In this document: positions 1-64,000 of the stretch, piece by piece | Position numbering within the stretch: the stretch's first letter is position 1 | Layout of the letters: every line of letters begins with the position of its first letter | NCBI GenBank assembly: GCA_003573975.1 | Contig: AP018533.1 | Span: forward strand, 2,914,319 to 2,978,318 | DNA from: Clostridiales bacterium CCNA10 | Lineage (GTDB): Bacteria > Bacillota > Clostridia > Oscillospirales > Oscillospiraceae | Length of the DNA: 64,000 nt | Reading direction: 5' to 3' | The notes under the pieces: generated by a model | The model's database searches: none | Seen by the model: the letters and a program-made list of their open reading frames with translations, nothing else | Told to the model about the DNA's origin: nothing | Translations under genes and position numbers: made by a program

Positions 1-318
1 TGGGCCGACGACCGGGTCTCCGCCCTGATCCAGGAAGCCGCCGGGAAGGGCGTCTGGCTGGCCGCTCTGTGCGCCGCCCCCATCCTTCTGGGGCGCTGGG
101 GGCTTTTGGACGGCCGGAAGGCCACCTCTTACCCCACCCGCCACGGTCAGCTGGGCAAGGCCGAGGTCCTTCCGGAGGCCCGTGCCGTATCCGACGGGAA
201 GTTCGTCACCGGCCATGCCTGCGGCTCCGCCTTCGACTTCGGCCTGAAGCTGGTGGAGGTCCTCCGGGGCGAGGAGGCCGCCCGTGCTGTCAACGATGTC
301 ATCTACTACCGCCGCTGA
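1..318 (+). CDS. DJ-1/PfpI family protein, 3' end only
   Basis: The open frame enters from the window edge and stops at 318, giving the last 105 residues. It contains the conserved 'nucleophile elbow' AALCAAP with the Cys at codon 24 (nt 70-72), followed by G-x-L-x-G-R-K-A-T, the usual pattern of the DJ-1/ThiJ/PfpI superfamily. Members include YajL- and DJ-1-type deglycase/chaperone proteins of the cytoplasm; the exact activity cannot be told from this fragment. The stop lies inside the next gene, so the two are translationally coupled. Confidence 0.8.
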   Translation, partial: WADDRVSALIQEAAGKGVWLAALCAAPILLGRWGLLDGRKATSYPTRHGQLGKAEVLPEARAVSDGKFVTGHACGSAFDFGLKLVEVLRGEEAARAVNDVIYYRR

Positions 319-874
319 GGATAAGGCCGCCCTGCGCCGCCAGGTGCGGCTGACTCTGGACGGCCTGTCCCCGGACGCGCTCCGCCGCAGCGACGATGCC
401 CTGTTCGCCGCCTTTTCTGCCCTGCCCCAGGTGGAAGCGGCCTCCACCATATTTGCCTTCTGGGGCATCCCGGGCCGCGAGCCTGAGACCGGCCGTCTGG
501 TCCAGGCCCTCACCGCCCGGGGCAAGCGGGTGGGTCTGCCCCGGATGCTGCCCGGCCGCCAAATGGAAGTGCGGCTGTACGACCCGGACCGCCCCCTGGT
601 CCCAGCGGCCTTCGGAATCCTGGAGCCGCCGGCGGACGCCCCCCTTCTCCCTCGAGCGGACATCGGCCTTGCACTGGTCCCCGCCGTGTGCTATGACCGC
701 CGCGGCTTCCGCCTGGGCTTTGGCGGCGGATACTACGACCGTTGGCTGTCCGGTTTTTCCGGCGTTACTGTGGGGCTGTGCCGGGACTGTGTGCTCCAAG
801 AGCACGTCCCGATTGAGGACCACGACCGCCGGGTGGAGTTTCTTCTCACCGAGAGCCGCCGCTTCTCCCTCTGA
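284..874 (+). CDS. 5-formyltetrahydrofolate cyclo-ligase
   Basis: A 196-aa protein, normal length for the family, which converts 5-formyl-THF to 5,10-methenyl-THF using ATP in folate salvage. The signature GFRLGFGGGYYDRW lies at residues 141-153 and the N-terminal K-x2-LR-x2-R nucleotide-binding pattern (KAALRRQ) near residue 14. I chose the GTG start at 284 because GAGGAGG lies seven bases upstream; an ATG at 296 is the alternative but has no such site. It overlaps the end of the DJ-1-like gene, which points to one transcript. Confidence 0.92.
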   Translation: MLSTMSSTTAAEDKAALRRQVRLTLDGLSPDALRRSDDALFAAFSALPQVEAASTIFAFWGIPGREPETGRLVQALTARGKRVGLPRMLPGRQMEVRLYDPDRPLVPAAFGILEPPADAPLLPRADIGLALVPAVCYDRRGFRLGFGGGYYDRWLSGFSGVTVGLCRDCVLQEHVPIEDHDRRVEFLLTESRRFSL

Positions 875-880
875 AACGCA

Positions 881-908
881 GAGGGAGCGGGGTTTTCCCC
901 GCTCCCTC
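881..908. terminator. hairpin between convergent genes
   Basis: A perfect 12-bp stem (GAGGGAGCGGGG / CCCCGCTCCCTC) around a TTTT loop lies between the stop of the cyclo-ligase and the stop of the minus-strand Cys-rich gene. There is no long T-run on either side, so it is a likely but not canonical bidirectional terminator. Confidence 0.6.
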
Positions 909-930
909 CGCCGGTCCGCTCAGGATCTCC

Positions 931-1110
931 TCAGCATCCACAGCCGTTGTCACAGCCGCAGCCGCCGCAGTTGTTCCCGCAGCCGCAGTTGTTCCCACAG
1001 CCGCTTCCGCTGCCGCCCCAGCTGTTTCCGCAGCAGCAGCACAGGATGATGATCAGCAGGATGATCCACAGGCAGCTATTGCCGCCCCAGCCATTGTTTC
1101 CGCAACACAT
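931..1110 (-). CDS. small Cys/Gly-rich protein with one membrane segment
   Basis: A 59-aa frame starting with ATG at 1110 and preceded on the minus strand by an AGGTG ribosome binding site. The product starts MCCGNNGWGG, has a hydrophobic stretch (LWIILLIIILCCCC, residues 14-27) and then a tail of repeated CGNNCGCGNNCGG units; about a quarter of its residues are Cys. This layout matches short Cys-rich coat-like or YjcZ-like proteins of spore-forming Firmicutes, but no function can be assigned. It converges on the cyclo-ligase and ends just beyond the shared hairpin. Confidence 0.7.
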   Translation of the reverse strand: MCCGNNGWGGNSCLWIILLIIILCCCCGNSWGGSGSGCGNNCGCGNNCGGCGCDNGCGC

Positions 1111-1232
1111 TTTTGTTTCACCTCACTTACAGCGCCGGGAGCCTCTCCCGCGCGTTCTGGTATAGTCTATGGCGAACCCCTGTCCCCGGTTCCCCCGGGA
1201 CGGAAAATTTTTCTCTGTTAGGAGCTGACTCT

Positions 1233-2387
1233 ATGGCACAGGAACACCGCAGATCTCCCCACGAGCCGGAGCGGAGGGGGCGCTCCGCCCCCCGGACCCG
1301 CTCCACTCAGTCCCGTCCTGCTCCGGCCCGCCGCCGGAACGGCGGGGCCAGCTTCGCCCTGCTCTATGTGATCTTTGTTATCGGGATCTCCGCCCTGCTG
1401 GCCTGCATCGGCTGGGTGGCGGCCAACGATGTACTGGCCCTGAACAAGCCGGAAAAGACGGCCACGATTACCATCCGGGAGGAGGACAGCTTCGGCGACG
1501 TGGTCTCCATGCTGGAGGAAAACGGCCTGATCGAGTACCAGAGCCTCTTCAAGCTCTTTGCCGCCTTCACCGGCGGCCGGGACAAGATCGTAGCCGGGAC
1601 CTTCACCCTGAACACCGACATGGACTACCGGGCCCTGATCTCCGGCATGAGCGCCAACTCGGCCACCAAGGCCACCGTCAAGGTCACCATCCCGGAGGGC
1701 TACTCCATCGATCAGATCTTCGCTCTGCTGGAGGAAAAGGGCGTGGTGTCGGACACAGCCAAGCTGGAGGAGGAGGCAGCCAACCACGACTACGCCTTCT
1801 CCTTCCTCCAGGACCTGCCCCTGGGCGACTACCACCGGCTGGAGGGCTATCTGTACCCGGACACCTATGAATTCACCACCCCCCAGAATCCCCTGTACGT
1901 CATCAACAAGATGCTGGTCCGGTTTGACGCCAAACTCACCGAGGAACTGCGCCAGCAGATCGCCGACAGCGGGCGCACCATCCACGAGGTGCTCACCGTG
2001 GCCTCCCTCATTGAGAAGGAGACCGACGGCGCTGACCGGGCAGACATCGCCTCGGTCATCTACAACCGGCTGAACAACCCCAATTCCTCCGCCGGCACCA
2101 ACGGCTACCTTCAGATCGACGCCACTCTGGCCTACCTCAACGGGAGCAAGGTGCCCACCGAGGCGGACAAGTCCATCGACTCCCCCTACAACACCTACCT
2201 CTATCCGGGGCTCCCCCCCGGTCCCATCTCCAACCCGGGGGTCGAGTCCATCCTGGCGGCCATCAACCCCAACAGCACCTCTTACTACTACTATGTGCTG
2301 GGCGACGACAACCGCCACCACTTCTTCAACACCTACCGGGAGATGCAGAACTTCATGTCCACCCAGGCCATGTACAGCCACAGCTGA
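1233..2387 (+). CDS. mltG: endolytic transglycosylase MltG (YceG-like)
   Basis: A 384-aa protein that cleaves nascent peptidoglycan strands at the membrane and so sets glycan length. It has a basic, Arg-rich cytoplasmic N-terminus, one membrane segment (about residues 40-62) and an extracellular YceG domain. The catalytic Glu is in TVASLIEKET (Glu261); the family motif IxNRLNN(P) and the LPPGPISNPG loop follow. I start at ATG 1233 because TAGGAG lies upstream; the frame is open further 5' but carries no convincing earlier site. In Bacillus mltG (yrrL) also precedes U32-peptidase genes, as here. Confidence 0.95.
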   Translation: MAQEHRRSPHEPERRGRSAPRTRSTQSRPAPARRRNGGASFALLYVIFVIGISALLACIGWVAANDVLALNKPEKTATITIREEDSFGDVVSMLEENGLIEYQSLFKLFAAFTGGRDKIVAGTFTLNTDMDYRALISGMSANSATKATVKVTIPEGYSIDQIFALLEEKGVVSDTAKLEEEAANHDYAFSFLQDLPLGDYHRLEGYLYPDTYEFTTPQNPLYVINKMLVRFDAKLTEELRQQIADSGRTIHEVLTVASLIEKETDGADRADIASVIYNRLNNPNSSAGTNGYLQIDATLAYLNGSKVPTEADKSIDSPYNTYLYPGLPPGPISNPGVESILAAINPNSTSYYYYVLGDDNRHHFFNTYREMQNFMSTQAMYSHS

Positions 2388-2402
2388 CCCACACACGCAG
2401 AA

Positions 2403-2430
2403 GGGCCCCGGAGCATCTCCGGGGCCCTAT
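2403..2430 (+). terminator. hairpin after mltG
   Basis: An 11-bp stem, GGGCCCCGGAG / CTCCGGGGCCC, with a CAT loop, followed by TATTTC. The ribosome binding site of the next gene (AGGAGG, 2434-2439) begins only a few bases later, so some read-through or attenuation between mltG and the U32 gene is possible. Confidence 0.65.
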
Positions 2431-2447
2431 TTCAGGAGGAATACGAC

Positions 2448-3668
2448 TTGGAACGAAAGAACATTGAGCTGCTCGCCCCCGCCGGGGACATGGAGCGGCT
2501 GCACATGGCGGTGGCCTATGGGGCTGACGCGGTCTATCTGGCGGGCAACGCCTTCGGAATGCGCTCCTTCGCCGGCAACTTCACCCCGGAGGAGCTGAAA
2601 GCCGCCGTGGCGCTGTGCCACAGCCACGGGGTGCGGGTCCACGTCACCTGCAACACCATGCCCCGCAATGACGAGGCAGCCCGGCTGCCCCAGTGGCTGG
2701 AGTATCTGAACGACGTGGGGGTGGACGCAGTCATTCTGGCCGATGTGGGGGTGCTCTCCCTGGCCAAGCGGCACGCCCCCCGAGTCCAGTGCCACATCTC
2801 CACCCAGGCCAGCATCGTCAACTACCAGTCCGCCCGGGCCTGGTATGAGCTGGGCGCCAGCCGGGTGATCCTGGCCCGGGAGCTGTCCCTGGACGAGATT
2901 CGGGAGATCCGGGCCAAATCCCCAAAGGAGCTGGAGATCGAGGCCTTCGCCCACGGCGCCATGTGCGTCAGCTACTCCGGGCGGTGCCTGCTGTCCAACT
3001 ACATGACCGGCCGGGACTCCAACCGCGGGGCCTGCGCCCAGCCCTGCCGTTATCAGTATGCCCTGATGGAGGAGAAGCGGCCCGGGGAGTACTTCCCGGT
3101 CTATGAGGAGAACGGCGAGACCTATATCCTGAACTCACGGGATATGTGCATGATCGACCATGTAGGCGAGCTGATGGAGGCCGGACTGGACTCCATCAAG
3201 CTGGAGGGCCGGGCCAAGTCGGCCTACTATGCCGCCATCGTCACCGGGGCCTACCGCCACGCAATCGACGCGGCGGCGGCGGGACTTCCCCTGGACCCGG
3301 TGTGGCGGGACGAGGTGGAGCACATCAGCCACCGGCACTACTCCACCGGCTTTTACTACGGCCAGCCCGGCCAGTTCACCCAGGACGCCCGGTACATCCG
3401 GGACTGGCAGATCGTGGCCAAGGTCCTCTCCTGTGACAGCGAGGGGAACGCCCTGCTCACCCTGAACAACAAGTTCGCCAGGGGCGACCTGCTGGAGCTG
3501 GTAGGCCCCGATGTGCGCCCCGTCTTCTTCTCCGTGGAGGACCTGCGGGACGAGGAGGGCCAGCCTCTTGACGAGGTCCGCAGGCCCCAGATGCGCTTCC
3601 GCCTGAAGCTGCCCCGGTCTGTGCCTCCCCTCTCCCTCCTGCGGCGTCAGGCGGACCTGACCCCCTGA
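2448..3668 (+). CDS. peptidase U32 family protein (tRNA/rRNA hydroxylation type)
   Basis: A 406-aa protein starting with TTG at 2448, eight bases after AGGAGG. The N-terminus ELLAPAGD-x-E and the signature EAFAHGAMCVSYSGRCLLS with the Cys cluster (GACAQPCRYQY) are diagnostic of family U32. Bacterial members such as TrhP (YegQ/YrrN/YrrO) take part in forming 5-hydroxyuridine in tRNA, and RlhA hydroxylates 23S rRNA; protease activity is doubtful for this branch. The position right after mltG matches the Bacillus yrrL-yrrM-yrrN-yrrO order, although the methyltransferase yrrM (trmR) and a second U32 gene are missing. I favour a TrhP-like role. Confidence 0.9.
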   Translation: MERKNIELLAPAGDMERLHMAVAYGADAVYLAGNAFGMRSFAGNFTPEELKAAVALCHSHGVRVHVTCNTMPRNDEAARLPQWLEYLNDVGVDAVILADVGVLSLAKRHAPRVQCHISTQASIVNYQSARAWYELGASRVILARELSLDEIREIRAKSPKELEIEAFAHGAMCVSYSGRCLLSNYMTGRDSNRGACAQPCRYQYALMEEKRPGEYFPVYEENGETYILNSRDMCMIDHVGELMEAGLDSIKLEGRAKSAYYAAIVTGAYRHAIDAAAAGLPLDPVWRDEVEHISHRHYSTGFYYGQPGQFTQDARYIRDWQIVAKVLSCDSEGNALLTLNNKFARGDLLELVGPDVRPVFFSVEDLRDEEGQPLDEVRRPQMRFRLKLPRSVPPLSLLRRQADLTP

Positions 3669-3703
3669 GCTGCTCCACCGTCCGGGGCCTCCCGCAGCCC
3701 TCT

Positions 3704-3749
3704 CCCGCCCGGACGGCGGCCCAAATCGGCCGCCGCCCGGGCGGTTTCA
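3704..3749 (+). terminator. strong rho-independent terminator
   Basis: A 17-bp GC-rich stem with one mismatch (left arm 3705-3721, right arm 3728-3744) is followed by TTTCATGTTTCTC. It closes the mltG-U32 unit. The rest of the 3669-3916 gap shows an AT-rich stretch that may hold the promoter of the next gene (a TATGAT at about 3839), but no clear -35. Confidence 0.8.
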
Positions 3750-3916
3750 TGTTTCTCTCCACATTTCGCCCATGATCTGTGGAAAAATTTCGGGAAGATT
3801 ATGAAAAAATCCTCTTTTCATCCCCACCACTTCTGAATTATGATAATGACCTGTTCCATTCGTTTTGCGGCACAGCCTGAGCACTTCCGCTTAACACCAC
3901 CAAGGAGGAATGACCC

Positions 3917-5287
3917 ATGGCCCGAGATCTCACCACAGGCAGCCCTATGCGGCTCATTTGGAGTTTCGCCCTGCCCACCCTGTTCGGAATGCTGTTCCAA
4001 CAGTTTTATAACATGATGGACACCATGATCGTGGGGCAGCTGCTGGGCGCCTCCGCCCTGGCCTCTGTCGGCTCCACCAGCTCCATCAACTTCTTTGTCA
4101 TCGGCTTCTGCATGGGGGTGTGCAACGGCTTCGCCATTCCTGTGGCCCAGCGCATGGGAGCCGGAGATTACAGCCAGATGCGCCGCTGTGTGGCCAACGC
4201 CGGGTGGCTGTCCGCCCTGTTCGCCGTGGTGCTGACAGTGTTCACCGGCCTGTTCTGCCGCACCATCCTCACCGTGATGCGGACCCCGGAGGACATCTTT
4301 GATGGGGCCTACTGGTATATCCTCATCATCTTCCTGGGCATCCCCACCACCTTCCTCTATAATCTGCTGGCTGCGGTGATCCGGGCCCTGGGGGACAGCA
4401 AAACACCCGTGTATTTCCTTGCCATCTCCTCGGTGCTGAACATCGCCCTGGACCTGCTCCTGATCCTGTACTGCCATGCCGGCGTGGCCGGGGCCGCTCT
4501 GGCCACCGTCATCTCCCAGGGTGTGTCCGGTCTGGCCTGCCTGGTCTTTATGGTCAAGCGTTTCCCCATCCTCCACATGACAGCGGAGGAGCGGCGGCTG
4601 GATGGCCGCACCTGCCGCACCCTCTGTCTCATGGGCATTCCCATGGGGCTTCAGTACTCCATCACCGCCATCGGCTCCATCGTCCTCCAGTCCGCCGTCA
4701 ACGGCCTGGGCAGCCGCTATGTGGCCTCGGTGGCGGCGGGGACCAAGCTGTTCCAGGTCATCTGCTGTCCCTTTGACGCGATGGGGGCCACCATGGCCAC
4801 CTACTGCGGGCAGAACGTGGGGGCAATCAAACTGGACCGGCTGGGACAGGGGCTCCGGGCCTGCTCCCTGCTGGGCTTGGGCTATGCCCTGCTCTCCTTC
4901 GCCTCCATCTTTTTCTTTGCCCCTCAGATGGCCCTCCTCTTCCTCAATCCCGGCGAGGAGGCCCTGATCGGCTATACCGCCCAGTATATCACCACCCTGG
5001 GCGCCTTCTTCTTTCCCCTGGCCCTGGTGAATATCCTCCGCTTCTCCATCCAGGGGATGGGCTTCAGCAACCTGGCCATCCTGGCCGGCGTGATGGAGAT
5101 GTTCGCCCGGATGGGTGTGGCCACCCTTCTGGTGCCCGCCATCGGCTATACCGGAGCCTGCTTCGCCTCCCCCGCCGCCTGGATCTGTGCCGACCTGTTC
5201 CTCATCCCCGCCAGCTGCTGGAGTATCGCCCACCTCCGCAGAGTCTATGGGCAGCCCGGAGAACGCTCCGGCAGTCCCGCCCCGTGA
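3917..5287 (+). CDS. MATE family efflux transporter
   Basis: A 456-aa, highly hydrophobic protein with about 12 predicted membrane segments, the normal MATE size. The start MARDLTTGSPMRLIWSFALP and the segment QQFYNMMDTMIVGQLLG match the N-terminal half-repeat of the DinF/NorM-like branch. MATE pumps export cationic drugs and other organics using H+ or Na+ gradients; the substrate is unknown here. The ATG follows AAGGAGG with good spacing. A TetR-type gene with its own promoter lies just downstream and is the obvious candidate regulator. Confidence 0.93.
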   Translation: MARDLTTGSPMRLIWSFALPTLFGMLFQQFYNMMDTMIVGQLLGASALASVGSTSSINFFVIGFCMGVCNGFAIPVAQRMGAGDYSQMRRCVANAGWLSALFAVVLTVFTGLFCRTILTVMRTPEDIFDGAYWYILIIFLGIPTTFLYNLLAAVIRALGDSKTPVYFLAISSVLNIALDLLLILYCHAGVAGAALATVISQGVSGLACLVFMVKRFPILHMTAEERRLDGRTCRTLCLMGIPMGLQYSITAIGSIVLQSAVNGLGSRYVASVAAGTKLFQVICCPFDAMGATMATYCGQNVGAIKLDRLGQGLRACSLLGLGYALLSFASIFFFAPQMALLFLNPGEEALIGYTAQYITTLGAFFFPLALVNILRFSIQGMGFSNLAILAGVMEMFARMGVATLLVPAIGYTGACFASPAAWICADLFLIPASCWSIAHLRRVYGQPGERSGSPAP

Positions 5288-5345
5288 CCGGTTCCCGCCG
5301 GCTCCACGCTGCGCGCCTCACTCCAGAGTCACATGCACATTACGC

Positions 5346-5390
5346 CGCCCCCTGATGCAGCTTCAGCTTGCTGCGTCAGGGGGCGTTTTT
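5346..5390 (+). terminator. rho-independent terminator after the MATE gene
   Basis: A long stem (CGCCCCCTGATGCAGC pairing with GCTGCGTCAGGGGGCG, one mismatch) is followed by a run of five Ts ending at 5390. Confidence 0.88.
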
Positions 5391-5421
5391 CGGCACGGCT
5401 CCAAAAATTTACGAAAGGGGA

Positions 5422-5450
5422 TTGCATCCTGGTCCACTCTCGGTTATGAT
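5422..5450 (+). promoter_or_regulatory. sigma-A type promoter of the TetR gene
   Basis: TTGCAT (5422-5427), a 17-bp spacer, then TATGAT (5445-5450). It lies 57 bases upstream of the TetR start and just after the MATE terminator, so the regulator is transcribed separately. Confidence 0.7.
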
Positions 5451-5506
5451 ATAAATACTAATTTTTGATTTTATATTTTATTGGTCCCGGAAGGAGTGGA
5501 AGCGGC

Positions 5507-6148
5507 ATGGCGCGTAAAACCTATTCAGAGCATGAGCGGGAACAGGTGCGGGAAGCCCTTCTGACCACCGCGCTCCAATGTATCGTGGACCGGGGTCTGA
5601 TCCACAGCAGTATTGAGGTCCTGTGCAGAAAGGTCGGCATCTCCAAGAGCTTCTTCTACACCTTCTTTGCCTCGAAAGAAGAATTGGTGTTGGAGGCGCT
5701 TCGCTACCAGCAGCCCAAGCTGCTGCAATACGCCCGGCAGCTGATGGAGGATCCCGCACTCAGCTGGCAGGAAGGCGTCCGGACCTTTTTGGAGGCCTGC
5801 GCCTATGGTGAGAAAAAGGGCATCGCCGTACTGTCCATTGAGGAGGAACAGGAGATCTACCACTGTCTCTCTCAGGAAAGCTTTCAGACCTTCCGGGAGG
5901 ACCAGACCAAATTATTCCGTGAGCTGCTTATGGTCTTTGGACTTCCCGCGGGCAGCATAGAGCCCCGTCTGTTTGGCAATCTGGCATTGTCCATGATGAT
6001 GGTCTACAAGGCCATTCCAGACGCCATGCCCTTCCTGTTTCCAGAGGTGGCGAACGACATGGTGGAGTTTCAAATCACCGCCCTGCTGGGTGAGATGCTG
6101 CGGGTCAAGGAACAGACGGACAGGAGGAACGAGGATGTACCGTGCTAA
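5507..6148 (+). CDS. TetR/AcrR family transcriptional regulator
   Basis: A 213-aa protein. Residues 10-60 form the TetR DNA-binding domain, with the helix-turn-helix VLCRKVGISKSFFYTFFASK; the variable C-terminal part would bind an effector and dimerise. The start ATG at 5507 follows AAGGAG; an upstream in-frame ATG at 5465 lies inside the promoter region and is unlikely. The position next to a MATE pump suggests it represses that pump, but no operator palindrome was found. Confidence 0.9.
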   Translation: MARKTYSEHEREQVREALLTTALQCIVDRGLIHSSIEVLCRKVGISKSFFYTFFASKEELVLEALRYQQPKLLQYARQLMEDPALSWQEGVRTFLEACAYGEKKGIAVLSIEEEQEIYHCLSQESFQTFREDQTKLFRELLMVFGLPAGSIEPRLFGNLALSMMMVYKAIPDAMPFLFPEVANDMVEFQITALLGEMLRVKEQTDRRNEDVPC

Positions 6149-6249
6149 GCCGCCCTCTCCCGTGTGGGCGCCTGGAAAATTGAATCCTGCCAATCCTGGA
6201 AAAGGCCGGTCCCCCATCGCCGGCTTCTGGTTTCATGCGGTCTTTTTGC

Positions 6250-6297
6250 GCCCTGCGTCATCCTGCCCAAGCGGCAGTGCGGCGCAGGGCATTTTTT
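6250..6297 (+). terminator. rho-independent terminator after the TetR gene
   Basis: Outer stem GCCCTGCG (6250-6257) with CGCAGGGC (6283-6290), inner pairing CTGCC/GGCAG, then ATTTTTTATT. The immunity-type cluster starts 25 bases later. Confidence 0.8.
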
Positions 6298-6322
6298 ATT
6301 GTTCGGAAAGAGGTGGCCTGAT

Positions 6323-7759
6323 ATGAGTTTACCAAAACGAAATAGTGCGGACGGGCGCTGTTACTGGATGAAGCCCGAGGTGCAGGAGGAACTACAACCG
6401 CTTTTTGACCAGTGCATCCAGGATGCCATTGACGGGAGAATCACGCGGCTTGATTCCCTCTGGCCGCCGGTAGTGGTCAGCAGCGAAGGCGCGCCCTTTG
6501 AGGTGTGGCAACTGCTTCGGACATGGACCGAAGCGCAGCGGGCTGAGACCCTTGACGCGGAAAAGGCCATCACCTTCAGCGAAAACCTGCGCCGCCAGAG
6601 CCGGTGGGGTGAAATTGACCACCATTTACTTGATATGCTGAAACGGGAGCTGCAGGAGAAGTATTTTGTCGTGACAGGCAATGAAGATGACCACTTCTGG
6701 GATCGGGAGTATTCCTTGAAACCAGGCATCCGTGCAGAGCAGGTCCCGGAGCCGCTGCTGCGTTTCGCCTGCTATGTGGCGGTGAGCTATAAAGTGTATG
6801 GCTTGGACTTTCAGTATCTGGACGCCAATTACCTCTTTGGATTGGTGGAGAAAGTCCGTCCTGATATGGTGAAAAAGCTCCGGGAAAATGGAACCGGCAG
6901 GCTACCGATCTCTCTGCAAAAGAGGAAAACAGAGCACTTCACCGCATCGGCCAACGATGCCTTTGCTGTGATCCGTATTACTGCCAGGGACAACACGGAG
7001 GAATGCTGCCATGAAGTGCTGAACTACCTGTGTGAGCTTCTGGAGCAGGAGGATTTTCCCCGCAGCTATGCGGTGGAGTTCAAAGGGCCGGAAAAGAGTT
7101 ACCTTCCCATCACAGGACTGCCCAAAAAGGGAGTAAACCAGCTCTTTGCCTGTGCCGTGCAGTACCCCGGCCTCCACCCCCTGATGGAACGGTACGCCCG
7201 GCTTGCCATGCGGCAATATGAGCAGTACACCAATCTCAGCGATGAACAGTGCGCCCTCCCCGGCAGCTTTGCTGTGTTCGCCCTGGGAATGCTGGGGCAA
7301 ACATGGCGGCAGTTGGTATGGGATTATCTCGACCTCTGTGATGATGAGCACTCCCGTTTGCAGGAAAAATTCCTCCGGGAGTATGGGAAACAGTTCGGCT
7401 TTACCGCCGATACAGTCCCCATTTTTATCCGGGGGGTGCTGTCCATGCAGAACATGAAGTATTCCAAAGACTATGCCGCATGGATGGCAAGCACAGAAAG
7501 CCTGGACGCTCTGCTGGAGGCAAAAGCCCATCTGTCTGAGATCGTTCCAAGCGGTTTTTCCTCCGACGAGGATGACGATGATGACGAGGACGAGGAACCT
7601 ACCCGGGAAACAGAAGCCAGCCCGGAGGAAGTGCTGCAATACGCATGGGAGACGGTCTGCTATGTGATCTGGGGCAAGGCCAGCGCCAAGGGTGGTCAGA
7701 AGGTGGTGGAAACGGCCTCGGAAGAACTGAGAGAACGGTATCGGGAAATTTTTGAATAG
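6323..7759 (+). CDS. uncharacterised protein of an immunity-type cluster (possibly DUF6138)
   Basis: A 478-aa soluble, mainly helical protein with no signal peptide or membrane segment. It starts MSLPKRNSADG, which resembles the first residues of the LRR protein at 11329 (MGLPKRARTAD). A very acidic run (EDDDDDEDEE) sits near residue 415, a typical linker before a small C-terminal helical part. The length and pattern remind me of DUF6138, but that is recollection only. The ATG at 6323 follows GAGGTGG. It is the first gene after a terminator and heads a plus-strand series of modular proteins, so a role in a toxin-immunity or stress locus is inferred from context. Confidence 0.6.
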   Translation: MSLPKRNSADGRCYWMKPEVQEELQPLFDQCIQDAIDGRITRLDSLWPPVVVSSEGAPFEVWQLLRTWTEAQRAETLDAEKAITFSENLRRQSRWGEIDHHLLDMLKRELQEKYFVVTGNEDDHFWDREYSLKPGIRAEQVPEPLLRFACYVAVSYKVYGLDFQYLDANYLFGLVEKVRPDMVKKLRENGTGRLPISLQKRKTEHFTASANDAFAVIRITARDNTEECCHEVLNYLCELLEQEDFPRSYAVEFKGPEKSYLPITGLPKKGVNQLFACAVQYPGLHPLMERYARLAMRQYEQYTNLSDEQCALPGSFAVFALGMLGQTWRQLVWDYLDLCDDEHSRLQEKFLREYGKQFGFTADTVPIFIRGVLSMQNMKYSKDYAAWMASTESLDALLEAKAHLSEIVPSGFSSDEDDDDDEDEEPTRETEASPEEVLQYAWETVCYVIWGKASAKGGQKVVETASEELRERYREIFE

Positions 7760-7777
7760 AATGTCAGGAAGATTCGG

Positions 7778-8073
7778 ATGAGTGAAGTAAGCGATTCAAA
7801 GGAGAGAAGTAAAACGGAACAGTATACTGCACCGCTGTTTTCTGGCGCGGTGGAGAAAAAATTGATCTGAATGGACGAAAACCGGATGCGGTACGGTACC
7901 TGTCTGTGACCGGAGAGCGGGATGAGTTGGATTGGGGCTATTTTCAATATTTTGAGATTGCAGCAGATAATCTCAAGCCCTTTATTGCAATGACCTTATT
8001 CACAGAGATTCTGTGCAAGCATTTTCCAGATGTAATGTCTGCGCCTGTCAAGCGACTGAGCAGCAAGCTTTGA
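7778..8073 (+). pseudogene. small gene broken by a frameshift at an A6 run
   Basis: ATG at 7778 opens a 30-codon frame (MSEVSDSKERSKTEQY...) that stops at 7870. At the run of six As (GAGAAAAAATTG, around 7855-7862) a shift of one base back joins it to a second frame that stays open to TGA at 8073 and reads like real protein (LNGRKPDAVRYLSVTGERDE, then WGYFQYFEIAADNL). Together they would make a soluble protein of about 97 aa. Either an indel in the homopolymer killed the gene, there is a sequencing error, or slippage is programmed; the heptamer is not a classical -1 site. I do not recognise the family. Confidence 0.55.
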
Positions 8074-8098
8074 GACACTAAAAAAAGGGGGTACTTTC

Positions 8099-11000
8099 AT
8101 GCCAAACTGGGCACAAATTATATCCGATGCGCTGGACATTCTGAAATTTGACGGTGCCGTACAGGACACTCTGGCCCAGCTGCGAGAAAAATGGGGCGCA
8201 CAGGTCCCGGCACTGCTGGAGGAACGCTTTGATGCCGTTGGCGTCCAGTATATGAAACTATCCCACGAAAAAGGGGCGGCAGCGTTGGGACAGGAACTGT
8301 CTGCCTTCGGCTGGGCACTGTATAACCTGGACGATGAGGATGAGTATCTGTTTGTCCTGATTCCAGAGGAAGAGCGCAGCGAATGGGAACGCTACTGCAA
8401 AAAACGGGGGCAATATTGCCGCCTGATGAAACAACAGGGGCGCAATTGGGGCGACCATGCCAAGGAGCAAGACCCTGGTGCGCTGATGCCCTGCGAGGAA
8501 TACATACTCCAGGATGAGTACGATTATTTCTTCAATTCCCTGGCGGGTGACTTTGCGGCGGGAGAATGGAAAAGCAGTCATTCCCAGGAATGGAACTATG
8601 GCTGTGTGGCAGATCTACGATGCCGCCCGCCGAAGGTGACTCGCTCCAAGAGCCTATACCATTTCGGATGCATCTCCTATTCGGATAAAAGCGGGCTGTA
8701 TGCCGCATCAGGGGTCTCTGCAAGCGGACTGATCGGGAAGGTGTTGCTGTGCAAAAACCCCAACACCCTGAACTTTTTTGAGCCTTCCCCTATCGGATAT
8801 GAGGGAGCTCCGAACTCTTTTTGCTGGACCGCCCATTCCCTCTGGGTGGGCGATCCCACCAACGCCACACGGATTCAATTGACGGACCGGGGTACTTGCC
8901 AAGATGTACAGAACTGGCCGTTACCCAAGGACGGCTGGAGCGGCACCTACCACTGCGGTATCACAGCGGACGGATTGGGCCGGGTCTACTTTTCCAACGA
9001 GTGGTACAAAGGGCACATTTACCGCTGGGAAAACGGCGATGTAACAAAACACTCCTTCCCTTTGTACGGATACGACCATCTCTCCGAAGCCGTTCCCGTT
9101 CCTGGCTCAGGCCGCATTTACATGATCCACGCCGTCAGCGGCAAGGGGCGGGTGGAGGAATGCCTGCTGGAGCTGGACATGGACACCGGGCGGTGCCGCA
9201 TCGCCGCCCTGCCCGGCATGGGCGAGGGGCTGAAACTTCGCTGGTTTACCGAAGATTGGCTGCTGGTGCAGGGAAATGGTGAGATCCTCTCCGATGACTT
9301 TGCCCAGCTCATCAATAGGAACACCCGTGAGGTGCTGCGCATCCGTCCGGGAATGTTCGGCAGGGAGAAAATGCAGCACATCGGGATGCTCACCGATGGG
9401 ACGGTGGTCATCGTCACCCGGCGGGACGGCGTGGGGCCGGTATTTCGTTACCCCATCGACTTTTGGAAGTTTCTGCGGACAGCAAACAAGCCCAAAAAGC
9501 TGGAACCATGGCGGGAGTATGCAGAAACTTATCCGAATCTGCCTTTCTTCCTCCCGGGGGAGGAACCAGCGCCGCCGCAGAAGTGTGCAGATAACCGGCT
9601 GGACATGGGAAAAGCACTGTTTCGTCCTCAGTTTGACCAACTTTTCCCCGAGAAGAAACAAGCCCTTATGGAGCAGCTGGCAGAGCAGTATCACTTTGGT
9701 TTTGTACGGATGGAGCGCTTTGACCGCTGGGGCCAGAGCTGCACCACTGGTATCTTCGAGAAAGATGGCCGGGAGTTTGTCTTTGTCCCCGGTGATACCG
9801 TCACCTTGGGCTGGGAACGGTTCGCCGTAGGGCTGAATCAGGATAGCCAAGAGGAATTGGAGTACCTGTTCCAGGAATGGGATCTGGAGCAGGACCCGGC
9901 AGAATTCATTGGGGAAAGCATGGCTCCCGTCCGGCAGGCGGCCATCGGCCCTATGCTGGTGGGCCGGGAACTGGAGGAAATCAACTGGGAGCCAGTCGAA
10001 CTGGATGACCCACGGCTGTGCCCGGACTGGCTGGAGGATTTCCGCCAATTCGCTTTGACTGGCAGGGACAGTCTGACGCTGGCGGGCCGCGCCCGTTTCG
10101 AGCGGGATGGCGACAGCTGGCAGGTCAGCCTCTATCATGAGGTGGAGTATCCGAACTTTCAAAACCTACTGCAAAAACAGGGCTTCTCCCTGCCCACGGC
10201 AGATGAGTGGGCCTATCTGTGCGGCGGTGGTTGCCGGACCCTGTTCCCCTGGGGAGATGGCCTCGACTACTCCATGCGCCTGCACTGGTTTGAGGACATG
10301 GATGAGGACGAGAACAGGCCCTACGATATGGAGGAGCCCAACTTTTTCGGTCTGTCCATCGCCTACGACCCCTATATGCGGGAAGTGGTACAGGCTGAGA
10401 AGTTCACCACCTGCGGCGGCGACGGCGGGTGCAGTATCTGCGGCGGGCTGGGGCCGTTCCTGGGTTTTCTGCCCTGTTCACCACACTGCAAGCCGGAAGT
10501 GCAGGAGGACAAGAAACTGAATGGTGACTATGACTTTTACCGGCCCATCATCCGGGTGGAGCCGGAACTGAAAGGAGAGACCAATATGCCTACCACCGAG
10601 TGGCGGAACAAATACGAATCTATCCAGGACAAGCTGGCCTGCAAAACTGATTTGGAGGCCCATTTCACAGAAAAAGTGATTGGAAATATGGGGGTGGATG
10701 CGCTGTATATCGGCACCGTCCATTTTCCTACCGGAACGATTTTCGCCTGCGATCCGCTGGTGGAGCTGGAGGACGCTCTGCCGTTTCTTCAAACGATCCC
10801 CGCCGGAACTTACCCGTTGAAGATCTGTGTGGTGCCCAGCGAACAATACGGCGACCGCTACGCCTGTGTCAAGGTGGAGGTTTCTCCGGAGAAGCCTGTC
10901 CGCTATGAGCTGGGTATGACGGGCAAAGAGGATTTGGACGAGGAACTGGATGAGGACGATTATTTTGGCTTTGGTGTAGACGCCGGGATGGGCTGTGTTG

Positions 11001-11317
11001 CGGACATCCAGACCCAGTCGGCCTTTAAGGCATACTGGGCCAAGAGGCTGGAAGAGGACCCGGACATCGACCCCTACAATGACCTGTTTTGCGATCTTTT
11101 GGAGGAAAACGCCAAAGCCCACCCCAAGTATCAGTTGAGCCACGGTGACTGGCTCAACTGGACGGTGCCGGACACGGACTGCAACCTGCCCATCTTCTCC
11201 TCCGGCTGGGGGGACGGTTACTATCCCGTCTACTTCGGTTATGACGCAAAAGGCGAGGTCTGCGCCGTGTATGTGCGGTTTATCGACATTGAAGCCAGCT
11301 ATGGAGAGCAGGAATAA
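8099..11317 (+). CDS. giant modular protein: beta-propeller-like, FGE/SUMF1-like and DUF4241 parts
   Basis: A 1,072-aa cytoplasmic-looking protein. Residues 1-180 are helical; 180-480 consist of repeating beta-strand units (GRVYFSNEWYKGHIYRWENG) like a beta-propeller. About 500-825 ends in a formylglycine-generating-enzyme-like segment (LPTADEWAYLCGGG, LFPWGD, then NFFGLS and DFYRPIIR). From Met830 on it is a DUF4241-type domain, with GMGCVAD and SSGWGDGYYPVYFGYD. DUF4241 and similar folds are known as immunity proteins in polymorphic toxin loci. Met830 (10586-10588) is preceded by AAAGGAGAG, so the last part may also be made alone. The FGE-like part lacks an obvious catalytic Cys pair. Confidence 0.7.
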   Translation: MPNWAQIISDALDILKFDGAVQDTLAQLREKWGAQVPALLEERFDAVGVQYMKLSHEKGAAALGQELSAFGWALYNLDDEDEYLFVLIPEEERSEWERYCKKRGQYCRLMKQQGRNWGDHAKEQDPGALMPCEEYILQDEYDYFFNSLAGDFAAGEWKSSHSQEWNYGCVADLRCRPPKVTRSKSLYHFGCISYSDKSGLYAASGVSASGLIGKVLLCKNPNTLNFFEPSPIGYEGAPNSFCWTAHSLWVGDPTNATRIQLTDRGTCQDVQNWPLPKDGWSGTYHCGITADGLGRVYFSNEWYKGHIYRWENGDVTKHSFPLYGYDHLSEAVPVPGSGRIYMIHAVSGKGRVEECLLELDMDTGRCRIAALPGMGEGLKLRWFTEDWLLVQGNGEILSDDFAQLINRNTREVLRIRPGMFGREKMQHIGMLTDGTVVIVTRRDGVGPVFRYPIDFWKFLRTANKPKKLEPWREYAETYPNLPFFLPGEEPAPPQKCADNRLDMGKALFRPQFDQLFPEKKQALMEQLAEQYHFGFVRMERFDRWGQSCTTGIFEKDGREFVFVPGDTVTLGWERFAVGLNQDSQEELEYLFQEWDLEQDPAEFIGESMAPVRQAAIGPMLVGRELEEINWEPVELDDPRLCPDWLEDFRQFALTGRDSLTLAGRARFERDGDSWQVSLYHEVEYPNFQNLLQKQGFSLPTADEWAYLCGGGCRTLFPWGDGLDYSMRLHWFEDMDEDENRPYDMEEPNFFGLSIAYDPYMREVVQAEKFTTCGGDGGCSICGGLGPFLGFLPCSPHCKPEVQEDKKLNGDYDFYRPIIRVEPELKGETNMPTTEWRNKYESIQDKLACKTDLEAHFTEKVIGNMGVDALYIGTVHFPTGTIFACDPLVELEDALPFLQTIPAGTYPLKICVVPSEQYGDRYACVKVEVSPEKPVRYELGMTGKEDLDEELDEDDYFGFGVDAGMGCVADIQTQSAFKAYWAKRLEEDPDIDPYNDLFCDLLEENAKAHPKYQLSHGDWLNWTVPDTDCNLPIFSSGWGDGYYPVYFGYDAKGEVCAVYVRFIDIEASYGEQE

Positions 11318-11328
11318 GGAGGTAAGCA

Positions 11329-12288
11329 ATGGGATTACCAAAACGGGCTAGAACAGCAGACTGGAAAAATGGTGTTCTAACTTTAGACGGAGAGAAGCAG
11401 TATGAGATCCCGGAGCTGACCATGGACCTCACGGAGCGGCTGGCCGGTTACACCCTGGTGGGCTTCCATGTGAAAGGCTATCCGGTAACGGATGAACTGC
11501 TCTCCCCTTTTGCCGGACATAAAAGCATGGTCAACTTCGGTGTGGAGGACGGCACTCTCACCGACGCCTGTTTCCCCATCTTTTCCGCCATGCCCAAGCT
11601 GCGCTATCTGCTGCTGGACGGCAACGCCGCCATCCACGGCAGCGGCCTGTCCGCCCTGCAAAACTGCAAGCTGGATCTTCTAACTCTTAACCACACCGGG
11701 CTGGATGACGCCGGGCTGCTCCAGGCGGCCTTCATCCCCAAACTCGCCCATATCCAGATTGACTATACTACCGTTACTTATGAGGGCCTGCTGTCCATCG
11801 CCGGCAACAGCCGCATCGAGCCGGTGTCCCATGTGCAATTCACCAGGGAGCAGATGGAACACTTCTCTCAGGTACAGAGGGAGAGAGCCAAAAAGCCCGT
11901 CCAGCTGGATGAGCAGGCGGCGGTGGAGTGCCGCGGGGTGTTGTCCGCTTTCTTTGCCGAGATGACAGAATGGGAGCAGTATATGGAGCAGGCCGGGTTT
12001 GAGGACGCCCAGGCCGTGCCCCGCCTGCTGGCAATCTGGGAGAAGTATGTGAGCGAAACGCCCCGTATGGGCTACCGGCCTCTGAGCCTCTCGTACAGCC
12101 CTCAGGGCACTTACAAGGGCGAGCGGTTCCTTGATGCGGAGCAGATCACCCGGAATAAGCTCTATATCTACACCAGAGAGAAAAATACAGGCTTTGACCG
12201 CCGCTTTCTGATGAAGCGTGTGGGCGAGGGCTGGAAGATCGACGCGGTGCAGGAGCGGTTGAACGGCTGGCAGCGCGTGGGCTTATAA
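11329..12288 (+). CDS. leucine-rich repeat protein with NTF2-like C-terminus
   Basis: A 319-aa protein starting 11 bases after the previous stop, with AAGGAGG upstream. Residues 60-185 contain degenerate LRR units (LRYLLLDGNAAIHGSGLSAL, CKLDLLTLNHTGLDDAGLL). Residues 200-319 look like an NTF2-fold immunity-type domain that ends FLMKRVGEGWKIDAVQERL. LRR plus NTF2-like combinations would serve protein binding rather than catalysis. The MGLPKR N-terminus echoes that of the 6323 gene. It is part of the same run of genes; the function is inferred only from the domain types. Confidence 0.65.
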   Translation: MGLPKRARTADWKNGVLTLDGEKQYEIPELTMDLTERLAGYTLVGFHVKGYPVTDELLSPFAGHKSMVNFGVEDGTLTDACFPIFSAMPKLRYLLLDGNAAIHGSGLSALQNCKLDLLTLNHTGLDDAGLLQAAFIPKLAHIQIDYTTVTYEGLLSIAGNSRIEPVSHVQFTREQMEHFSQVQRERAKKPVQLDEQAAVECRGVLSAFFAEMTEWEQYMEQAGFEDAQAVPRLLAIWEKYVSETPRMGYRPLSLSYSPQGTYKGERFLDAEQITRNKLYIYTREKNTGFDRRFLMKRVGEGWKIDAVQERLNGWQRVGL

Positions 12289-12342
12289 CAAGGCCCTCAA
12301 AAACCATGACTTTTACCGCCCGGTGTTCCGGGCGGAGGAGTA
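12286..12342 (+). pseudogene. remnant of a second FGE-like C-terminus
   Basis: In another frame, overlapping the stop of the LRR gene, the sequence reads YNKALKNHDFYRPVFRAEE and stops with TAA at 12342. This matches the end of the FGE-like segment in the 8099 gene (LNGDYDFYRPIIRVEPE). It is too short to be a gene and has no start. I read it as the last 19 codons of a paralogue whose body was deleted or replaced. Confidence 0.6.
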
Positions 12343-12379
12343 AATAAATTTTTTCAAAAACAATGAGGAGGATACCACT

Positions 12380-12865
12380 ATGGGACTGTTCAGCAAACTG
12401 TTTAAGGGGCCGGAGCCGGATATGGAAAAGAGCGCGGCCAATGCAAAAAAGGTGCGCGCCCTGTTTGACCAGGCGGTGGAGCACGGCGAGGAGTACCGCC
12501 TGATCGTGGGCTATACCGAGGACGTTAAGCGGTTCAACTATGGCTTTGTTCATGGGAGCAAAACTCAAATCGGCAATTTAATCTTGGGCTGGAATGCAGC
12601 CACCCGAACCATCGTTGTGGTGCCCACCCTCCCGGACCTCTCTGGCTATGGAGACCCCACCTATTACCGCCGGGATGAGATCTTCAAGGCGTACCGGAAC
12701 AAGTACCCCACCGACGCCTTCATCATCTATCCGAACCGGAAGGAGTATATCGGCATCAACGCCTATGAATGGCTGGAGGATGAGAGCCTGTATATCTATC
12801 TCTATCAGAAAGAGGAGCTGGAGGCGTTTACCGCCTTCTTCCAGAATGAGTTTTCGACCAAATAA
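12380..12865 (+). CDS. uncharacterised 161-aa protein of the cluster
   Basis: A soluble alpha/beta protein (MGLFSKLFKGPEPDMEKSAA...) with a strong ATGAGGAGG ribosome binding site upstream. It has no signal peptide or membrane segment, and its middle (IGNLILGWNAATRTIVVVP) alternates strands and turns. I do not recognise the family. It sits between the LRR/NTF2-like gene and the small membrane protein of the same operon-like run. Confidence 0.65.
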   Translation: MGLFSKLFKGPEPDMEKSAANAKKVRALFDQAVEHGEEYRLIVGYTEDVKRFNYGFVHGSKTQIGNLILGWNAATRTIVVVPTLPDLSGYGDPTYYRRDEIFKAYRNKYPTDAFIIYPNRKEYIGINAYEWLEDESLYIYLYQKEELEAFTAFFQNEFSTK

Positions 12866-12887
12866 GCGGAGCGCGAGGTGAGACACA

Positions 12888-13097
12888 GTGTGGCAGGAAA
12901 TTGGAATGTGGCTCCTGATCCTGACTGTGATTTTTATCTTTGGACAAGTGTGGTTCCATCTGGTGGAAGGACTTCTCTCCAAGATCAAGTCCCTGCTGAA
13001 CCGGAACAAGGAACCACCTGTTTGGCACACCTTTGAGGAAGCGGACAGCGAAACAAACGGGAGCTGTGCTGGTCAGACGCAGGAAAGGAGGCGCTGA
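12888..13097 (+). CDS. small single-pass membrane protein
   Basis: A 69-aa product from a GTG start preceded by GAGGTG at eight bases. Residues 5-28 (IGMWLLILTVIFIFGQVWFH) form one membrane segment, followed by a basic amphipathic stretch (LLSKIKSLLNRNK). The stop nearly touches the start of the next large gene, indicating translational coupling. It may anchor or partner one of its large soluble neighbours; this is speculation. Confidence 0.6.
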   Translation: MWQEIGMWLLILTVIFIFGQVWFHLVEGLLSKIKSLLNRNKEPPVWHTFEEADSETNGSCAGQTQERRR

Positions 13098-13098
13098 T

Positions 13099-16000
13099 AT
13101 GGAATTATTGGAACAGTGCCAAAAATGGAATGAAAACAGCGAATTTCAGAAGATCATCAATATATTGGAGGCTGTCCCTGCCGGGAAACGCCCCCCGGAA
13201 CTGGACAGTGAGCTGGCCCGGGCCTACAACAACCTGGCACAGCCGGGGGACCGGGGACTCTTTGAAAAGGCCATCGCCTTACTGGAGCCCCATGAGGAAT
13301 ATTTCCGGGGCGACCACTGCTGGAATTTCCGCATGGGCTATGCCTGGTATTACCTGGACCAGGAGGGCCCCGCCCTGCGGTATTTTGAGCAGGCGCTGGA
13401 GGCCCGTCCCGGCGACGAGGACACCCAGGAGTACATCGACGATTGCCGCCACCGTTTGTCCCTGCCCCGGTTTGAAAAAAACTTCCGGGAGAGGACGCGG
13501 GAGTCGTGGGCCGCCTTTTCTCAGATCGAGGCGGAGCTGCGTCAGATCATGGATACTGACAAAACGCACCAGCGCGGCGAAGAACTGATTGAAAAATGCG
13601 GGAATGCACTCAAGACGGCCCTGCGTGATACTTCCTTCGAGCTGGGCTTCAATGGCGAAAAGCATGAATTGATCCTCAGTCCAGAGGGGCTTCGCTCCCG
13701 CCTGTTCCCGTTGGTGTACTTCCAGAAGCAGGCCCCAGAATCGGTGCTTGAGCATTGGAATATCTGGGTAGGCCGCCAGCCCTGTGAGGGGTTCGAGCTG
13801 CGAGCTGGAGAGATCGAAGTTCGGGCTGAGGATGTGCAGATGTGGGCAGAGGAAACAGAGGATCATCAGGTAAGTCTGGTCCTTTACTGTGAAAAGCTGA
13901 CCCCAATCTTGAAAGAGGACACAGACAAGGTCTGGTGGGCACTCTCTATGCTGGTGGATCAAACCATCGGAGAAGTTTCCGCTATTGCCTTTGTTGCTGG
14001 GCTTGATGTTTATGCTCAGCCGAAAGACGAACCGGCCAAGCTGCTTTCTGAACTGCCGGAGTTGCTGCAAAGCATGGGACTTTCTCTCTGGCGGGATGGC
14101 AGCGACTACCTGGAAAACAGCTACCTTGCCTATGAACTGAAACCGGTGGAGGACCCGGAGGCTGACTGGCGGCTGGATGTCTATACTGGAAGCTGCCGTT
14201 TGCCGGTTATGATCAACGAATACATGGCCGCTTGTACGGATACAGTGGACGAGTACCATCGGGACGGCATCGTGGCTGGATTTTTGTGTTACCCGGTAGA
14301 TAGCTTTACCGGCGAGGAACGGAGCAACGCCATTCTGGATTTCCGGGATGCACTACAAGAAGCGATTTTGGACAAAGCCGGAGCAGGAGCCGTGACCTTC
14401 CTGGGTGGAGCCACCGGACTGTACTACGGGTATTTGGACTTCATCACCTGGGATCTGCCCGCCGTGCTGGATGCGGCCAAGGATTTCTTTGCTGACTCCA
14501 ATGCCGCCCAAGGTCTGTTCCATGTATTCCGCCGGGATGTGGGAACGGTCCGCCTGTGGGAGCGGGAACCAGAGCCTGAGGTGGACCCGGAGACCGGCTC
14601 CCTGCTCTCGGCGGAGGACATCCGCACTTTGGAGGGCTTCTGCGGGGATGTGTCCAGCTATTTTGGGAAGATGTACCGCTGGCTGGAGGACTTTACAGAG
14701 CGGGGCGTGCAGGCGGGAAAATTCACCCGGCGTCAGGCCCAGCAGGACCTCCAGATCGCTCTGTGGTATTCCTTCGCCTGCAACAACCTGGATGAGTACC
14801 GGTTTTACTACAAGGCAGCTCAGTGGATGAAGCACTCGGAGAAAAATGCTGCGGGCTGCGCTACCTGGTACTACCGGTATTCGGTGGCCCTCATGTACTG
14901 CGGACAGCTGGAGGAGGCTCTGGACTATGCGGAAAGGGGCGTTCAGGAGGAGCCGGAGTACCCATGGATCTGGCTGCAAGCGGGCAGGCTGCGGGCTCAT
15001 TTTGGTGATAAAGCAGGCGCGCTGGACGCCGTCAAACACGGATTAACACTGGAACCGGGCGATCATGAGTTCCTGACCTTGAAAAAAGAGATCAAAGCCG
15101 GAGCCACCCTGGAACAGATGGAATACCACTGGATCAACCCCGACGCCGACCGGACGCTCCAGCAAGGGCTGGACGCGGACGCCGACGATAAGCAGCGCGC
15201 CATCTCCTGCATCACCGTCGATCAGGAGGGGCTGGAGCGTTTCTGGCACATCTTTGGCGCCAAGCCGGAGCAGTACACACCCAACGCACCTTACACGCAG
15301 TTCCCATATATGGTGAACGGCCGTCCTGTGGATCTGGTGTTCCAGATGAATGAGGGCGGGATGTCCAAGCTGAGTACAGATTGGCTGGAGCAGCTGAGGG
15401 GCTGGCTTCAAAGCGGTCAGTGGCTGGAACGAGTGCACCCAAACGAAAGGGCGGCCTGCCTGGACACGGTGCTGGTGGGCTTGGACTACCACATGGGCCT
15501 GCTCTACAAGCTGACAGAGGAGGACGCATACTTCCAGATCTTCCTGAACCCGGACGGGACGGAACAGGAGGGTGCCTTCTGGTCCTCGGAGGAGAGCCGT
15601 GAGCCGGAGCTTTACACAGAAGAAGAAATGTCTGTGGTAGAGCAGCACATCAAAAACACCTTTGGTGAGTTTGAGAATGTATTTCATGAACTAGTTTCCC
15701 CGGACATCCACGTGGACATCTGCGTGGTTCCTCCCTCTGAGGAGCGGGACTATTACACGCTGGTAACGATGGGTATGGGGGCTCACCGGATGAATGTGCC
15801 GGAGGAACTGGCGGAATACAAGCTGGAGCGAGCGGAGCTGGCCATCGCTCTGCCGCCGGACTGGAAGCTGGACGAGGGATCCATGAAGGACGAGCGCTGG
15901 TACTGGCCATTCCGGCTACTGAAGGTGCTGGCCCGCCTGCCCATTTCCAGCGACACCTGGCTGGGCTTTGGCCACACAATGGGCAAGCAATCGCCGTTTG

Positions 16001-16251
16001 CGGAGAACACGGCACTCTGCGGCGCACTTCTGGTGGGTCCGCAGGATATTGTCTGGAACGGAGGCGAAGTCTGCACTTTGCCGGGCGGCGAGGAGGTCAA
16101 CTTCTATCAGGTGATTCCTCTGTATCAAGAGGAGCTGGAGTACAAACTGGAGCACGATGCAGACACGTTGATCGAACAAATGGCAGAGGTAAGCTTTGTG
16201 GTGCATCCGGATCGGCCGAACAGCATAGTCGGGGAACCGCGCACAGATTGA
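13099..16251 (+). CDS. TPR protein with C-terminal suppressor-of-fused (SUFU) domain
   Basis: A 1,050-aa protein. I start at ATG 13099 because AAAGGAGG lies just upstream; the frame is open 22 codons further. TPR-like helical pairs lie at about residues 20-120 (FRMGYAWYYLDQEGPALRYF) and 575-660 (YRYSVALMYCGQLEEALDYA). From about 700 it resembles DUF4026. Residues 840-1045 form a SUFU domain (HVDICVVPPSEERDYYTLVT, GMGAHRMNVPEEL, LPISSDTWLGFGHTM). Bacterial SUFU domains are common immunity modules against polymorphic toxins. It is the last and largest gene of the cluster. A mid-protein acidic region resembles none of its neighbours. Confidence 0.8.
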   Translation: MELLEQCQKWNENSEFQKIINILEAVPAGKRPPELDSELARAYNNLAQPGDRGLFEKAIALLEPHEEYFRGDHCWNFRMGYAWYYLDQEGPALRYFEQALEARPGDEDTQEYIDDCRHRLSLPRFEKNFRERTRESWAAFSQIEAELRQIMDTDKTHQRGEELIEKCGNALKTALRDTSFELGFNGEKHELILSPEGLRSRLFPLVYFQKQAPESVLEHWNIWVGRQPCEGFELRAGEIEVRAEDVQMWAEETEDHQVSLVLYCEKLTPILKEDTDKVWWALSMLVDQTIGEVSAIAFVAGLDVYAQPKDEPAKLLSELPELLQSMGLSLWRDGSDYLENSYLAYELKPVEDPEADWRLDVYTGSCRLPVMINEYMAACTDTVDEYHRDGIVAGFLCYPVDSFTGEERSNAILDFRDALQEAILDKAGAGAVTFLGGATGLYYGYLDFITWDLPAVLDAAKDFFADSNAAQGLFHVFRRDVGTVRLWEREPEPEVDPETGSLLSAEDIRTLEGFCGDVSSYFGKMYRWLEDFTERGVQAGKFTRRQAQQDLQIALWYSFACNNLDEYRFYYKAAQWMKHSEKNAAGCATWYYRYSVALMYCGQLEEALDYAERGVQEEPEYPWIWLQAGRLRAHFGDKAGALDAVKHGLTLEPGDHEFLTLKKEIKAGATLEQMEYHWINPDADRTLQQGLDADADDKQRAISCITVDQEGLERFWHIFGAKPEQYTPNAPYTQFPYMVNGRPVDLVFQMNEGGMSKLSTDWLEQLRGWLQSGQWLERVHPNERAACLDTVLVGLDYHMGLLYKLTEEDAYFQIFLNPDGTEQEGAFWSSEESREPELYTEEEMSVVEQHIKNTFGEFENVFHELVSPDIHVDICVVPPSEERDYYTLVTMGMGAHRMNVPEELAEYKLERAELAIALPPDWKLDEGSMKDERWYWPFRLLKVLARLPISSDTWLGFGHTMGKQSPFAENTALCGALLVGPQDIVWNGGEVCTLPGGEEVNFYQVIPLYQEELEYKLEHDADTLIEQMAEVSFVVHPDRPNSIVGEPRTD

Positions 16252-16628
16252 TCTGAAACACCCAAAATGCAGACAGGAGGACCATCCCGGATGAAACACA
16301 GCTGGAGCCGCCCTGCCGCACCTGCTACCTGTTGAGGCCAAAGGATTAACAAACCCAGAAGAAAAAGGTGATCCAAAAGTTTGAAATGGAACTCCGGCCT
16401 CATATTGCGAGGTTTTCTCCAAATATTATCCCTATTAACAAAACAGCTGTATTTCCATTCTGTATGCTCCGTGAAAAATATACAAAATCTGAACAGGGGA
16501 ATCCGTTGACTTCCCATCGGGAGACGACTATCATAAACAGTGGACCGCACATGTTTTGGAATAGAGACCGCCTCCGCGCGGTTCCGGACGGCGGCCCCGC
16601 TGGAGCTGTTTGACAAGGTGGGAACGGA
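16252..16628. other. gap with only short coding scraps
   Basis: No gene can be supported here. A scrap reading DETQLEPPCRTCYLLRPKD then stop (about 16290-16350) looks like the end of another decayed cluster gene. The remainder is AT-rich and holds the antiporter promoter. Confidence 0.5.
16506..16534 (+). promoter_or_regulatory. sigma-A type promoter upstream of the antiporter
   Basis: TTGACT (16506-16511), 17-bp spacer, TATCAT (16529-16534); the start codon is 95 bases downstream. Confidence 0.65.
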
Positions 16629-17816
16629 ATGGATTATGTGATTTTTCGGGACATTGCGGTCGTCCTGATCGCCGGAAAATATATGGGACTTCTGGCCCGC
16701 AGGTGGAAAGCCCCTCAGGTGGCCGGGGAGATCCTGGCCGGCCTGCTCATCGGCCCCTGTCTGCTGGGCCTGGTGCAGCCCTCAGATTTTCTGACGCAGA
16801 TGGCCGAGCTTGGCGTTGTTCTGCTGATGTTCAGCGCGGGGCTGGACTCCGACATCGACGAGATCATCAAAAGCGGCCCTATCGCCCTGCTGGTGGCTAT
16901 GTGTGGGGTACTGCTGCCCCTTGCGGCAGGTACAGCTCTGTACATCACCTTCTATGGATTTGACGGCTTCGGCTCCGACTCGTTTTACCATGCACTGTTC
17001 ATGGGCTGCATCCTGACCGCCACCTCGGTATCCATCACCGTCCAGGCCCTACGGGAATTGGGACATCTCAAAACACGGGTGGGGACCACCATCCTCTCTG
17101 CCGCCATTATCGATGATGTGCTGGGCATCATCGTTCTGACGGTGATCACCGGCTTTAAGGATGCATCCGCCTCTCCGGTCAAGGTACTGGCAGATACAGG
17201 GCTGTTTTTCTTCTTCTCCGGGGTGATTGGCTATCTGGTGTACCAGGTCTTTGAACGTATGAGCCTCCGCCACCCCAGGACTAAGCGGCTGACAGTGCTC
17301 GGCCTGGCCTTCTGTTTCCTCATGTCCTATCTGGCGGAGGAGTTCTTCGGGATCGCCGACATCACCGGCGCCTATGTGGCCGGTCTGGTCCTGTCCAATC
17401 TGCGGGATTCCCACGACATCGAGCGCCGGCTGGACGTCAACTCCTATACCCTGTTCGGCCCCCTGTTCTTCGCGTCGGTGGGCATCAGCACGGACATCAG
17501 CGCCTTTGATACCTCTATCCTGGCCTTCTCTCTGGCGTTCCTGGTGGTGGGGCTGCTCTCCAAGATCGTGGGGTGCGGCCTGATGGCCTGGATCTGCCGT
17601 TTCAAGAAGGAGGACGCCCTGAAGATCGGCGTGGGGATGATGAACCGGGGCGAGGTAGCTCTCATCGTCTCTCAAAAGGGGCTGGCCGTGGGCCTGATGA
17701 ACGCGGCCTATTTCCCAGCGGTTATCCTGCTGATCATTGTGTCCGCCGTCGTAACCCCCATCGCCCTGAAGGTGCTGTACTCCGCCTATCCCGACGCCCC
17801 CGCTAAGGCCGCATAG
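16629..17816 (+). CDS. cation/proton antiporter (CPA2, Kef-like membrane part)
   Basis: A 395-aa protein with about 12 membrane segments, matching the sodium/hydrogen exchanger domain of CPA2 proteins. The early LAGLLIGP motif, the FSAGLDSD segment and the paired acidic residues AAIIDDVLGII (Asp162-Asp163) fit an electrogenic exchanger. It lacks the C-terminal TrkA-N/RCK domain of KefB/KefC, so it is a short NapA- or YjbQ-like version that moves Na+ or K+ against H+. The start has an AAGGTGGGA site and a good promoter. Confidence 0.9.
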   Translation: MDYVIFRDIAVVLIAGKYMGLLARRWKAPQVAGEILAGLLIGPCLLGLVQPSDFLTQMAELGVVLLMFSAGLDSDIDEIIKSGPIALLVAMCGVLLPLAAGTALYITFYGFDGFGSDSFYHALFMGCILTATSVSITVQALRELGHLKTRVGTTILSAAIIDDVLGIIVLTVITGFKDASASPVKVLADTGLFFFFSGVIGYLVYQVFERMSLRHPRTKRLTVLGLAFCFLMSYLAEEFFGIADITGAYVAGLVLSNLRDSHDIERRLDVNSYTLFGPLFFASVGISTDISAFDTSILAFSLAFLVVGLLSKIVGCGLMAWICRFKKEDALKIGVGMMNRGEVALIVSQKGLAVGLMNAAYFPAVILLIIVSAVVTPIALKVLYSAYPDAPAKAA

Positions 17817-17826
17817 AATGAAAATG

Positions 17827-17858
17827 CGCCGCCCCGTACCACTGGTACAGGGCGGCGC
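17827..17858. terminator. bidirectional terminator between antiporter and trmB
   Basis: GCGCCGCCC (17827-17835) pairs perfectly with GGGCGGCGC (17850-17858), and the loop itself can fold (GTACC/GGTAC). It lies between two convergent genes. Confidence 0.7.
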
Positions 17859-17876
17859 TGCCGTGATTTTATGTCC

Positions 17877-18602
17877 TCAACCTTCTGACGGCTCCTCTTC
17901 CGAGGATCCCAGCGCCGCACGGGCGTCCGGGCCGGGAACGGGAAGATACTCCGGCTCCGGGTCCATGGTCTCCTTCGTCCCCACACAGCGGTTGATCTTG
18001 GTGCCGAGATTGTGGAATTTTTCCTCATAGTCGGTCATCACGCCCCGGATCCCATTGGCGTGGAGATCCCGGGTGACCTCAGAGAGCGCATAGCCCGCCT
18101 TGGGGAACTGGAACAGGGAATATTCAAACAGGTCCCGGTTATCCGTCTTAAAGTGGATCTGTCCGCCGGTACAGAGCACCCCGCGGTATAGGACCAAAAA
18201 GTTCTGGTGGGTCAGCCGCCGCCGGGCGTGGCGGTTGGAGGGCCAGGGGTCGCAGAAGTTGATAAACAGGCGGTCGACCTCGTCCGGGGCGAAGTACTCC
18301 CGCAGCCTGGCCGCGTCACCATCCACAAAAAACACATTGGTCAGGCTCCGCTGAGCGCAGCGCTCCATGGCCACGATCATGGCGTCCGGCACCCGCTCCA
18401 CCGCCAGATAGAGCACATTGGGATTCTGCGCCGCGGTCTCCGCTGTGAAGCGGCCTTTACCGCACCCCAACTCCAGCCAGATCTGCTCCGCATCCGGCTT
18501 CAGTTCCCGCCAGTGCCCGCGCTGCTCCTCCGGTGCCTGGATCAAGAAGCGGGCGCAGCGCTCCATCCGCGGGACCAGATTGGGCTTTTTTCTCATGCGC
18601 AT
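17877..18602 (-). CDS. trmB: tRNA (guanine-N7-)-methyltransferase
   Basis: A 241-aa class I SAM-dependent methyltransferase that makes m7G46 in tRNA. The SAM loop LELGCGKGRF lies near residue 48, and the family motif FCDPWPSNRHARRRL is present, followed by GGQIHFKTDN. I use the ATG at 18602, which has AGAGGT upstream; a GTG three codons earlier is possible. The C-terminus carries about 25 extra residues (PEYLPVPGPD...) beyond the usual end. It is a housekeeping gene marking the chromosome side of the island junction. Confidence 0.93.
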   Translation of the reverse strand: MRMRKKPNLVPRMERCARFLIQAPEEQRGHWRELKPDAEQIWLELGCGKGRFTAETAAQNPNVLYLAVERVPDAMIVAMERCAQRSLTNVFFVDGDAARLREYFAPDEVDRLFINFCDPWPSNRHARRRLTHQNFLVLYRGVLCTGGQIHFKTDNRDLFEYSLFQFPKAGYALSEVTRDLHANGIRGVMTDYEEKFHNLGTKINRCVGTKETMDPEPEYLPVPGPDARAALGSSEEEPSEG

Positions 18603-18770
18603 AATTGTCACCTCTCAGATTTGTTCCAGAAATATTTTAACATAGACAATCCACCTCTTGCAATCTTTTTCAAAATATACTATACTGAGTGAGTCCAGTA
18701 CAGAAGAAGCCTGTCCTGATATGCTGTGGGCTCTCTTCCCTGACAAACCGTGCTGGGTAATCTAAGAAAT

Positions 18771-18810
18771 CCGGGTGTAGCGCAGTCGGTAGCGCGCTTG
18801 CTTTGGGAGA
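18771..18810 (+). pseudogene. 5' half of a tRNA-Pro gene
   Basis: CCGGGTGTAGCGCAGTCGGT and the following bases match the intact tRNA-Pro genes at 19024 and 41359 up to the anticodon loop (TTTGGGA), then switch to unrelated sequence. It is a scar left by recombination within the tRNA gene. Confidence 0.75.
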
Positions 18811-18880
18811 ATACGCCCAGGCCACCCCACAACCTCATATCCGGGTGTAGCGCAGTTGGTAGCGCGCCTGCTTTGGGAGC
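18802..18880 (+). repeat. left copy of a 79-bp direct repeat (attachment-site-like)
   Basis: This stretch, from the anticodon loop of the first tRNA fragment through a 30-bp spacer into the second, is repeated at 41320-41398 with three differences. The two copies bracket 22.4 kb that includes integrases and a relaxase, as expected of attL/attR of an element targeting tRNA-Pro. Confidence 0.7.
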
Positions 18881-18914
18881 GTGAGGCCGGAGTTCGAGCC
18901 GCACTTCTCCAAAA
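18841..18914 (+). pseudogene. degenerate tRNA-Pro copy
   Basis: The 5' half matches tRNA-Pro, but the anticodon stem (CCTGC with GCGTG) no longer pairs well and the 3' end (CACTTCTCCA) does not pair with the CCGGGTG acceptor strand. A foreign 3' half seems to have replaced the original. Confidence 0.7.
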
Positions 18915-18985
18915 TCCCGGAAAGCTCTGGGACGCTAAGGCCGACGGAGTTTTACCCCTCGCCGGGAACTGGTCAAAAACCGGCG

Positions 18986-19007
18986 TTGACCCCATATTTG
19001 ACCACAG
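18986..19007 (+). repeat. 22-bp repeat next to tRNA-Pro, left copy
   Basis: TTGACCCCATATTTGACC plus four bases, 16 bases before the intact tRNA-Pro. An identical copy lies at 41185-41206, also upstream of a tRNA-Pro. An inverted partial match (ATATGGGGTCA) occurs at 19307-19317. It may be an integrase arm-binding or end sequence of an inserted element. Confidence 0.6.
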
Positions 19008-19023
19008 TTGGAAAACTTCATAA

Positions 19024-19099
19024 CCGGGTGTAGCGCAGTTGGTAGCGCGCTTGCTTTGGGAGCAAGATGCCGGGAGTTCGAGTCTCCCCACTCGGACCA
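19024..19099 (+). tRNA. tRNA-Pro (anticodon TGG)
   Basis: 76 nt with encoded CCA. Acceptor CCGGGTG/CACTCGG, D stem GCGC/GCGC, anticodon stem CTTGC/GCAAG with loop TTTGGGA, and T stem GGGAG/CTCCC all pair. A terminator follows immediately. It differs from the copy at 41359 in the anticodon and T stems by compensated changes, so both look functional. Confidence 0.93.
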
Positions 19100-19100
19100 A

Positions 19101-19135
19101 AAATCGCCTCAAAACTGATGTTTTGAGGCGATTTT
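19101..19135 (+). terminator. terminator after tRNA-Pro
   Basis: AAATCGCCTCAAAA pairs with TTTTGAGGCGATTTT around a CTGATG loop, starting directly after the CCA end. Confidence 0.85.
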
Positions 19136-19410
19136 CATAACTTTTTTAACAATAATTTGTTTGGCGTTTTGCATAAATGAAACCTCAAATGTGGTCAACA
19201 CACTTTTGGGGATTTATTTTGAATTTTCGTTGTGAACATAGTTTTTTGCCCGTCTCCGCCACAATTCGTTCCGAAAAGAGGCAAAGGCAACCTGCACAAT
19301 TTTTGAAATATGGGGTCATGACCACCCATTCGCGGCCGCCGTACACGGCCGCAGCTTTATCTTTGAATCTTGCGTCGCAAAATCTGATAGGCCCATCGCG
19401 CTTCCCGGCC

Positions 19411-19439
19411 TTGTCCCTCTCAGCGGAGCCGTGTATAAT
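19411..19439 (+). promoter_or_regulatory. sigma-A type promoter of the SGNH gene
   Basis: TTGTCC (19411-19416), 17-bp spacer, TATAAT (19434-19439). The gap 19136-19410 shows only a small hairpin (GCGGCCG/CGGCCGC near 19332-19352) and no gene. Confidence 0.7.
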
Positions 19440-19481
19440 GGCAGTTGGAAGCAGTGAAAGAAACGAGTAAGGAGCAGCGCC

Positions 19482-20054
19482 ATGCGGATCCTCATGCTGG
19501 GCAACAGCTTTACGTTTACCAACAATATGCCTCAGATGCTGGCTGACTTGACCGGGGCGGAGGTGGCCCACCACACCCGGGGCGGGGCGCGGCTGTCGGA
19601 ACAGCTGAACCCCAACACCAGGCTGGGCAGTCAGACCCAGGCAGCGCTTCAAAAGGAGAAGTGGGACTATGTGGTGCTCCAGGAGATGAGCCACGGCCCT
19701 ATCACCGCTCCCAAGAGCTTCTTTTCCAGCGTAGAGCAACTCTGCCGGCAGATCCTGGCAAACGGAGCGGTCCCAATTTTGTTTGCTACCTGGGCCTATC
19801 AGAGGGGCGGAGCCAAGCTGACGGATAAGGGCTGGGACTACGACGAGATGGCCCAAAAGCTGTCCGAGGCCTACCACAAAGCGGCACAGGAAAATAACGC
19901 CCTGATCGCCGATGTGGGCTGGCGGTTTTACGAGTGGTCCGCTCCCCAGACCCTTTATGCCGCCGACGGCGTCCATCCCAGTGAGCTGGGTTCTCACATC
20001 GCGGCGGAGACCATTGCGGCAGTGATCCGGCAGCGGGAGGAGAGGGTGCAATGA
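19482..20054 (+). CDS. SGNH/GDSL-type hydrolase
   Basis: A 190-aa cytoplasmic protein with the SGNH blocks in order: MLGNSFT with the catalytic Ser9, RGGARL (Gly), QEMSHGP, and DGVHPS with the Asp-His pair near residue 165. Such enzymes are esterases or acetyl-hydrolases; the substrate is unknown. TAAGGAG precedes the ATG. The stop overlaps the start of the next gene by four bases (ATGA), so it is co-transcribed with an alpha/beta hydrolase. Confidence 0.87.
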   Translation: MRILMLGNSFTFTNNMPQMLADLTGAEVAHHTRGGARLSEQLNPNTRLGSQTQAALQKEKWDYVVLQEMSHGPITAPKSFFSSVEQLCRQILANGAVPILFATWAYQRGGAKLTDKGWDYDEMAQKLSEAYHKAAQENNALIADVGWRFYEWSAPQTLYAADGVHPSELGSHIAAETIAAVIRQREERVQ

Positions 20055-20773
20055 AGGCAGAGACAAAACCCCGCCGCAAAAAGTGGAAGATAGCCGTCGG
20101 CATTTTGCTGGTGGCTCTGGTTCTGGTGGCGGGCGGCTTTTTCTGGTATGTGTCCGACTACTACCGGGCGGAGGACGTGGCCCTGGAGGTACTGGCAAGC
20201 GGAAATCATCTGGAGGTCCGGGATGATCTGACCATCCTCTCCCCATCCTATCCCACGGACACCGCGATCATCTTCTACCCCGGGGCCAAGGTGGAGGCTG
20301 CCGCCTATCTGCCCCTGCTGGACCAGCTCCGGCAGACCGGCCTCACTTGTGTCCTGGTGGAGATGCCCTTCCACCTGGCCATCTTTGATGTGAACGCAGC
20401 GGAAGACGTGATGGCCCAGTTCCCGGACATCCAGCACTGGTACATCGCCGGTCACTCCATGGGCGGGGCCATGGCCTCCCAGTTTGCTTCAGAGCACCCG
20501 GACGAGGTGGACGGCATGATTTTGCTGGGAGCCTACCTCTACAGCGACTATCCGCCCGCCGACACCCTCACCGTCTATGGCTCCCTGAACCAGAGCGTGG
20601 AGGACAAGATCGACTACACAGAGAACGTGGTGGAAATTGAGGGCGGCAACCACGCCCAGTTCGGCAACTACGGGCCGCAGAAAGGAGATCTGCCCGCCAC
20701 GATCTCGGCGGAGGAACAACAGGCCCAGACGGTGGAGGCTATCTCGGATTTTATTGCCCAACGCCAGAAGTGA
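20051..20773 (+). CDS. membrane-anchored alpha/beta hydrolase
   Basis: A 240-aa protein with a basic N-terminus and one membrane segment (residues 13-33, WKIAVGILLVALVLVAGGFF), then an extracytoplasmic alpha/beta-hydrolase domain. The nucleophile elbow GHSMGG places Ser136, and EGGNHAQFG near residue 200 supplies the catalytic His. This is a dienelactone-hydrolase/lipase-like branch. It overlaps the SGNH gene by four bases and is likely a surface esterase working with it. After its stop, the scrap GDITLGDKFDSDSLYAEED (20800-20860) looks like the end of a lost gene. Confidence 0.85.
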   Translation: MKAETKPRRKKWKIAVGILLVALVLVAGGFFWYVSDYYRAEDVALEVLASGNHLEVRDDLTILSPSYPTDTAIIFYPGAKVEAAAYLPLLDQLRQTGLTCVLVEMPFHLAIFDVNAAEDVMAQFPDIQHWYIAGHSMGGAMASQFASEHPDEVDGMILLGAYLYSDYPPADTLTVYGSLNQSVEDKIDYTENVVEIEGGNHAQFGNYGPQKGDLPATISAEEQQAQTVEAISDFIAQRQK

Positions 20774-20865
20774 AAGAGTTTCCTTCAAAAAAGGTAATTT
20801 CATGGCGATATCACCCTGGGCGACAAGTTTGACTCTGATAGTTTATACGCGGAGGAAGATATAAA

Positions 20866-21717
20866 ATGGCGATTTTTTATTTCTCAGACGTATTAAGAAA
20901 AGTAGGGCTGGATCCCTCAAAAGTTAAATTAATTCGTCATGCACTGACAGATCGTGGATTTCGAGAGTGTTATAAAGCAAATGTGGTATATGAATATACC
21001 TGTCATCAGAAATCTGGATTCAGCAAAGGGTACGATTATTGGGTGACCTTTATAAGCGACCAGGGGACTCTCTGTAAGCTGGATTCCTGCTATAAAGTAG
21101 GTGCTGCTGTTCCGGATACGCCCGATATGATCCCGAAGGGTATCCCGGAAATTGAGGCCAGAAAATTCCAGGGCAAGAACGCATATTTTCATCTCGAACC
21201 CCTCGATTTGCTGAAAGAATATGAGGGCAGACTGATCATCGATTGGGGGAAGTCTGCGCGCATGTGGCATCAGAAGGGAACGACCGAAAAGCCTGTTGTG
21301 GCAATTCAGGCAGATGAAAAGAAAGTCTTTTCCGGCTTTGAAAATCTGATCCTTACATATGATGAACTGAAGGAAATCGTTGAAAATCCAACTGTTTATG
21401 AGGCGTGGCACACAGCGCTGTCCTCCGTCAACGCCATTTATCTCATCGTTGACCGGGAGACGGGAAAGCAGTATGTGGGATCGGCTTATGGAAAAGATGG
21501 ACTGCTGGGGCGGTGGGCCTGCTATGTGGATTCCCTGCACGGCAATAATAAGCTGATGAAGGAACTGATTTGCGCCTACCCCGAACGTTGCCACAATTTC
21601 CAGTTCTCCATTTTGCAGATATTGCCCAAAACTGTGACAGATTATGAGGTCATCAGGACAGAGAGCCTATATAAAAGGAAATTGCTCACGATCCCTTTTG
21701 GAATGAACGACAATTGA
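20866..21717 (+). CDS. GIY-YIG nuclease family protein
   Basis: A 283-aa protein. Residues 1-175 form an uncharacterised N-terminal domain. The C-terminal part is a GIY-YIG domain: AIYLIVDRETGKQYVGSA gives the two signature strands, the Arg of GRWACYV and the Glu of RTESLYKRKL are in the expected catalytic places. GGAGGAAG precedes the ATG. Codon use is AT-richer than in the hydrolases before it, which suggests transfer. It pairs with a second GIY-YIG-type gene 18 bases downstream; their joint task is unknown. Confidence 0.85.
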   Translation: MAIFYFSDVLRKVGLDPSKVKLIRHALTDRGFRECYKANVVYEYTCHQKSGFSKGYDYWVTFISDQGTLCKLDSCYKVGAAVPDTPDMIPKGIPEIEARKFQGKNAYFHLEPLDLLKEYEGRLIIDWGKSARMWHQKGTTEKPVVAIQADEKKVFSGFENLILTYDELKEIVENPTVYEAWHTALSSVNAIYLIVDRETGKQYVGSAYGKDGLLGRWACYVDSLHGNNKLMKELICAYPERCHNFQFSILQILPKTVTDYEVIRTESLYKRKLLTIPFGMNDN

Positions 21718-21735
21718 ATATCGGGAGATGCGTCT

Positions 21736-22578
21736 ATGACAGAAGATTTGTTTTTAGACTGGGCCATCAAATTGCTGGAGCAAATCGAAACCGCTGAGGA
21801 AAAGAAACTTTGGTGCCGCCGTTATTCTGTGTATTCCCGTAGTTCTGGGCAGGAAACACTCACTCGCGATTTACATGATTTTGTAGACAGAACCTACCAG
21901 ACAGGATTGGTGATCCAGAATTATCACGAGGTGATCCAAAAGTGGGGCCTCGAGGAGCGGAATGTTACGATTGCCCCTCCGGGATGGCTGGAGACGCAGC
22001 CCTATTTGTGTGTATTGGCCTGTATCGCATGGCATTTCCGCAGAGACCATTTTTGCGAGGGTTCCCTGATCAGTCAAAGCATCGCGGAAGGAGTCCTTTT
22101 GCGTCTGTTTCGCCGGCTCAAAGCACTCTGTCCCACAGCGGCTCCCGCCGTTACACTACAAGAACTCTGTTGCAACGATTGTCATTCTGTCCCTGAGATG
22201 CCAGGAGTCTATTGGGTATTTGCGCCTGAGGGAATTCCAATCCGTTTCTTGGAACAGGAGTACCGCCCTAAGGCTAAAATCTATCCTGCGAAAAAGCTTC
22301 AGGAGAAATATGAGGGATGTGCCGACCAAAGTATCCTGTATATTGGAAAAGCGGAAGGAAAGCGTGGACTGCGGCAGAGGCTAAAACAGTACATGGACTA
22401 TGGACGGGGAAACGGAAATATCCATGCGGGCGGACGGGCCGTCTGGCAGATCTCGGACTGCGGACTTTTGCTGCTTGCTTACGAAGCCTGTGAAAACGCA
22501 GGAGAAAGGGAACGACAATTGCTGCAGGAATACCGAGAGAAAAACGGCTCCTATCCACTGGCCAACTGGCGGGGTTGA
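21736..22578 (+). CDS. DUF6508-like plus GIY-YIG-like protein
   Basis: A 280-aa protein. Residues 1-140 resemble DUF6508 (IAWHFRRDHFCEGSLISQSI, then LLRLFRRLKAL). Residues 150-280 have GIY-YIG character: PGVYWVFAPEG, SILYIGKAEGKRGLRQRLKQ, and a late Glu in AGERERQLLQEYR. The start has a GGGAGATG site. It is probably co-transcribed with the gene before it. Two neighbouring GIY-YIG proteins are unusual; a nuclease role in element biology or defence is inferred. Confidence 0.75.
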   Translation: MTEDLFLDWAIKLLEQIETAEEKKLWCRRYSVYSRSSGQETLTRDLHDFVDRTYQTGLVIQNYHEVIQKWGLEERNVTIAPPGWLETQPYLCVLACIAWHFRRDHFCEGSLISQSIAEGVLLRLFRRLKALCPTAAPAVTLQELCCNDCHSVPEMPGVYWVFAPEGIPIRFLEQEYRPKAKIYPAKKLQEKYEGCADQSILYIGKAEGKRGLRQRLKQYMDYGRGNGNIHAGGRAVWQISDCGLLLLAYEACENAGERERQLLQEYREKNGSYPLANWRG

Positions 22579-22606
22579 GAGAGGAAAAGTAAGAAGTGAC
22601 CTTGAG

Positions 22607-22645
22607 AAAAGAGGTTGGTATCACATTGTGATACCAACCTCTTTT
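22607..22645. terminator. bidirectional terminator
   Basis: AAAAGAGGTTGGTATCAC pairs perfectly with GTGATACCAACCTCTTTT around three bases. It lies between the plus-strand GIY-YIG pair and a minus-strand gene. Confidence 0.88.
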
Positions 22646-22672
22646 GAGCATTTGGAAGCCTTGATATGTCTT

Positions 22673-23158
22673 TTAAAACCCTGACAGGTCCACGCCCAGG
22701 AGGACGAGGGCAAGGCCGGCCAGGATCCAGGGCAGCAAGATGACCGGAAACAGGAGAATCGCCTTGTGGTTTTCGTAGTGGTACTCCTCGCAGGAAAACA
22801 GCTTGTCAGGATCATCGACATAATAGAGATACAGGTACAGGGGCGGTGTCGATGGATGCTTGAAATAGGCGGTATACTGCCGCTCCTTGCCGTCGATTGT
22901 GTAACGGTAGGCGGCGTGCCAGTTGTAGCGGGATACCTCGCCGGTGGGGTGCTTGTCCGCCAGAGCCGCTTTGATGACGTGGTCCCTGCTCTTTGCGATG
23001 TCCCGTTTCCGCTCCCAGCTAACGCCGTGGGACACCTTTTTGTAGAGTGGCACCGCAACGGCATAGCCGCCGATCAGAATTGCAAATACGACCGCCCATT
23101 TGAGCCAGTTGATGGGGTCATCGGTAAACATCGTGATGAGAGCCTCTTGGATACTCAA
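22673..23158 (-). CDS. uncharacterised membrane protein (DUF3592-like)
   Basis: About 161 aa with a membrane segment near each end (LKWAVVFAILIGGYAVAV and ILLFPVILLPWILAGLALVL). Between them lies a soluble beta-rich part (YNWHAAYRYTIDGKERQYTA) that recalls DUF3592. I prefer the TTG at 23158, which has GGAGG eight bases upstream; the ATG at 23173 overlaps that site. Function unknown. Confidence 0.6.
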   Translation of the reverse strand: MSIQEALITMFTDDPINWLKWAVVFAILIGGYAVAVPLYKKVSHGVSWERKRDIAKSRDHVIKAALADKHPTGEVSRYNWHAAYRYTIDGKERQYTAYFKHPSTPPLYLYLYYVDDPDKLFSCEEYHYENHKAILLFPVILLPWILAGLALVLLGVDLSGF

Positions 23159-23288
23159 TTTCAGCACCTCCATGGCAATTGCCGGTACTTCTCTTATCCA
23201 TCATACGATATTTGGCGGCGCTCCGCAAGGCAGAATGATACTTTTGATGATGCATTATAAAATTTGATAGGATAGGCAGGCCGTCTTT

Positions 23289-24869
23289 TTACGCCGCCCG
23301 CCCCAGCATTCCCCGCATCATCTCATACCACTTGGCCGCCGTGTGCCTCGTCACCCCGGCGCCTCGGGCGATGGCCCGGTAGCTGGTCACGTCGGGGTGG
23401 AATTTCATGTACATCCAGATCTTCTTCTGTGTCTTGGTGAGCTTGTCCGGCGGAGTGATGCCCCGTGCCTGGTCCCGCAGGGCCTGCCGCTCCGCGTTCA
23501 TCTGCTGAATCAGCACCTTCAGCTTCGCCTCGCACTCCTCCCGGGTGTGGGTGTAGACGCATTTGGAGTGCTTTGTGCCGTCCGGCCAGGTGGGGGAGTA
23601 GCGCCCCTCAAACAGGTGGTCATTGATTTGAGAGATGCACCCGGTGCCGGGCTTCCGGGTCTTTCTCAGCACCGGCTGGAAGTCTTCGACTGAACCCTGC
23701 TCTGCCTGCTCAGGGCTCCCCAACACCTCGTTGCCCAGCCCCCGGTCGATCTTGGCCGCCGCCTCGGTCTGCATATCCCCGGTGACATGGGTGTAGATGT
23801 CCAGGGTGGTGGCCGCCGACACATGGCCCAGCATGGCGGAGAGGGTCTTCACATCCATGCCGTTCTCCAGCGACAGGGTGGCAAAGGTATGGCGTAAATC
23901 GTGAAATCTGATTCTCTTACACCCGGCCCGCTCCAGAATGATCTGGAGCCGCCGGCGCACCGCCCCTGGCGTCATGGGCATATCCTCTTTGACCGGCGAG
24001 GGGAACATCCACCGGGAGTCCACCGTCTCCCGATACGCCCGCAGCACCTCCACCACGCCGGGCGGCAGAACCAGCCTGCGGATGGAGGCGCGGGTCTTCG
24101 GGACGCTCACCTGGAGCTGTCCCTTCACCTCGTAGACCTGCTTGTTCACGGTCAGTGTCCCGGTCTTGAAGTCCAGGTCGTCCCACTGGAGGGCCAGCAG
24201 TTCGCCCCGCCGCAGGCCGGTACATAAGTCCAGAAGGAACAACTCAAAGTATCCCTCCGCCTGGGCCTGGATGAGGAACCGCTGGAGCTCCTCCGAAGAC
24301 AGCACCTGCATCTCCCGGCCCCGCTTGGGCGGCAGCTTGCAGCCCACCGCCGGGTTGGTGCGGATCAGTTCCTCCTGCACCGCCTTCTCCAGCGCGGACC
24401 GGCAGGCGGCGTGGAGGCCGCGCACCATGGAGTCGGACAGCCCCTTGCCGAACTGTTCCGTGCGGATGAGCCGCCCACCCATTTTCATCCGAGCATAGAA
24501 CTGCTGGAGGTCCTTTTGGGCCAGCTGGTTCAGGGGGATCTTCCCCAGTTCTGGGATGATGTGCTGATAGATCTTCGCCTCGTAGTTGGCCTGGGTGGTG
24601 GGGCGGATCTGAGGCTTGACGTAGTTCTGATACCAGAAGTCCAGCCACTCCCCGAAGGGCATCTCCGAACAAACTTTCTCTGTTCGGGAGCCTGTCACCG
24701 TCTCCCGGAGCTGCTTCAGCTTTTCCTGGCACTCCCGTTTCGTCTTAGCCAGGACGTTCTTTGTCCTGGGCAGGCCCTTCTCGTCGTAGCCGATGACCAC
24801 CCGTCCCTCCCAGCGGCCGTCCTTGCGCTGGCGGACGGAGCCCTCGCCCTTTTTCCGCCGCTTACCCAT
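23289..24869 (-). CDS. tyrosine recombinase with extra C-terminal HTH part
   Basis: A 526-aa integrase. An AP2-like N-terminus (GEGSVRQRKDGRWEGRVV) and a SAM-like core-binding domain precede the catalytic domain with TGLRRGELLALQW (Arg), HDLRHTFAT (His-x2-Arg) and LGHVSAATTLDIYTHV (His and Tyr). Beyond the Tyr are about 140 further residues, including a second AP2-like stretch (CISQINDHLFEGRYSP) and a helix-turn-helix (YRAIARGAGVTRHTAAKWYE), absent from ordinary integrases. ATG 24869 has AGGAGGT; it overlaps the end of the upstream recombinase, so the two are coupled. Confidence 0.93.
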   Translation of the reverse strand: MGKRRKKGEGSVRQRKDGRWEGRVVIGYDEKGLPRTKNVLAKTKRECQEKLKQLRETVTGSRTEKVCSEMPFGEWLDFWYQNYVKPQIRPTTQANYEAKIYQHIIPELGKIPLNQLAQKDLQQFYARMKMGGRLIRTEQFGKGLSDSMVRGLHAACRSALEKAVQEELIRTNPAVGCKLPPKRGREMQVLSSEELQRFLIQAQAEGYFELFLLDLCTGLRRGELLALQWDDLDFKTGTLTVNKQVYEVKGQLQVSVPKTRASIRRLVLPPGVVEVLRAYRETVDSRWMFPSPVKEDMPMTPGAVRRRLQIILERAGCKRIRFHDLRHTFATLSLENGMDVKTLSAMLGHVSAATTLDIYTHVTGDMQTEAAAKIDRGLGNEVLGSPEQAEQGSVEDFQPVLRKTRKPGTGCISQINDHLFEGRYSPTWPDGTKHSKCVYTHTREECEAKLKVLIQQMNAERQALRDQARGITPPDKLTKTQKKIWMYMKFHPDVTSYRAIARGAGVTRHTAAKWYEMMRGMLGRAA

Positions 24870-26070
24870 GGTGTGCACCTCCTTCCGACCTGTTTTTCTG
24901 CCACGGTTTCAGGTCTTTCCCCAGGAGATCTTCCAGAAAGCCGCCCACGATGTGGCTGGCCTCCTGCTGCATGTCCGGCGTCACATGGGTGTAGGTGTCC
25001 AGGGTGAAACTGGCGTTGGTATGGCCCAGAATACCGGACAGGGTCTTGGCATCCACGCCGCTGGTGAGGGCGTGGGTGGCAAAAGTATGCCTTAAATCGT
25101 GGAACCTGATTTCAGGCAGGCCGGCCTCTCTTAAGATCCGTTTCATCCAGTAGTAGGCGGCACTGGGGCGCACCGGCTTCGCCGGAGCCAGCGGTTCCGG
25201 GAAAATCCATTGGCTGACGGCGTGCTTTCTCCGCTCCTTCAGACGCTGGACGGTGCTGGGCGGCAGGCGGATGGTCCGCCGCCCCTGACTGGTCTTCGTC
25301 TCGCCGATCTCCAACTCCCCGGCCTTGGGGACATTCACTGACCGGAGGATTTTTAGCGTCCCGGCCTTCTCGTCGAAGTCCTGCCACATGAGGCCGCAGA
25401 TTTCGCCCCGGCGGAGGCCGGTGGTCAGCTCCGTGTAGAAGAAGTCCCGCCAGATCTCATTGCGGTCCACCGCCGCCAGAAAGGTATCCATCTGCTCCTT
25501 TGTGAGGATCTGCTTCGGCTTATAGCTGGCCTTGGGCACCATGGCCCCGTCGGTGGGGTTCCGGGCGACCACATGGGCCGCCTCCGCGTCCTTCAGGCAC
25601 CGGTGGAGCATGGCGTGGATGCGGAGCACCATAGTGTCCGACAGCTCGTGTCCGTATTCCGGGTGCTCATGGACACGGCCCTCGTGTTTCAGCTTTCGGT
25701 ACAGCTTCTGGATGTCCATGCGGGTCACCCGGGAGACGATCTTATCCCCCAGATAGGGCTTGATGTAGCACCGGATGAACTGCTCGTAGCTGCGGAGGGT
25801 GTTGGGCCGCAGGGTTGCCGCGCCGTAGTCCTCCATCCACCGCTCCAGCCACTCTCCCAGGGTCATGCGGCTGTCCTCGGTGAGCTCCACATCCTGAAAG
25901 GCCTCCAGGTCCCGGTGGGGCTTGTCCAGCAGTTCCTTCTGGGTTTTGGCCAGTACATACCGGAAGATGGGCTCGCCGTTTTGTTTGTGGCCCACCACGA
26001 TGCGGCCCTCCCAGCGGCCGTCCTCCCGCTTTCGGACCATACCGTCGCCGGACGGCCTGCGTTTTGCCAT
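24862..26070 (-). CDS. tyrosine-type site-specific recombinase
   Basis: A 402-aa integrase of standard length: AP2-like N-terminus (GDGMVRKREDGRWEGRIV), core-binding domain, and catalytic residues in TTGLRRGEICGLMW, HDLRHTFATHAL, and LGHTNASFTLDTYTHV. It would recombine the element with its chromosomal site, probably tRNA-Pro. GGAGGG precedes the ATG. It ends inside the start of the second recombinase gene (8-bp overlap). It is only distantly similar to that neighbour, so this is not a recent duplication. Confidence 0.93.
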   Translation of the reverse strand: MAKRRPSGDGMVRKREDGRWEGRIVVGHKQNGEPIFRYVLAKTQKELLDKPHRDLEAFQDVELTEDSRMTLGEWLERWMEDYGAATLRPNTLRSYEQFIRCYIKPYLGDKIVSRVTRMDIQKLYRKLKHEGRVHEHPEYGHELSDTMVLRIHAMLHRCLKDAEAAHVVARNPTDGAMVPKASYKPKQILTKEQMDTFLAAVDRNEIWRDFFYTELTTGLRRGEICGLMWQDFDEKAGTLKILRSVNVPKAGELEIGETKTSQGRRTIRLPPSTVQRLKERRKHAVSQWIFPEPLAPAKPVRPSAAYYWMKRILREAGLPEIRFHDLRHTFATHALTSGVDAKTLSGILGHTNASFTLDTYTHVTPDMQQEASHIVGGFLEDLLGKDLKPWQKNRSEGGAHHG

Positions 26071-26073
26071 AGG

Positions 26074-26376
26074 CTATCCCTCCTTATTTGGATCGAGCAG
26101 ACTGCCGTCGTCTTCGTCCAGGGCCTCCAGGATCATGCGTACCCCCAGGCGGAAACCCAGGATGAAGTTCTCCAGGGCCATGGTGCTGCCGATCTCATTT
26201 TCCGCGTTGATAAGCCGGAGCAGCAGCGTTTTTTCTTTGTCCTCCAGCAGTGCGGTAAGCTTCTCCTCGCACTCCGCTGACTGTTCCATGGCCTTTTTCA
26301 GGGCAGTCCCCGATTTGACGGTTTGATCATTGGGGGTGATGTTTCCGAAGTACAGATTTTCCAGTGTGTCGCGCAT
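26074..26376 (-). CDS. DUF6809-type small helical protein
   Basis: A 100-aa protein, MRDTLENLYFGNITPND..., which matches my memory of DUF6809 (LYxGNI start, FxxGFRLG near the end: NFILGFRLGVRMI). I use ATG 26376 because AAAGGAGG is eight bases upstream; the frame is open 19 codons earlier. It is helical and soluble, always seen near IME recombinases; function unknown. It ends four bases before the integrase start. Confidence 0.75.
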   Translation of the reverse strand: MRDTLENLYFGNITPNDQTVKSGTALKKAMEQSAECEEKLTALLEDKEKTLLLRLINAENEIGSTMALENFILGFRLGVRMILEALDEDDGSLLDPNKEG

Positions 26377-26520
26377 GTGTGCCGCCTCCTTTGCCAGCAA
26401 CACACAATACCCGAACTTCCTCCAAATAGCCACCCCTAACCGTAACTATTTTCAGAAAGTTATCATCTGCGGGCAGGATTTTATCTTTGTATTGCGGTCC
26501 AGATTTTGATATGCCTGCCA

Positions 26521-26553
26521 TAGAAAAAACCGCCTGCATCTCTGCAGACGGTT
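26521..26553 (-). terminator. terminator of the toxin-antitoxin pair
   Basis: On the minus strand AACCGTCTGCA pairs with TGCAGGCGGTT, followed by TTTTTCTA. Confidence 0.82.
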
Positions 26554-26592
26554 CCGGTGACAAATCGTTTCTCCCTATGGAGAAGATTGTCT

Positions 26593-26928
26593 CTATTCGT
26601 TTGTTTCGTCGTCTTGCACATCTCCAAAGAGGACGCGAAGATAATCCCGGCGGCCGTAGAGCACACGATCCACATAGACATCGTTGTCAAGAACTCGGTA
26701 AAAAGTGAGGTAACTGCCGGTCACCAGGAAACGATAGTCACTCTCGACATCGGCAATCGAGGACAGGGACGCACCAATCAGACTGTGCTCCCGCAACCTG
26801 CGGATGTCCTTTGTGATGTTCCGTACCGTGGAGATCGCCGCGCTGGGATTTTCCAAATTCTTTGCGATATAGGACTTGATCCCGGCCAAATCAGCCTGAG
26901 CCTCGTCGGATAAATGCAGGTTATTCAT
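26593..26928 (-). CDS. RelE/ParE family toxin
   Basis: A 111-aa protein with the ParE pattern: LSDEAQADLAGIKSYIAKNL at the start, a central RRLREHSLIGASL, DYRFLVTGSYLTFYRV, and a conserved VLYGRRDYLRVLFG end. Such toxins act on gyrase (ParE) or ribosomes (RelE); the YGRRDY ending fits ParE/RelE hybrids. It overlaps the antitoxin gene by 8 bases and is translated with it. Confidence 0.88.
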   Translation of the reverse strand: MNNLHLSDEAQADLAGIKSYIAKNLENPSAAISTVRNITKDIRRLREHSLIGASLSSIADVESDYRFLVTGSYLTFYRVLDNDVYVDRVLYGRRDYLRVLFGDVQDDETNE

Positions 26929-27175
26929 CTGCGATTCCGAGATGTTTTTCTACGGCCTCCAGCGTCAACCAGCCCTTTTCCTCCCCGGACTTGCGGCCCT
27001 TGGCCAGCTCGTTCATCAGCCGGAGGGTGGCCTGTGTCCGCTCATAGTCCTGCATGTCCACGATGGCGTAGCGGCCCCGGCCATTCTTCGTCAGAAAAAC
27101 CGGAGCGCCCACAGCCACGTCATGCAGAACCTCCGTGTAATTACGCAGATCGGAGATGGGTTTGATGTTCGGCAT
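26921..27175 (-). CDS. Phd/YefM family antitoxin
   Basis: An 84-aa protein starting MPNIKPISDLRNYTEVLHDV, the typical Phd/YefM N-terminal DNA-binding fold, followed by VFLTKNGRGRYAIVDMQDYE. The C-terminal helical tail would neutralise the toxin. I use the ATG at 27175 (AGAAAGGGG upstream). It probably represses its own operon and stabilises the element. Confidence 0.9.
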   Translation of the reverse strand: MPNIKPISDLRNYTEVLHDVAVGAPVFLTKNGRGRYAIVDMQDYERTQATLRLMNELAKGRKSGEEKGWLTLEAVEKHLGIADE

Positions 27176-27262
27176 GGTGTTCAGCCCCTTTCTTGCCCTT
27201 AGTATACCTCGATCTGCTGTAAAATTCAACAGCATTTTTTACTGCGGTTTCGTTGGCGATTG

Positions 27263-29071
27263 CTACCACCCCATAGTCATGCCGCCCATGTCCTGCCGGA
27301 GAGTTTCCTCATGGTCATCCGGCTTGTGGCCCATGGCGATCTTCTTTTCCTGGATTTTCCGCCGCAGCTTTCGGTCCACCCGCTGTCCCACCGGAGCGGC
27401 GGGCGGTACCGAGTTGTCACGAAAGATCTGACTCAGATGGTGGAGCAGCCGGGTGGCTGCCAGGAACACATTGGGCCTGCGCGCCTGATCGAAGTGCTCC
27501 AGGAAGAAGGCGGCGTACTCGTTTCCCTGTTCCGCCGATTCATAGAAATACGTCCAGGCCTGCTCCCGGTCCTGCTTGACACCCTGCCCGGTGAGGTGCA
27601 GCTTTCCAAGAGCGTACTGGGCATACTGGTTTCCGTGTTCGGCGGAGTCGGTGAGATAGGCCACCGCTTTTGGCACGTCTTTCGGGATATCTTTCCCCTC
27701 CAGATACAGCTTTCCCAGGCGATAGGCGGCGCAGGAGTTCCCCTGCGCCGCCGCTTTTTCATACCAAGATACCGCCTCGTCCATTCGGTTTTGACTTTGC
27801 AGAAGCTTCCCCAGCGCGTACTGAGCGAAGTCATATCCCGCATCAGCTGCCCGCCGGAACCACAGCTCCGCCTGCTGGTCATCAGGGAGAACACCCTGTC
27901 CGTCCCGCCAGCACTTGCCCAGCTGGTAGGCGGCCAGGGGGAAACCTCTCTGCCAGAGTTGTTCCAGCACCAGCACCTGTTCCGCTTTTTCACTCTCCGG
28001 GTTTTCGTACTCCTCCAGCACCTCCTTGGCGCTCTGGTAGATTTCGGCCATCCGCCAGTTGGAGTTCCAGGCGAAGTACACCGCATCCTGGTCCTCGTCC
28101 ACTTCGTCTCTCATGCTGGCATCCTCGAAGGTAAACGTGCCAAGCCGGAGCCGCTCCGCCTCCCGGATGACCATGTTCTTGATGGCCTTGAACTCCTTCT
28201 GCTGGGAGAGGGGCAGGTGCTCTCTGGGGGAGTCTTTGTAGTAACGCTCCAGTTCGTCCCGGAGCCGGTTCCACTGTTCATAGCACTCTGCTACTTCCGG
28301 GACCTTGGCCAATTCGTCCACGATGGTGTCCACCTGCGCCTTTGCCGGCTTTTTCAGGTAGCCGTAGACTTTTTTGCCCTTGTGCTCCTCCAGCATTCCG
28401 GCCAGCGTCTCCATCTGCTCTGCGATGACCGGGCTGTGGCACAGGCCTGTCTCCATCTCCCGAATGAGCCGCCCCATGGCCTCCGTCGCCGCGTCCCGCA
28501 CTTGGCTGTAGGACAGATCTTTTTTCTGGTAGAGAGACAGCAGTTCGTCCTGGAAGATCTCATTGGACAGCTGGGAGCGCATCTTCTCGATGCCCTTTTC
28601 TGTTAGAAAACCTTGCTTGGGGTCCGCTGACCAGACCACCATATGGATGTGGGGGTGGTGCTTCTCATCGTGGAAGGCGGCCCGCCACCGGAAGCTGCTG
28701 GGCGAAATTTTCATAGCCTGAGCCAGTTCCGTCTGGTGGGCCAGCAATAACTTCCGCCAGCTCTCGCTGTTCTCATAGCCCAGCCGGTGAGCATCCTCCC
28801 GTTTCAGAGAGTAGACGAAGGTCCACACCGGCCCGGTATGCCCGTTGATCTCCTCCATGGTCTGTTCCAGATCGGCGGGACCGTCGGCGGAGAACAGGCC
28901 GTGGGAGCGGGGACGCTGGGCCATATATTCCAGGTATCCGCCGCCGTCGTGGGAGGGGGATGGAGCCTCGATCAGCTCCACGCCCTCCCGGGTGGCGATG
29001 TATTCGGCGTAGTGACCGCTGCCATTTCCGGACCTGATGTAGCCCGACTTCTGGATCAGTCTCGGCATCAC
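27263..29071 (-). CDS. MobP-type relaxase with C-terminal Sel1 repeats
   Basis: A 602-aa protein. Residues 1-215 form the relaxase: PRLIQKSGYIRSGNG, a SHGLFSADGP segment, KISPSSFRWRAAFHD, and the metal-binding HPHIHMVVW. It would nick oriT and lead the strand into a helper conjugation system. The middle is helical. Residues 375-540 hold four to five Sel1-like repeats (AAYQLGKCWRDGQGVLPDDQ, YAQYALGKLHLTGQG) for protein contacts. The start overlaps the stop of the accessory gene (ATGA). The same architecture recurs at 46291. Confidence 0.9.
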   Translation of the reverse strand: MMPRLIQKSGYIRSGNGSGHYAEYIATREGVELIEAPSPSHDGGGYLEYMAQRPRSHGLFSADGPADLEQTMEEINGHTGPVWTFVYSLKREDAHRLGYENSESWRKLLLAHQTELAQAMKISPSSFRWRAAFHDEKHHPHIHMVVWSADPKQGFLTEKGIEKMRSQLSNEIFQDELLSLYQKKDLSYSQVRDAATEAMGRLIREMETGLCHSPVIAEQMETLAGMLEEHKGKKVYGYLKKPAKAQVDTIVDELAKVPEVAECYEQWNRLRDELERYYKDSPREHLPLSQQKEFKAIKNMVIREAERLRLGTFTFEDASMRDEVDEDQDAVYFAWNSNWRMAEIYQSAKEVLEEYENPESEKAEQVLVLEQLWQRGFPLAAYQLGKCWRDGQGVLPDDQQAELWFRRAADAGYDFAQYALGKLLQSQNRMDEAVSWYEKAAAQGNSCAAYRLGKLYLEGKDIPKDVPKAVAYLTDSAEHGNQYAQYALGKLHLTGQGVKQDREQAWTYFYESAEQGNEYAAFFLEHFDQARRPNVFLAATRLLHHLSQIFRDNSVPPAAPVGQRVDRKLRRKIQEKKIAMGHKPDDHEETLRQDMGGMTMGW

Positions 29072-29475
29072 TCAGCTCCCTTTTGGTAACGGACCGTGTC
29101 TTCGAAGCTGATCTCACCGTTGGTCTCCTTTACCTCTTTGATACACCGGACCCGGGCCTTTCGCAGCTGATCCGGGTCAATCTCTATGTCGGCAGCCAGG
29201 ATATTCCCCATGAGGTTTTGATCCACCGACAGCTTGAACAGCAGGTGTCCCATCCGGTTTCCCAGGGCCCCCAGCTTGCCCTCCAGCACATCGGCGAGGA
29301 CCCGCGGCAGGTAAGCATCGGCAGACTCCGTATCCAGGTAACCGGAGTAGAACCGAATGGCCTTTTCGATAAATTCGTTTTTGGTCGTACAGTTGTCCCT
29401 CTGGTAGTGGGACTCCACCTGATCCCACACGGTATCGTCCATCCAAACGGTGTGTTTGTGTCTATTTTCTCTCAT
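29068..29475 (-). CDS. ribbon-helix-helix mobilization accessory protein
   Basis: A 135-aa protein with an N-terminal RHH-like part (HTVWMDDTVWDQVESHYQRD, then KNEFIEKAIRFYSGYL) and a helical tail. It is expected to bind oriT and assist the relaxase encoded directly after it. AGGAGG precedes ATG 29475; a TTG two codons earlier is less likely. A homologue lies at 48219, again right before the relaxase. Confidence 0.82.
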   Translation of the reverse strand: MRENRHKHTVWMDDTVWDQVESHYQRDNCTTKNEFIEKAIRFYSGYLDTESADAYLPRVLADVLEGKLGALGNRMGHLLFKLSVDQNLMGNILAADIEIDPDQLRKARVRCIKEVKETNGEISFEDTVRYQKGAE

Positions 29476-29825
29476 TTTCAAATACCTCCTAAATCCGTGA
29501 TAGCGTCAGCGAATATCCCTCAACGGCGGGGATATTCGCCTGTTTTTCCGAAAACAGCGTCAATCGCAGTTTTGCCGACCCGGAAAAGCGTCAGCCTCCG
29601 TCCCCGGAAACCGCCCGCACTGCGGGCGGAAGTGACCGCCCAGGCGCCATAAAAGCGTCAGGGCTTTCTCCTGCTTTTCCTTTCGTTCTCCGTAAATCAG
29701 TTATGGGGCGGCAAATTCCCCGGATAGGTCTCCTCCACAGCGGTGGAACAACGGGCCAAATCCGCCCCGAAACCGCCAGGAGGGGCAGGGGCTCTGCCCT
29801 GCCCCCAAAGAGGGCACATGGCGGC
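29476..29825. other. non-coding mobilization region with oriT-like hairpin
   Basis: No gene is seen. At 29611-29629 CCGCCCGCACTGCGGGCGG forms a perfect 9-bp hairpin flanked by GGAAA and AAGTGACCG; the same arrangement occurs at 48771-48805. The short motif AGCGTCA occurs four times (about 29494, 29556, 29588, 29656) like iterons. The position beside mobilization genes makes this the likely oriT. Confidence 0.7.
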
Positions 29826-30197
29826 TCACAGGACGTTACACGGGGAGAGCTGCTTGTTGCAGGGAACGGTGTACTGCGACAGAAAGTTCCGGCAGTATTC
29901 CTCCGGTCCGGACACCAGATGCCGGCGCATCATCTCGCCGCACTGAAACATCTGGAACACCGCATTTCGATAGCAGGCCGTTATCTCTTCACGGCACTCC
30001 TTCGCAAATATTCTTTGTTCATCTGTCAGGTTTCCACGGCTCTCATCGCAGAGGAACAGGGCTACCGCATCTTCGTCGATAGACTCCTCATGCGTACTGT
30101 TCCACCGGTTGACGATGTACCGCCGCATGTCTATGGTGCGCCGTGCTGACAGAGATGGGTCCTGCTCGATCAGGCAGTCGATTATCTGCATCAGCAT
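29826..30197 (-). CDS. uncharacterised helical protein of IME 1
   Basis: About 123 aa (MLMQIIDCLIEQDPSLSARR...), all-helical and mildly acidic, with no membrane segment. AAAGGAG inside the end of the upstream gene serves as its ribosome binding site; the start could be 30197 or two codons later. It has no counterpart in the second IME. I do not recognise the family. Confidence 0.6.
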   Translation of the reverse strand: MLMQIIDCLIEQDPSLSARRTIDMRRYIVNRWNSTHEESIDEDAVALFLCDESRGNLTDEQRIFAKECREEITACYRNAVFQMFQCGEMMRRHLVSGPEEYCRNFLSQYTVPCNKQLSPCNVL

Positions 30198-30631
30198 CCG
30201 GATGCACACTCCTTTCTCTTCAGCGCCGCCATGCGCTGTTCCGCTCTCTGTCGTTCCAGCGCCAGGTCAGCTGCGTGGAGCTGCCGCTCATAGAACTGTT
30301 CGATGGACATCTGGATGGGCAGGATGTAGTAACGCAGACAGCCGTTGAGGGTGCGTCCGTCCTGGGTGGTGACGGTGGTGCGCTCCGTCCGGATCAGCCC
30401 CCGATCCTCCAGTTCGGTCACATACTTGCGCACCGTGTTGACGCTCATCCCCACCGCTTTTCCGATGGTCCGGTAGCTGGCCACGCACTGGTAGTTCTTC
30501 CGGTCCTCCCGGTGGAGGAGAAATCCATAGACTGCAATTGCCCCGGCAGACAGTCCCAGCGAGAAGATCTCGTTGGGGAGGGGGAAGTAGTTCTTGATGG
30601 GGTCCCGCTTGGGCCAGTGCTGTTTCCTCAT
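30191..30631 (-). CDS. winged-helix (RepA_N-like) replication or regulatory protein
   Basis: A 146-aa protein beginning MRKQHWPKRDPIKNYFPLPN. It has the pattern of RepA_N/HTH proteins: NEIFSLGLSAGAIAVYGFLL, a winged helix (SYRTIGKAVGMSVNTVRKYV) and an ELEDRGLIRTE wing. It may initiate element replication or regulate mobilization. Its start overlaps the stop of the excisionase gene by four bases. The homologue at 48932 keeps the same KRDPNKNYF start. Confidence 0.82.
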   Translation of the reverse strand: MRKQHWPKRDPIKNYFPLPNEIFSLGLSAGAIAVYGFLLHREDRKNYQCVASYRTIGKAVGMSVNTVRKYVTELEDRGLIRTERTTVTTQDGRTLNGCLRYYILPIQMSIEQFYERQLHAADLALERQRAEQRMAALKRKECASGC

Positions 30632-30837
30632 TTCGCACCTCCCGTCTGCGTTTCCGCCCACCGGATGAACTTCTCTTTGGGAACCACCATACGGCTCCCC
30701 ACACGCAGCGTGGGGAAACCGGGGTCATTGAGCAGCTCGTAGGCGGTTGAGATGGACACGCCCAGCACCTGCGCCACCATCTTGGCGTTGAGGAACAGGG
30801 GCAGGTCGTCGTAGGATTTGTAGACAGACAGTTTCAA
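30628..30837 (-). CDS. excisionase-type small HTH protein
   Basis: A 69-aa protein with a MerR/Xis-like helix-turn-helix (LNAKMVAQVLGVSISTAYEL) and the typical PTLRVGSRMVVPKEKFIRW wing. It probably directs the tyrosine recombinases toward excision. A TACCTCC (minus-strand GGAGGTA) site precedes the ATG. It is the first gene of the minus-strand IME operon. Confidence 0.88.
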   Translation of the reverse strand: MKLSVYKSYDDLPLFLNAKMVAQVLGVSISTAYELLNDPGFPTLRVGSRMVVPKEKFIRWAETQTGGAK

Positions 30838-30880
30838 TGCTTAGTACCTCCGGTGTTTCAAATTCAGAGAAAAAATTCTT

Positions 30881-30980
30881 GCGTTTCGGAGGTCTCTCTG
30901 TTAAACTGGAACACAGATTAGGCTGTGTTTTCCGAAACGCGGCAGGCCGCTGAACTGTTGCAGCAGTTCAGCGGTTTTTT
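30881..30980 (+). ncRNA. candidate structured RNA ending in a terminator
   Basis: GCGTTTCGGA (30881-30890) pairs perfectly with TCCGAAACGC (30931-30940). Inside, AACACAG (30910-30916) pairs with CTGTGTT (30923-30929). Directly after comes a terminator hairpin, CCGCTGAACTG (30947-30957) with CAGTTCAGCGG (30964-30974), and six Ts. No plus-strand gene precedes it. It lies antisense to the leader of the excisionase operon, so it could be a counter-transcribed control RNA; no clear promoter was found. Confidence 0.5.
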
Positions 30981-31162
30981 ACAGGGTCTGTCTTTTTCTT
31001 TTCTGGTTTTGGCCATGCACCATACCCGTTCCTGCCCTGCGGCCTTGTTTGACCAACACAGCGTTTTCTTCCCCTTGGCACGCTCAGCTTCGTCGCCGCA
31101 AACTTTGTATCATTCGTTTCCGCGCTTGCCCGAAAACTCATTCACGTCGTTGCGGCTCCTCT

Positions 31163-31189
31163 TCCCACAAAGTCTACGACTTTGTGGGA
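31163..31189. other. hairpin in a 600-bp non-coding stretch
   Basis: TCCCACAAAG and CTTTGTGGGA form a perfect 10-bp hairpin with a 7-base loop. The surrounding 30981-31296 contains no supportable gene. Confidence 0.5.
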
Positions 31190-31296
31190 GCCCTATTGGA
31201 CAACGTCCTGGCGCTGCTTCTCCGGTGAGTATCGTCTCTGGTGATGGGTATTCATTTTTCAAGGTGCCGTTCCGAATGTTGGGGACCAATTTCCCG

Positions 31297-31325
31297 TTGA
31301 CAATCGGATTTGCGGATGTTAGACT
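31297..31325 (+). promoter_or_regulatory. promoter upstream of the DUF6076 gene
   Basis: TTGACA (31297-31302), 17-bp spacer, TAGACT (31320-31325). The start codon is 115 bases downstream. Confidence 0.6.
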
Positions 31326-31439
31326 ATTGTAAGATTATTTTGACAGTCCCCCGTGAGAGTATTGTAGCATGTGAACCCACCCCCTTGTCAAGACTATTTT
31401 ATAAATTTTTTACGATTGTCTATTTTGGAGGGCGCCGAC

Positions 31440-32405
31440 ATGTGGTATGCCAAGATGTACTTCTCTGAGAAAAAAGAGGTTTTCCAATTCGATAGCCACG
31501 GAGTCCAGGGCGTTCCCTCGACCTATCGGGAGCTCCCGTTCCTGGAAAGCCTGCTGTCTTTTCTGGAGACCGACTGTAAGGAGCTGGAGCCCCTGCTGCG
31601 GCGGGCTTATGAGAATTGGTCCCTTCTGATCGACCGGGATGATAAAGAGGCTGGGGTCCGTACCTTGATGGATCTGGGTGACCTTGGGAGCCGGCACATC
31701 TACCTGCATCTTCTGTATGTGCGCTGGTTTGAGCGGTTTGGACGCATGGGGATCACCCAGGACCGGGGAAGCAAGGAGGATCATCAGATGCTGGAGGAGC
31801 TGCAGAGCCTTCCGAAGCAGCTCCCATTGTATCAGCAGCAGGTACAGCGTTTCTTTGATCTCGTTTTGGATGTGGACAAGGCGGGGCGGGATCCCCAGCA
31901 GCAGGCATCGGCCCACTATCTCTACGATGCGCCCAAGGACCCGTCTCTGTTCTCCTTCCGGCCCATCCCCCTCAGCTTTGAACCGGTGGAGCCGGGCCGG
32001 TGCTCGCCGGTCCTGTATCCCCTTCACATTTCGGATATGATCGACTACTCCCTGCGCAGCTGTGTGGAGCGCGGGATCACCGTCCGGCGGTGCAAAAACT
32101 GCGGACGGTGGTTCCCCCAGACCGGCCGGGTCAGCGCGGAGTACTGTGAGCGCCCAGTGGCCTCCGGTCAGCAGACCTGCCGGGAGGCCGGAGCCTTCCA
32201 GCAGTGGACCAAGAAGCAGTCCGACGATCCGGTGTTCAAGGCCTACCGCAAGGAGTACAAGAAGCGCTTTGCCTGGATCAAGGCCGGCCGTATCACAGAT
32301 GAGCAGTTCTATGCCTGGAGTGAGCAGGCCAGAGAGATGAAAAAGAAATGCGACCGGGAGGTCATCACCTTGGACGAGTTCAAGGACTGGCTGGGGAAAC
32401 CGTGA
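31440..32405 (+). CDS. DUF6076 domain-containing protein
   Basis: A 321-aa protein. The C-terminal 120 residues are the recognisable part: RRCKNCGRWFPQTGRVSAEY, then CERP...TCREAG, a four-Cys zinc-ribbon-like site, followed by a basic helix (YRKEYKKRFAWIKAGRI) and a DEFKDWLGK end. This fits DUF6076, common on mobile elements of Clostridia; function unknown, probably nucleic-acid binding. I use ATG 31440, which has TGGAGGG; the frame is open 23 codons earlier without a site. Confidence 0.8.
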   Translation: MWYAKMYFSEKKEVFQFDSHGVQGVPSTYRELPFLESLLSFLETDCKELEPLLRRAYENWSLLIDRDDKEAGVRTLMDLGDLGSRHIYLHLLYVRWFERFGRMGITQDRGSKEDHQMLEELQSLPKQLPLYQQQVQRFFDLVLDVDKAGRDPQQQASAHYLYDAPKDPSLFSFRPIPLSFEPVEPGRCSPVLYPLHISDMIDYSLRSCVERGITVRRCKNCGRWFPQTGRVSAEYCERPVASGQQTCREAGAFQQWTKKQSDDPVFKAYRKEYKKRFAWIKAGRITDEQFYAWSEQAREMKKKCDREVITLDEFKDWLGKP

Positions 32406-32430
32406 GGACGAATCGGCAGAAAATGAACAG

Positions 32431-32460
32431 CGGGACGCGCCTTTAGGCGCGTCCCGTGTA
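32431..32460 (+). terminator. terminator after the DUF6076 gene
   Basis: CGGGACGCGCC and GGCGCGTCCCG form a perfect 11-bp stem with a four-base loop, then GTGTATTCTTTG. Confidence 0.75.
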
Positions 32461-32524
32461 TTCTTTGTATCGGCGATGCAGTTTTTGCATGGGTCACATG
32501 TGCTTAGACTCCCTATTTCCGAGT

Positions 32525-32902
32525 CTACGATTCCGTCTCATAGGGCCAGGTGTTGATGCCGCCGAATTCGTAGATATTGGTGTAGCCCAGTTCCGCCAGG
32601 GCAGAGGATGCCGTCTTACTGCGGTTCCCGCTGCGGCAGTAGACCAGAACGGTGGAATCCTTTTCGGGGATTACCTCGGCGGCGGTGTCTTCGTCGATGC
32701 TTCCCACTGGCAACAACACTGCGCCGGGGATATGGCCGCTGTCGTACTCGTCCTGCTCCCGCACATCCAGGATGATGACTTCCTGGGCGTCCATCATCTC
32801 TTTGGCCTCCTCTTGGGTGATCTGCTGGTAGCCATCCGCGGAGTTTCCGCCGCACCCAGTCAACAGCAGAAGAGATAAGAGTACAGGCAGAATTCGTTTC
32901 AT
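32525..32902 (-). CDS. rhodanese-like lipoprotein, copy 1
   Basis: A 125-aa protein with a lipoprotein signal (MKRILPVLLSLLLLTGCGG, lipobox LTGC with Cys17) and a single rhodanese domain; the active-site loop is YCRSGNRSKTA. It is a surface-anchored, probable sulfur-transfer or thiol-binding protein. It overlaps the end of the broken SGNH gene by four bases. It is nearly identical in sequence and context to the copy at 51172. Confidence 0.9.
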   Translation of the reverse strand: MKRILPVLLSLLLLTGCGGNSADGYQQITQEEAKEMMDAQEVIILDVREQDEYDSGHIPGAVLLPVGSIDEDTAAEVIPEKDSTVLVYCRSGNRSKTASSALAELGYTNIYEFGGINTWPYETES

Positions 32903-33177
32903 TTGAGTTCCTCCAGAAGTCCGGCGGCAAAGGTTTTGTGCCCTTGCTCTGTGAAGTGGATGCCGTCGTAGGCCAAGGGGATGTCCCACTTCCCGGCGTC
33001 AGCGAAGCGGATGCCAAACTGTTCTGCCAGGGTCTGACAGAGTTGGGCAAAGGCGTGGGAATCATCGATGAGCTGCGGGTTGAGCACCCACGCTCCCAGG
33101 GGCATCGGCGGTGGGACAATGAGCAGGATTCTACTTCGATCCAGGGGAAGGCCGGGTAGAAACCGCGCCTCTTCCAA
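32899..33177 (-). pseudogene. 5'-truncated SGNH hydrolase
   Basis: The frame matches the C-terminal half of the intact SGNH enzyme at 51549 (LPLDRSRILLIVPPPMPLGA against VPLDRSKILLIAPPPVALGA; same YDGIHFTEQGHK end). The catalytic Ser block GDSNTYG and the first ~90 residues are missing, replaced by unrelated sequence at about 33165. It is a remnant whose 5' end was lost at an insertion junction. Confidence 0.85.
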
Positions 33178-33305
33178 AAATTTGCTTCAGTCAACTCCTT
33201 GTTCGATTGTTGGTCCATGCGGGATATGCAGTCCTCATCATAAAATGTTTCACAATATGCATTTACCACCTGTTTCAATGACGTTAAAGATGAAATCGTG
33301 GACAA
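33178..33305 (-). pseudogene. N-terminal scrap of an unknown gene
   Basis: From ATG 33305 the frame reads MSTISSLTSLKQVVNAYCET, then about 25 more plausible residues, before running into the truncated SGNH sequence in the wrong frame. It is the other side of the junction that broke the SGNH gene. Family not recognised. Confidence 0.45.
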
Positions 33306-33337
33306 GTTTATAATAACTCGTACATTCCGTCTCTGCT

Positions 33338-33769
33338 TTACATTTCCTTTCTGGTATCGATTTCCTCTAATATTTTATTGACACAGATATCTAATTTCTT
33401 ATTGACATCCTTTTCCCAAAAATGGATAGGCCGCCATCCCATCTCAATAAGTAAAGAATCGTTTCTCTTATCTCTTGCTATGTTTTCCTCGATTTTCTCG
33501 ATCCAATACAAACGATTAGTTTTTAAACTTGCTTTTCGAGTTTCCCAGTCCTTCCCGTGCCAAAACTCCCCATCAACGAACACAGCAATATGGTGCTTTA
33601 GTATCGCAATGTCCGGAGATTCAGGAAGTTTCTTATAGTTTTTGCGGTATCGAACCCCATGTTTCCAAAGATTTTTCGCCAATGTAACTTCTGCTTTGCT
33701 ACCTTTCAAGTGTACCTTTGCCATGCGCTTTGAAATTTCAGGGGTTGTTATAAGTTTTTGATGTTTCAT
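33338..33769 (-). CDS. Vsr-like (very short patch repair) endonuclease
   Basis: A 143-aa protein with the Vsr fold pattern: TTPEISKRMAKVHLKGSKAE, GVRYRKNYKKLPESPDIAIL, FVDGEFWHGKDWETRK, and GWRPIHFWEKD. Classical Vsr nicks T:G mismatches made by deamination of 5mC. As the last gene of a minus-strand operon led by a C5 methyltransferase, it could be the repair enzyme or, as Vsr-fold proteins in defence loci often are, the DNA-cleaving subunit. It begins 19 bases after the DUF3883 gene. Confidence 0.88.
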   Translation of the reverse strand: MKHQKLITTPEISKRMAKVHLKGSKAEVTLAKNLWKHGVRYRKNYKKLPESPDIAILKHHIAVFVDGEFWHGKDWETRKASLKTNRLYWIEKIEENIARDKRNDSLLIEMGWRPIHFWEKDVNKKLDICVNKILEEIDTRKEM

Positions 33770-33788
33770 GATGACTCTACTTTCAACA

Positions 33789-34733
33789 TCAAATACGCCT
33801 TATGGAATAGGACTGGGCTTCTACAAGCCATGCTTCTGATTCCATAATCGTCACTGCTGGATTTTGTATGATTTCAGGCGTATAGTCCGGCTGATTGATT
33901 TTATGTAAATCTACTAAGTACAAATAATAAGTTTCGCCTTTTAGTTTAGCTGTCTCATACTCATTTTTGGACCAATAGAATCCGGAACTCGATATAGCTT
34001 TCACCTCTATAAACCGATCCATTTCTATAGACTGTATAGAGTCATAAGAGATAATATCATACCCCGCTGTAGCGTCGACTTCTGAAATACGCCTAACCTT
34101 GTCGGATAAAGGGGCGCCAAGTCTATTTTTTTCGAATTCTAAAACATATAGTTCGGCTTTCTCACCGATAAGTTCATTTTTCTCAAGTTGCCTTTTTAAT
34201 TCTTCTAATGAAACTTGCTTTCGTTTTGCTTTGCAGTATTTGGCTATGAACGAATCATATACAGGAGCCAAATAGAAATGAGTCCCCCAAGTCTCTCTTT
34301 GTGGAATTAAAAATCCTTGACTAATCAACATATTCCTGATTCCAGATAGATAAAGGGGGAAAAGTTCATTTTTAAAAATATACTGGTGTCGGAGAGAATC
34401 ATAAGAAAAAATGTTTGACGTTATAATATTTTCATCAAACAATCGTTTTATAGTAGATATAATAAGTGCGTCATTTAATTTCTCTTTGTCTTCGAGAAGA
34501 GGGATAATATCCGGTGAAACAGATATTATCCCTTCAACCACTTGTATCCACCCTAATGTAGAGCAATACCTGATTATTTCTTCGGCGGAAAGATTTTGCT
34601 TCCCATAGAGATGAGAACATAATATTTCGGCATCTGAAATAGGGACTTGGCTGGTCCCTACAACATCGCAGAAAAAAGAGAGGAGGCCTTCTTTGCCGCC
34701 CAGGTATTTAAGATTTTTTAGTGCGTCTAACAT
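33789..34733 (-). CDS. DUF3883 (NO VEIN) domain protein
   Basis: A 314-aa protein. The N-terminal 180 residues are helical. The C-terminal part is DUF3883: GEKAELYVLEFEKNRLG, GYDIISYDS, DRFIEVKAISS, FYWSKNEYETA. The D...ExK arrangement resembles a PD-(D/E)xK-type nuclease fold. DUF3883 proteins recur beside methyltransferases and helicases in defence islands. It overlaps the helicase gene by 26 bases. It may be a nuclease or a sensor of modified DNA. Confidence 0.82.
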   Translation of the reverse strand: MLDALKNLKYLGGKEGLLSFFCDVVGTSQVPISDAEILCSHLYGKQNLSAEEIIRYCSTLGWIQVVEGIISVSPDIIPLLEDKEKLNDALIISTIKRLFDENIITSNIFSYDSLRHQYIFKNELFPLYLSGIRNMLISQGFLIPQRETWGTHFYLAPVYDSFIAKYCKAKRKQVSLEELKRQLEKNELIGEKAELYVLEFEKNRLGAPLSDKVRRISEVDATAGYDIISYDSIQSIEMDRFIEVKAISSSGFYWSKNEYETAKLKGETYYLYLVDLHKINQPDYTPEIIQNPAVTIMESEAWLVEAQSYSIRRI

Positions 34734-36696
34734 AATCTTTTATCAACGCCTTTATATCTTCATCGCCCAAATCATCCGAGATATTGTTGAATAATGGTAT
34801 TGGCATACTCTCCATGATTTCTGTCATCCGTTGTTCTTTTTCGGTCAATCTCGTGTTGATAGTTTCATCAATAGTATTACGAGACAAAACATAGTAATAG
34901 TTTGTGATTGTACCGGCTTTCAAGCCATATCGATGAATCCGATCCTTAGACTGTACGAAGTGCGCCGCATTAAAAGACCTTTCTACATAAATAGCGTTAT
35001 GACAAGATTTATGTAACGAAATCGATTCTGCGACCGCAAATGGGTTTGCAATAATGACTTTGAACGGGCAGTCAGGTTCCTGAAAGAGCCGTATGATTTT
35101 TTCCCTGGTTAAAACAGAATCTTCATCGATACCCTCTCGCTCAACTGGTGTTTCACCATATAATTCTTGGCAAGGAATTCCTTGACTTTCGAGATAAGAT
35201 TTCAGGCCGTGGATCGTATGGATAAAGGTGGCCCAAATAACCACCCGGCCACCGGTGCGTAATATCTCATCGACTAATCGTTTCACTGCAACATATTTGG
35301 CCGGGATCTCGTTTGCTTCGTAATCGAGAATCGTCTTGAGCACATCAGAATCATCTATCATCTGATACTCATCTACTTGAATATCTTCATCATCAAAAAA
35401 ATCCCGAAGAGGAGTTCTTAGCATCGCTGGATCAGAGGCGGCTTGCATCAATCGAATCGTACGTGCTTGGGCTAATGCAGATTTAAAACGCGACGATATA
35501 TTTGAAGATTCATCTGCAATAAACTCATCCATATACTTCTTCTCAATAAAATCATAGATTCTTTGCTGCAGTGGTCCCATGGATACATAGACTGGAGGAT
35601 GAGTAGTCGCCGGTGGAATATTCAAATCACTTTTTCGTATACGGATAAAGTATGGCGAGATATTATCAATCAAACGTGTCACTCTCGTTTGATCTCCAGT
35701 CACTGTTATATCTCGAAGTTGGTTGATTTCAAATCCCATAACATTCTTGTTTGGCCATATGAATCTAAAGAGATTATAAATATCTTCATATCCGTTTGGT
35801 GCAGGTGTACCTGTAAGAACGATTCGGGATTTACTGTATTTGGACATTTCAAGCACTGCTTGCGCAATGACCCCTCCTGATGAGTTTTTTGCTTTGTGAG
35901 CTTCATCAAGCACTACCATTACTTTATTCGTTCGAAGGAAAAAACCCAATTCCTTTTGCAATGAAATCAGAGAAGCATAAGAAATCAAAGTCAGCTCTGC
36001 TGGATATTTTGATATCAGATAATCTTGTTTATCTACTTTATCGATACCTCCAACAAGTCGCTTTGATACAGGCGGTCGCCCAAAACACTCTTCATATTCC
36101 TGTTCCCAGGGGCCAAAGGAACTTAAAGGGCCAACAATCAGCAATCGATCGATATGCTTGATATTTTCCTCAGGGAGATTATGCAAATACGCATATGCTC
36201 CATAAACGATGCTTGTCTTACCAGCTCCGGGTACAGAGAAGTTACACGCGTTTTGGGAAAATGCCATATGATAAGCCGAAAGCAATTGTAAAGGGTAAAG
36301 TGATCTTGCAGTGAGATTTTTAGCTACAGCCTCAGTAAATTCTTCAAATTCCGCTACATTACACTCATTATTTCGAATGTGGAGCGCTTTTTGGGAAAAC
36401 TCTGCAAATTTTTGTTCTTCCAAATAATAATCCCGAACTATCTTTTCAGAGCTTTCACTTTGCACCTCAATAAAGCCATATTTGCGCAACATAGCACTGA
36501 TATTCGACATCACAGAAAACGGCTCGGCATCTTTGATCGGAATGATAAGTCGATCTCCCATCATATGGGGGTGCAAATAATCTCGAACATACCTCCATGC
36601 GAAGCGGTTCTTCTGTAAAGCCGCAATATCCCCAAGTAGATGTATTTCATTGTTTGTTGCATCAAAATCTATAGAGATATTTGCCACGATACTCAT
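34708..36696 (-). CDS. SNF2-like DEAH helicase
   Basis: A 662-aa superfamily 2 enzyme. Walker A is FSVPGAGKTSIVYGAY (about residue 155), the DEAH box VVLDEAHKAKN (about 258), motif III LTGTPAPNGYED, and C-terminal motifs FVQSKDRIHRYGLKAG (motif VI). It should translocate on DNA with ATP and drive restriction or remodelling. I use ATG 36696, which overlaps the preceding stop (ATGA); ten upstream codons belong to the previous gene's end. Confidence 0.9.
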   Translation of the reverse strand: MSIVANISIDFDATNNEIHLLGDIAALQKNRFAWRYVRDYLHPHMMGDRLIIPIKDAEPFSVMSNISAMLRKYGFIEVQSESSEKIVRDYYLEEQKFAEFSQKALHIRNNECNVAEFEEFTEAVAKNLTARSLYPLQLLSAYHMAFSQNACNFSVPGAGKTSIVYGAYAYLHNLPEENIKHIDRLLIVGPLSSFGPWEQEYEECFGRPPVSKRLVGGIDKVDKQDYLISKYPAELTLISYASLISLQKELGFFLRTNKVMVVLDEAHKAKNSSGGVIAQAVLEMSKYSKSRIVLTGTPAPNGYEDIYNLFRFIWPNKNVMGFEINQLRDITVTGDQTRVTRLIDNISPYFIRIRKSDLNIPPATTHPPVYVSMGPLQQRIYDFIEKKYMDEFIADESSNISSRFKSALAQARTIRLMQAASDPAMLRTPLRDFFDDEDIQVDEYQMIDDSDVLKTILDYEANEIPAKYVAVKRLVDEILRTGGRVVIWATFIHTIHGLKSYLESQGIPCQELYGETPVEREGIDEDSVLTREKIIRLFQEPDCPFKVIIANPFAVAESISLHKSCHNAIYVERSFNAAHFVQSKDRIHRYGLKAGTITNYYYVLSRNTIDETINTRLTEKEQRMTEIMESMPIPLFNNISDDLGDEDIKALIKDYVRRTKKS

Positions 36697-37988
36697 CCCC
36701 GCTCCAGAATCTTTTTCATCTCCCAAGTGATTTTACTGATTTCCCGAACCATCTCTTTGATATGAGGGTCTTCGGTAAAACTACTTTGTTCATAGTCGAC
36801 TGATTTGAGCGCACTAAGTGCTCGCTCAAGAAGATCTGCTGGCTTATTAGCGTCCCTCTTATCTTCGAGACGTCTGGAAAATCTGTTGAGATTACCTTTC
36901 AGTTGTCCCTTGGCTTGCTCGACCCAAGTATTATCCCGCTGTTTAAGCAAAAGGCTCAAATCTTCGCCGGGACAACGTTGTCTCAATTCTTCAACTGTTT
37001 CTTCATCAACAGGAGTATTTTCTTGATGTTGTTTCAAAAAATCATCCCATAATTCTTTGAAGAAAAATATACTTCCATCTTTCCCGGTCTTTGCAATGTC
37101 GCGAAATTCTTTGCCCTCGTACCGTGCTCTTATGTAGTCAAAACAGACGAGTTTCAAGTCCGAAATATCAGAATCGGAATATGTCCAGTCCATATTTCGG
37201 ACATTTGCGCCTTGTTTGGCATAGGACTCAAGATAATTTTGCAAGTCGACGAATGGGCCCTCTGTCTTTTCGAGGCGAGTATAGATTCCGTCATAGCCAT
37301 ATTCCTGGAGGTATTCCTCCATCAATGCGAGAATCTTCAACCATTCTTTGATTTGCCCTGGTTTCTCGCTCATGAATTGGGCAATATCTTCTTCAGAGAA
37401 ACCCAGTCGTTTAAGTTCTTTACACTTGAGATACTTCTCAATGGGATTGTAGTCAAGTTTGTCATCTTCACCCATTTGATAAATCGTCTCAAGCTGCTGT
37501 ATATCCTTTTCTTCGGCATCATCAGGCAAAATGATTGCGAGAAAATACTTGCAGTGCTCAACCTGCGCATAGGTGTAGCCCAATTCGTCTCGCTTATGGA
37601 AAAGCCTATTCAAGAGCATTGCACGGCGGTTTCCATCAACGATCGTACCGTCTGATGTAACGATGCCATACCGTTGTTGGCCGTTTTTCAATAGACTATC
37701 CATTGTGATCTTGTTACGATCGACTTTGGATTCGTATAAGAACTTTTCTATGATTTTACGGTCGTCATCTTTTTCTGCGTTCAATTCTCCATTTTGCTTT
37801 TCATAAGATAGCACATCAGAGCCGATTCTACCGTTGTACTTATTGTAGATAAGCAAATCCAAAGGGATACGCCATACTATTTCTGTTCGTGTAGTTCCTT
37901 TATAGCGCAGGGGGATACCGGTCATTGCTTGGTTTAGTTGACTGCATTTGAGTTCATCTAACTTGGCTTTTCTTGTAGCGGCATCCAT
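36693..37988 (-). CDS. ParB-like N-terminal domain protein
   Basis: A 431-aa protein. Residues 35-150 carry a ParB/sulfiredoxin-like pattern: IPLDLLIYNKYNGRIG, then YGIVTSDGTIVDGNRRAML, in which DGNRR is the typical nucleotide-binding box. A HTH-like stretch (GFSEEDIAQFMSEKPGQIKE) follows, as in ParB. DndB has a related DGQHR motif. In this operon it may bind DNA or nucleotide and control the helicase or methylase. ATG 37988 has GGAGGG; it starts 16 bases after the methyltransferase stop. Confidence 0.82.
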   Translation of the reverse strand: MDAATRKAKLDELKCSQLNQAMTGIPLRYKGTTRTEIVWRIPLDLLIYNKYNGRIGSDVLSYEKQNGELNAEKDDDRKIIEKFLYESKVDRNKITMDSLLKNGQQRYGIVTSDGTIVDGNRRAMLLNRLFHKRDELGYTYAQVEHCKYFLAIILPDDAEEKDIQQLETIYQMGEDDKLDYNPIEKYLKCKELKRLGFSEEDIAQFMSEKPGQIKEWLKILALMEEYLQEYGYDGIYTRLEKTEGPFVDLQNYLESYAKQGANVRNMDWTYSDSDISDLKLVCFDYIRARYEGKEFRDIAKTGKDGSIFFFKELWDDFLKQHQENTPVDEETVEELRQRCPGEDLSLLLKQRDNTWVEQAKGQLKGNLNRFSRRLEDKRDANKPADLLERALSALKSVDYEQSSFTEDPHIKEMVREISKITWEMKKILERG

Positions 37989-38004
37989 TATTTCGACCCT
38001 CCAT

Positions 38005-39603
38005 TTATGCAAAAAGATTTGAAAGCAAATAGTATCCAATTGCAATTGCTAAAGGTAAGCTGTGTGGTTCTTGATCAATTATAATCAGTTCCCTCTGTGA
38101 ATCTTCGGGAAGGAGCTTTTCGATAAACGCCTTGGTTGATTCCAATATCTCATAGGGGCCAGTCCATGGTGTCTTATTTCTTTCTTTTGTCGTCATGCAA
38201 TATGCTGACTGAAATGTGTCAGCATCAGGAATCATTTTGCGGTTTTCTTCCAAGAATCTTTGCATATTTGAGTGATATTCCTCGGGAATACAAAAGATGG
38301 GTAAAATAGGACAATACATTTTTGCTTTGTCCTTGCCTTGACTATAATGGATTTCTACATCCCATTTGAAGTTTAGATTGTCAAAATCAGAATGATAATT
38401 CGTTAGTTCCACGCGATATGCATTGATTATCAAATAAGGAATATGGTATTTGAATTTTGCAGTTGCACGACGAGGCGTTTCTTCTTTGATTGGAAAATGG
38501 ATCCCGTTGAGATTTACAAATTTGATTTCCTCACTATGTTTGATTCGTGGATAAGCAGTTGGCAATGTACCATAATTTTCTTCCACGATAGCCCTTGCAA
38601 TGGCATATGACATTTTAGGAGGAACTGCATTTCCAACAAGTGTGTGTTTAGTCGCTTTAGAATCACCATAAAACCAATAGTCAATGGGAAAACTCATCAT
38701 TGAGGCGGCTTCTCTAACTGTTGGGAGTCTATATCTATCCTTTTTATATCCAAGAATCATCGCTTCCCGAGAGCTGGCAGACATCGTGGCCATTACAGTC
38801 CTTGAGGGCCTTGATGTGTTTTCCGGGAATGCCATTTTCCCCATGTAACCTTTATCTTGTTTTAGCCGTTTCGCAGTTTTATATTCGAAATCAGCTAATT
38901 CATATACATAGTGATGGTCGGTAATCTGTTGACGCTCTATGGAAAGATCAGGATAATTGATATCTGTTACCAATGCATTGTTTTCACACAATGGATCGCC
39001 TAACGAATCAAGGACCATTTGTAAAGTGACTAAATTATTGTCATCATGCGTTGCAATAGGAATTGGAAATTCACCGCATAGGTACCTTTCTCTGTTAGTA
39101 GGTGCACCAAAATATTTCGCATTGTATTTTCCAGAAGCGCCATCTTGCGTTCTTAAGACAAAATCTCCATCCAATCCGAGCTCGGCTGCAGTATACTCTT
39201 CTTTTATATAATCACGGACTGCAGGCACATTTTCGAGCACCCAATAACGAAGGATAGAGCCTTGCTTGAATTTTTTTCGAGCAATAATTTTGAGGTATGC
39301 TTCAATCAATTGGATACCAACCGATTTGTCTGCATTGCCGGATTTATTGGAATGAGAAAACGATTGACAAGGAGGGGAGCCAATTATTACTTCCGAATCA
39401 GGTACTAATGTCTCAAATTCATCATCAGGCAACTGAGATATACGAATAACATCATCTTGTACGACTTTTACGCCGGGTTTATTTCCTGAATAAGTATTTA
39501 CAGCTGGAGCCCATCGATCGACGGCAAAAACAATATCAAATCCAGCTTGTCGGAATCCTTCAGAAAAACCTCCAGCGCCGCAAAAAAAGTCAGCTACCCG
39601 CAT
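38005..39603 (-). CDS. DNA (cytosine-5) methyltransferase
   Basis: A 532-aa C5 methyltransferase with motifs in order: FFCGAGGFSEGFRQAGF (I), GSPPCQSFSHSN (IV, catalytic Cys near residue 79), VLENVPAV (VI), APTNRERYL (VIII), a target-recognition region, and HTLVGNAVPP (X, about residue 324). Beyond motif X lie about 200 extra residues with no family match, so it may contact its operon partners. It leads the five-gene minus-strand operon and would mark self DNA. The ATG has GAGG upstream; an AT-rich region with a TATATT near 39675 may be the promoter. Confidence 0.93.
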   Translation of the reverse strand: MRVADFFCGAGGFSEGFRQAGFDIVFAVDRWAPAVNTYSGNKPGVKVVQDDVIRISQLPDDEFETLVPDSEVIIGSPPCQSFSHSNKSGNADKSVGIQLIEAYLKIIARKKFKQGSILRYWVLENVPAVRDYIKEEYTAAELGLDGDFVLRTQDGASGKYNAKYFGAPTNRERYLCGEFPIPIATHDDNNLVTLQMVLDSLGDPLCENNALVTDINYPDLSIERQQITDHHYVYELADFEYKTAKRLKQDKGYMGKMAFPENTSRPSRTVMATMSASSREAMILGYKKDRYRLPTVREAASMMSFPIDYWFYGDSKATKHTLVGNAVPPKMSYAIARAIVEENYGTLPTAYPRIKHSEEIKFVNLNGIHFPIKEETPRRATAKFKYHIPYLIINAYRVELTNYHSDFDNLNFKWDVEIHYSQGKDKAKMYCPILPIFCIPEEYHSNMQRFLEENRKMIPDADTFQSAYCMTTKERNKTPWTGPYEILESTKAFIEKLLPEDSQRELIIIDQEPHSLPLAIAIGYYLLSNLFA

Positions 39604-39957
39604 AACGTCGTTTCCTCATTTCTTAGTTGATTACTTGCTAATATGATATTCGACCATATCATTTGTACTATAATATAGGACTAATGATCGCTCACATCTA
39701 AAAAATGCTCTACCTCTTGGCAGAGCACATAACTTATGTAGTCCTACTGCCGAGGCTTACAACAACTCTTGACAGTGTTGTGTCTAATTTTAGCAGATTT
39801 CGTAAGGGAAAGCAAGGAGCCAGTAGGCTGTTCCTCTACCATCTGCTGACGGATGTCCTACCCTTCCTTGATATTACAAAGCCTGTCGACTTACAGTACA
39901 AAAGGCGTAGAAGAGGATTTGAGCAAATTTGTGTACTTTTAGAAAGCTGGAACTCTC
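39604..39957. other. divergent AT-rich intergenic region
   Basis: No supportable gene. It separates the minus-strand methyltransferase operon from a plus-strand esterase. A short inverted repeat (TGCTCT...AGAGCA, 39706-39727) is present. It must hold the operon promoter, but no unambiguous -35/-10 pair was found. Confidence 0.5.
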
Positions 39958-40632
39958 ATGCATACTTTTATGGAGAATCGCAAGACCGTAAAAATTTTCT
40001 CTTCCATCGCTACTGATGCACCAATAATCTACCTGAACACCAACACCGATAAAGGGCAACAGGTATATGAGGCGGCACAGGCCACCGGTTGCCTACCGTT
40101 TACGCTGGTCGCTATCAGCGACTTGGATTGGAATCACGACATGGCCTCTTGGGACAGTCCGGCGGCGTTCAAGAACGGGGAGCCCTTCACCGGCGGAGCG
40201 GACGACTACCTGCGGCTGCTGGTGGAGGAAATCATACCCAGGGCAGAAAAAGAACTGCCTGGGCCTCCAGCATGGCGTGGAATTGCTGGGTACTCTTTGG
40301 CGGGGCTATTCGCCCTGTACACCATCTACCAGACAGATGTGTTCTCACGGGTAGGGTGTATGTCCGGATCCTTGTGGTTTCCAGGTTTCAAGGAATACAT
40401 CTTCTCCCACGAGCCGAAGAGCCGGCCGGACTGCATCTATTTCTCTCTGGGGGACAAGGAGGCCAAGACTCGCAATCCAGTCCTGAAAACAGTTCAGGAA
40501 AATACAGAGGAGATCCAGACCTTTTACCAGAACAAGGGCATCGACACGGTGCTCCAGCTAAATCCCGGAAATCACTTCGTCCGGGGAATCGAGCGGACGG
40601 TGGTGGGCATTCAGTGGCTGTTGAGCAGATAG
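39958..40632 (+). CDS. esterase (alpha/beta hydrolase, Fes/EstD-like)
   Basis: A 224-aa cytoplasmic protein with the nucleophile elbow AGYSLAGLFALY (Ser near residue 118) and a late GNHF for the catalytic His. The pattern LVEEIIPRAEKELPG before the elbow is usual in enterochelin-esterase-like hydrolases. The ribosome binding site is weak (AGAAAGCTGG). Its GC content returns to that of the chromosome, so it is probably not part of the defence operon. Confidence 0.78.
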   Translation: MHTFMENRKTVKIFSSIATDAPIIYLNTNTDKGQQVYEAAQATGCLPFTLVAISDLDWNHDMASWDSPAAFKNGEPFTGGADDYLRLLVEEIIPRAEKELPGPPAWRGIAGYSLAGLFALYTIYQTDVFSRVGCMSGSLWFPGFKEYIFSHEPKSRPDCIYFSLGDKEAKTRNPVLKTVQENTEEIQTFYQNKGIDTVLQLNPGNHFVRGIERTVVGIQWLLSR

Positions 40633-40864
40633 AGGATAGCCTTCGGCCCTTATTCTTTGAATAGGCGTGTGAAAAATTGATATGCCTACCCTACAGAAAA
40701 GACTTGCTTAACACCCTTTACAGAGGTAAAATAGCCAAAACAGAAAGGGTCAAAAAATGATGGGTTATCACCGTTTTTCTTCTTGGCAGATAGGTTGCCT
40801 GTAAGAGAGCATGTTTCCTTGACGACTCTTGCAGGCGGCCCGAACTGTCAAGGAGTGAGCACAA

Positions 40865-41113
40865 TTGAACAGAGACCGCAGTTACTATCGCAAACAGCGC
40901 ATGCGTGCGATCCATCGCAAGGAAACGATCCTCCGCCAGCTTGGGGGCGAAGAGTTTGTCTCCGCATGGGCACGCGGCGCCGCCGGACGGCTGTCCAAAG
41001 GGAAGATCCACTGCTCCTGCTGGATGTGCCGCAGAAAGTCGTATGACGATCCACAGATTCGGGATAAGCGGGCGGCCATGGATGCCGCCCAGCAGCTGAT
41101 GGAAATCGAGTGA
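40865..41113 (+). CDS. small basic protein with CxC-x2-C motif
   Basis: An 82-aa protein from a TTG start with AAGGAG ten bases upstream. MNRDRSYYRKQRMRAIHRKE is strongly basic, and KIHCSCWMCRRKSYDDPQIR holds a likely zinc site. Similar short proteins are common near mobile elements of Clostridia, with no known function. A 7-bp inverted repeat (CCTTGAC 40817-40823, GTCAAGG 40847-40853) overlaps the ribosome binding site and could hide it. A terminator follows. Confidence 0.7.
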   Translation: MNRDRSYYRKQRMRAIHRKETILRQLGGEEFVSAWARGAAGRLSKGKIHCSCWMCRRKSYDDPQIRDKRAAMDAAQQLMEIE

Positions 41114-41127
41114 CTTCTCTCACGAAA

Positions 41128-41186
41128 AAAACGCTTCCCAGCCGGGACTGGCAGACACCTGCCGCCCCTGGTCAGGAAGCGTTTTT
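41128..41186 (+). terminator. long terminator after the small basic protein gene
   Basis: AAAACGCTTCC (41128-41138) pairs with GGAAGCGTTTTT (41175-41186), with partial inner pairing; the T-run leads directly into the 22-bp repeat. Confidence 0.75.
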
Positions 41187-41206
41187 GACCCCATATTTGA
41201 CCACAG
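41185..41206 (+). repeat. 22-bp repeat, right copy
   Basis: Identical to 18986-19007 (TTGACCCCATATTTGACC plus four bases). Here it lies about 150 bases before tRNA-Pro. Confidence 0.6.
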
Positions 41207-41319
41207 TCAGGGCCGGAACACGTGGAAACAGCGGATTTAAGAGCGTCAAAAAATATCGGATACTGAGCAGAAAGCGCTGGAAAGCACTACAAATTACCAC
41301 AAAAAATTTGGTTCAAGCG

Positions 41320-41398
41320 TTTGGGAGAATCCGCCCAGGCCACCCCACAACTTCATATCCGGGTGTAGCGCAGCTGGTAGCGCGCCTGCTTTGGGAGC
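41320..41398 (+). repeat. right copy of the 79-bp direct repeat (attachment-site-like)
   Basis: Matches 18802-18880 with three substitutions and runs into the anticodon loop of the intact tRNA-Pro. It marks the right edge of the putative island. Confidence 0.7.
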
Positions 41399-41434
41399 AG
41401 GATGCCGCAGGTTCGAATCCTGTCACTCGGACCA
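41359..41434 (+). tRNA. tRNA-Pro (anticodon TGG)
   Basis: 76 nt with encoded CCA. Acceptor CCGGGTG/CACTCGG, anticodon stem CCTGC/GCAGG with loop TTTGGGA, and T stem GCAGG/CCTGT (one G-T pair) all fold. It is the second intact copy of this isoacceptor in the window. Confidence 0.93.
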
Positions 41435-41442
41435 CCTTTCTT

Positions 41443-41472
41443 AGAAAAACCGCTTATTTAGGCGGTTTTTCT
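41443..41472 (+). terminator. terminator after tRNA-Pro
   Basis: AGAAAAACCGC pairs with GCGGTTTTTCT around TTATTTAG. Confidence 0.8.
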
Positions 41473-41662
41473 GCGTTTTGAGTTCGGGTTTTGCGGTTTT
41501 GGAGATTGCTGTTTTGCGGCGGTCCCAGGGGCAGAACAGCGGCTGGGGCATGAGTGAGTGTAGCGACTGGAACCGCCAAATCCCTAACCCATCCCTAACA
41601 GGGAAACTTCTGCATTTTTCCGTTAATATCGGTGCTGTTGTCGGCTACTCCTGATCGCATGT

Positions 41663-41675
41663 CTACGCTGTGTAG
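41663..41675. repeat. decayed copy of the regulator's operator region
   Basis: CTACGCTGTGTAG within a stretch (TGATCGCATGTCTACGCTG...) that closely resembles the upstream region of the HTH-desulfoferrodoxin gene (43961-44010). Here the palindrome has one mismatch and no good -10 follows, so it looks like a relic. Confidence 0.45.
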
Positions 41676-41728
41676 GTCGTGAAGCAGGATTTCTCCTGCT
41701 GTAAGTCGATCTTTGACCTATCTTAAAT

Positions 41729-42091
41729 TCAATAAAGCGTCCACCAGTATTCAAACACTTTACGATACTGGTTGCCCTTCTTCGATAGGCCGAAATACTT
41801 ACGGACTTTTCGATTGGATCTTCGCTTCAGGTACTGTTGACAATCGCTGGACTTCATATACTGAATGTGCAGTCCGGAATGAAGTAACGTTCTTAATCTC
41901 TCATAGTCTCCCTTGATATACCCCATGTTTGGTGCGTACCTGCTGTGCTGAATGAGAAACAGAAGATGGTCTGAGTGCTTGACACATTGGGTACGGCGAT
42001 ATTGGCGACCGGAACGTCGACCGCATCCGGGCTCGTTTTTAGTAGATCCCAAGATCTCGGCGATCCGCTTGTTTAACTCTTGCTCTGTCAT
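41729..42091 (-). CDS. uncharacterised small protein of mobile elements
   Basis: Up to 120 aa. The C-terminal half (YLKRRSNRKVRKYFGLSKKG, then FEYWWTLY) has the look of short proteins found beside IMEs in Clostridia. The N-terminal third overlaps the 58-aa gene at 42039 and reads poorly, so the true start may be nearer 41900 (an internal ATG, MGYIKGDYERLR). No function known. Confidence 0.45.
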   Translation of the reverse strand: MTEQELNKRIAEILGSTKNEPGCGRRSGRQYRRTQCVKHSDHLLFLIQHSRYAPNMGYIKGDYERLRTLLHSGLHIQYMKSSDCQQYLKRRSNRKVRKYFGLSKKGNQYRKVFEYWWTLY

Positions 42092-42215
42092 AAGTCTTCC
42101 TGCTCTGTACGGTCCGGGTGATTGGGTTGACCCCGTGCCAGGAGCCACGCTGTTTCGCGTGGTATTCCCGCCGGGCTTTCTTACTGCGTTTGTCCAATGG
42201 AACCAACTGCGTCAC
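42039..42215 (-). CDS. 58-aa basic protein of mobile elements
   Basis: GTG at 42215 preceded by AAGGAG. The product VTQLVPLDKRSKKARREYHA continues KQRGSWHGVNPITR and is rich in Arg and Lys. Short proteins of this kind (LVPLxKRSKKA, then GxWxGxNPxTR) are common in plasmids and IMEs of Clostridia. Function unknown. Confidence 0.6.
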   Translation of the reverse strand: MTQLVPLDKRSKKARREYHAKQRGSWHGVNPITRTVQSRKTYDRARVKQADRRDLGIY

Positions 42216-42360
42216 AGCTGATCATCTCCTTCTTTTTGTCTTGGTGTGGTCACCCCAGAGGGCACAGCACAGCAATCGCTGGCTGATATACGGATGGCAC
42301 CGAGGATGTTCCGATCGTAGACTCTTCTATAACAATCTCATTACAAATGGCAAAGATCGC

Positions 42361-42389
42361 TTGCTATTTCAGAACATATCAGGTATGCT
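42361..42389 (+). promoter_or_regulatory. promoter of the XRE regulator gene
   Basis: TTGCTA (42361-42366), 17-bp spacer, TATGCT (42384-42389). Confidence 0.6.
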
Positions 42390-42439
42390 GAAGTACTCCG
42401 CTGAGGCGGAGATCATCCTGATGAATGGAGGCGATCCAT

Positions 42440-42778
42440 ATGTCCATGATTCAGTTTCCTGTCATCGATCCTGTGGCTACCGGGGCGAATATCTGCCGGC
42501 TCCGGAAGGATCGCGGCCTGACAGTCCGAGATCTCCAGCGCTATTTCGGATTTGAGGAGCCGCAAGCCATCTACAAATGGCAGCGGGGCCAGAGCCTTCC
42601 CAGTGTAGATAACCTCTATGCACTGAGCGCTTTGCTCCAGGTGCCGATGAACGAGATCATCATCTCCACTTCTCATATCGTTTCTTGGGAGCAGCAGGCA
42701 GCCGCCTGCTGCTCAGGTCTTTTTATGGGGAAATTTCTTCAGGTACAGTGGGCATGGCAGAATTTCAAAACCGCTTAG
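42440..42778 (+). CDS. XRE-family HTH regulator
   Basis: A 112-aa protein. Residues 14-72 are a XRE helix-turn-helix (ANICRLRKDRGLTVRDLQRY, then AIYKWQRGQSLPSVDNLYAL). The ATG at 42440 follows TGGAGG. The C-terminus is short and Trp-rich, without an effector domain. Probably a local repressor; targets unknown. Confidence 0.85.
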   Translation: MSMIQFPVIDPVATGANICRLRKDRGLTVRDLQRYFGFEEPQAIYKWQRGQSLPSVDNLYALSALLQVPMNEIIISTSHIVSWEQQAAACCSGLFMGKFLQVQWAWQNFKTA

Positions 42779-43138
42779 ATCCTTATCCGCCTGTGCCCAT
42801 GGGCCTGCCGCGATCCTGCTGGACGGCCGCAGCCCTTGGGTGAACAAGCGACTTCATAATAGAATATCACGCCATTATGGCAGGTATCAGAGAAGCGTAA
42901 GGTCGAATTCTGCTTTTGACAATGGATGTGTGTTAGAAATGGCAGTATTTCGGTGGACGAGGATGGAGGCGACTGACGAGCCTTTCACAATGAGTTATGA
43001 GCTCATGTTGCATTCATCAGATGCAGTCCATTCTTTGCCGGGGAATGCGCAGCATCATAATTCATCTGCGCCTGAACCGATCATCACTGCCTATCCATTC
43101 TGCCACGCCCACCACACCTGAAGGTGTGGTGACGGCAT
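42779..43138. other. gap with no supportable gene
   Basis: Reading frames here are short and show no ribosome binding site. A hairpin, CACCACACCT/AGGTGTGGTG (43109-43131), lies just past the stop of the minus-strand gene and may terminate it, though without a T-run. Confidence 0.4.
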
Positions 43139-43780
43139 TTATGCAGCCGTACTCTTTTCGATAAAATCGCTGAGGATGTCCTCAAAGCTGTCATTTATGT
43201 CAAAGGGCGGCTCATAGGATACCTCGGTGTTGACCAGACACTTGTCCAGAGACATGGAGATCTCGTCAGCCCTCTTGCTGAGCGCCGTGGCCATGCCTCG
43301 GATCTTGTTCCGATCAAAGTCGATGGTTGTGACCTGCGTGGCATCACAGCGGTAGGAGACCTGGTTTCCCTCGCCGTTGAATCGGAAGCCGGAGCCTCCG
43401 CCGGTAATGGTCTTTTCACTGTTGCGGAGCATGGTCATATGGCGGAATACCTCAGCCAATTCCTGACGCTGCCGGTTCAGGCCCACCTCGCTGTCCATAT
43501 CCAAATCCAATGCGTTCTTGGCGCCGTGGATAGCCCGGCACAATTTCTCCCGCTCCTCCAGCAGGGACATGAGGAAGGCGGCTACCTCGTTGGCGTGGCC
43601 GGCATACTCGCTGGGAGCAGCTTCCTCCACTACGGCATCCTGAGTATCGGACATGACCTTGCTCCGAAGATGAGTGGTCTTGACCTTGACGATATTGCGC
43701 CGGTCCTGAAGGATGGCAGTGGCCTCACACATCAGAGCTTTCAGTTTATTCTGGAATCGAAACGCATCTTTCATATTCAT
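43139..43780 (-). CDS. uncharacterised 213-aa protein
   Basis: A soluble protein. Residues 1-40 and 60-130 are helical, with an acidic middle (VVEEAAPSEYAGHANEVAAF); 130-170 is a Gly-rich, strand-like section (TITGGGSGFRFNGEGNQVSY) before a final helical part. AAGGAGG precedes the ATG. I do not recognise the family. The layout (helical, regular, no signal) would suit a virion- or tail-tube-associated or DNA-handling protein, but there is no context to support one. Confidence 0.6.
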   Translation of the reverse strand: MNMKDAFRFQNKLKALMCEATAILQDRRNIVKVKTTHLRSKVMSDTQDAVVEEAAPSEYAGHANEVAAFLMSLLEEREKLCRAIHGAKNALDLDMDSEVGLNRQRQELAEVFRHMTMLRNSEKTITGGGSGFRFNGEGNQVSYRCDATQVTTIDFDRNKIRGMATALSKRADEISMSLDKCLVNTEVSYEPPFDINDSFEDILSDFIEKSTAA

Positions 43781-43975
43781 GGATCATACCTCCTTATGTC
43801 ACTCCCCGGCGGAACGATTTGATGGGTCAAGCATACTCCAAACTTGATCAGTTGTCATTGAACTGCTGGTTGAATATGGCGAGGTTTGCTTTTTCGTGCG
43901 TTATAGGCGGTTCCGGCTTGACCGTGTCCATTTCCGCGAAGCCGCTGGCATTCTCTGCCGTTCCTGGCTGCATGT

Positions 43976-44018
43976 CTACGCTGCGTAGGTTGTGGAGCCG
44001 CACCTCTCCTGTTATAAT
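43976..44018 (+). promoter_or_regulatory. palindromic operator and promoter of the HTH-desulfoferrodoxin gene
   Basis: CTACGCTGCGTAG (43976-43988) has perfect 6-bp arms around one T. It abuts the -35 TTGTGG (43990-43995), which is 17 bp from the -10 TATAAT (44013-44018). The palindrome position suits autoregulation by the encoded XRE protein. Confidence 0.65.
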
Positions 44019-44051
44019 CTCGATAAAATCTTTGTACAGGAGACCAAACGC

Positions 44052-44639
44052 ATGAACTTATATGTCACCGGCAATACCATCAAGCAGCTGCGGGAGCAGA
44101 AAAAGATGACGCAGGCAGAACTTGCAGATAAGATCGATGTCAGCAGCAAGACCGTTTCCAAGTGGGAGACCGCCAAAGGGCTGCCGGATATCTCGCTCCT
44201 TGAACCGCTTTCCGCTGCCTTGGGGGTCTCTGTCATGGAACTCATGAAGGGCGATGCTGTCATCAATCAAAACAGATCCGCCAATCTGCTTCGCTCCAAG
44301 CTGTACGTCTGCCCCATCTGCGGCAACGTGATCCACACCCTGGGGGATACGGTCATCAGCTGCTGCGGCGTGTCTCTTCCTGCTTTGGAAGCGGAAGCGC
44401 CCGATGAACACCATGAGATCCAGATCGAGCCGGTAGAGGATGAGCACTTCATCACCGTCCATCATCCCATGACAAAATCCCACTACATCTCCTTTTTGGC
44501 CTATGTGACATCCGAAAAGTTTCAGATGATCAAGCTGTACCCGGAAGGAAACGCAGAGTGCCGTTTTCGTCTCCGAGGCCGAGGATACCTGTATTGCTAC
44601 TGCAATCGCCATGGATTGATGGTGAAGCAGATCCGATAA
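44052..44639 (+). CDS. XRE-HTH fused to a desulfoferrodoxin-like module
   Basis: A 195-aa protein. Residues 8-65 are a XRE HTH (IKQLREQKKMTQAELADKID, then SKTVSKWETAKGLPD). After a linker comes a desulforedoxin-like four-Cys site (YVCPICGN ... ISCCG, about residues 82-105). The rest matches superoxide reductase: EHFITVHHPMTKSHYISF supplies three His and YCNRHGL the Cys and His of an SOR iron centre. All expected metal ligands appear present. It may sense superoxide, oxygen or iron and control its own promoter. Start ATG 44052, with TACAGGAG upstream. Confidence 0.8.
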   Translation: MNLYVTGNTIKQLREQKKMTQAELADKIDVSSKTVSKWETAKGLPDISLLEPLSAALGVSVMELMKGDAVINQNRSANLLRSKLYVCPICGNVIHTLGDTVISCCGVSLPALEAEAPDEHHEIQIEPVEDEHFITVHHPMTKSHYISFLAYVTSEKFQMIKLYPEGNAECRFRLRGRGYLYCYCNRHGLMVKQIR

Positions 44640-44664
44640 CCAGGTGCGATAAACACGAAGCGCA

Positions 44665-44703
44665 GTCAGAGTGCATCCGCAAGGGATGCACTCTGACTTT
44701 TTA
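44665..44703 (+). terminator. terminator after the HTH-desulfoferrodoxin gene
   Basis: GTCAGAGTGCATCC pairs perfectly with GGATGCACTCTGAC around five bases, then TTTTTAT. Confidence 0.88.
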
Positions 44704-44715
44704 TATAGAGTTCCT

Positions 44716-45945
44716 TTACCCCACTCTCTCGAATGGTATCACCTTGCACCGGCTCTCCTCCGGCGGGTCGGGCGGCTCGGGTTCCGGCTTGGCTGTGGCC
44801 GTTTCCATGAAGCCGCCGATCTTCTCCGCCGCGCCCCTCTGCATCTCGTTGGTGATGTGCGTATAGGTATCCAGGGTAAACCCGGCGCTGAAGTGGCCCA
44901 GCATACTGGACAGGGTCTTCACATCCACGCCGCTGGAGAGGGCCATGGTGGCGAAGGTATGCCTGAGATCGTGGAAGCGCACATGCTCCTCGATACCGGC
45001 CATTGCCAGCAGCTTGCGATTGATCCTGGACACCGCATCTGGGCTCCAGTAGCCACCGGTGCGGGGCGATGGGAACAGGATGGGGTTGTCGGGGTGCTGT
45101 TCATGCTCCCGCACCAGGATGTCCACTGCCTGCTGGGACAGCGCCACTCTGCGGACAGAGTTCTTGGTTTTCGGCTCGGTTATCACCAGCTCCCCGTCGA
45201 TCCGGGTGACCTGCTTGCTCACCGAGAGGATGCGATCCTTCACGTTCAGGTCATCCCACAGCAGCGCCAGTAGCTCCCCGCGCCGCAGGCCGCTGGACAG
45301 CTCCAGGAAGAACATGGGCAGGACGCCGTACTTCTCTGCCTCGCGGAGATACGTCCCCAGCTTCTCTGGCGGGATGATGGTCATCTCCCGGTGCTCTTTG
45401 CGCGGGATGCGGCAGTTGTCGCAGGGGTTGTAGGGGATGATCCGCTCCTTGACCGCCTGCTTGAGCGCCGAGGAGAGCACCATGTGGATGCGGCGTACCG
45501 TACTGCCGGACAGGGCCGTGTTGGTCTGCGTTTCAAACCGCTGCACCCGCCCGCGGGCCTTGGAATCGTTGTACATCTGCTGGATCTGGATGGCGGTGAG
45601 CCGCTTGAGCTTGACCATCCCGATGGCCGGCACGATGTGGTTCTCGATGATATTCCTGTAGTTCTTGGCGGTGTTGGGGCGGATCACCGGCTTGCTGTAG
45701 GTCTCGAACCACAGCCTGCACCACTCCGCCACGGTGTAGTCCTCGTTGTGGTCCATCGGGATGCCCCGGTTGTCCCGGATGGCCCGGTCCAGCTTTTCCT
45801 TGCACTCGGCCCGCGTCTTGGCGGACACGCTTTTCTGGATGGCACGGCCGGTGGCGGGGTCGATCCCCAGGGTGTATCTGCCCTCCCAGCGGCCGTTGGG
45901 CTTTCTGCGAATGCTGCCCTCGCCGTTTGCTCGTTTCTTTGCCAT
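44716..45945 (-). CDS. tyrosine recombinase of IME 2
   Basis: A 409-aa integrase. N-terminal AP2-like part (GEGSIRRKPNGRWEGRYT), core-binding domain, and catalytic motifs SSGLRRGELLALLW, HDLRHTFATMAL, LGHFSAGFTLDTYTHI. A Pro/Glu-rich tail (AKPEPEPPDPPEESR) ends it. ATG 45945 follows AAAGGAGGG. It is more like the 402-aa recombinase of IME 1 than its tandem partner. It is the last gene of the minus-strand IME operon. Confidence 0.93.
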   Translation of the reverse strand: MAKKRANGEGSIRRKPNGRWEGRYTLGIDPATGRAIQKSVSAKTRAECKEKLDRAIRDNRGIPMDHNEDYTVAEWCRLWFETYSKPVIRPNTAKNYRNIIENHIVPAIGMVKLKRLTAIQIQQMYNDSKARGRVQRFETQTNTALSGSTVRRIHMVLSSALKQAVKERIIPYNPCDNCRIPRKEHREMTIIPPEKLGTYLREAEKYGVLPMFFLELSSGLRRGELLALLWDDLNVKDRILSVSKQVTRIDGELVITEPKTKNSVRRVALSQQAVDILVREHEQHPDNPILFPSPRTGGYWSPDAVSRINRKLLAMAGIEEHVRFHDLRHTFATMALSSGVDVKTLSSMLGHFSAGFTLDTYTHITNEMQRGAAEKIGGFMETATAKPEPEPPDPPEESRCKVIPFERVG

Positions 45946-46002
45946 TGGTTGTCCCTCCTTTCGGCAACACAAACAAATACCACAGAATCCCGGAAATAGC
46001 TA

Positions 46003-46221
46003 CTAAAATATTTCCGTCTTTTGAGCCGCCTGCTCCTCGATCCACGCCATGAACTTATCCCGGGGGACGATGATGCGGCTGCCCAGGGTGATGGTGGGGA
46101 AATCCTTCCGGTGCGCCACCTCGTAGGCGTGGGCCAGGCCGATACCCAACACATCGGCCACATCCTGCACGGTCAGCATCAGAGGGAGCTCGTTGAACGA
46201 GTTATACTTGGATCGTTTCAT
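46003..46221 (-). CDS. excisionase-type small HTH protein of IME 2
   Basis: A 72-aa protein with the Xis/MerR-like helix-turn-helix LTVQDVADVLGIGLAHAYEV and the wing FPTITLGSRIIVPRDKFMAW. ATG 46221 has GGAAAGGA upstream; the longer frame has no site. It resembles the excisionase at 30628 and lies 57 bases upstream of the recombinase it would serve. Confidence 0.87.
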   Translation of the reverse strand: MKRSKYNSFNELPLMLTVQDVADVLGIGLAHAYEVAHRKDFPTITLGSRIIVPRDKFMAWIEEQAAQKTEIF

Positions 46222-46290
46222 CAGATTCCTTTCCACCCTTCCCGCGGAAGGGATTTTATTCCTTGTTTTGCGGCCCATTTTCTGCGCCGC

Positions 46291-48231
46291 TCACATGGTC
46301 ATTTCGGGCTGCTGCTCCTCATGGTCATCCGGTTTGTGGCCCTGGGCAATCTTCTTTTCCCGCAGCTTTTTGAGCCGCTTGCGGTCGATCTGGATGCCGC
46401 CGGGGCGGGACTCGGGCAGGGAGTTGTCCTGGAACACCCGGCTCATGTGGTAGAGCAGCCGCGTTACCGCCAGCATCACATCGGGCGGACGCTGTTCCTC
46501 CCTGTGGTCCAGAAGGTACCGGGCGTATTCGTTCCCCTGCTCCGCCGACCGGGTCAGCCATTGAACGGCGCGCTCCTCATCCCGGGGCACTTCCTTTCCC
46601 ATGAGGTACAGCTTGCCCAGCAGGTACTGGGCATAGGGATTGCCTTGCTCGGCGGAACGGGTGAACCACTCCACGGCGCCCGCCGCGTCCTGTTTCGTGA
46701 TCTCGCCGCGGAGCAGCTCTTTGCCCAGGCGGTACATGGCCCACCTGTTTCCGCCTTCCGCAGCGGTGCGCAGCCAGTCCATGCCCCGCGCGGTGTCCCG
46801 CACCTCCAGATCGCCAGAAAGAAACAGCTTGGCGAGGGCGTACTGCGCCGCCGGATGCCCCTGCCGGGCGGCCTGCTCGAACCAATACCGAGCGTTCACC
46901 CCGTCGGGGATCAGCAGAGGGCCGTCCCGCCAGAGCTTGCCCAGCAGGTATTGCGAGTAGCGGTCGCCGCCCTTGGCCAGCTTCTCCAGCTCCGATACCG
47001 CGCCGCTCCGCTCCTCCATCGTCAGCTCTTCATTTCGGATGACCTCCTGCAGCGTCCAGTACGCATAGGGCGCATTTCGGAACTGCTCCGGCTCATCCCG
47101 CTGGCCCATGTCCTGGTCCTCGAAGGTAACTTGGCCCAGACGCAGCCGCTCCGCTTCCCGGATGACGGCGTTTTTGATCTGCCGGAACTCCTTTTCCTTG
47201 GAGAGCGGGAGCCGCTCCCGAGGCTTGTCGTGGTAGTAGCCATCCACCTTTCCCTGGAGCAGGAGCCGCTGGTCGTAGCACTGGCTCACCACAGGGAGCC
47301 GCTCCATCTGATCCACGATCTCGTCCACCAGCCCCTTGAGCCGTTTGGGAAGATAGCCGTAGGTTTTCTTGCCCTTGACCGTCCCCAGACCCGCCGCCAG
47401 CTCCTGCATGAGCCGCTCGGCCTCCGGGTGGTCGCACAGGCCGTCCCGCATCGCCTGCACCAGCTCCAGCATGGCCCGCCGCGCCTGCCGCACCAGCTCG
47501 TCCCGGGACTCCGACTTCTGCTCGTAGAGGTGGAGCATCTCATCCCGGAAGATGTCGTTGGTCAGCCTGGACTTGATCTGGCGGATGCCCTCTTTGGAGA
47601 GGTAGGCTTGTCCTGGCGTGGCCGACCAGGCCATCATGTGGATGTGCGGATGCTCGCCCTCGTCGTGGAAGGCCGCGTACCAGCGGAAGTCAGCAGGTGG
47701 TATTTTCATCGCCGCCGCGATCTCGTTGCGGTGGGCGCGGATGAGATTTCTCCACGCCGCGGCGTTGTTGAAGCCCAAACGCGCCGCGTCCTCCCGCTTG
47801 AGAGAGATGATGTGCGTCCACACATTTCCGGTGTACTGCTCCAGTTCTGCCATCGCTTTTTCAAGCGACACGCCGTCGTTGTCGCCGAACAGTCCGTGGG
47901 AACCGAGGCGCTCCGCCCGGGGCCGGGTGGCGATGTACTTCATATACTGCTCCGACTGGCGTAGCGCATCCCAGTTGGATTCCAGCGCCAGGGTGATGAA
48001 CGCAGAGGCCGCCGCCTTGGTGGGCTTGGTCTGGAAGCTCTCATACTCGTAGAGAGTTTTGGTGTCGGGGAAATCCTTCACCAGCTTTGCAATGAGCTTC
48101 TCCTGTTTGCGTGTGGGCGGACGGTCATCCGGAAGAATCTCCACCCGCTCCCGGGTTGCGATGTAGCGGAGGTACCCCGCCGCGCCGCCGGTGCTTTTGA
48201 TGTAGGGGCTTTTCAGGATCAGTCTTGCCAT
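46291..48231 (-). CDS. MobP-type relaxase with C-terminal Sel1 repeats, IME 2
   Basis: A 646-aa protein with the same layout as the relaxase at 27263: ARLILKSPYIKSTGG, a SHGLFGDNDG segment, KIPPADFRWYAAFHD and the metal-binding HPHIHMMAW. It has an insertion after residue 35 (a TRERVEILPDDRPPTRKQEK region of about 65 residues) not found in the other copy. About residues 440-590 hold Sel1-like repeats (YSQYLLGKLWRDG, AQYALAKLFLSGD, YAQYLLGKLYLMGKEVPRDE). It would nick the oriT at about 48.78 kb. Confidence 0.9.
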   Translation of the reverse strand: MARLILKSPYIKSTGGAAGYLRYIATRERVEILPDDRPPTRKQEKLIAKLVKDFPDTKTLYEYESFQTKPTKAAASAFITLALESNWDALRQSEQYMKYIATRPRAERLGSHGLFGDNDGVSLEKAMAELEQYTGNVWTHIISLKREDAARLGFNNAAAWRNLIRAHRNEIAAAMKIPPADFRWYAAFHDEGEHPHIHMMAWSATPGQAYLSKEGIRQIKSRLTNDIFRDEMLHLYEQKSESRDELVRQARRAMLELVQAMRDGLCDHPEAERLMQELAAGLGTVKGKKTYGYLPKRLKGLVDEIVDQMERLPVVSQCYDQRLLLQGKVDGYYHDKPRERLPLSKEKEFRQIKNAVIREAERLRLGQVTFEDQDMGQRDEPEQFRNAPYAYWTLQEVIRNEELTMEERSGAVSELEKLAKGGDRYSQYLLGKLWRDGPLLIPDGVNARYWFEQAARQGHPAAQYALAKLFLSGDLEVRDTARGMDWLRTAAEGGNRWAMYRLGKELLRGEITKQDAAGAVEWFTRSAEQGNPYAQYLLGKLYLMGKEVPRDEERAVQWLTRSAEQGNEYARYLLDHREEQRPPDVMLAVTRLLYHMSRVFQDNSLPESRPGGIQIDRKRLKKLREKKIAQGHKPDDHEEQQPEMTM

Positions 48232-48653
48232 TCGTCACCATCCCAGTCCGGCTCCCAGGCGGAGCGTGCCCGCTTCTCCAGCGAGATAAGTCCGTTGGTG
48301 GCTTTCACGTTCCGAACGCTCTGCGCCCGCCTGCGTTTCAGATCGTCCCGGTCTACCTCCACCGCATCCGCGATGATCCCGATGAGCAGATCCAGCTCCA
48401 CCTCCCGGGTGAACTCCCGCCTGGCGATGTGATCCTCCAGCCGGCCCAGCCTGCCGTCCAGCGCGGCCAGGAGCGCCGTGGGCAGCAGGGATCGGTTGTC
48501 CTGGGTCTCCAGGTAGTCCACATAGAAGTTGATGGCCTTTTCCACGAACTCGTTTTTGCTCCGGCAGTTGTCCGCGGCGTACCACTGCTCCAGTCTCCGG
48601 CTGGTTTCCGGCTTCATCCGCAGCGGAAGCCGCTCCTTCGTTTCGTTACCCAT
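48219..48653 (-). CDS. ribbon-helix-helix mobilization accessory protein, IME 2
   Basis: A 144-aa protein with an RHH-like start (LPLRMKPETSRRLEQWYAAD, KNEFVEKAINFYVDYLET) and helical tail, homologous to the protein at 29068. ATG 48653 follows AAAGGAGG. It overlaps the relaxase start by 13 bases. Expected to bind oriT. Confidence 0.82.
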   Translation of the reverse strand: MGNETKERLPLRMKPETSRRLEQWYAADNCRSKNEFVEKAINFYVDYLETQDNRSLLPTALLAALDGRLGRLEDHIARREFTREVELDLLIGIIADAVEVDRDDLKRRRAQSVRNVKATNGLISLEKRARSAWEPDWDGDEWQD

Positions 48654-48770
48654 AAAAATCCTCCTTTTTTCTATCAGACATCTGTGAAAAGCCTGCAATA
48701 TGGGGCTTTGGGGGAAAGCTGACGCCAACGGCCTGTTTTCTGCCCGTCAAAGACGCCAGCTTTCGCACCC

Positions 48771-48805
48771 CCGAAACTGCCCGCACTGCGGGCAGAAGTG
48801 GCCGG
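48771..48805. other. oriT-like hairpin of IME 2
   Basis: CTGCCCGCACTGCGGGCAG (48777-48795) is a perfect 9-bp hairpin flanked by CGAAA and AAGTGGCCG, matching the site at 29611-29629. The second base pair is C-G there and T-A here, so the pairing is kept by paired changes. The rest of 48654-48931 has no gene. Confidence 0.7.
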
Positions 48806-48931
48806 CCGGGCGGCGCTTGCGGCGCCAGGGTTTTATCCTGCTTTCTCCTCCGTCCCCGCTTTTTCTTCCATCCCCGGAAGCGATTCAGAAGCCAGCTCTG
48901 GAAACGCCCCCGAAAGCGGCCCAAATCCGCC

Positions 48932-49420
48932 CTACAAGGCCGAGGGGGTATCCACCCCCGCACGCTCCCCCAAAGGCGCACACAGGGCGTTTTGGGGGCT
49001 TCTGCGGGCGGATTCCGCCAGACGCTCCGTCACCCTCTGACGGGCGGCATCCTCCTCCAGCTGCCGCAACTGCCGCTCATAGAACGATTCCACCGCCGCC
49101 TGGATGGGGCAGATGGTGTAGAGCAGGTTTCCATTGAGCGGCCTGCCGTCCTTGCTTCGTATCATGGTCGGCTCGGTGCGGATAAGACCTTTCTCCTCCA
49201 GACTGCGCACATACTTGCTGACCGTGTTTTCGCACATCCCCAGCGCCTTGCCGATGGTCTTGTAGCTGGGCCAGCACTGGTAGGTTTCTCTGTCCTCGAT
49301 GCTCAGCAGATAGCAGTAGATGGAGATCTCCGAATGACTGAGACCGATGTGAAACACTTCGTTGGGAACCAGAAAATAGTTTTTGTTGGGATCGCGTTTG
49401 GGCCACTGCCGGAACTTCAT
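48932..49420 (-). CDS. winged-helix (RepA_N-like) protein of IME 2
   Basis: A 162-aa protein, MKFRQWPKRDPNKNYFLVPN, with the winged helix SYKTIGKALGMCENTVSKYV and wing SLEEKGLIRTE. It is homologous to the protein at 30191 and ends in a longer, low-complexity tail. CAGGAGG precedes the ATG. It may initiate replication of the excised element or regulate it. Confidence 0.82.
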   Translation of the reverse strand: MKFRQWPKRDPNKNYFLVPNEVFHIGLSHSEISIYCYLLSIEDRETYQCWPSYKTIGKALGMCENTVSKYVRSLEEKGLIRTEPTMIRSKDGRPLNGNLLYTICPIQAAVESFYERQLRQLEEDAARQRVTERLAESARRSPQNALCAPLGERAGVDTPSAL

Positions 49421-49611
49421 ACAGCACCTCCTGTCCTTTCTTCGTTTGCAGCACGAACATCATCCTCCATACACCGTCCGGTCATTCAGACACGGGCATC
49501 ACCTCACCGAAGAGCAGTTGTGTATTCTCGATTGACCGTTCCTCAAAATTCATTTTGAAAATACCCCCTCACTACTTAGCCGAGCCATATAGCGGGCTGA
49601 CATAAAATTGA

Positions 49612-49646
49612 CAGAAAAAGAGCGCCTGCCATTCAGCAGACGCTCT
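49612..49646 (-). terminator. terminator of the 233-aa gene
   Basis: On the minus strand AGAGCGTCTGC pairs with GCAGGCGCTCT (one wobble), followed by TTTTTCTGTC. Confidence 0.85.
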
Positions 49647-49664
49647 CGTCCTGATGTAAGTGTA

Positions 49665-50366
49665 TCAAGTTGTTTTGGACCGCAGACGACAGATCCCGTC
49701 TGCTTCATCCCGCTCTTTCAGAAGCTGCGCCAGAGCAGTCAGAAGTTTCTTTTGCAGATAGTCGACGCTGCCGCGGTTCAGCTGATGGGCTTCCGCGTAC
49801 TTGCGGATAGACAGGCCGTTCACGAACCGCTCCTGGAAGTACGCTTGGTGATCCTGCAGCACCGTCTTCAGCGAGTTGTCCAGAAACTGTATGTCCTCTT
49901 TCAGTTTGGCAAAGTCACTTCGGGTGATAGCGGCATACCGCTTCTCGTTCATGCAGAGACGATACTTGGCCGAATCGAAACGATAGTTCTCGCAGAGGTC
50001 TTTGGCGTATGTGAGGTAGGTAGGCGCAGATTGATAGACGCGGGAGTCGTATTCAGCATCCCGCTCCGCTCTCTTTTTGCGAATCGGCCCGCGCATACCG
50101 TCCTCGGCAAGATTGGAGATGACTGCCTCGGTGATCTTCATATTGGTGACCCGCTTGTACCTGGCCTTCCGCTCGCCGTTGATCTCTATGAACGCGCAGA
50201 AAGATTTCTTGCTCATTGTGAAGTACTGCGGAACCTCAGAAAAAGAATAGGAGCGCAGGATGACCGTCTCCTCACCGGTTTCCGCATCCTCGGCCGCCGT
50301 GACCAGATAGATCAACTTGCCGTCGTACCGCCGGTAGTAGCCTGCGCGGATTTTTCTGTCTGCCAT
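49665..50366 (-). CDS. uncharacterised protein with sigma-like C-terminal HTH
   Basis: A 233-aa protein. The N-terminal third is beta-rich (KIRAGYYRRYDGKLIYLVTA). The middle is basic and helical. The C-terminus (FQERFVNGLSIRKYAEAHQL, then RGSVDYLQKKLLTAL) looks like a sigma-70 region 4 type helix-turn-helix. It could be an element regulator. GGTGAGG precedes the ATG. A long palindrome lies about 50 bases upstream and may be its operator. Confidence 0.65.
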   Translation of the reverse strand: MADRKIRAGYYRRYDGKLIYLVTAAEDAETGEETVILRSYSFSEVPQYFTMSKKSFCAFIEINGERKARYKRVTNMKITEAVISNLAEDGMRGPIRKKRAERDAEYDSRVYQSAPTYLTYAKDLCENYRFDSAKYRLCMNEKRYAAITRSDFAKLKEDIQFLDNSLKTVLQDHQAYFQERFVNGLSIRKYAEAHQLNRGSVDYLQKKLLTALAQLLKERDEADGICRLRSKTT

Positions 50367-50413
50367 CTGGTCACCTCACCTTTCTGAATATGCTTTTGGT
50401 TGCTGTGTGCAGA

Positions 50414-50442
50414 GTGGTAATTGCGATTTTCGCAATTACCAC
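50414..50442. repeat. 13-bp perfect inverted repeat
   Basis: GTGGTAATTGCGA and TCGCAATTACCAC around TTT. It lies upstream of the 49665 gene on its promoter side and fits an operator or a recombination site. Confidence 0.6.
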
Positions 50443-50567
50443 CCGCTCCTGGTTAGCGAATTCTTCGTTTCAAAAATTTCCCCGACCATTCCATTCTATA
50501 ATTTTGGTGTTGTCCCGCAAGCAAAATAACAAATACTTCAATCCAGAAGTTACACCGCACGGTTACC

Positions 50568-51139
50568 TTATGCTTTCAGCTTATATATGCGGTTCCGATT
50601 GCCGCCCTCGGTAACGATTGTTTCTTCAATGATCATCTCACCGAGCATCCGTCTTGCGCGTGCGTCTTTAACACCAAGCATATTGGAAATGTCCGAGCAC
50701 TTTGCAGAAGCATGATCGGTAAGATATTCAAGGATGCAATTTTCTGAGCGGCTGTTTTTGCTCCTTTATCGCCGCTTTTTATCGCTACTTGTTTATCGCT
50801 ACTTTCTTTTTTGAGTAGCGATAATGACAGAACCGTTCTATCCGGCTCAAAGGACTCTTCTATGACAGGCTCTCTCCAGCCCTGCTCGCGCCAGGCGCGG
50901 AAGATGGCGGGGATACCACCACTTTTCGGTGCATCAATTTCAATGCGGAAACTGCCGGGGTTGGACATGGTGATAGCATTCCGCTTTTTGATGATGACCA
51001 AGCCCTGTCTTCCATAACAGTCTGCATTGACCAGGCAGTTTGCCAAGGGCTTCACGGAGCGCCTGATGCAAGGGTGTATCGCCCGCTCTTGTGCCGCTGT
51101 CCATATGCTCCTGCGGCTATTTCTTTGTTTAGGCGGCAC
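50568..51139 (-). pseudogene. decayed AlbA_2/Schlafen-type ATP-binding protein
   Basis: The frame from 51139 reads LANCLVNADCYGRQGLVIIK and NPGSFRIEIDAPKSGG, then jumps to IPAIFRAWREQGWREPVIEE, without the ~25 residues that link these blocks in homologues. Near 50720 (AGAAAATTGC) a one-base shift is needed; beyond it the next frame reads EYLTDHASAKCSDISNMLGV to KLKA and stops at 50568. The N-terminal part is also missing. It is a relic with truncation, deletion and frameshift. Confidence 0.8.
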
Positions 51140-51171
51140 ATATTTTGTGCCACTTGAGACCTCTGCCCGCC

Positions 51172-51552
51172 CTACTGCTCTGTTTCATAAGGCCAGGTAT
51201 TAATGCCGCCAAATTCGTAGATGTTGGTATAACCCAACTCGGCCAGTGTGGAGGAGGCTGTCTTGCTGCGGTTTCCACTGCGACAGTAGACCAGCACCGT
51301 GGAATCCTTCTCAGGGATCACCTCAGCAGCAGTCGTTTCGTCAATGGTACCCACTGGCAGCAGCACAGCGCCGGAGATGTGGCCGCTATCGTACTCGTCC
51401 TGCTCCCGCACATCCAGTATGATGACCTCCTGGGTGTCCATCATCTCTTTGGCTTCTTCCTGGGTGATCTGCTGGTAGGAGCTGTCGGCAGAAGTCCCGC
51501 CACATCCGGTCAGCAGGAAAAGGGCAAGCAGGAAAGGGATAATTCGTTTCAT
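51172..51552 (-). CDS. rhodanese-like lipoprotein, copy 2
   Basis: A 126-aa protein: lipoprotein signal MKRIIPFLLALFLLTGCGG with lipobox LTGC, then one rhodanese domain with active-site loop YCRSGNRSKTA. It is nearly the same as the copy at 32525, differing at scattered positions. It overlaps the SGNH gene by four bases, so the two form an operon. Probable surface sulfur-transfer or redox role. Confidence 0.9.
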   Translation of the reverse strand: MKRIIPFLLALFLLTGCGGTSADSSYQQITQEEAKEMMDTQEVIILDVREQDEYDSGHISGAVLLPVGTIDETTAAEVIPEKDSTVLVYCRSGNRSKTASSTLAELGYTNIYEFGGINTWPYETEQ

Positions 51553-52082
51553 TTCAGTTCCTCCAAAAGTCCGGCAGCAAAGGCCTTGTGGCCCTGCTCC
51601 GTGAAGTGTACGCCGTCATAGGCCAAAGGGATGTCCCACCTTCCGGCGTCGGCAAAGCGGATACCCATTTTCTCCGCCAAAACTTTACAGCATCGGGCGA
51701 AGGTGCAGGAGTCACCAATGAGCTGTGGGCTGGGTACCCACGCGCCCAAGGCCACCGGTGGCGGTGCGATCAGCAGAATCTTGCTTCGGTCTAACGGAAC
51801 AGCCGCAAGAAATCGCTCCAACTTTTCAGCCGCCTGCTCCGGGCTTCTGCCCTGGAGCAGATCGTTGGTTCCGAGCATGACGATCAGCAACTCCGTGTCA
51901 ACAGAGAAGTCTGGAGCGGCGGATGAAATCTCGCGACCGTTTTGTCCCATGTTAGAGATCGTCCATCCGGTCTCCGCAGCCAGGATGTCCACCCACCGGT
52001 TGTCTGCGTCATAGCGCCCGCCGAAATAGCCACGGGGATCGTAGCCGTAGGTGTTAGAGTCGCCGAAGCAGATGATATTCAT
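51549..52082 (-). CDS. SGNH/GDSL-type hydrolase (arylesterase-like)
   Basis: A 177-aa enzyme with complete SGNH blocks: CFGDSNTYGYDPRG (Ser9), NMGQNGREI, LGTNDLLQGR, and YDGVHFTEQGHK for the Asp-His pair. This GDSNTYGYDP start is typical of TesA/arylesterase-like lipases. It is the intact version of the gene truncated at 32899. It leads the pair with the rhodanese lipoprotein. Confidence 0.9.
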   Translation of the reverse strand: MNIICFGDSNTYGYDPRGYFGGRYDADNRWVDILAAETGWTISNMGQNGREISSAAPDFSVDTELLIVMLGTNDLLQGRSPEQAAEKLERFLAAVPLDRSKILLIAPPPVALGAWVPSPQLIGDSCTFARCCKVLAEKMGIRFADAGRWDIPLAYDGVHFTEQGHKAFAAGLLEELK

Positions 52083-52142
52083 CCTGCGCTTTTCCTTTCT
52101 CCGTATGTTCGCATTCCCTAATGTGGTTAATGAGACTTTCGC

Positions 52143-52538
52143 CTAATCTTTCCGCCTCTTGGATTGCTTTAGTCTTATTAAAATTTCTTCATCTGCTTGG
52201 CAGAACTCAAATTGATCAATCTCATCCACCGTGATCCAACGGATGTCATTATGCTCCAGTTTCTGGGGGACGCCCTCCCGGATAGTGGCATGGAACAGTG
52301 TCAGATGGACCGTCAGATCGGGGTATTCATGAATCACATCCATGAATACCTCGCCCACATCCAATGTGACCGCCAGTTCCTCCTGACATTCCCGGATGAG
52401 AGCCTGCTCCTTGATTTCTCCTGGCTCTACCTTACCGCCCACAAACTCCCACAGCAGCCCTCTGGCCTTGTGGGCCGGGCGCTGGCAAATCATAAACTTG
52501 TCCTGATTCCAGATCAGGGCCGCAACTACTTCGGTCAT
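52143..52538 (-). CDS. Nudix hydrolase (MutT-like)
   Basis: A 131-aa protein with the Nudix box GGKVEPGEIKEQALIRECQE ending EEL. The start MTEVVAALIWNQDKFMICQR is typical of MutT/CTP pyrophosphohydrolase types that remove oxidised or unwanted nucleotides. No partner gene is obvious; it separates the SGNH operon from the dnd promoter. Confidence 0.92.
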   Translation of the reverse strand: MTEVVAALIWNQDKFMICQRPAHKARGLLWEFVGGKVEPGEIKEQALIRECQEELAVTLDVGEVFMDVIHEYPDLTVHLTLFHATIREGVPQKLEHNDIRWITVDEIDQFEFCQADEEILIRLKQSKRRKD

Positions 52539-52704
52539 TTACTCACCCATTTTACAGATTGATAGATATTTGCACATGGATAATCGTTGGTATAAGTAAT
52601 CCATGTACCAAGTATAGCGACCTTCACTATTCTCTACAAGTATAACTTTTTTCGTTGTTGTTTGTATCTTGCAATGAACAAACAAACAAGAGACTTCCGC
52701 TCTC

Positions 52705-52733
52705 TTTACATGACTTCCGCGATGCTTTATAAT
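52705..52733 (+). promoter_or_regulatory. promoter of the dnd operon
   Basis: TTTACA (52705-52710), 17-bp spacer, TATAAT (52728-52733). It gives a leader of about 70 bases before dndB. Confidence 0.75.
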
Positions 52734-52776
52734 GTGATATGTTATGACCGCTCCTCAGCAGGGCTTGCTGTGTACT

Positions 52777-52788
52777 ATAGTTAACTAT
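52777..52788. promoter_or_regulatory. 12-bp palindrome in the dnd leader
   Basis: ATAGTTAACTAT is a perfect palindrome between the promoter and dndB. A wider pair, CTATAG (52775-52780) with TATAG (52794-52798), overlaps it. It fits an operator, for example for DndB, which represses dnd genes in other bacteria. Confidence 0.5.
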
Positions 52789-52812
52789 TACGTTATAGAG
52801 AGGGTGCCATTC

Positions 52813-53847
52813 TTGAGTTCCGCTTCTTTTGTGTTTCCTGCCGTCAAGGGTATCCAAGCCAAGAGGGAATACTTTACCTCGATGGTTCCATTAGAGGTGA
52901 TCCCGAAAATCTTTCAGTTTGTTGACGAACAACTACCACCAGAAATTCGGGCACAGCGTATTCTCAACCGTGCCAGGATTCCAGAAATTCGAGATTACAT
53001 TTTAGAGAACCCCGATGACTATGTGTTTTCTTCGATAACAGTTTCCGTTGATGGTGTCATGGAGTTTATTCCATTAAATGAAGACGAGCCCCTTCTCGGT
53101 CACATTACAATTTCTATGAGTGCCAAGTTTCTCATAAATGACGGGCAGCATCGGCAAGCCGCTATTGCGGAAGCAATAAAAAAGAACCCCGAGCTAAAGA
53201 ATGAGCATATCTCCGTTGTTTTCTATCGCGATGAAGGTCTCGCTCATTCCCAGCAAATGTTTTCGGATCTTAACCGCTATGCAATTCGTCCTACAAAATC
53301 AATCAACATTCTTTTTAACTCGCGGGAAGAGTCTTCCATTGTTGCAAAGCGGGTTATTAATACGGTTAATGTCTTTCAGGATGTGACCGAAAAAGAACAT
53401 ACCTCCATATCCAACCGATCTAAAGCACTGTTTACATTAAGTGCAATCTGTAGCGGCACGGAAGCCTTATTAAAAGATCTGGACTTAGGTTTGGAGGAGA
53501 AATGCAACTTAGCAATTCATTTTTGGGAACAAGTATCTCAGTACATTCCTTTTTGGAAAGCAGTAAAGAACGGTCAGGCCAAGTCCTCTGATGTGCGAAA
53601 AAATACAATTTGTACCTTAAGTATCACCCTTAATGCCATCGGGGCTGGAGGTAATCAAATTATTCAAAGATATCCAGATACATGGGAAAGGCATCTTTGC
53701 CATTTGGCGCATATTGATTGGAGCAAAACCAACCCAGTGTGGGAAAATCTCGTCTTTATTCACGGAAAAGTTGCTACAAATCGTGCTTCGCAAAGAGCCA
53801 TGGCTACATATATAGAGAATATTATGACAGAAGAAATTGGTGGATAA
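52813..53847 (+). CDS. dndB: DNA phosphorothioation regulator DndB
   Basis: A 344-aa protein with FVFPAVKGIQAKREYFTSMV at the start and the DGQHR motif (INDGQHRQAAIAEA, about residue 105) that defines DndB/DGQHR proteins. DndB represses dnd transcription in Salmonella and is not needed for modification. I start at TTG 52813, where the family's N-terminus begins, with GAGAGGG upstream; the frame is open 23 codons earlier without support. Its stop is one base before dndC. Confidence 0.92.
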   Translation: MSSASFVFPAVKGIQAKREYFTSMVPLEVIPKIFQFVDEQLPPEIRAQRILNRARIPEIRDYILENPDDYVFSSITVSVDGVMEFIPLNEDEPLLGHITISMSAKFLINDGQHRQAAIAEAIKKNPELKNEHISVVFYRDEGLAHSQQMFSDLNRYAIRPTKSINILFNSREESSIVAKRVINTVNVFQDVTEKEHTSISNRSKALFTLSAICSGTEALLKDLDLGLEEKCNLAIHFWEQVSQYIPFWKAVKNGQAKSSDVRKNTICTLSITLNAIGAGGNQIIQRYPDTWERHLCHLAHIDWSKTNPVWENLVFIHGKVATNRASQRAMATYIENIMTEEIGG

Positions 53848-53848
53848 A

Positions 53849-55321
53849 ATGGCTAATTTAACAAAAGAAGATATTCGTATTGTACTTAACACGATACAGG
53901 AAGTGTATTTAGCAGATAAGATACCCTGGATTTGTGGATACAGTGGCGGCAAAGATTCCACTGCCGTCGTACAACTTGTTTGGATCGCACTTTCCCAGCT
54001 TCCAAAGGATAAATTACACAAACCCGTTCATGTTATTAGCACAGACACTCTGGTTGAATCCCCAGTTGTTGCACTATGGGCCACTCGCTCTATTGCGCGC
54101 ATGAAAGAGGCTGCAAATAACCCTGAACACAAATTACCTATTATTCCACATAGGCTTGTTCCAGAGGTCACCAACACCTTCTGGGTAAATCTCATAGGGC
54201 GGGGCTATCCATATCCTCGGCGTGATTTTCGCTGGTGTACTGACCGTATGAAAATCGACCCCTCAAATCGCTTTGTTAAAAAAATCCTGGATGCAGAGAG
54301 CGAAGCAATCCTGGTCCTTGGAACGCGCAAAGCCGAAAGTGCCACCCGCAAAGCCGTCATGGAGGGTTATGAGAAAAAGCGATACCGAGATCATCTTAGC
54401 CCCAATGGATCGTTTCCGAACTCCTATGTTTTTACTCCTATTGAAAACTGGAGCAACGACAACGTCTGGCAATATCTTGTACAATACCCCAACCCCTGGG
54501 GACATTCAAATAAGGACTTGTTGGCAATGTATAGTGGTGCTTCTGCGGATGGCGAGTGTCCGTTGGTGCTTGATACATCTACGCCCAGTTGCGGCAACAG
54601 TCGTTTCGGTTGTTGGGTATGTACTATGGTTTCCGAGGATAAATCCATGGCGGCCATGATCCAGAATGACGAAGAGAAAGCGTGGATGCTTCCCATGCTT
54701 GAATTCAGAAATGAAATTGCCGGTAATTGGGATATCGATAGAAAGCGTAGAGATTTTCGCCGTATGGATGGGCGTCTAACGTGGCATAACGAGCGACTGG
54801 TACACGGCCCATATACACAGGAAACCCGCAAGTACTTTTTAACTCGTCTATTAGAGGTTGAGAAGCTTGTTCATGAGATTGGACCAGAGGAAATTAAGGA
54901 TGTTCCCTTGATTACCATGGACGAACTTCGGTTTATTCGTCAAATTTGGTTAGATGAAAAACACGAGTTTGAAGATTTGTTGCCCGAAATCTACGAATCT
55001 GTTACCGGAAAACGCTATGAAGATGGATCTATTAGCAAAAACAAGTATTTTGGTCCAGCTGAAGCCAGAATTCTTCGCGAGGCTTGCCAAGCGGTATGTC
55101 CAGACGAGACTTTGATGTACGAAATGCAACGCTCCCTATTAGATGTCGAAGCTAAAGCAGCCGCCATCTCTAATAAGAGAAATGTAATTCAAAATTTTGA
55201 GCATGAGATAAAAAAAGCATTTTATCGTGATGAGCATGAGGCCGCCCTTATCGCAGAAGAACGTGCAAAAAAAATCACGGGAATGCAGGAATCTTTTGAC
55301 GATGGAAATTGGACTGAGTGA
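53849..55321 (+). CDS. dndC: DNA phosphorothioation protein DndC (PP-loop, iron-sulfur)
   Basis: A 490-aa PAPS-reductase-like ATP pyrophosphatase that activates DNA for sulfur insertion. The PP-loop YSGGKDST lies at residues 31-38. Four Cys for an iron-sulfur cluster are visible in FRWCTDRMK and TPSCGNSRFGCWVCTMV. The ATG at 53849 is preferred over a GTG four codons earlier. It starts one base after the dndB stop. Confidence 0.96.
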   Translation: MANLTKEDIRIVLNTIQEVYLADKIPWICGYSGGKDSTAVVQLVWIALSQLPKDKLHKPVHVISTDTLVESPVVALWATRSIARMKEAANNPEHKLPIIPHRLVPEVTNTFWVNLIGRGYPYPRRDFRWCTDRMKIDPSNRFVKKILDAESEAILVLGTRKAESATRKAVMEGYEKKRYRDHLSPNGSFPNSYVFTPIENWSNDNVWQYLVQYPNPWGHSNKDLLAMYSGASADGECPLVLDTSTPSCGNSRFGCWVCTMVSEDKSMAAMIQNDEEKAWMLPMLEFRNEIAGNWDIDRKRRDFRRMDGRLTWHNERLVHGPYTQETRKYFLTRLLEVEKLVHEIGPEEIKDVPLITMDELRFIRQIWLDEKHEFEDLLPEIYESVTGKRYEDGSISKNKYFGPAEARILREACQAVCPDETLMYEMQRSLLDVEAKAAAISNKRNVIQNFEHEIKKAFYRDEHEAALIAEERAKKITGMQESFDDGNWTE

Positions 55322-55333
55322 GGTGCTGAGAAT

Positions 55334-57316
55334 ATGTATTTTACAAAAATCGAATTGCATAACTTTGGCATCTACAAAGGCCATCACGAAATGTGTCTTT
55401 CGGACCAAATCGGTAATCGCAATGTTACTCTCATCGGTGGATTGAATGGTCGAGGAAAAACGACCTTTCTTGATGCTATTTTGCTTGCATTGTATGGAAA
55501 GCAGGCATTAAAGTATGTTCAGGAAAACGCGCGTTCCTATGAACGGCTACTCATAGAGCATATTAATAAGCACGCGACAGATGATCTTACTTATGTCGCT
55601 GTATCGCTTGGTTTGGATGACGGAACCGCTTTGCGCGTCTGCCGGAAGTGGAAGTTAAAGGGCAAGAAGGTCGATGAAACTATTGTCGTCGAGAAAAACG
55701 GAACAATAGATAAGTACCTTGGGGAAAGTTGGAGTTACTATATTGAAGAGATTCTGCCTTTTGGAATAGCAAGATTTTTCTTCTTTGATAACGAAAAGAT
55801 CGCTCAACTGGCTGACGACGCTTCATTTGAGCAAATTAAAACTTCTATTAAATCCGCAATTGGTGTTTCTACGATTGAAAAAGCAATTACTCATATTGAT
55901 GAAGTAATTCGCCGAAAAAAAGATGCTCTGCAAGCTTTTGAAAAAAGCGAAGTCAACCAAGGTTACCAAGAGGTAGAAGCGCAACTCAAGGAACTCAACT
56001 CCAAAATCGAAACAGCTCGTCGAGAGGCTGACATCTTAAAAGCAAATTGCGAGAGTATTGCAATTGCTATAGAAACTAAAGAAAAAAAGTTTTGGGCTTC
56101 TGGTGGTGACTTAACACTCAGCCGAGAGGCCATAAAACAAGAAAAAGAGAAAATCAAGGCATATGTGCAAGAAGTTCGTGACGAAATTATGCTGCGCGTA
56201 TCTGATCCTGCAACTCCGCTCTTTATGTGCCGCAAATTAGTTACACAAGCTTATGATGCAGAGATTGATGAGCAGAAAAAAGCAGCTCTGAAGCTTTCTG
56301 ACCCAATTGTCGAAAGTATTCAGAAAAATATTTTGGATCGATTTAATCAGGGGAATTTCGATGACAGAACGCTCAGAATCATTACTGATATTGTCAAGCA
56401 AGAGATCGGGAAATTCACTTCAACAGGCGAGGGTGCGGAACACATTAATATGTCCCACACGACCATGCTCCTCTTTGACAAATTAATTGTCACAATATTC
56501 CATTCCCTTGATCAAAAAATCGAAACCTTAATCAGTCATGTCGATGCGCAAGAAAATGAGCTCATGAGCTTGGACGCACACCTTGGTGAGTCAGACGAAA
56601 AGACGATGGCCATGAAACTCTATGAGACGCTCAAAGAATATGAGCGCAAAAAAGCTTTGGCTGACGACCAATACCAGAAGCAGCAGAGCTTAATCGAGAG
56701 TTTGGAGCGCCAGAAAGAAGCTCTTCATTCTAAGCGCTTGCAGTTAATCAAGACTATCGCAGAAAAAGAGAATACGAATGATGATAACTCCCGTATTATC
56801 AAATATTCTGTGATGTCTATCGAAGTTCTTAATGAATTTAAAGTTCGTTTACAGCGTGAAAAGATAGACAAGCTTTCTGCAACTGCCACAGAATGCTTCC
56901 AGACTCTGGTTGAAAAAGATTCCCTTGTGAGTAAAATCCATATTGATACGGACAGTTTAGATGTAACCATACTTGATCCAGATGGGCATGAGTTGTTAAA
57001 GAACCAGCTCTCCGCGGGAGAGCAGCAGATGTTTGCTATTTCCATTGTGTGGGCACTGGCCAGAACCTCTGGCTATAAGGCCCCTGTGGTCATTGATACA
57101 CCCATGGCTCGCTTAGATTCTTCCCACCGGGCAAATTTCGTTACCAGCTATCTACCGTCTGCAAGCTCCCAGGTTATGGTTCTTTCCACAGATGAAGAAA
57201 TTTATGGTAGATATCTTGATATGATTCGAGAAAATGTTATAAATTACTTTACTCTACATTATCGGGAAGGTGAGCAATGCACCTCTATCATCAACGGCTA
57301 TTTTGAGGGGGTGTGA
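55334..57316 (+). CDS. dndD: DNA phosphorothioation ATPase DndD (SMC/Rad50-like)
   Basis: A 660-aa ABC-type ATPase. Walker A GGLNGRGKTT is at residues 35-44. Coiled coils fill roughly 190-260 and 410-500. The C-terminal half-site has the signature NQLSAGEQQMFAI and Walker B PVVIDTPMARLDS. DndD is thought to nick or open DNA and hydrolyse ATP in the DndCDE complex. AGGTGCTGAG precedes the ATG, 12 bases after the dndC stop. Confidence 0.95.
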   Translation: MYFTKIELHNFGIYKGHHEMCLSDQIGNRNVTLIGGLNGRGKTTFLDAILLALYGKQALKYVQENARSYERLLIEHINKHATDDLTYVAVSLGLDDGTALRVCRKWKLKGKKVDETIVVEKNGTIDKYLGESWSYYIEEILPFGIARFFFFDNEKIAQLADDASFEQIKTSIKSAIGVSTIEKAITHIDEVIRRKKDALQAFEKSEVNQGYQEVEAQLKELNSKIETARREADILKANCESIAIAIETKEKKFWASGGDLTLSREAIKQEKEKIKAYVQEVRDEIMLRVSDPATPLFMCRKLVTQAYDAEIDEQKKAALKLSDPIVESIQKNILDRFNQGNFDDRTLRIITDIVKQEIGKFTSTGEGAEHINMSHTTMLLFDKLIVTIFHSLDQKIETLISHVDAQENELMSLDAHLGESDEKTMAMKLYETLKEYERKKALADDQYQKQQSLIESLERQKEALHSKRLQLIKTIAEKENTNDDNSRIIKYSVMSIEVLNEFKVRLQREKIDKLSATATECFQTLVEKDSLVSKIHIDTDSLDVTILDPDGHELLKNQLSAGEQQMFAISIVWALARTSGYKAPVVIDTPMARLDSSHRANFVTSYLPSASSQVMVLSTDEEIYGRYLDMIRENVINYFTLHYREGEQCTSIINGYFEGV

Positions 57317-57320
57317 TAGT

Positions 57321-57710
57321 ATGATTATTAAGCATTTTAAACTGTCACAGCCAGAGAAGGAGCGACTCATTCGAATCAAAGCAAAGACCGGTGTTCAAAA
57401 CTGGAATATTCTTTGCCGGTGGGCATTATGTTGGTCGCTTTCAGAACCTACCATTCCTGGTAGTATTGATCCACAGTCTGACAGCAATGTTGAAATGGAT
57501 TGGACCACTTTTGCCGGTGAATATGCAGAAATCTTTGAAGCAATTATTCGCCAGCGATGTTTGAATGATGGCTTAGGAGATGACCCTAACACTTTAATCC
57601 GGTACTTCCGACTTCATCTTTATCGTGGCATTAACCATTACAGCACCAGAGATGTTTTGAAAAGCTGCTCAGATTTACTCGAATCTGCTCTTCCGAAGGA
57701 GGAAGCATAA
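57321..57710 (+). CDS. dndE: DNA phosphorothioation protein DndE
   Basis: A 129-aa protein that fits DndE, a small tetrameric DNA-binding protein with affinity for nicked DNA. The start MIIKHFKLSQPEKERLIRIK and the GVQNWNILCRWAL segment are typical. GAGGGGG precedes the ATG at 57321. It begins four bases after the dndD stop, and its stop overlaps the dndA start (TAATG). Confidence 0.92.
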   Translation: MIIKHFKLSQPEKERLIRIKAKTGVQNWNILCRWALCWSLSEPTIPGSIDPQSDSNVEMDWTTFAGEYAEIFEAIIRQRCLNDGLGDDPNTLIRYFRLHLYRGINHYSTRDVLKSCSDLLESALPKEEA

Positions 57711-58843
57711 TGGCTGTTTATCTTGACTACAACGCTTCTGCTCCGATAGATGAAAGAGTTCTGGAGAGAATGATTGAAGTGTATCGCTCTCATTATGGCA
57801 ACGCAGATAGTAGAACTCACATCTTTGGTACAGATGCCAAAGAAATTGTTTCCTCCGCAAGAAAATCCATTGCTGAGATCTTGGCTGTGGACAGTACGGA
57901 TGTTTTCTTTACCAGCGGTTCCACCGAGAGTAATAACATGGCGATTCTCGGGTTGCTTGACTACGCGCTTGAGAGTGGCCGTAATCACTTCATTACTACG
58001 TCTATCGAGCATAAGTCCGTTTTGGAAGCCATGAAACACCTGCAAGAGAAAGGCTGTGTTGTGGATTTTGTTTCACCCGATGCGTCTGGCCGAGTCAAAC
58101 CGGAGCAGATTCTCAGCCTCGTCACGGACAAAACTCTGCTTGTTTCTATGATGCAGGTCAACAGCGAAACTGGCGTGATACAGCCTATTGAAGAGGTCGG
58201 TGCAGCATTAGCAGGGACTAAGACATATTTTCACGTTGATGCCACACAAGGTTTTGGTAAGCTGAATGATAGCTTACGAAATACCAAATACAATATGCTT
58301 AGTATCACCGCCCATAAGATCAGCGGTCCCCAGGGGATTGGCGCATTTATTATGCGGCGCGACCGTACATATAGACGGCCTCCCGTCAAACCGCTCATGT
58401 ATGGCGGTCAGCAGGAACGCGGATACCGTCCGGGAACTACACCGGTGGCTTTGGTTGCAGGCTTCGCTCTCGCAGCTCAGCTAAGCGACAAGGAATCCGC
58501 TGTCCACATGGAAAGCTGTAGAGCGATTAAGCGAAGATTCCTGGAGGCTGTGGAAGGTCTGAACTATACTTTGAATGGAGACCAAGAACACTGCCTGTCG
58601 TCCACTGTAAACATTAGTTTCCACGGTGTTGATGCAGAGGGTATCTTCCTTGCTGTAAAGGAGGATTATGCGTTCTCCAATGGTTCGGCCTGTAACTCTG
58701 GCAGCCATGCCCCAAGTTATGTATTAACAGCTATGGGACTGGGTGAAACACGAGTGAATGAGGCTATCCGTCTTTCTTGGAACCATGATACAAAAGTTGA
58801 CTTTTCGGTTCTTGTAAACTACATTAAATCAATGACCGATTAA
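57710..58843 (+). CDS. dndA: cysteine desulfurase DndA
   Basis: A 377-aa PLP enzyme that mobilises sulfur from cysteine for DNA phosphorothioation. The PLP-binding Lys is in SITAHKISGPQG (Lys203), and the catalytic Cys328 lies in GSACNSGSHAPSYVL. In many bacteria dndA is first, divergent, or replaced by iscS; here it is last in a B-C-D-E-A order like that of archaeal dndCDEA loci. A shared terminator follows. Confidence 0.94.
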   Translation: MAVYLDYNASAPIDERVLERMIEVYRSHYGNADSRTHIFGTDAKEIVSSARKSIAEILAVDSTDVFFTSGSTESNNMAILGLLDYALESGRNHFITTSIEHKSVLEAMKHLQEKGCVVDFVSPDASGRVKPEQILSLVTDKTLLVSMMQVNSETGVIQPIEEVGAALAGTKTYFHVDATQGFGKLNDSLRNTKYNMLSITAHKISGPQGIGAFIMRRDRTYRRPPVKPLMYGGQQERGYRPGTTPVALVAGFALAAQLSDKESAVHMESCRAIKRRFLEAVEGLNYTLNGDQEHCLSSTVNISFHGVDAEGIFLAVKEDYAFSNGSACNSGSHAPSYVLTAMGLGETRVNEAIRLSWNHDTKVDFSVLVNYIKSMTD

Positions 58844-58890
58844 ACAACAAGGTCCCAGCGCCAAGTATGGCATTGGGACCTTGTTGTTTA
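58843..58890. terminator. bidirectional terminator between the dnd and partner operons
   Basis: AACAACAAGGTCCCA pairs with TGGGACCTTGTTGTT around a 16-base loop; A-rich and T-rich ends allow it to serve both convergent operons. Confidence 0.85.
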
Positions 58891-59235
58891 TTACTTTAAG
58901 TGATAGCGCCTGATGAACTCTTCCAAAATCAACTCAAAGACATCAGAGTTTGTGTGTAGCATCTTGTATACCTTTTACAATGACGAGCTTGCGGAAGACA
59001 ATCCTTGTTGTCCATTTGTTGCTGTATAGACCACATTTTGAAACATCATCTTCATACCATTTAAATTACGAAATTTTTCGTCATGCTTAATTCCAAGCTT
59101 TTGAGCGCGAAGTGTAAGACTTTTTGATAAGTCCATTAGCTCTTTTTCAATTTGATCGGTAGTTTTACCATCACTTTTACGGTATACATCAATTAAAGCC
59201 ACTAATTCCTCGACATCCCAAGCTACTTTAATCAT
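58891..59235 (-). pseudogene. ~114-aa gene with an in-frame stop at codon 87
   Basis: From ATG 59235 the protein reads MIKVAWDVEELVALIDVYRK and continues to GLSSASSSL, then TAA (58975-58977). The same frame goes on directly as KVYKMLHTNSDVFELI and runs to the next TAA at 58891, forming a natural-looking end. The motif FRNLNGMKMMFQNV followed by GLSS resembles a module seen at the N-terminus of HNH-type restriction proteins (low confidence). Either a nonsense mutation shortened it, or the stop is read through. Last gene of the partner operon. Confidence 0.6.
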
Positions 59236-59247
59236 TATCTATCTCCC

Positions 59248-59913
59248 TTAGAATCTGATTTTTAACTTTTGGTTAAGGTTCTTTTCCTTGAGCCATGTCA
59301 TGACATTGGGGGTCAAATCCAAAACCGTAGCCCGCTGAGAAGAGACTTTCTTTAAGAAGTCTTCGATTTCGGGGTTCAAAGAGAATTGATCGGTAATTTG
59401 CTTTGCTTCCGCCACGTAGGAAACCAGGCTGTTTACTGCTTTGATGGATGGATTTCCAGCAACCGTTTGAGTGATGCTGTCTGTCAAGTCCTTTGCCCGT
59501 TTGGGGTCATTTGATAGACCACCAATCATAGACAAATAGCCTTTTGGACCATCAGAATATTTCTGAGCAGCATCACGCCATACGATTTTAATTTGTGCTG
59601 CAACAGCATCTCCCTTGGATTTCAGAAGCCTAACAGTTTCCAAGGTCAACCGCATTTCAGAAACTCCGTTGCCGCAATCGTCGATGCAAGCCAGCAATTC
59701 GTTGCGAGTAGGTTCATCCACAAGTGAAGTGCTGACAATTCCTTTTTCTTTCATGGCAGCAGCACAATCAATGGTATCTTTAATACTCTCGGTGGCCTGG
59801 GCAAGCTGTGCCAACGCCTTTGCGTAAGTTTCGGCATGCTGCTTGCTTTCGATTGTTACTCGGCGTTTTTTGATAGCAGAGGTGCAATTTTTGATTGTCT
59901 CAGTTAACAGCAT
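59248..59913 (-). CDS. uncharacterised 221-aa protein of the dnd partner operon
   Basis: A soluble, almost fully helical protein (MLLTETIKNCTSAIKKRRVT...), likely coiled-coil in part (residues 20-60). It has no signal or membrane segment. The ATG at 59913 lies inside the end of the ATPase gene (14-base overlap), which couples the two. I do not recognise it. The C-terminal LDLTPNVMTWLKEKNLNQKL resembles short docking tails seen in BREX/Dpd-type accessory proteins only in a general way. Confidence 0.7.
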   Translation of the reverse strand: MLLTETIKNCTSAIKKRRVTIESKQHAETYAKALAQLAQATESIKDTIDCAAAMKEKGIVSTSLVDEPTRNELLACIDDCGNGVSEMRLTLETVRLLKSKGDAVAAQIKIVWRDAAQKYSDGPKGYLSMIGGLSNDPKRAKDLTDSITQTVAGNPSIKAVNSLVSYVAEAKQITDQFSLNPEIEDFLKKVSSQRATVLDLTPNVMTWLKEKNLNQKLKIRF

Positions 59914-62900
59914 TTTCGTACACCTCCATATTCTCAAGCTGAGCGTAAAGTGCCTCCATAGAGGACAAGGCAGCTTCAGACAATGCTTCTGCACCAGCAA
60001 AACCGCCAGTAGCAGCTATGTCTTTTTGGGCCTTCGCCCCTTCCTGGTCAGCCTTTTGAGCAATCGCCTGAATATCTCTAAGGAAATCATACAGCACATG
60101 TAGCGAGTTGCCGGAGTATGCCGTCAGCTGCTTTACTGCTTGTACAGAGGCCGCATCGTTAATTAGCTTGACATGTCCCATTACCGTTTTGGCTGTCTCA
60201 ATGGGAGGTTTTTCATACTTGACCCGCAACTCTGTACTTCCGATGATTCCATTCGCAGAAAACACAGAAAACAGCTCTTGAATAGCAGACAGCGTATCAA
60301 TGAGATTCTTCTGGTTGAGTTCACCAATATACTCTTCGAGTTTGCCTACCACCTTTGCAGCTTCCTGAGTATCCGCAACCATGGCTTTTTTAACGCTGGG
60401 ATAGAGCGCTTTCAACAGCGTGGCAGGATTATAGAGAAGATGCTTCTGTGGGATACTACCAGGTAATGTTGCTTCAATATCCCAGTCGGCAGCCATAAGT
60501 TTTTCAACAGCGAGCACCAGCTCGTCTGTTCTGTAACAGGATTTCGTGTTGGGATCAACTGCAAAATGGACCGCACCCATTGTGGTTGCAGAAGCTTGCT
60601 TTAAGAAGGTCAATGCACTATCAAAGTCAGCTTTGCGATTAAGAATGAACTGAATCATGTCATTCCACTCACGGGTATCTCTCCTGATGCTATCGTCTTT
60701 TTTGAAATCCTTAAACAGAGATTTGATTACTGAATAGGGCGAACTCGTATCAACCTTCTGGCCCAAGATACACGCTTTGAGATACTGAATCGCAAGGCAC
60801 CACTCCAATACCGGGAGAGAATCTTCTCCCTGCTTAGTAGCGGCAACTTTTTCGATGATTTCAGCTTTTCTGCGTTCCAACCAAGTAATCAATCTCTGCT
60901 GGTAATAAGCTGCGCCCTCGAAATCCCAACCTTTTGCGTAGTTCAGTTCATTTAAGGCCATCAGAACATCGCGGCTTTCAGAACTTCTGTCCATGTAAAC
61001 AATGGCTCTATCCGTATTTGTGGGAGAACTCTGATCGTTAATGTAGTAGCAGCTCAGGTCGGAAAGACGCTCTGCTGCAATATAGGCTGGGATACCAATA
61101 TCCTGCCAGTTGATTGCACCACATTGCCTGGAGTCTCCTCGAATAAGAGTACGAAGCCAGCCACGATAGTCGGGATCATATTTCAATGTTTCACCCTTGG
61201 TAAACCATGCCGTGATATCATCCTTAAACTTACGATAATTCTTTGTGGCACCATCGACAGGGGGCTTGGCCTTGAGAGGTTCTGGAGTAGTAGGATGATG
61301 AACAGAATTGCTTCCACTGGTTGTCACTGGTTTGGATGTGACAGTTGGGGATACAGCTTTGCCAGTGGATTTATCCACGATTTCACCGATGCCAGTAAAG
61401 GTATTCAGCCCCACATCTGCAAGGAAAGCTTGATTAAGGCCACCAAAACGCAGCGTTCCGTCGATGTCTTTCACGCCGGATGCAGAACCATCACCCCAAA
61501 TGGCAAACACCGCTTTCAGTCGATTCTTATCATCTGAACTCATGCTTTCCAAACGGTCAATGGAAGAACTATGGGGATCATTGGACATCTGAGCATTGCT
61601 GGGGTTAAGCGGGAAATACCAACCATCCCCATACTGCTTGCCATCAAAGTATTCTTTTAACTGGGCGCGAATAACATTCTTTAAGAACATTCTCGGGCTT
61701 TTTGTCGCAAGAGATTCATACAGAGTCAACAGTGCATGGCGGTTAAAGGGATATAGCGTTACTTTCTTTTCTCCGATGGTTGTGGTATCCCATTCACAAG
61801 GAGGCGTGAAATCACTGATTGGCAGTTCACTCAAATCTGCACCGGAGTCAGTCCAATGATGGAGTTGTGTGGGGTCACAGTAAATTGCGTTCAAATACCG
61901 GCCAGCCATCTGAATGATAAACTCGTCAGTTCCATAGGAACGTTCTGTGACCTCAATTTGGTGTGTTACACGGTCTTTGAAATTGCCTCGAAACGCATAA
62001 TAATAGTCGTTGGTGATGCCGATTACCGAAGTAACACGACACAGATCTGCGTAATCGCCGCCATGCTCATAAGAAAGCGCCGTAATGAGTTCCTGGTCAA
62101 TTCCAGTGAAGCCGGTGAAGTCTTCGATAAAGATTGTTAGGTTTTTGCCTTGCTTTTTCAAATCTCGTCTCAGCTGAGCAAAAATCGTTTCCGCATTTTC
62201 ACTGGAAATGTCTGCACAACGCTGAATGACCTCTCTCGTAAACCTGTTAAGATAGTTGATGAGTTTGGTAATCTCAAAGTCATCGCCTTTCAAAGAGGCC
62301 GCAAAGAGGGACGCTTGGGGATCGCCCTGTTTCATTACAGCTCGGATGATTTTAGATACATTAAAATCTTCTTCTGTAAAAATTGTGGTGTCTTGAAGAA
62401 TCTGATTGCTCGGAGCCGTGATGACATTATAGCATCTGGATATTGCGCCACCTTCACGCAATAGATGTTCGCTTACACGGCTGTCGGCAAGGTAGCTGGC
62501 AATGTCACGGCACTTGACCGCTTTGTAGGTTTCTCCGGACATATCGTTTCGCACAGCTGCAATATAGGCATACAGAATCTCTGTCTTGAAAGAATCTTCA
62601 TCTTTGGAATCGGAAGAGGCCACAAACTTACGGAGCTTCTCCGCAACATCAGGGTCTTTAATGGCTCCCTGTTCCAACAACTGAGAAAAAGCGCCACGGA
62701 CAGAGTTATTCAAACGACGCAGGAAAACCAACTGCTCCGTTGCAGGATTATATATAGTAGAGGGGCTTCTTTCAAACTTGCCTTTTAGATAGCGAATAAG
62801 ATGAGATTTACCAGTGCCGTGATTGCCTCGGACAATGACCATACGATGCTCATTGTCAGGGTTGTAGATCAGCTGCTCGAAAACCTCATCTTCGCTCATC

Positions 62901-63067
62901 AACTTTGTAGGGGCAGGCATTTTCCCCTCTTCATAATAGCCACCACGGAAAAGCTCAAGAGACGAGAACGGCATGTGAGTAGACATGAAATAGGCATCTT
63001 CGGTGGCCATATCATCTGTTTTAATCGCATACTTTTCCATTACAGAACGATACTGTTCCCATTTCAT
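59900..63067 (-). CDS. 1,055-aa P-loop ATPase of the dnd partner operon
   Basis: An AAA/STAND-like ATPase. Walker A RGNHGTGKSHLIRYL is at about residues 80-94, and a Walker B-like NLTIFIEDFTGFTG is near 314. Sensor-like LCRVTSVIGITNDYY follows. Residues 580-640 form a low-complexity linker; the C-terminal 400 residues are helical. No nuclease motif was found. It overlaps the genes on both sides. It is longer than DptF (about 550 aa) and lacks the HerA-type helicase features of DptH. DpdH of 7-deazaguanine DNA systems is a possible comparison by size and neighbours. Confidence 0.8.
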   Translation of the reverse strand: MKWEQYRSVMEKYAIKTDDMATEDAYFMSTHMPFSSLELFRGGYYEEGKMPAPTKLMSEDEVFEQLIYNPDNEHRMVIVRGNHGTGKSHLIRYLKGKFERSPSTIYNPATEQLVFLRRLNNSVRGAFSQLLEQGAIKDPDVAEKLRKFVASSDSKDEDSFKTEILYAYIAAVRNDMSGETYKAVKCRDIASYLADSRVSEHLLREGGAISRCYNVITAPSNQILQDTTIFTEEDFNVSKIIRAVMKQGDPQASLFAASLKGDDFEITKLINYLNRFTREVIQRCADISSENAETIFAQLRRDLKKQGKNLTIFIEDFTGFTGIDQELITALSYEHGGDYADLCRVTSVIGITNDYYYAFRGNFKDRVTHQIEVTERSYGTDEFIIQMAGRYLNAIYCDPTQLHHWTDSGADLSELPISDFTPPCEWDTTTIGEKKVTLYPFNRHALLTLYESLATKSPRMFLKNVIRAQLKEYFDGKQYGDGWYFPLNPSNAQMSNDPHSSSIDRLESMSSDDKNRLKAVFAIWGDGSASGVKDIDGTLRFGGLNQAFLADVGLNTFTGIGEIVDKSTGKAVSPTVTSKPVTTSGSNSVHHPTTPEPLKAKPPVDGATKNYRKFKDDITAWFTKGETLKYDPDYRGWLRTLIRGDSRQCGAINWQDIGIPAYIAAERLSDLSCYYINDQSSPTNTDRAIVYMDRSSESRDVLMALNELNYAKGWDFEGAAYYQQRLITWLERRKAEIIEKVAATKQGEDSLPVLEWCLAIQYLKACILGQKVDTSSPYSVIKSLFKDFKKDDSIRRDTREWNDMIQFILNRKADFDSALTFLKQASATTMGAVHFAVDPNTKSCYRTDELVLAVEKLMAADWDIEATLPGSIPQKHLLYNPATLLKALYPSVKKAMVADTQEAAKVVGKLEEYIGELNQKNLIDTLSAIQELFSVFSANGIIGSTELRVKYEKPPIETAKTVMGHVKLINDAASVQAVKQLTAYSGNSLHVLYDFLRDIQAIAQKADQEGAKAQKDIAATGGFAGAEALSEAALSSMEALYAQLENMEVYENAVN

Positions 63068-63864
63068 GAATCCATCGCCTCCTTCACCGAAATGTGTGTG
63101 AAACCATTGATAGGATCACCGTCTACATAGTAAAGCATGATCGGAGTGGAGTCAGACCATGTTTCAAGTTTAATGAGACCAATTTCATGCAGTGTGCGAA
63201 GGCCGGCAGAAAGCGCCAAGGGAAGATTACTGCCAATCTCAACTTCGGGGATTTTTGTGCTCAGCCAAAGTATGAAGTCCTGGGCAAGAACAGTCTCATT
63301 ATATTTGAATTTTTCTGTATATGTAGTTGCCAATATATCTTCTAACCGTAGCTTCATATTGGGGATTATCATTGTTCCGCTCAAATAGCCCAGCCCTAAA
63401 AAAGCAGCCCAAAAGCGCCATCCCAGGACAGCGTTTTCATTCAGTGCAGCCAGCTCTTTCACTTCGGAAGCGCAGGTCTTAGCCATACCTTCCCAAGATT
63501 TCAGCGCAAAGATTCGCTCATTTTGAGCAATCAGCCATTTGGTGAACATGTGAAATGTGGTGTCTTTTGCAGAGAAGACCCGAGCACTCACATACCGCCG
63601 AAAAGCCTTGGATGAAGCGATTATACTGGGATCAACAGCTAAGACCAGATTGTCAGCATCAGCTTTGATGAGGGCAAGTTCTTCGAGGGCCACATTGATT
63701 GACTTGTTGATTTGATCGAGTTCTTTTTCATCATTGATACCCAATGTCATGCACTGACGCACTTCATCACGGCTCATGCTTTTATGGGAAACCAAGCGGC
63801 AAACAGAGAGAACTCGCTCCGGTGTCGGCTCCATTCGCATGCCGTCTGGATTGACTTTGAACAT
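63064..63864 (-). CDS. uncharacterised 266-aa protein of the dnd partner operon
   Basis: A soluble protein with winged-helix-like stretches at both ends (VLSVCRLVSHKSMSRDEVRQ, and LSAGLRTLHEIGLIKLETWS). AAAGGAGG precedes the ATG; its stop overlaps the ATPase start by four bases (ATGA). A ~270-aa protein directly before a ~1,050-aa ATPase is the layout of DpdG-DpdH, which I recall only in outline. It is likely a DNA-binding or adaptor subunit of the ATPase. Confidence 0.7.
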   Translation of the reverse strand: MFKVNPDGMRMEPTPERVLSVCRLVSHKSMSRDEVRQCMTLGINDEKELDQINKSINVALEELALIKADADNLVLAVDPSIIASSKAFRRYVSARVFSAKDTTFHMFTKWLIAQNERIFALKSWEGMAKTCASEVKELAALNENAVLGWRFWAAFLGLGYLSGTMIIPNMKLRLEDILATTYTEKFKYNETVLAQDFILWLSTKIPEVEIGSNLPLALSAGLRTLHEIGLIKLETWSDSTPIMLYYVDGDPINGFTHISVKEAMDS

Positions 63865-63877
63865 ACGAATACCTCCT

Positions 63878-64000
63878 TTAGAATTTTTGAATCGGAATAG
63901 GATAACCGTCGCTATACTCTCTTATCGTTTTACCACCATTGGCAACGATGGTGTTCTCGTTACAGTAGAGTATCTTACGATAGCCAAAGGCATCCAGTTT
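63878..64000 (-). CDS. 3' end of a further gene of the dnd partner operon
   Basis: The last 40 codons of a frame entering from the right window edge: KLDAFGYRKILYCNENTIVA, then about 20 more residues ending YPIPIQKF and a TAA at 63878. Its stop lies 14 bases before the next start, so it belongs to the same operon. Too short to identify. Confidence 0.75.
   Translation of the reverse strand, partial: KLDAFGYRKILYCNENTIVANGGKTIREYSDGYPIPIQKF

Follow-up and report, generated by a model that had tools for sequence, protein, structure and literature searches.

A phosphorothioation operon facing a Dpd-type restriction operon in Clostridiales bacterium CCNA10

DndA, DndC, DndD and DndE place sulfur in the DNA backbone at specific sites, and DndB is a regulator. 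The genes for all five lie in the window, by which we mean the whole 64,000-nucleotide stretch of DNA analysed here, and they face a second operon on the opposite strand. We asked what this second operon encodes, and whether its products could be the restriction partner of phosphorothioation (PT).

The phosphorothioation genes

We found the dnd genes in one operon (52744-58843, plus strand) in which neighbours overlap or sit 12 nt apart.

52744..53847, plus strand: dndB, DGQHR protein, 367 aa (PF14072 E 3.5e-119; TIGR03233 395.9 bits, cut-off 328)
53837..55321, plus strand: dndC, sulfurtransferase, 494 aa (TIGR03183 614 bits, cut-off 290; SGGKDS PP-loop intact)
55334..57316, plus strand: dndD, ABC ATPase, 660 aa (TIGR03185 444 bits, cut-off 246)
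57270..57710, plus strand: dndE, 146 aa from GTG, a later start being possible (PF08870 E 7.8e-37; TIGR03184 110 bits, cut-off 72)
57710..58843, plus strand: dndA, cysteine desulfurase, 377 aa (TIGR03235 410.7 bits, under the cut-off of 480)

DndB, DndC, DndD and DndE all score above their curated NCBIfam cut-offs and TIGR03235 (DndA) is the best NCBIfam match of DndA despite its sub-cut-off score, which bears out the original prediction of a complete dndBCDEA set. In PADLOC the best match of the window's DndD was the PbeC model, ahead of the DndD models. We rejected this identity because a motif check found neither CxC nor CxxC in the protein and because it passes TIGR03185. The B-C-D-E-A order had been likened to that of archaeal loci; it is no archaeal hallmark, as another genome of the window's class (G648) has it as well.

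The facing operon and its likeness to known systems

Sequence past the window end was taken from the host genome (contig positions 2966300-2998000) and is given in window numbering. The minus-strand operon, convergent with dndBCDEA, has seven genes, four of which begin past the window end, where at least one had been predicted. Five of its genes make up the restriction half of a 7-deazaguanine (Dpd) system and stand in the canonical order DpdE-F-G-H-I. Ahead of them come genes for a NERD-UvrD helicase and for an AddB-like, PIN-containing protein.

78310-80006, beyond the window, upstream of the NERD-UvrD gene: tyrosine-recombinase-like genes (Pfam Phage_integrase)
73928-77200, beyond the window, upstream of the AddB-like gene: NERD-UvrD helicase (Pfam NERD, UvrD)
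69677-73924, beyond the window: AddB-like protein with PIN domain, 1415 aa (Pfam PIN_4)
66387-69614, beyond the window: dpdE-like, SNF2/RapA-type helicase (NF041062 E 3.8e-108, 363 bits, cut-off 500)
63878..64000, minus strand: 3' end of dpdF-like gene running on to 66394, RecQ-type helicase, 838 aa (NF041063 E 5.5e-154, 515 bits, cut-off 550)
63064..63864, minus strand: dpdG-like, 266 aa (NF041064 E 7.8e-5, 22 bits, cut-off 80; profile-profile E 7.5e-14 over 233 columns)
59900..63067, minus strand: dpdH-like P-loop ATPase, 1055 aa (NF041065 E 3.6e-76, 257 bits, residues 14-1013, cut-off 450)
59248..59913, minus strand: dpdI-like, 221 aa, in the canonical place after dpdH (NF041066 E 1.3e-5, 25 bits, cut-off 150, scanned with its 250-aa frame)

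The seven genes from NERD-UvrD to dpdI overlap or are spaced 3-62 nt, and we therefore consider that they probably form one operon. The 266-, 1,055- and 221-aa proteins lie on the minus strand as predicted, and an earlier remark that their layout recalls DpdG/DpdH was correct, as they are homologues of DpdG, DpdH and DpdI. The Walker A motif of the 1055-aa protein, expected near residue 80, is GNHGTGKS at residue 81, and the PADLOC DpdH model matches this protein with E 2.7e-40. Matches to the family models are strong for DpdH, DpdF and DpdE, while DpdG and DpdI required profile comparison and synteny; the DpdI profile-profile match (E 1.7e-8) aligned only 46 C-terminal columns. By sequence comparison, homology is clear for DpdE, DpdF, DpdG and DpdH, and for DpdI it rests on those 46 columns and the place of the gene. 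Since none of the five proteins attains its NCBIfam cut-off, they are, as judged by profile scores, a divergent branch. The AddB label derives from cysteine motifs and a weak profile match, and the acidic residues of the PIN domain are in place. An AlphaFold model of DpdG (mean pLDDT 38.6, three near-identical sequences) was too poor for use, and neither DpdH nor the DpdG alignment found a PDB sequence at E <= 0.1.

Dpd islands, with their restriction operon dpdD-K, have homologues of DpdE, F, G, H and I in the same order as the window's; the E-F-G-H-I order is common to Enterobacter, Nostoc, Paenibacillus and Agrobacterium. The closest full island seen is that of Paenibacillus sp. 37 pART37 (33% for DpdE, 32% for DpdF, 25% for DpdG and 27% over 965 positions for DpdH by BLAST), and the Paenibacillus 7-deazaguanine island too has a UvrD gene and an AddB-like gene. 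The window's locus differs from Dpd islands in having dndBCDEA, with no dpdA and no full-length dpdJ detected in the genome, and in carrying the NERD-UvrD and AddB-PIN genes within the operon. DpdA was found in none of five genomes (the window's and four relatives) by a query that did match in 7 of the 8 named Dpd records used for positive control. On this search, in which DpdA was the gene sought, we rejected the idea that 7-deazaguanine genes lie elsewhere in the genome. Full-length DpdJ was detected in both control plasmids but in the window's genome only as a match of about 48 positions inside DpdF, and DpdK and DpdD had no match in the 83.7 kb made up of the window and the roughly 20 kb that follow it.

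The modification genes are common to the window and to DndABCDE with DptFGH (DndFGH), whereas the window's restriction operon is of Dpd type. DptH, found in G576 as a control, was absent from the window's genome and relatives G830, G831 and G833 (0/4), and also from G648 and G508. The sole DndF match among the window proteins is a 42-residue stretch about the P-loop in the 1055-aa protein, and TIGR04095, a PT 'restriction enzyme' helicase model, matches two helicases only weakly (7.4e-5 and 3.8e-4). The operon is thus not DptFGH, as had been proposed. Nor is it PbeABCD, with which it had been compared, given a DndD without CxC/CxxC and that PbeA is the best match of no protein at the locus (the DpdF-like helicase matches the PbeA model weakly, 2e-11); no CxC ATPase was found there either. 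In contrast, G648 has its B-C-D-E-A genes beside genes reading as PbeA and a CxC ATPase.

There is precedent for such mixing. Type 4 BREX, in an excerpt of PMC12839542, replaces the usual methylation of a defence machine with PT; its core is PglZ, BrxL and BrxC, whereas the window's is Dpd. The same paper describes a HerA/FtsK BREX-related capture system with TGT, in which Dpd parts are mixed into another system. There a Dpd modification part (TGT) enters a BREX-related system, while in the window Dpd restriction parts join Dnd modification.

Relatives of the locus and the junction between the operons

Relatives were sought in plasmid, phage, viral and genome collections, and four related loci were obtained. 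In Anaeromassilibacillus sp. An200 both operons are contiguous, with proteins 98.8-100% identical to the window's. In a Lachnospiraceae MAG dpdH-I and dnd are contiguous on a contig that begins inside dpdH, and in P. gallinarum the linkage would span a contig break, the Dpd operon closing one contig and dndA opening another. G832, a MAG showing only a 3.5-kb dpdH-I fragment, yielded no DndC. DpdI of the Lachnospiraceae MAG is 96% identical to the window's but DndB and DndD are just 66-67% identical, and therefore the linkage outlived exchange of the dnd alleles. The relatives are few and probably stem from one mobile lineage, so their recurrence is no independent evidence.

Searching 398 genomes for the DpdH family gave three matches, the window's genome at 257 bits and two that we dropped (G109 and G401; 17-19 bits over short stretches). 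With the single DpdH protein as query, only the window's genome matched among 60 relatives that included it. A class-wide search for the DpdF family was uninformative, as RecQ and other helicases brought matches in 380 of 391 genomes; the window's genome scored 514 bits and the next best 236. Among viral contigs the single DpdH protein found no relative and the DpdH alignment found one (L107), with DpdE, F, H, J, K, D and B-like matches within 21 kb and no match to dnd or DpdA in that span. DndC matched 2302 plasmid records, and none of the DpdH records is among the 60 matches listed.

Two features lie at the junction of the window's operons.

58842..58889, no strand: terminator-like hairpin with exactly complementary 16-bp arms
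58891..59235, minus strand: small 114-aa ORF interrupted after codon 86, leaving an 86-aa piece at 58975-59235

The RNA fold of 58851-58915 has -25.4 kcal/mol, and the hairpin may act in both directions. The interruption of the small ORF had been noted correctly; its frame is unbroken in An200. The 86-aa piece had no match among plasmids, Pfam matches of the intact An200 copy were all sub-threshold, and its AlphaFold model (pLDDT 49.9, single sequence) was too poor for use. In P. gallinarum and the Lachnospiraceae MAG the slot after dpdI instead holds the gene of an Mrr endonuclease with HARE-HTH and Mrr_cat domains, and the MAG also has a GmrSD nuclease between the operons.

Coupling of the two operons and its alternatives

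We consider it fairly likely that the locus encodes a chimeric PT restriction-modification system: a Dpd-type complex would take phosphorothioation, in place of 7-deazaguanine, as its self-mark. DndA, DndC, DndD and DndE, regulated by DndB, would introduce sulfur site-specifically into the backbone of host DNA, as in established Dnd biochemistry. The convergent operon would supply the restriction complex, with the DpdH ATPase, DpdG and DpdI as a putative recognition and assembly core and DpdE (SNF2/RapA-like) and DpdF (RecQ-like), families assigned by profile, as presumed DNA motors. Cutting would fall to an AddAB-like pair, in which one protein joins a NERD nuclease domain to a UvrD/AddA-type helicase and the other is AddB-like with a PIN fusion. 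PT-free DNA would be engaged, unwound and degraded, and PT-marked host DNA spared. PT would stand in for 7-deazaguanine as self-signal because the DpdA search indicates that none is made here. Candidate PT sensors are DpdG and DpdI, the latter being the least conserved subunit.

Functional coupling of the dnd and Dpd operons is our inference, and the two are convergent and not co-transcribed. This arrangement, with a hairpin between them, would also suit two independent defence systems in one island, with dnd working by itself or together with accessory nucleases and a self-contained Dpd-like operon that needs no mark. An excerpt of PMC10853773 states that Dnd modification genes are commonly decoupled from classical DndFGH restriction genes, and a restriction partner is therefore not required here; dpdE-K and dpdD are present on the Nostoc plasmid p057_I, where neither DpdA nor DndC was detected. 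However, a DpdA-like match is present in 9 of 11 named records with DpdH (with no dnd genes where examined), and the module thus usually comes together with a modification. The dnd genes are the only DNA-modification genes recognised beside the window's Dpd operon, and the linkage was kept although dnd alleles diverged in one relative. We regard independence as unlikely, if the most serious competitor. Less probable still is that PT-dependent restriction falls to the small intervening gene, whose place Mrr takes in relatives, with the Dpd-like operon as backup effector; in two relatives the nucleases between the operons (Mrr, or Mrr with GmrSD) could be the true partner of PT. A 49% identical Mrr lies near dnd genes in G508, on a 12-kb contig with no Dpd match, and an excerpt of Rakesh et al. 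(PMC10853773) reports REase genes fused to HARE-HTH beside dnd. Against this, a search whose two controls both matched detected neither an Mrr nor a GmrSD relative in the 83.7 kb or the An200 stretches, and the slot is filled by the unrelated ORF, broken in the window.

That break could also signal a decaying locus that has lost function, which we think very improbable. The 12 other genes of both operons are open with P-loop, DExH and PP-loop motifs in place, and dN/dS against P. gallinarum is 0.063-0.101 for dpdE-I and 0.035-0.064 for dnd (ten genes); against the MAG it is 0.114 for dndA, while dS of dndC is saturated. Scores under the NCBIfam cut-offs might suggest an unrelated new effector family, Dpd-like by layout only. 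This is already contradicted by the E-values of DpdH, DpdF and DpdE, the DpdG profile match and the Dpd gene order, and we give it practically no credence. The original prediction of a new PT-dependent effector set accordingly stands in part: as far as sequence tells, the proteins are a known Dpd restriction family, and what is new is their pairing with phosphorothioation genes and with the AddAB-like pair. The literature searched contained no description of a dnd and Dpd pairing. Occurrence without dnd had been named as evidence against such a set, and formally relatives do occur so; they have dpdA in place of dnd, and we therefore read this as a module swap.

The chimeric system would bring together, at a single locus, two DNA marks that are among the best known apart from methylation. 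We know of no mechanism by which Dpd restriction proteins discriminate self from non-self, and the natural mark swap makes this testable. According to an excerpt of a 2025 review (PMC12707154), ADG-associated restriction activity was not further explored. Candidate readers are the parts in which PT-paired and 7-deazaguanine-paired modules differ, and unchanged parts would be the mark-independent machine. As a tentative idea, held well below even confidence, the Dpd complex may be a general 'unmarked DNA' machine with an exchangeable self-signal, from 7-deazaguanine base to backbone sulfur. Retargeting would then lie with a small fast-changing reader (DpdG and/or the N-terminal part of DpdI), and the ATPase, the motors and the gene order would be constant. 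Many dnd loci lack DndFGH, and for some of them the operon is a candidate restriction partner; an excerpt of PMC10853773 counts DndFGH in 806 of the 3416 taxa that have nucleases next to dnd. As the machine has so far been known from systems with a chemically different DNA mark, this locus of a gut bacterium suggests that a defence machine can be coupled anew to another self-mark.

Gene content of the convergent operons

The host contig is 3.56 Mb, and sequence was taken to about 20 kb beyond the window end. The two operons have the following features, with the partner genes in order of transcription.

52744-58843, plus strand: complete dndB-C-D-E-A operon, from NCBIfam matches
58842-58889: hairpin between the convergent operons, 16-bp perfect arms
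Minus strand, gene 1: NERD and UvrD helicase, 1090 aa
Minus strand, gene 2: 1415-aa protein, PIN_4 domain at the C-terminus
Minus strand, gene 3: SNF2-type helicase, 1075 aa
Minus strand, gene 4: RecQ-type helicase, 838 aa
Minus strand, genes 5-7: 266-, 1055- and 221-aa proteins
Minus strand, gene 8 (last): small interrupted ORF

DndB, DndC, DndD and DndE passed the curated NCBIfam cut-offs, and the top NCBIfam match of DndA was TIGR03235, below its cut-off (410.7 bits vs 480). Characteristic motifs are intact in three of these proteins: SGGKDS in DndC, DGQHR in DndB and the P-loop in DndD. The RNA fold of 58851-58915 is -25.4 kcal/mol. We also observed that the DndD (window 55334-57316), which lacks a CxC motif, scores higher with the PADLOC PbeC model PDLC02731 (770 bits) than with the best DndD model (507), so PADLOC may mislabel loci with such a DndD as Pbe.

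Neighbouring partner genes overlap or are separated by 3-62 nt. Three of the proteins match a Dpd family strongly: DpdE in the case of the SNF2-type helicase (NF041062, E 3.8e-108), DpdF in that of the RecQ-type helicase (NF041063, E 5.5e-154) and DpdH in that of the 1055-aa protein (NF041065, E 3.6e-76, residues 14-1013). The 266- and 221-aa proteins match DpdG and DpdI weakly (E 7.8e-5 and 1.3e-5). In profile-profile comparison with counterparts from six named plasmids, DpdG aligned over 233 columns (E 7.5e-14) and DpdI over a stretch limited to 46 C-terminal columns (E 1.7e-8). The order E-F-G-H-I is common to this locus and the Enterobacter, Nostoc, Agrobacterium and Paenibacillus islands, whereas those of Caulobacter, Skermanella and Methylobacterium have F-G-H-I with no adjoining annotated DpdE seen. 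Since none of the five Dpd proteins reaches its curated NCBIfam cut-off, the set is, judged from sequence, a divergent branch.

Among the full islands found, that of Paenibacillus sp. 37 pART37 came closest, with BLAST identities of 33% (E), 32% (F), 25% (G) and 27% (H), and 18% for DpdI by global alignment. It carries queC, queE, 6-carboxytetrahydropterin synthase and dpdA, as well as genes for a UvrD (hhalign 99.7) and an AddB-like protein of 947 aa. This suggests that an AddAB-like pair is part of this branch of restriction modules. For the N-terminal half of the 1415-aa window protein there was no Pfam match. Its label as AddB-like has two grounds. One is its cysteines (CPYRF and CIYC...C), which we take to be an AddB-type motif; the other is a weak match in hhalign, single sequence against single sequence, with the 947-aa protein of Paenibacillus (probability 82.9, E 9.2e-6, 507 columns), whose own PD-(D/E)XK match is sub-threshold. 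As we presume these motifs to be defined, the NERD domain retains D...ExK (FDV...VELK) and the PIN domain its acidic residues. The pART37 7-deazaguanine island (L012/L073) additionally holds two dpdJ and two TGT-like genes.

Recurrence and rarity of the pairing

A search for close DpdH relatives across 84,980 species found four loci beyond the window's own genome, and dndC was present in three of these four genomes. Anaeromassilibacillus sp. An200 has all genes of both operons in identical arrangement (98.8-100% protein identity). In P. gallinarum (Dpd operon 92.6-99%, dnd 93-99%) adjacency is inferred, because the Dpd operon ends one contig and dnd starts another. A single Lachnospiraceae MAG contig, starting inside dpdH, runs through the dpdH 3' part, dpdI, Mrr, GmrSD and dndA to dndB, with identities to the window's proteins of 96% for DpdI, 95% for DndA and only 66-67% for DndB and DndD. 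The fourth relative is a MAG with a 3.5-kb fragment, in which DndC was not found. In comparison with P. gallinarum, dN/dS was 0.063-0.101 across dpdE-I and 0.035-0.064 across the five dnd genes; in comparison with the Lachnospiraceae MAG, dndA gave 0.114 and dndC no value.

The dpdI-dndA gap is a variable slot (L005:13829-14662; L008:2725-3558 and 3685-5517), occupied by HARE-HTH plus Mrr_cat in two relatives, with an additional GmrSD_N/GmrSD_C protein in one, and by an unrelated 114-aa ORF in the window and An200. A tyrosine-recombinase-like gene pair (L003:6628-8324; L083:8129-10247) lies past the NERD-UvrD end in the host and An200. In P. gallinarum the pair instead adjoins the rhodanese/dndB side, as though the island had undergone circular permutation or rearrangement. 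An integrase and a MobL relaxase-Sel1 repeat fusion (window 44716-48231) lie upstream of the dnd island, which is consistent with an integrative mobilizable element.

Among 391 sampled genomes of the class, 23 gave some DndC-family match and four were above cut-off: the host pairs it with Dpd, G576 has DptH on the same contig, G648 has genes that we interpret as encoding PbeA and a CxC ATPase, and G508 has an Mrr gene. A substantial DpdH match was found in the host alone among 398 genomes of the phylum. We examined 11 named DpdH records (10 plasmids and one phage-labelled scaffold), three of which (Shinella, Deinococcus and Agrobacterium vitis) were covered over ~37.6 kb each. DndC was not found in any of the eight whole records, and no Dnd protein was found at E <= 1e-8 in stretches from all 11. 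DpdA lies on the record in seven of the eight, and a DpdA-like match in nine of the 11; it is present in the Shinella stretch, appears as a split match in that of Deinococcus, and was not found in the Agrobacterium vitis stretch (~37.6 kb), where queC is present.

Three records have further features. Nostoc sp. C057 plasmid p057_I (L016) carries dpdE-F-G-H-J-K-D, with DpdA and DndC unmatched on the plasmid record; it is either an orphan restriction module or one whose mark is made by chromosomal genes. Deinococcus taeanensis p_TS293_6 encodes near dpdE-H a 656-aa DUF6884 protein (L104:7911-9881) with two DpdA-like matches (7932-8486 and 9012-9536), perhaps a DpdA-DUF6884 fusion. The faecal scaffold MT835580.1 (L018), labelled Bacteriophage sp., has a dpdF-G-H/J-like set near the Caulobacter type, together with genes resembling dpdA and dpdB.

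Genes not found and a proposed mechanism

DpdA gave no match in the host (G000) or its four relatives (G830-G833), with a query positive in seven of eight named Dpd records (Nostoc p057_I being the sole miss); a different query, run with no positive control, also gave none in these five genomes. Full-length DpdJ was not found in G000, G830, G831 or G833, with both control plasmids positive, nor was DptH in the same four, with G576 positive at 769 bits. Within 83.7 kb around the locus there were no matches to DpdK or DpdD.

We propose that PT would be the mark on host DNA, and that DpdE/F motors with a DpdGHI ATPase core would engage unmarked DNA. Cutting would fall to the NERD and PIN domains. 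Candidate readers are DpdI, whose N-terminal part is unaligned by profile, and the divergent DpdG.

In open-licence PMC literature, supplementary tables apart, we found no description of dnd together with Dpd restriction genes. In the available parts of these sources, PMC12839542, PMC11888242, PMC12707154 and PMC6884629 describe no such pairing, and the word "dpd" is absent from PMC10853773. The locus is real and unusual. Its protein families are known and their combination appears to be new, and a possible coupling of the two halves is testable.
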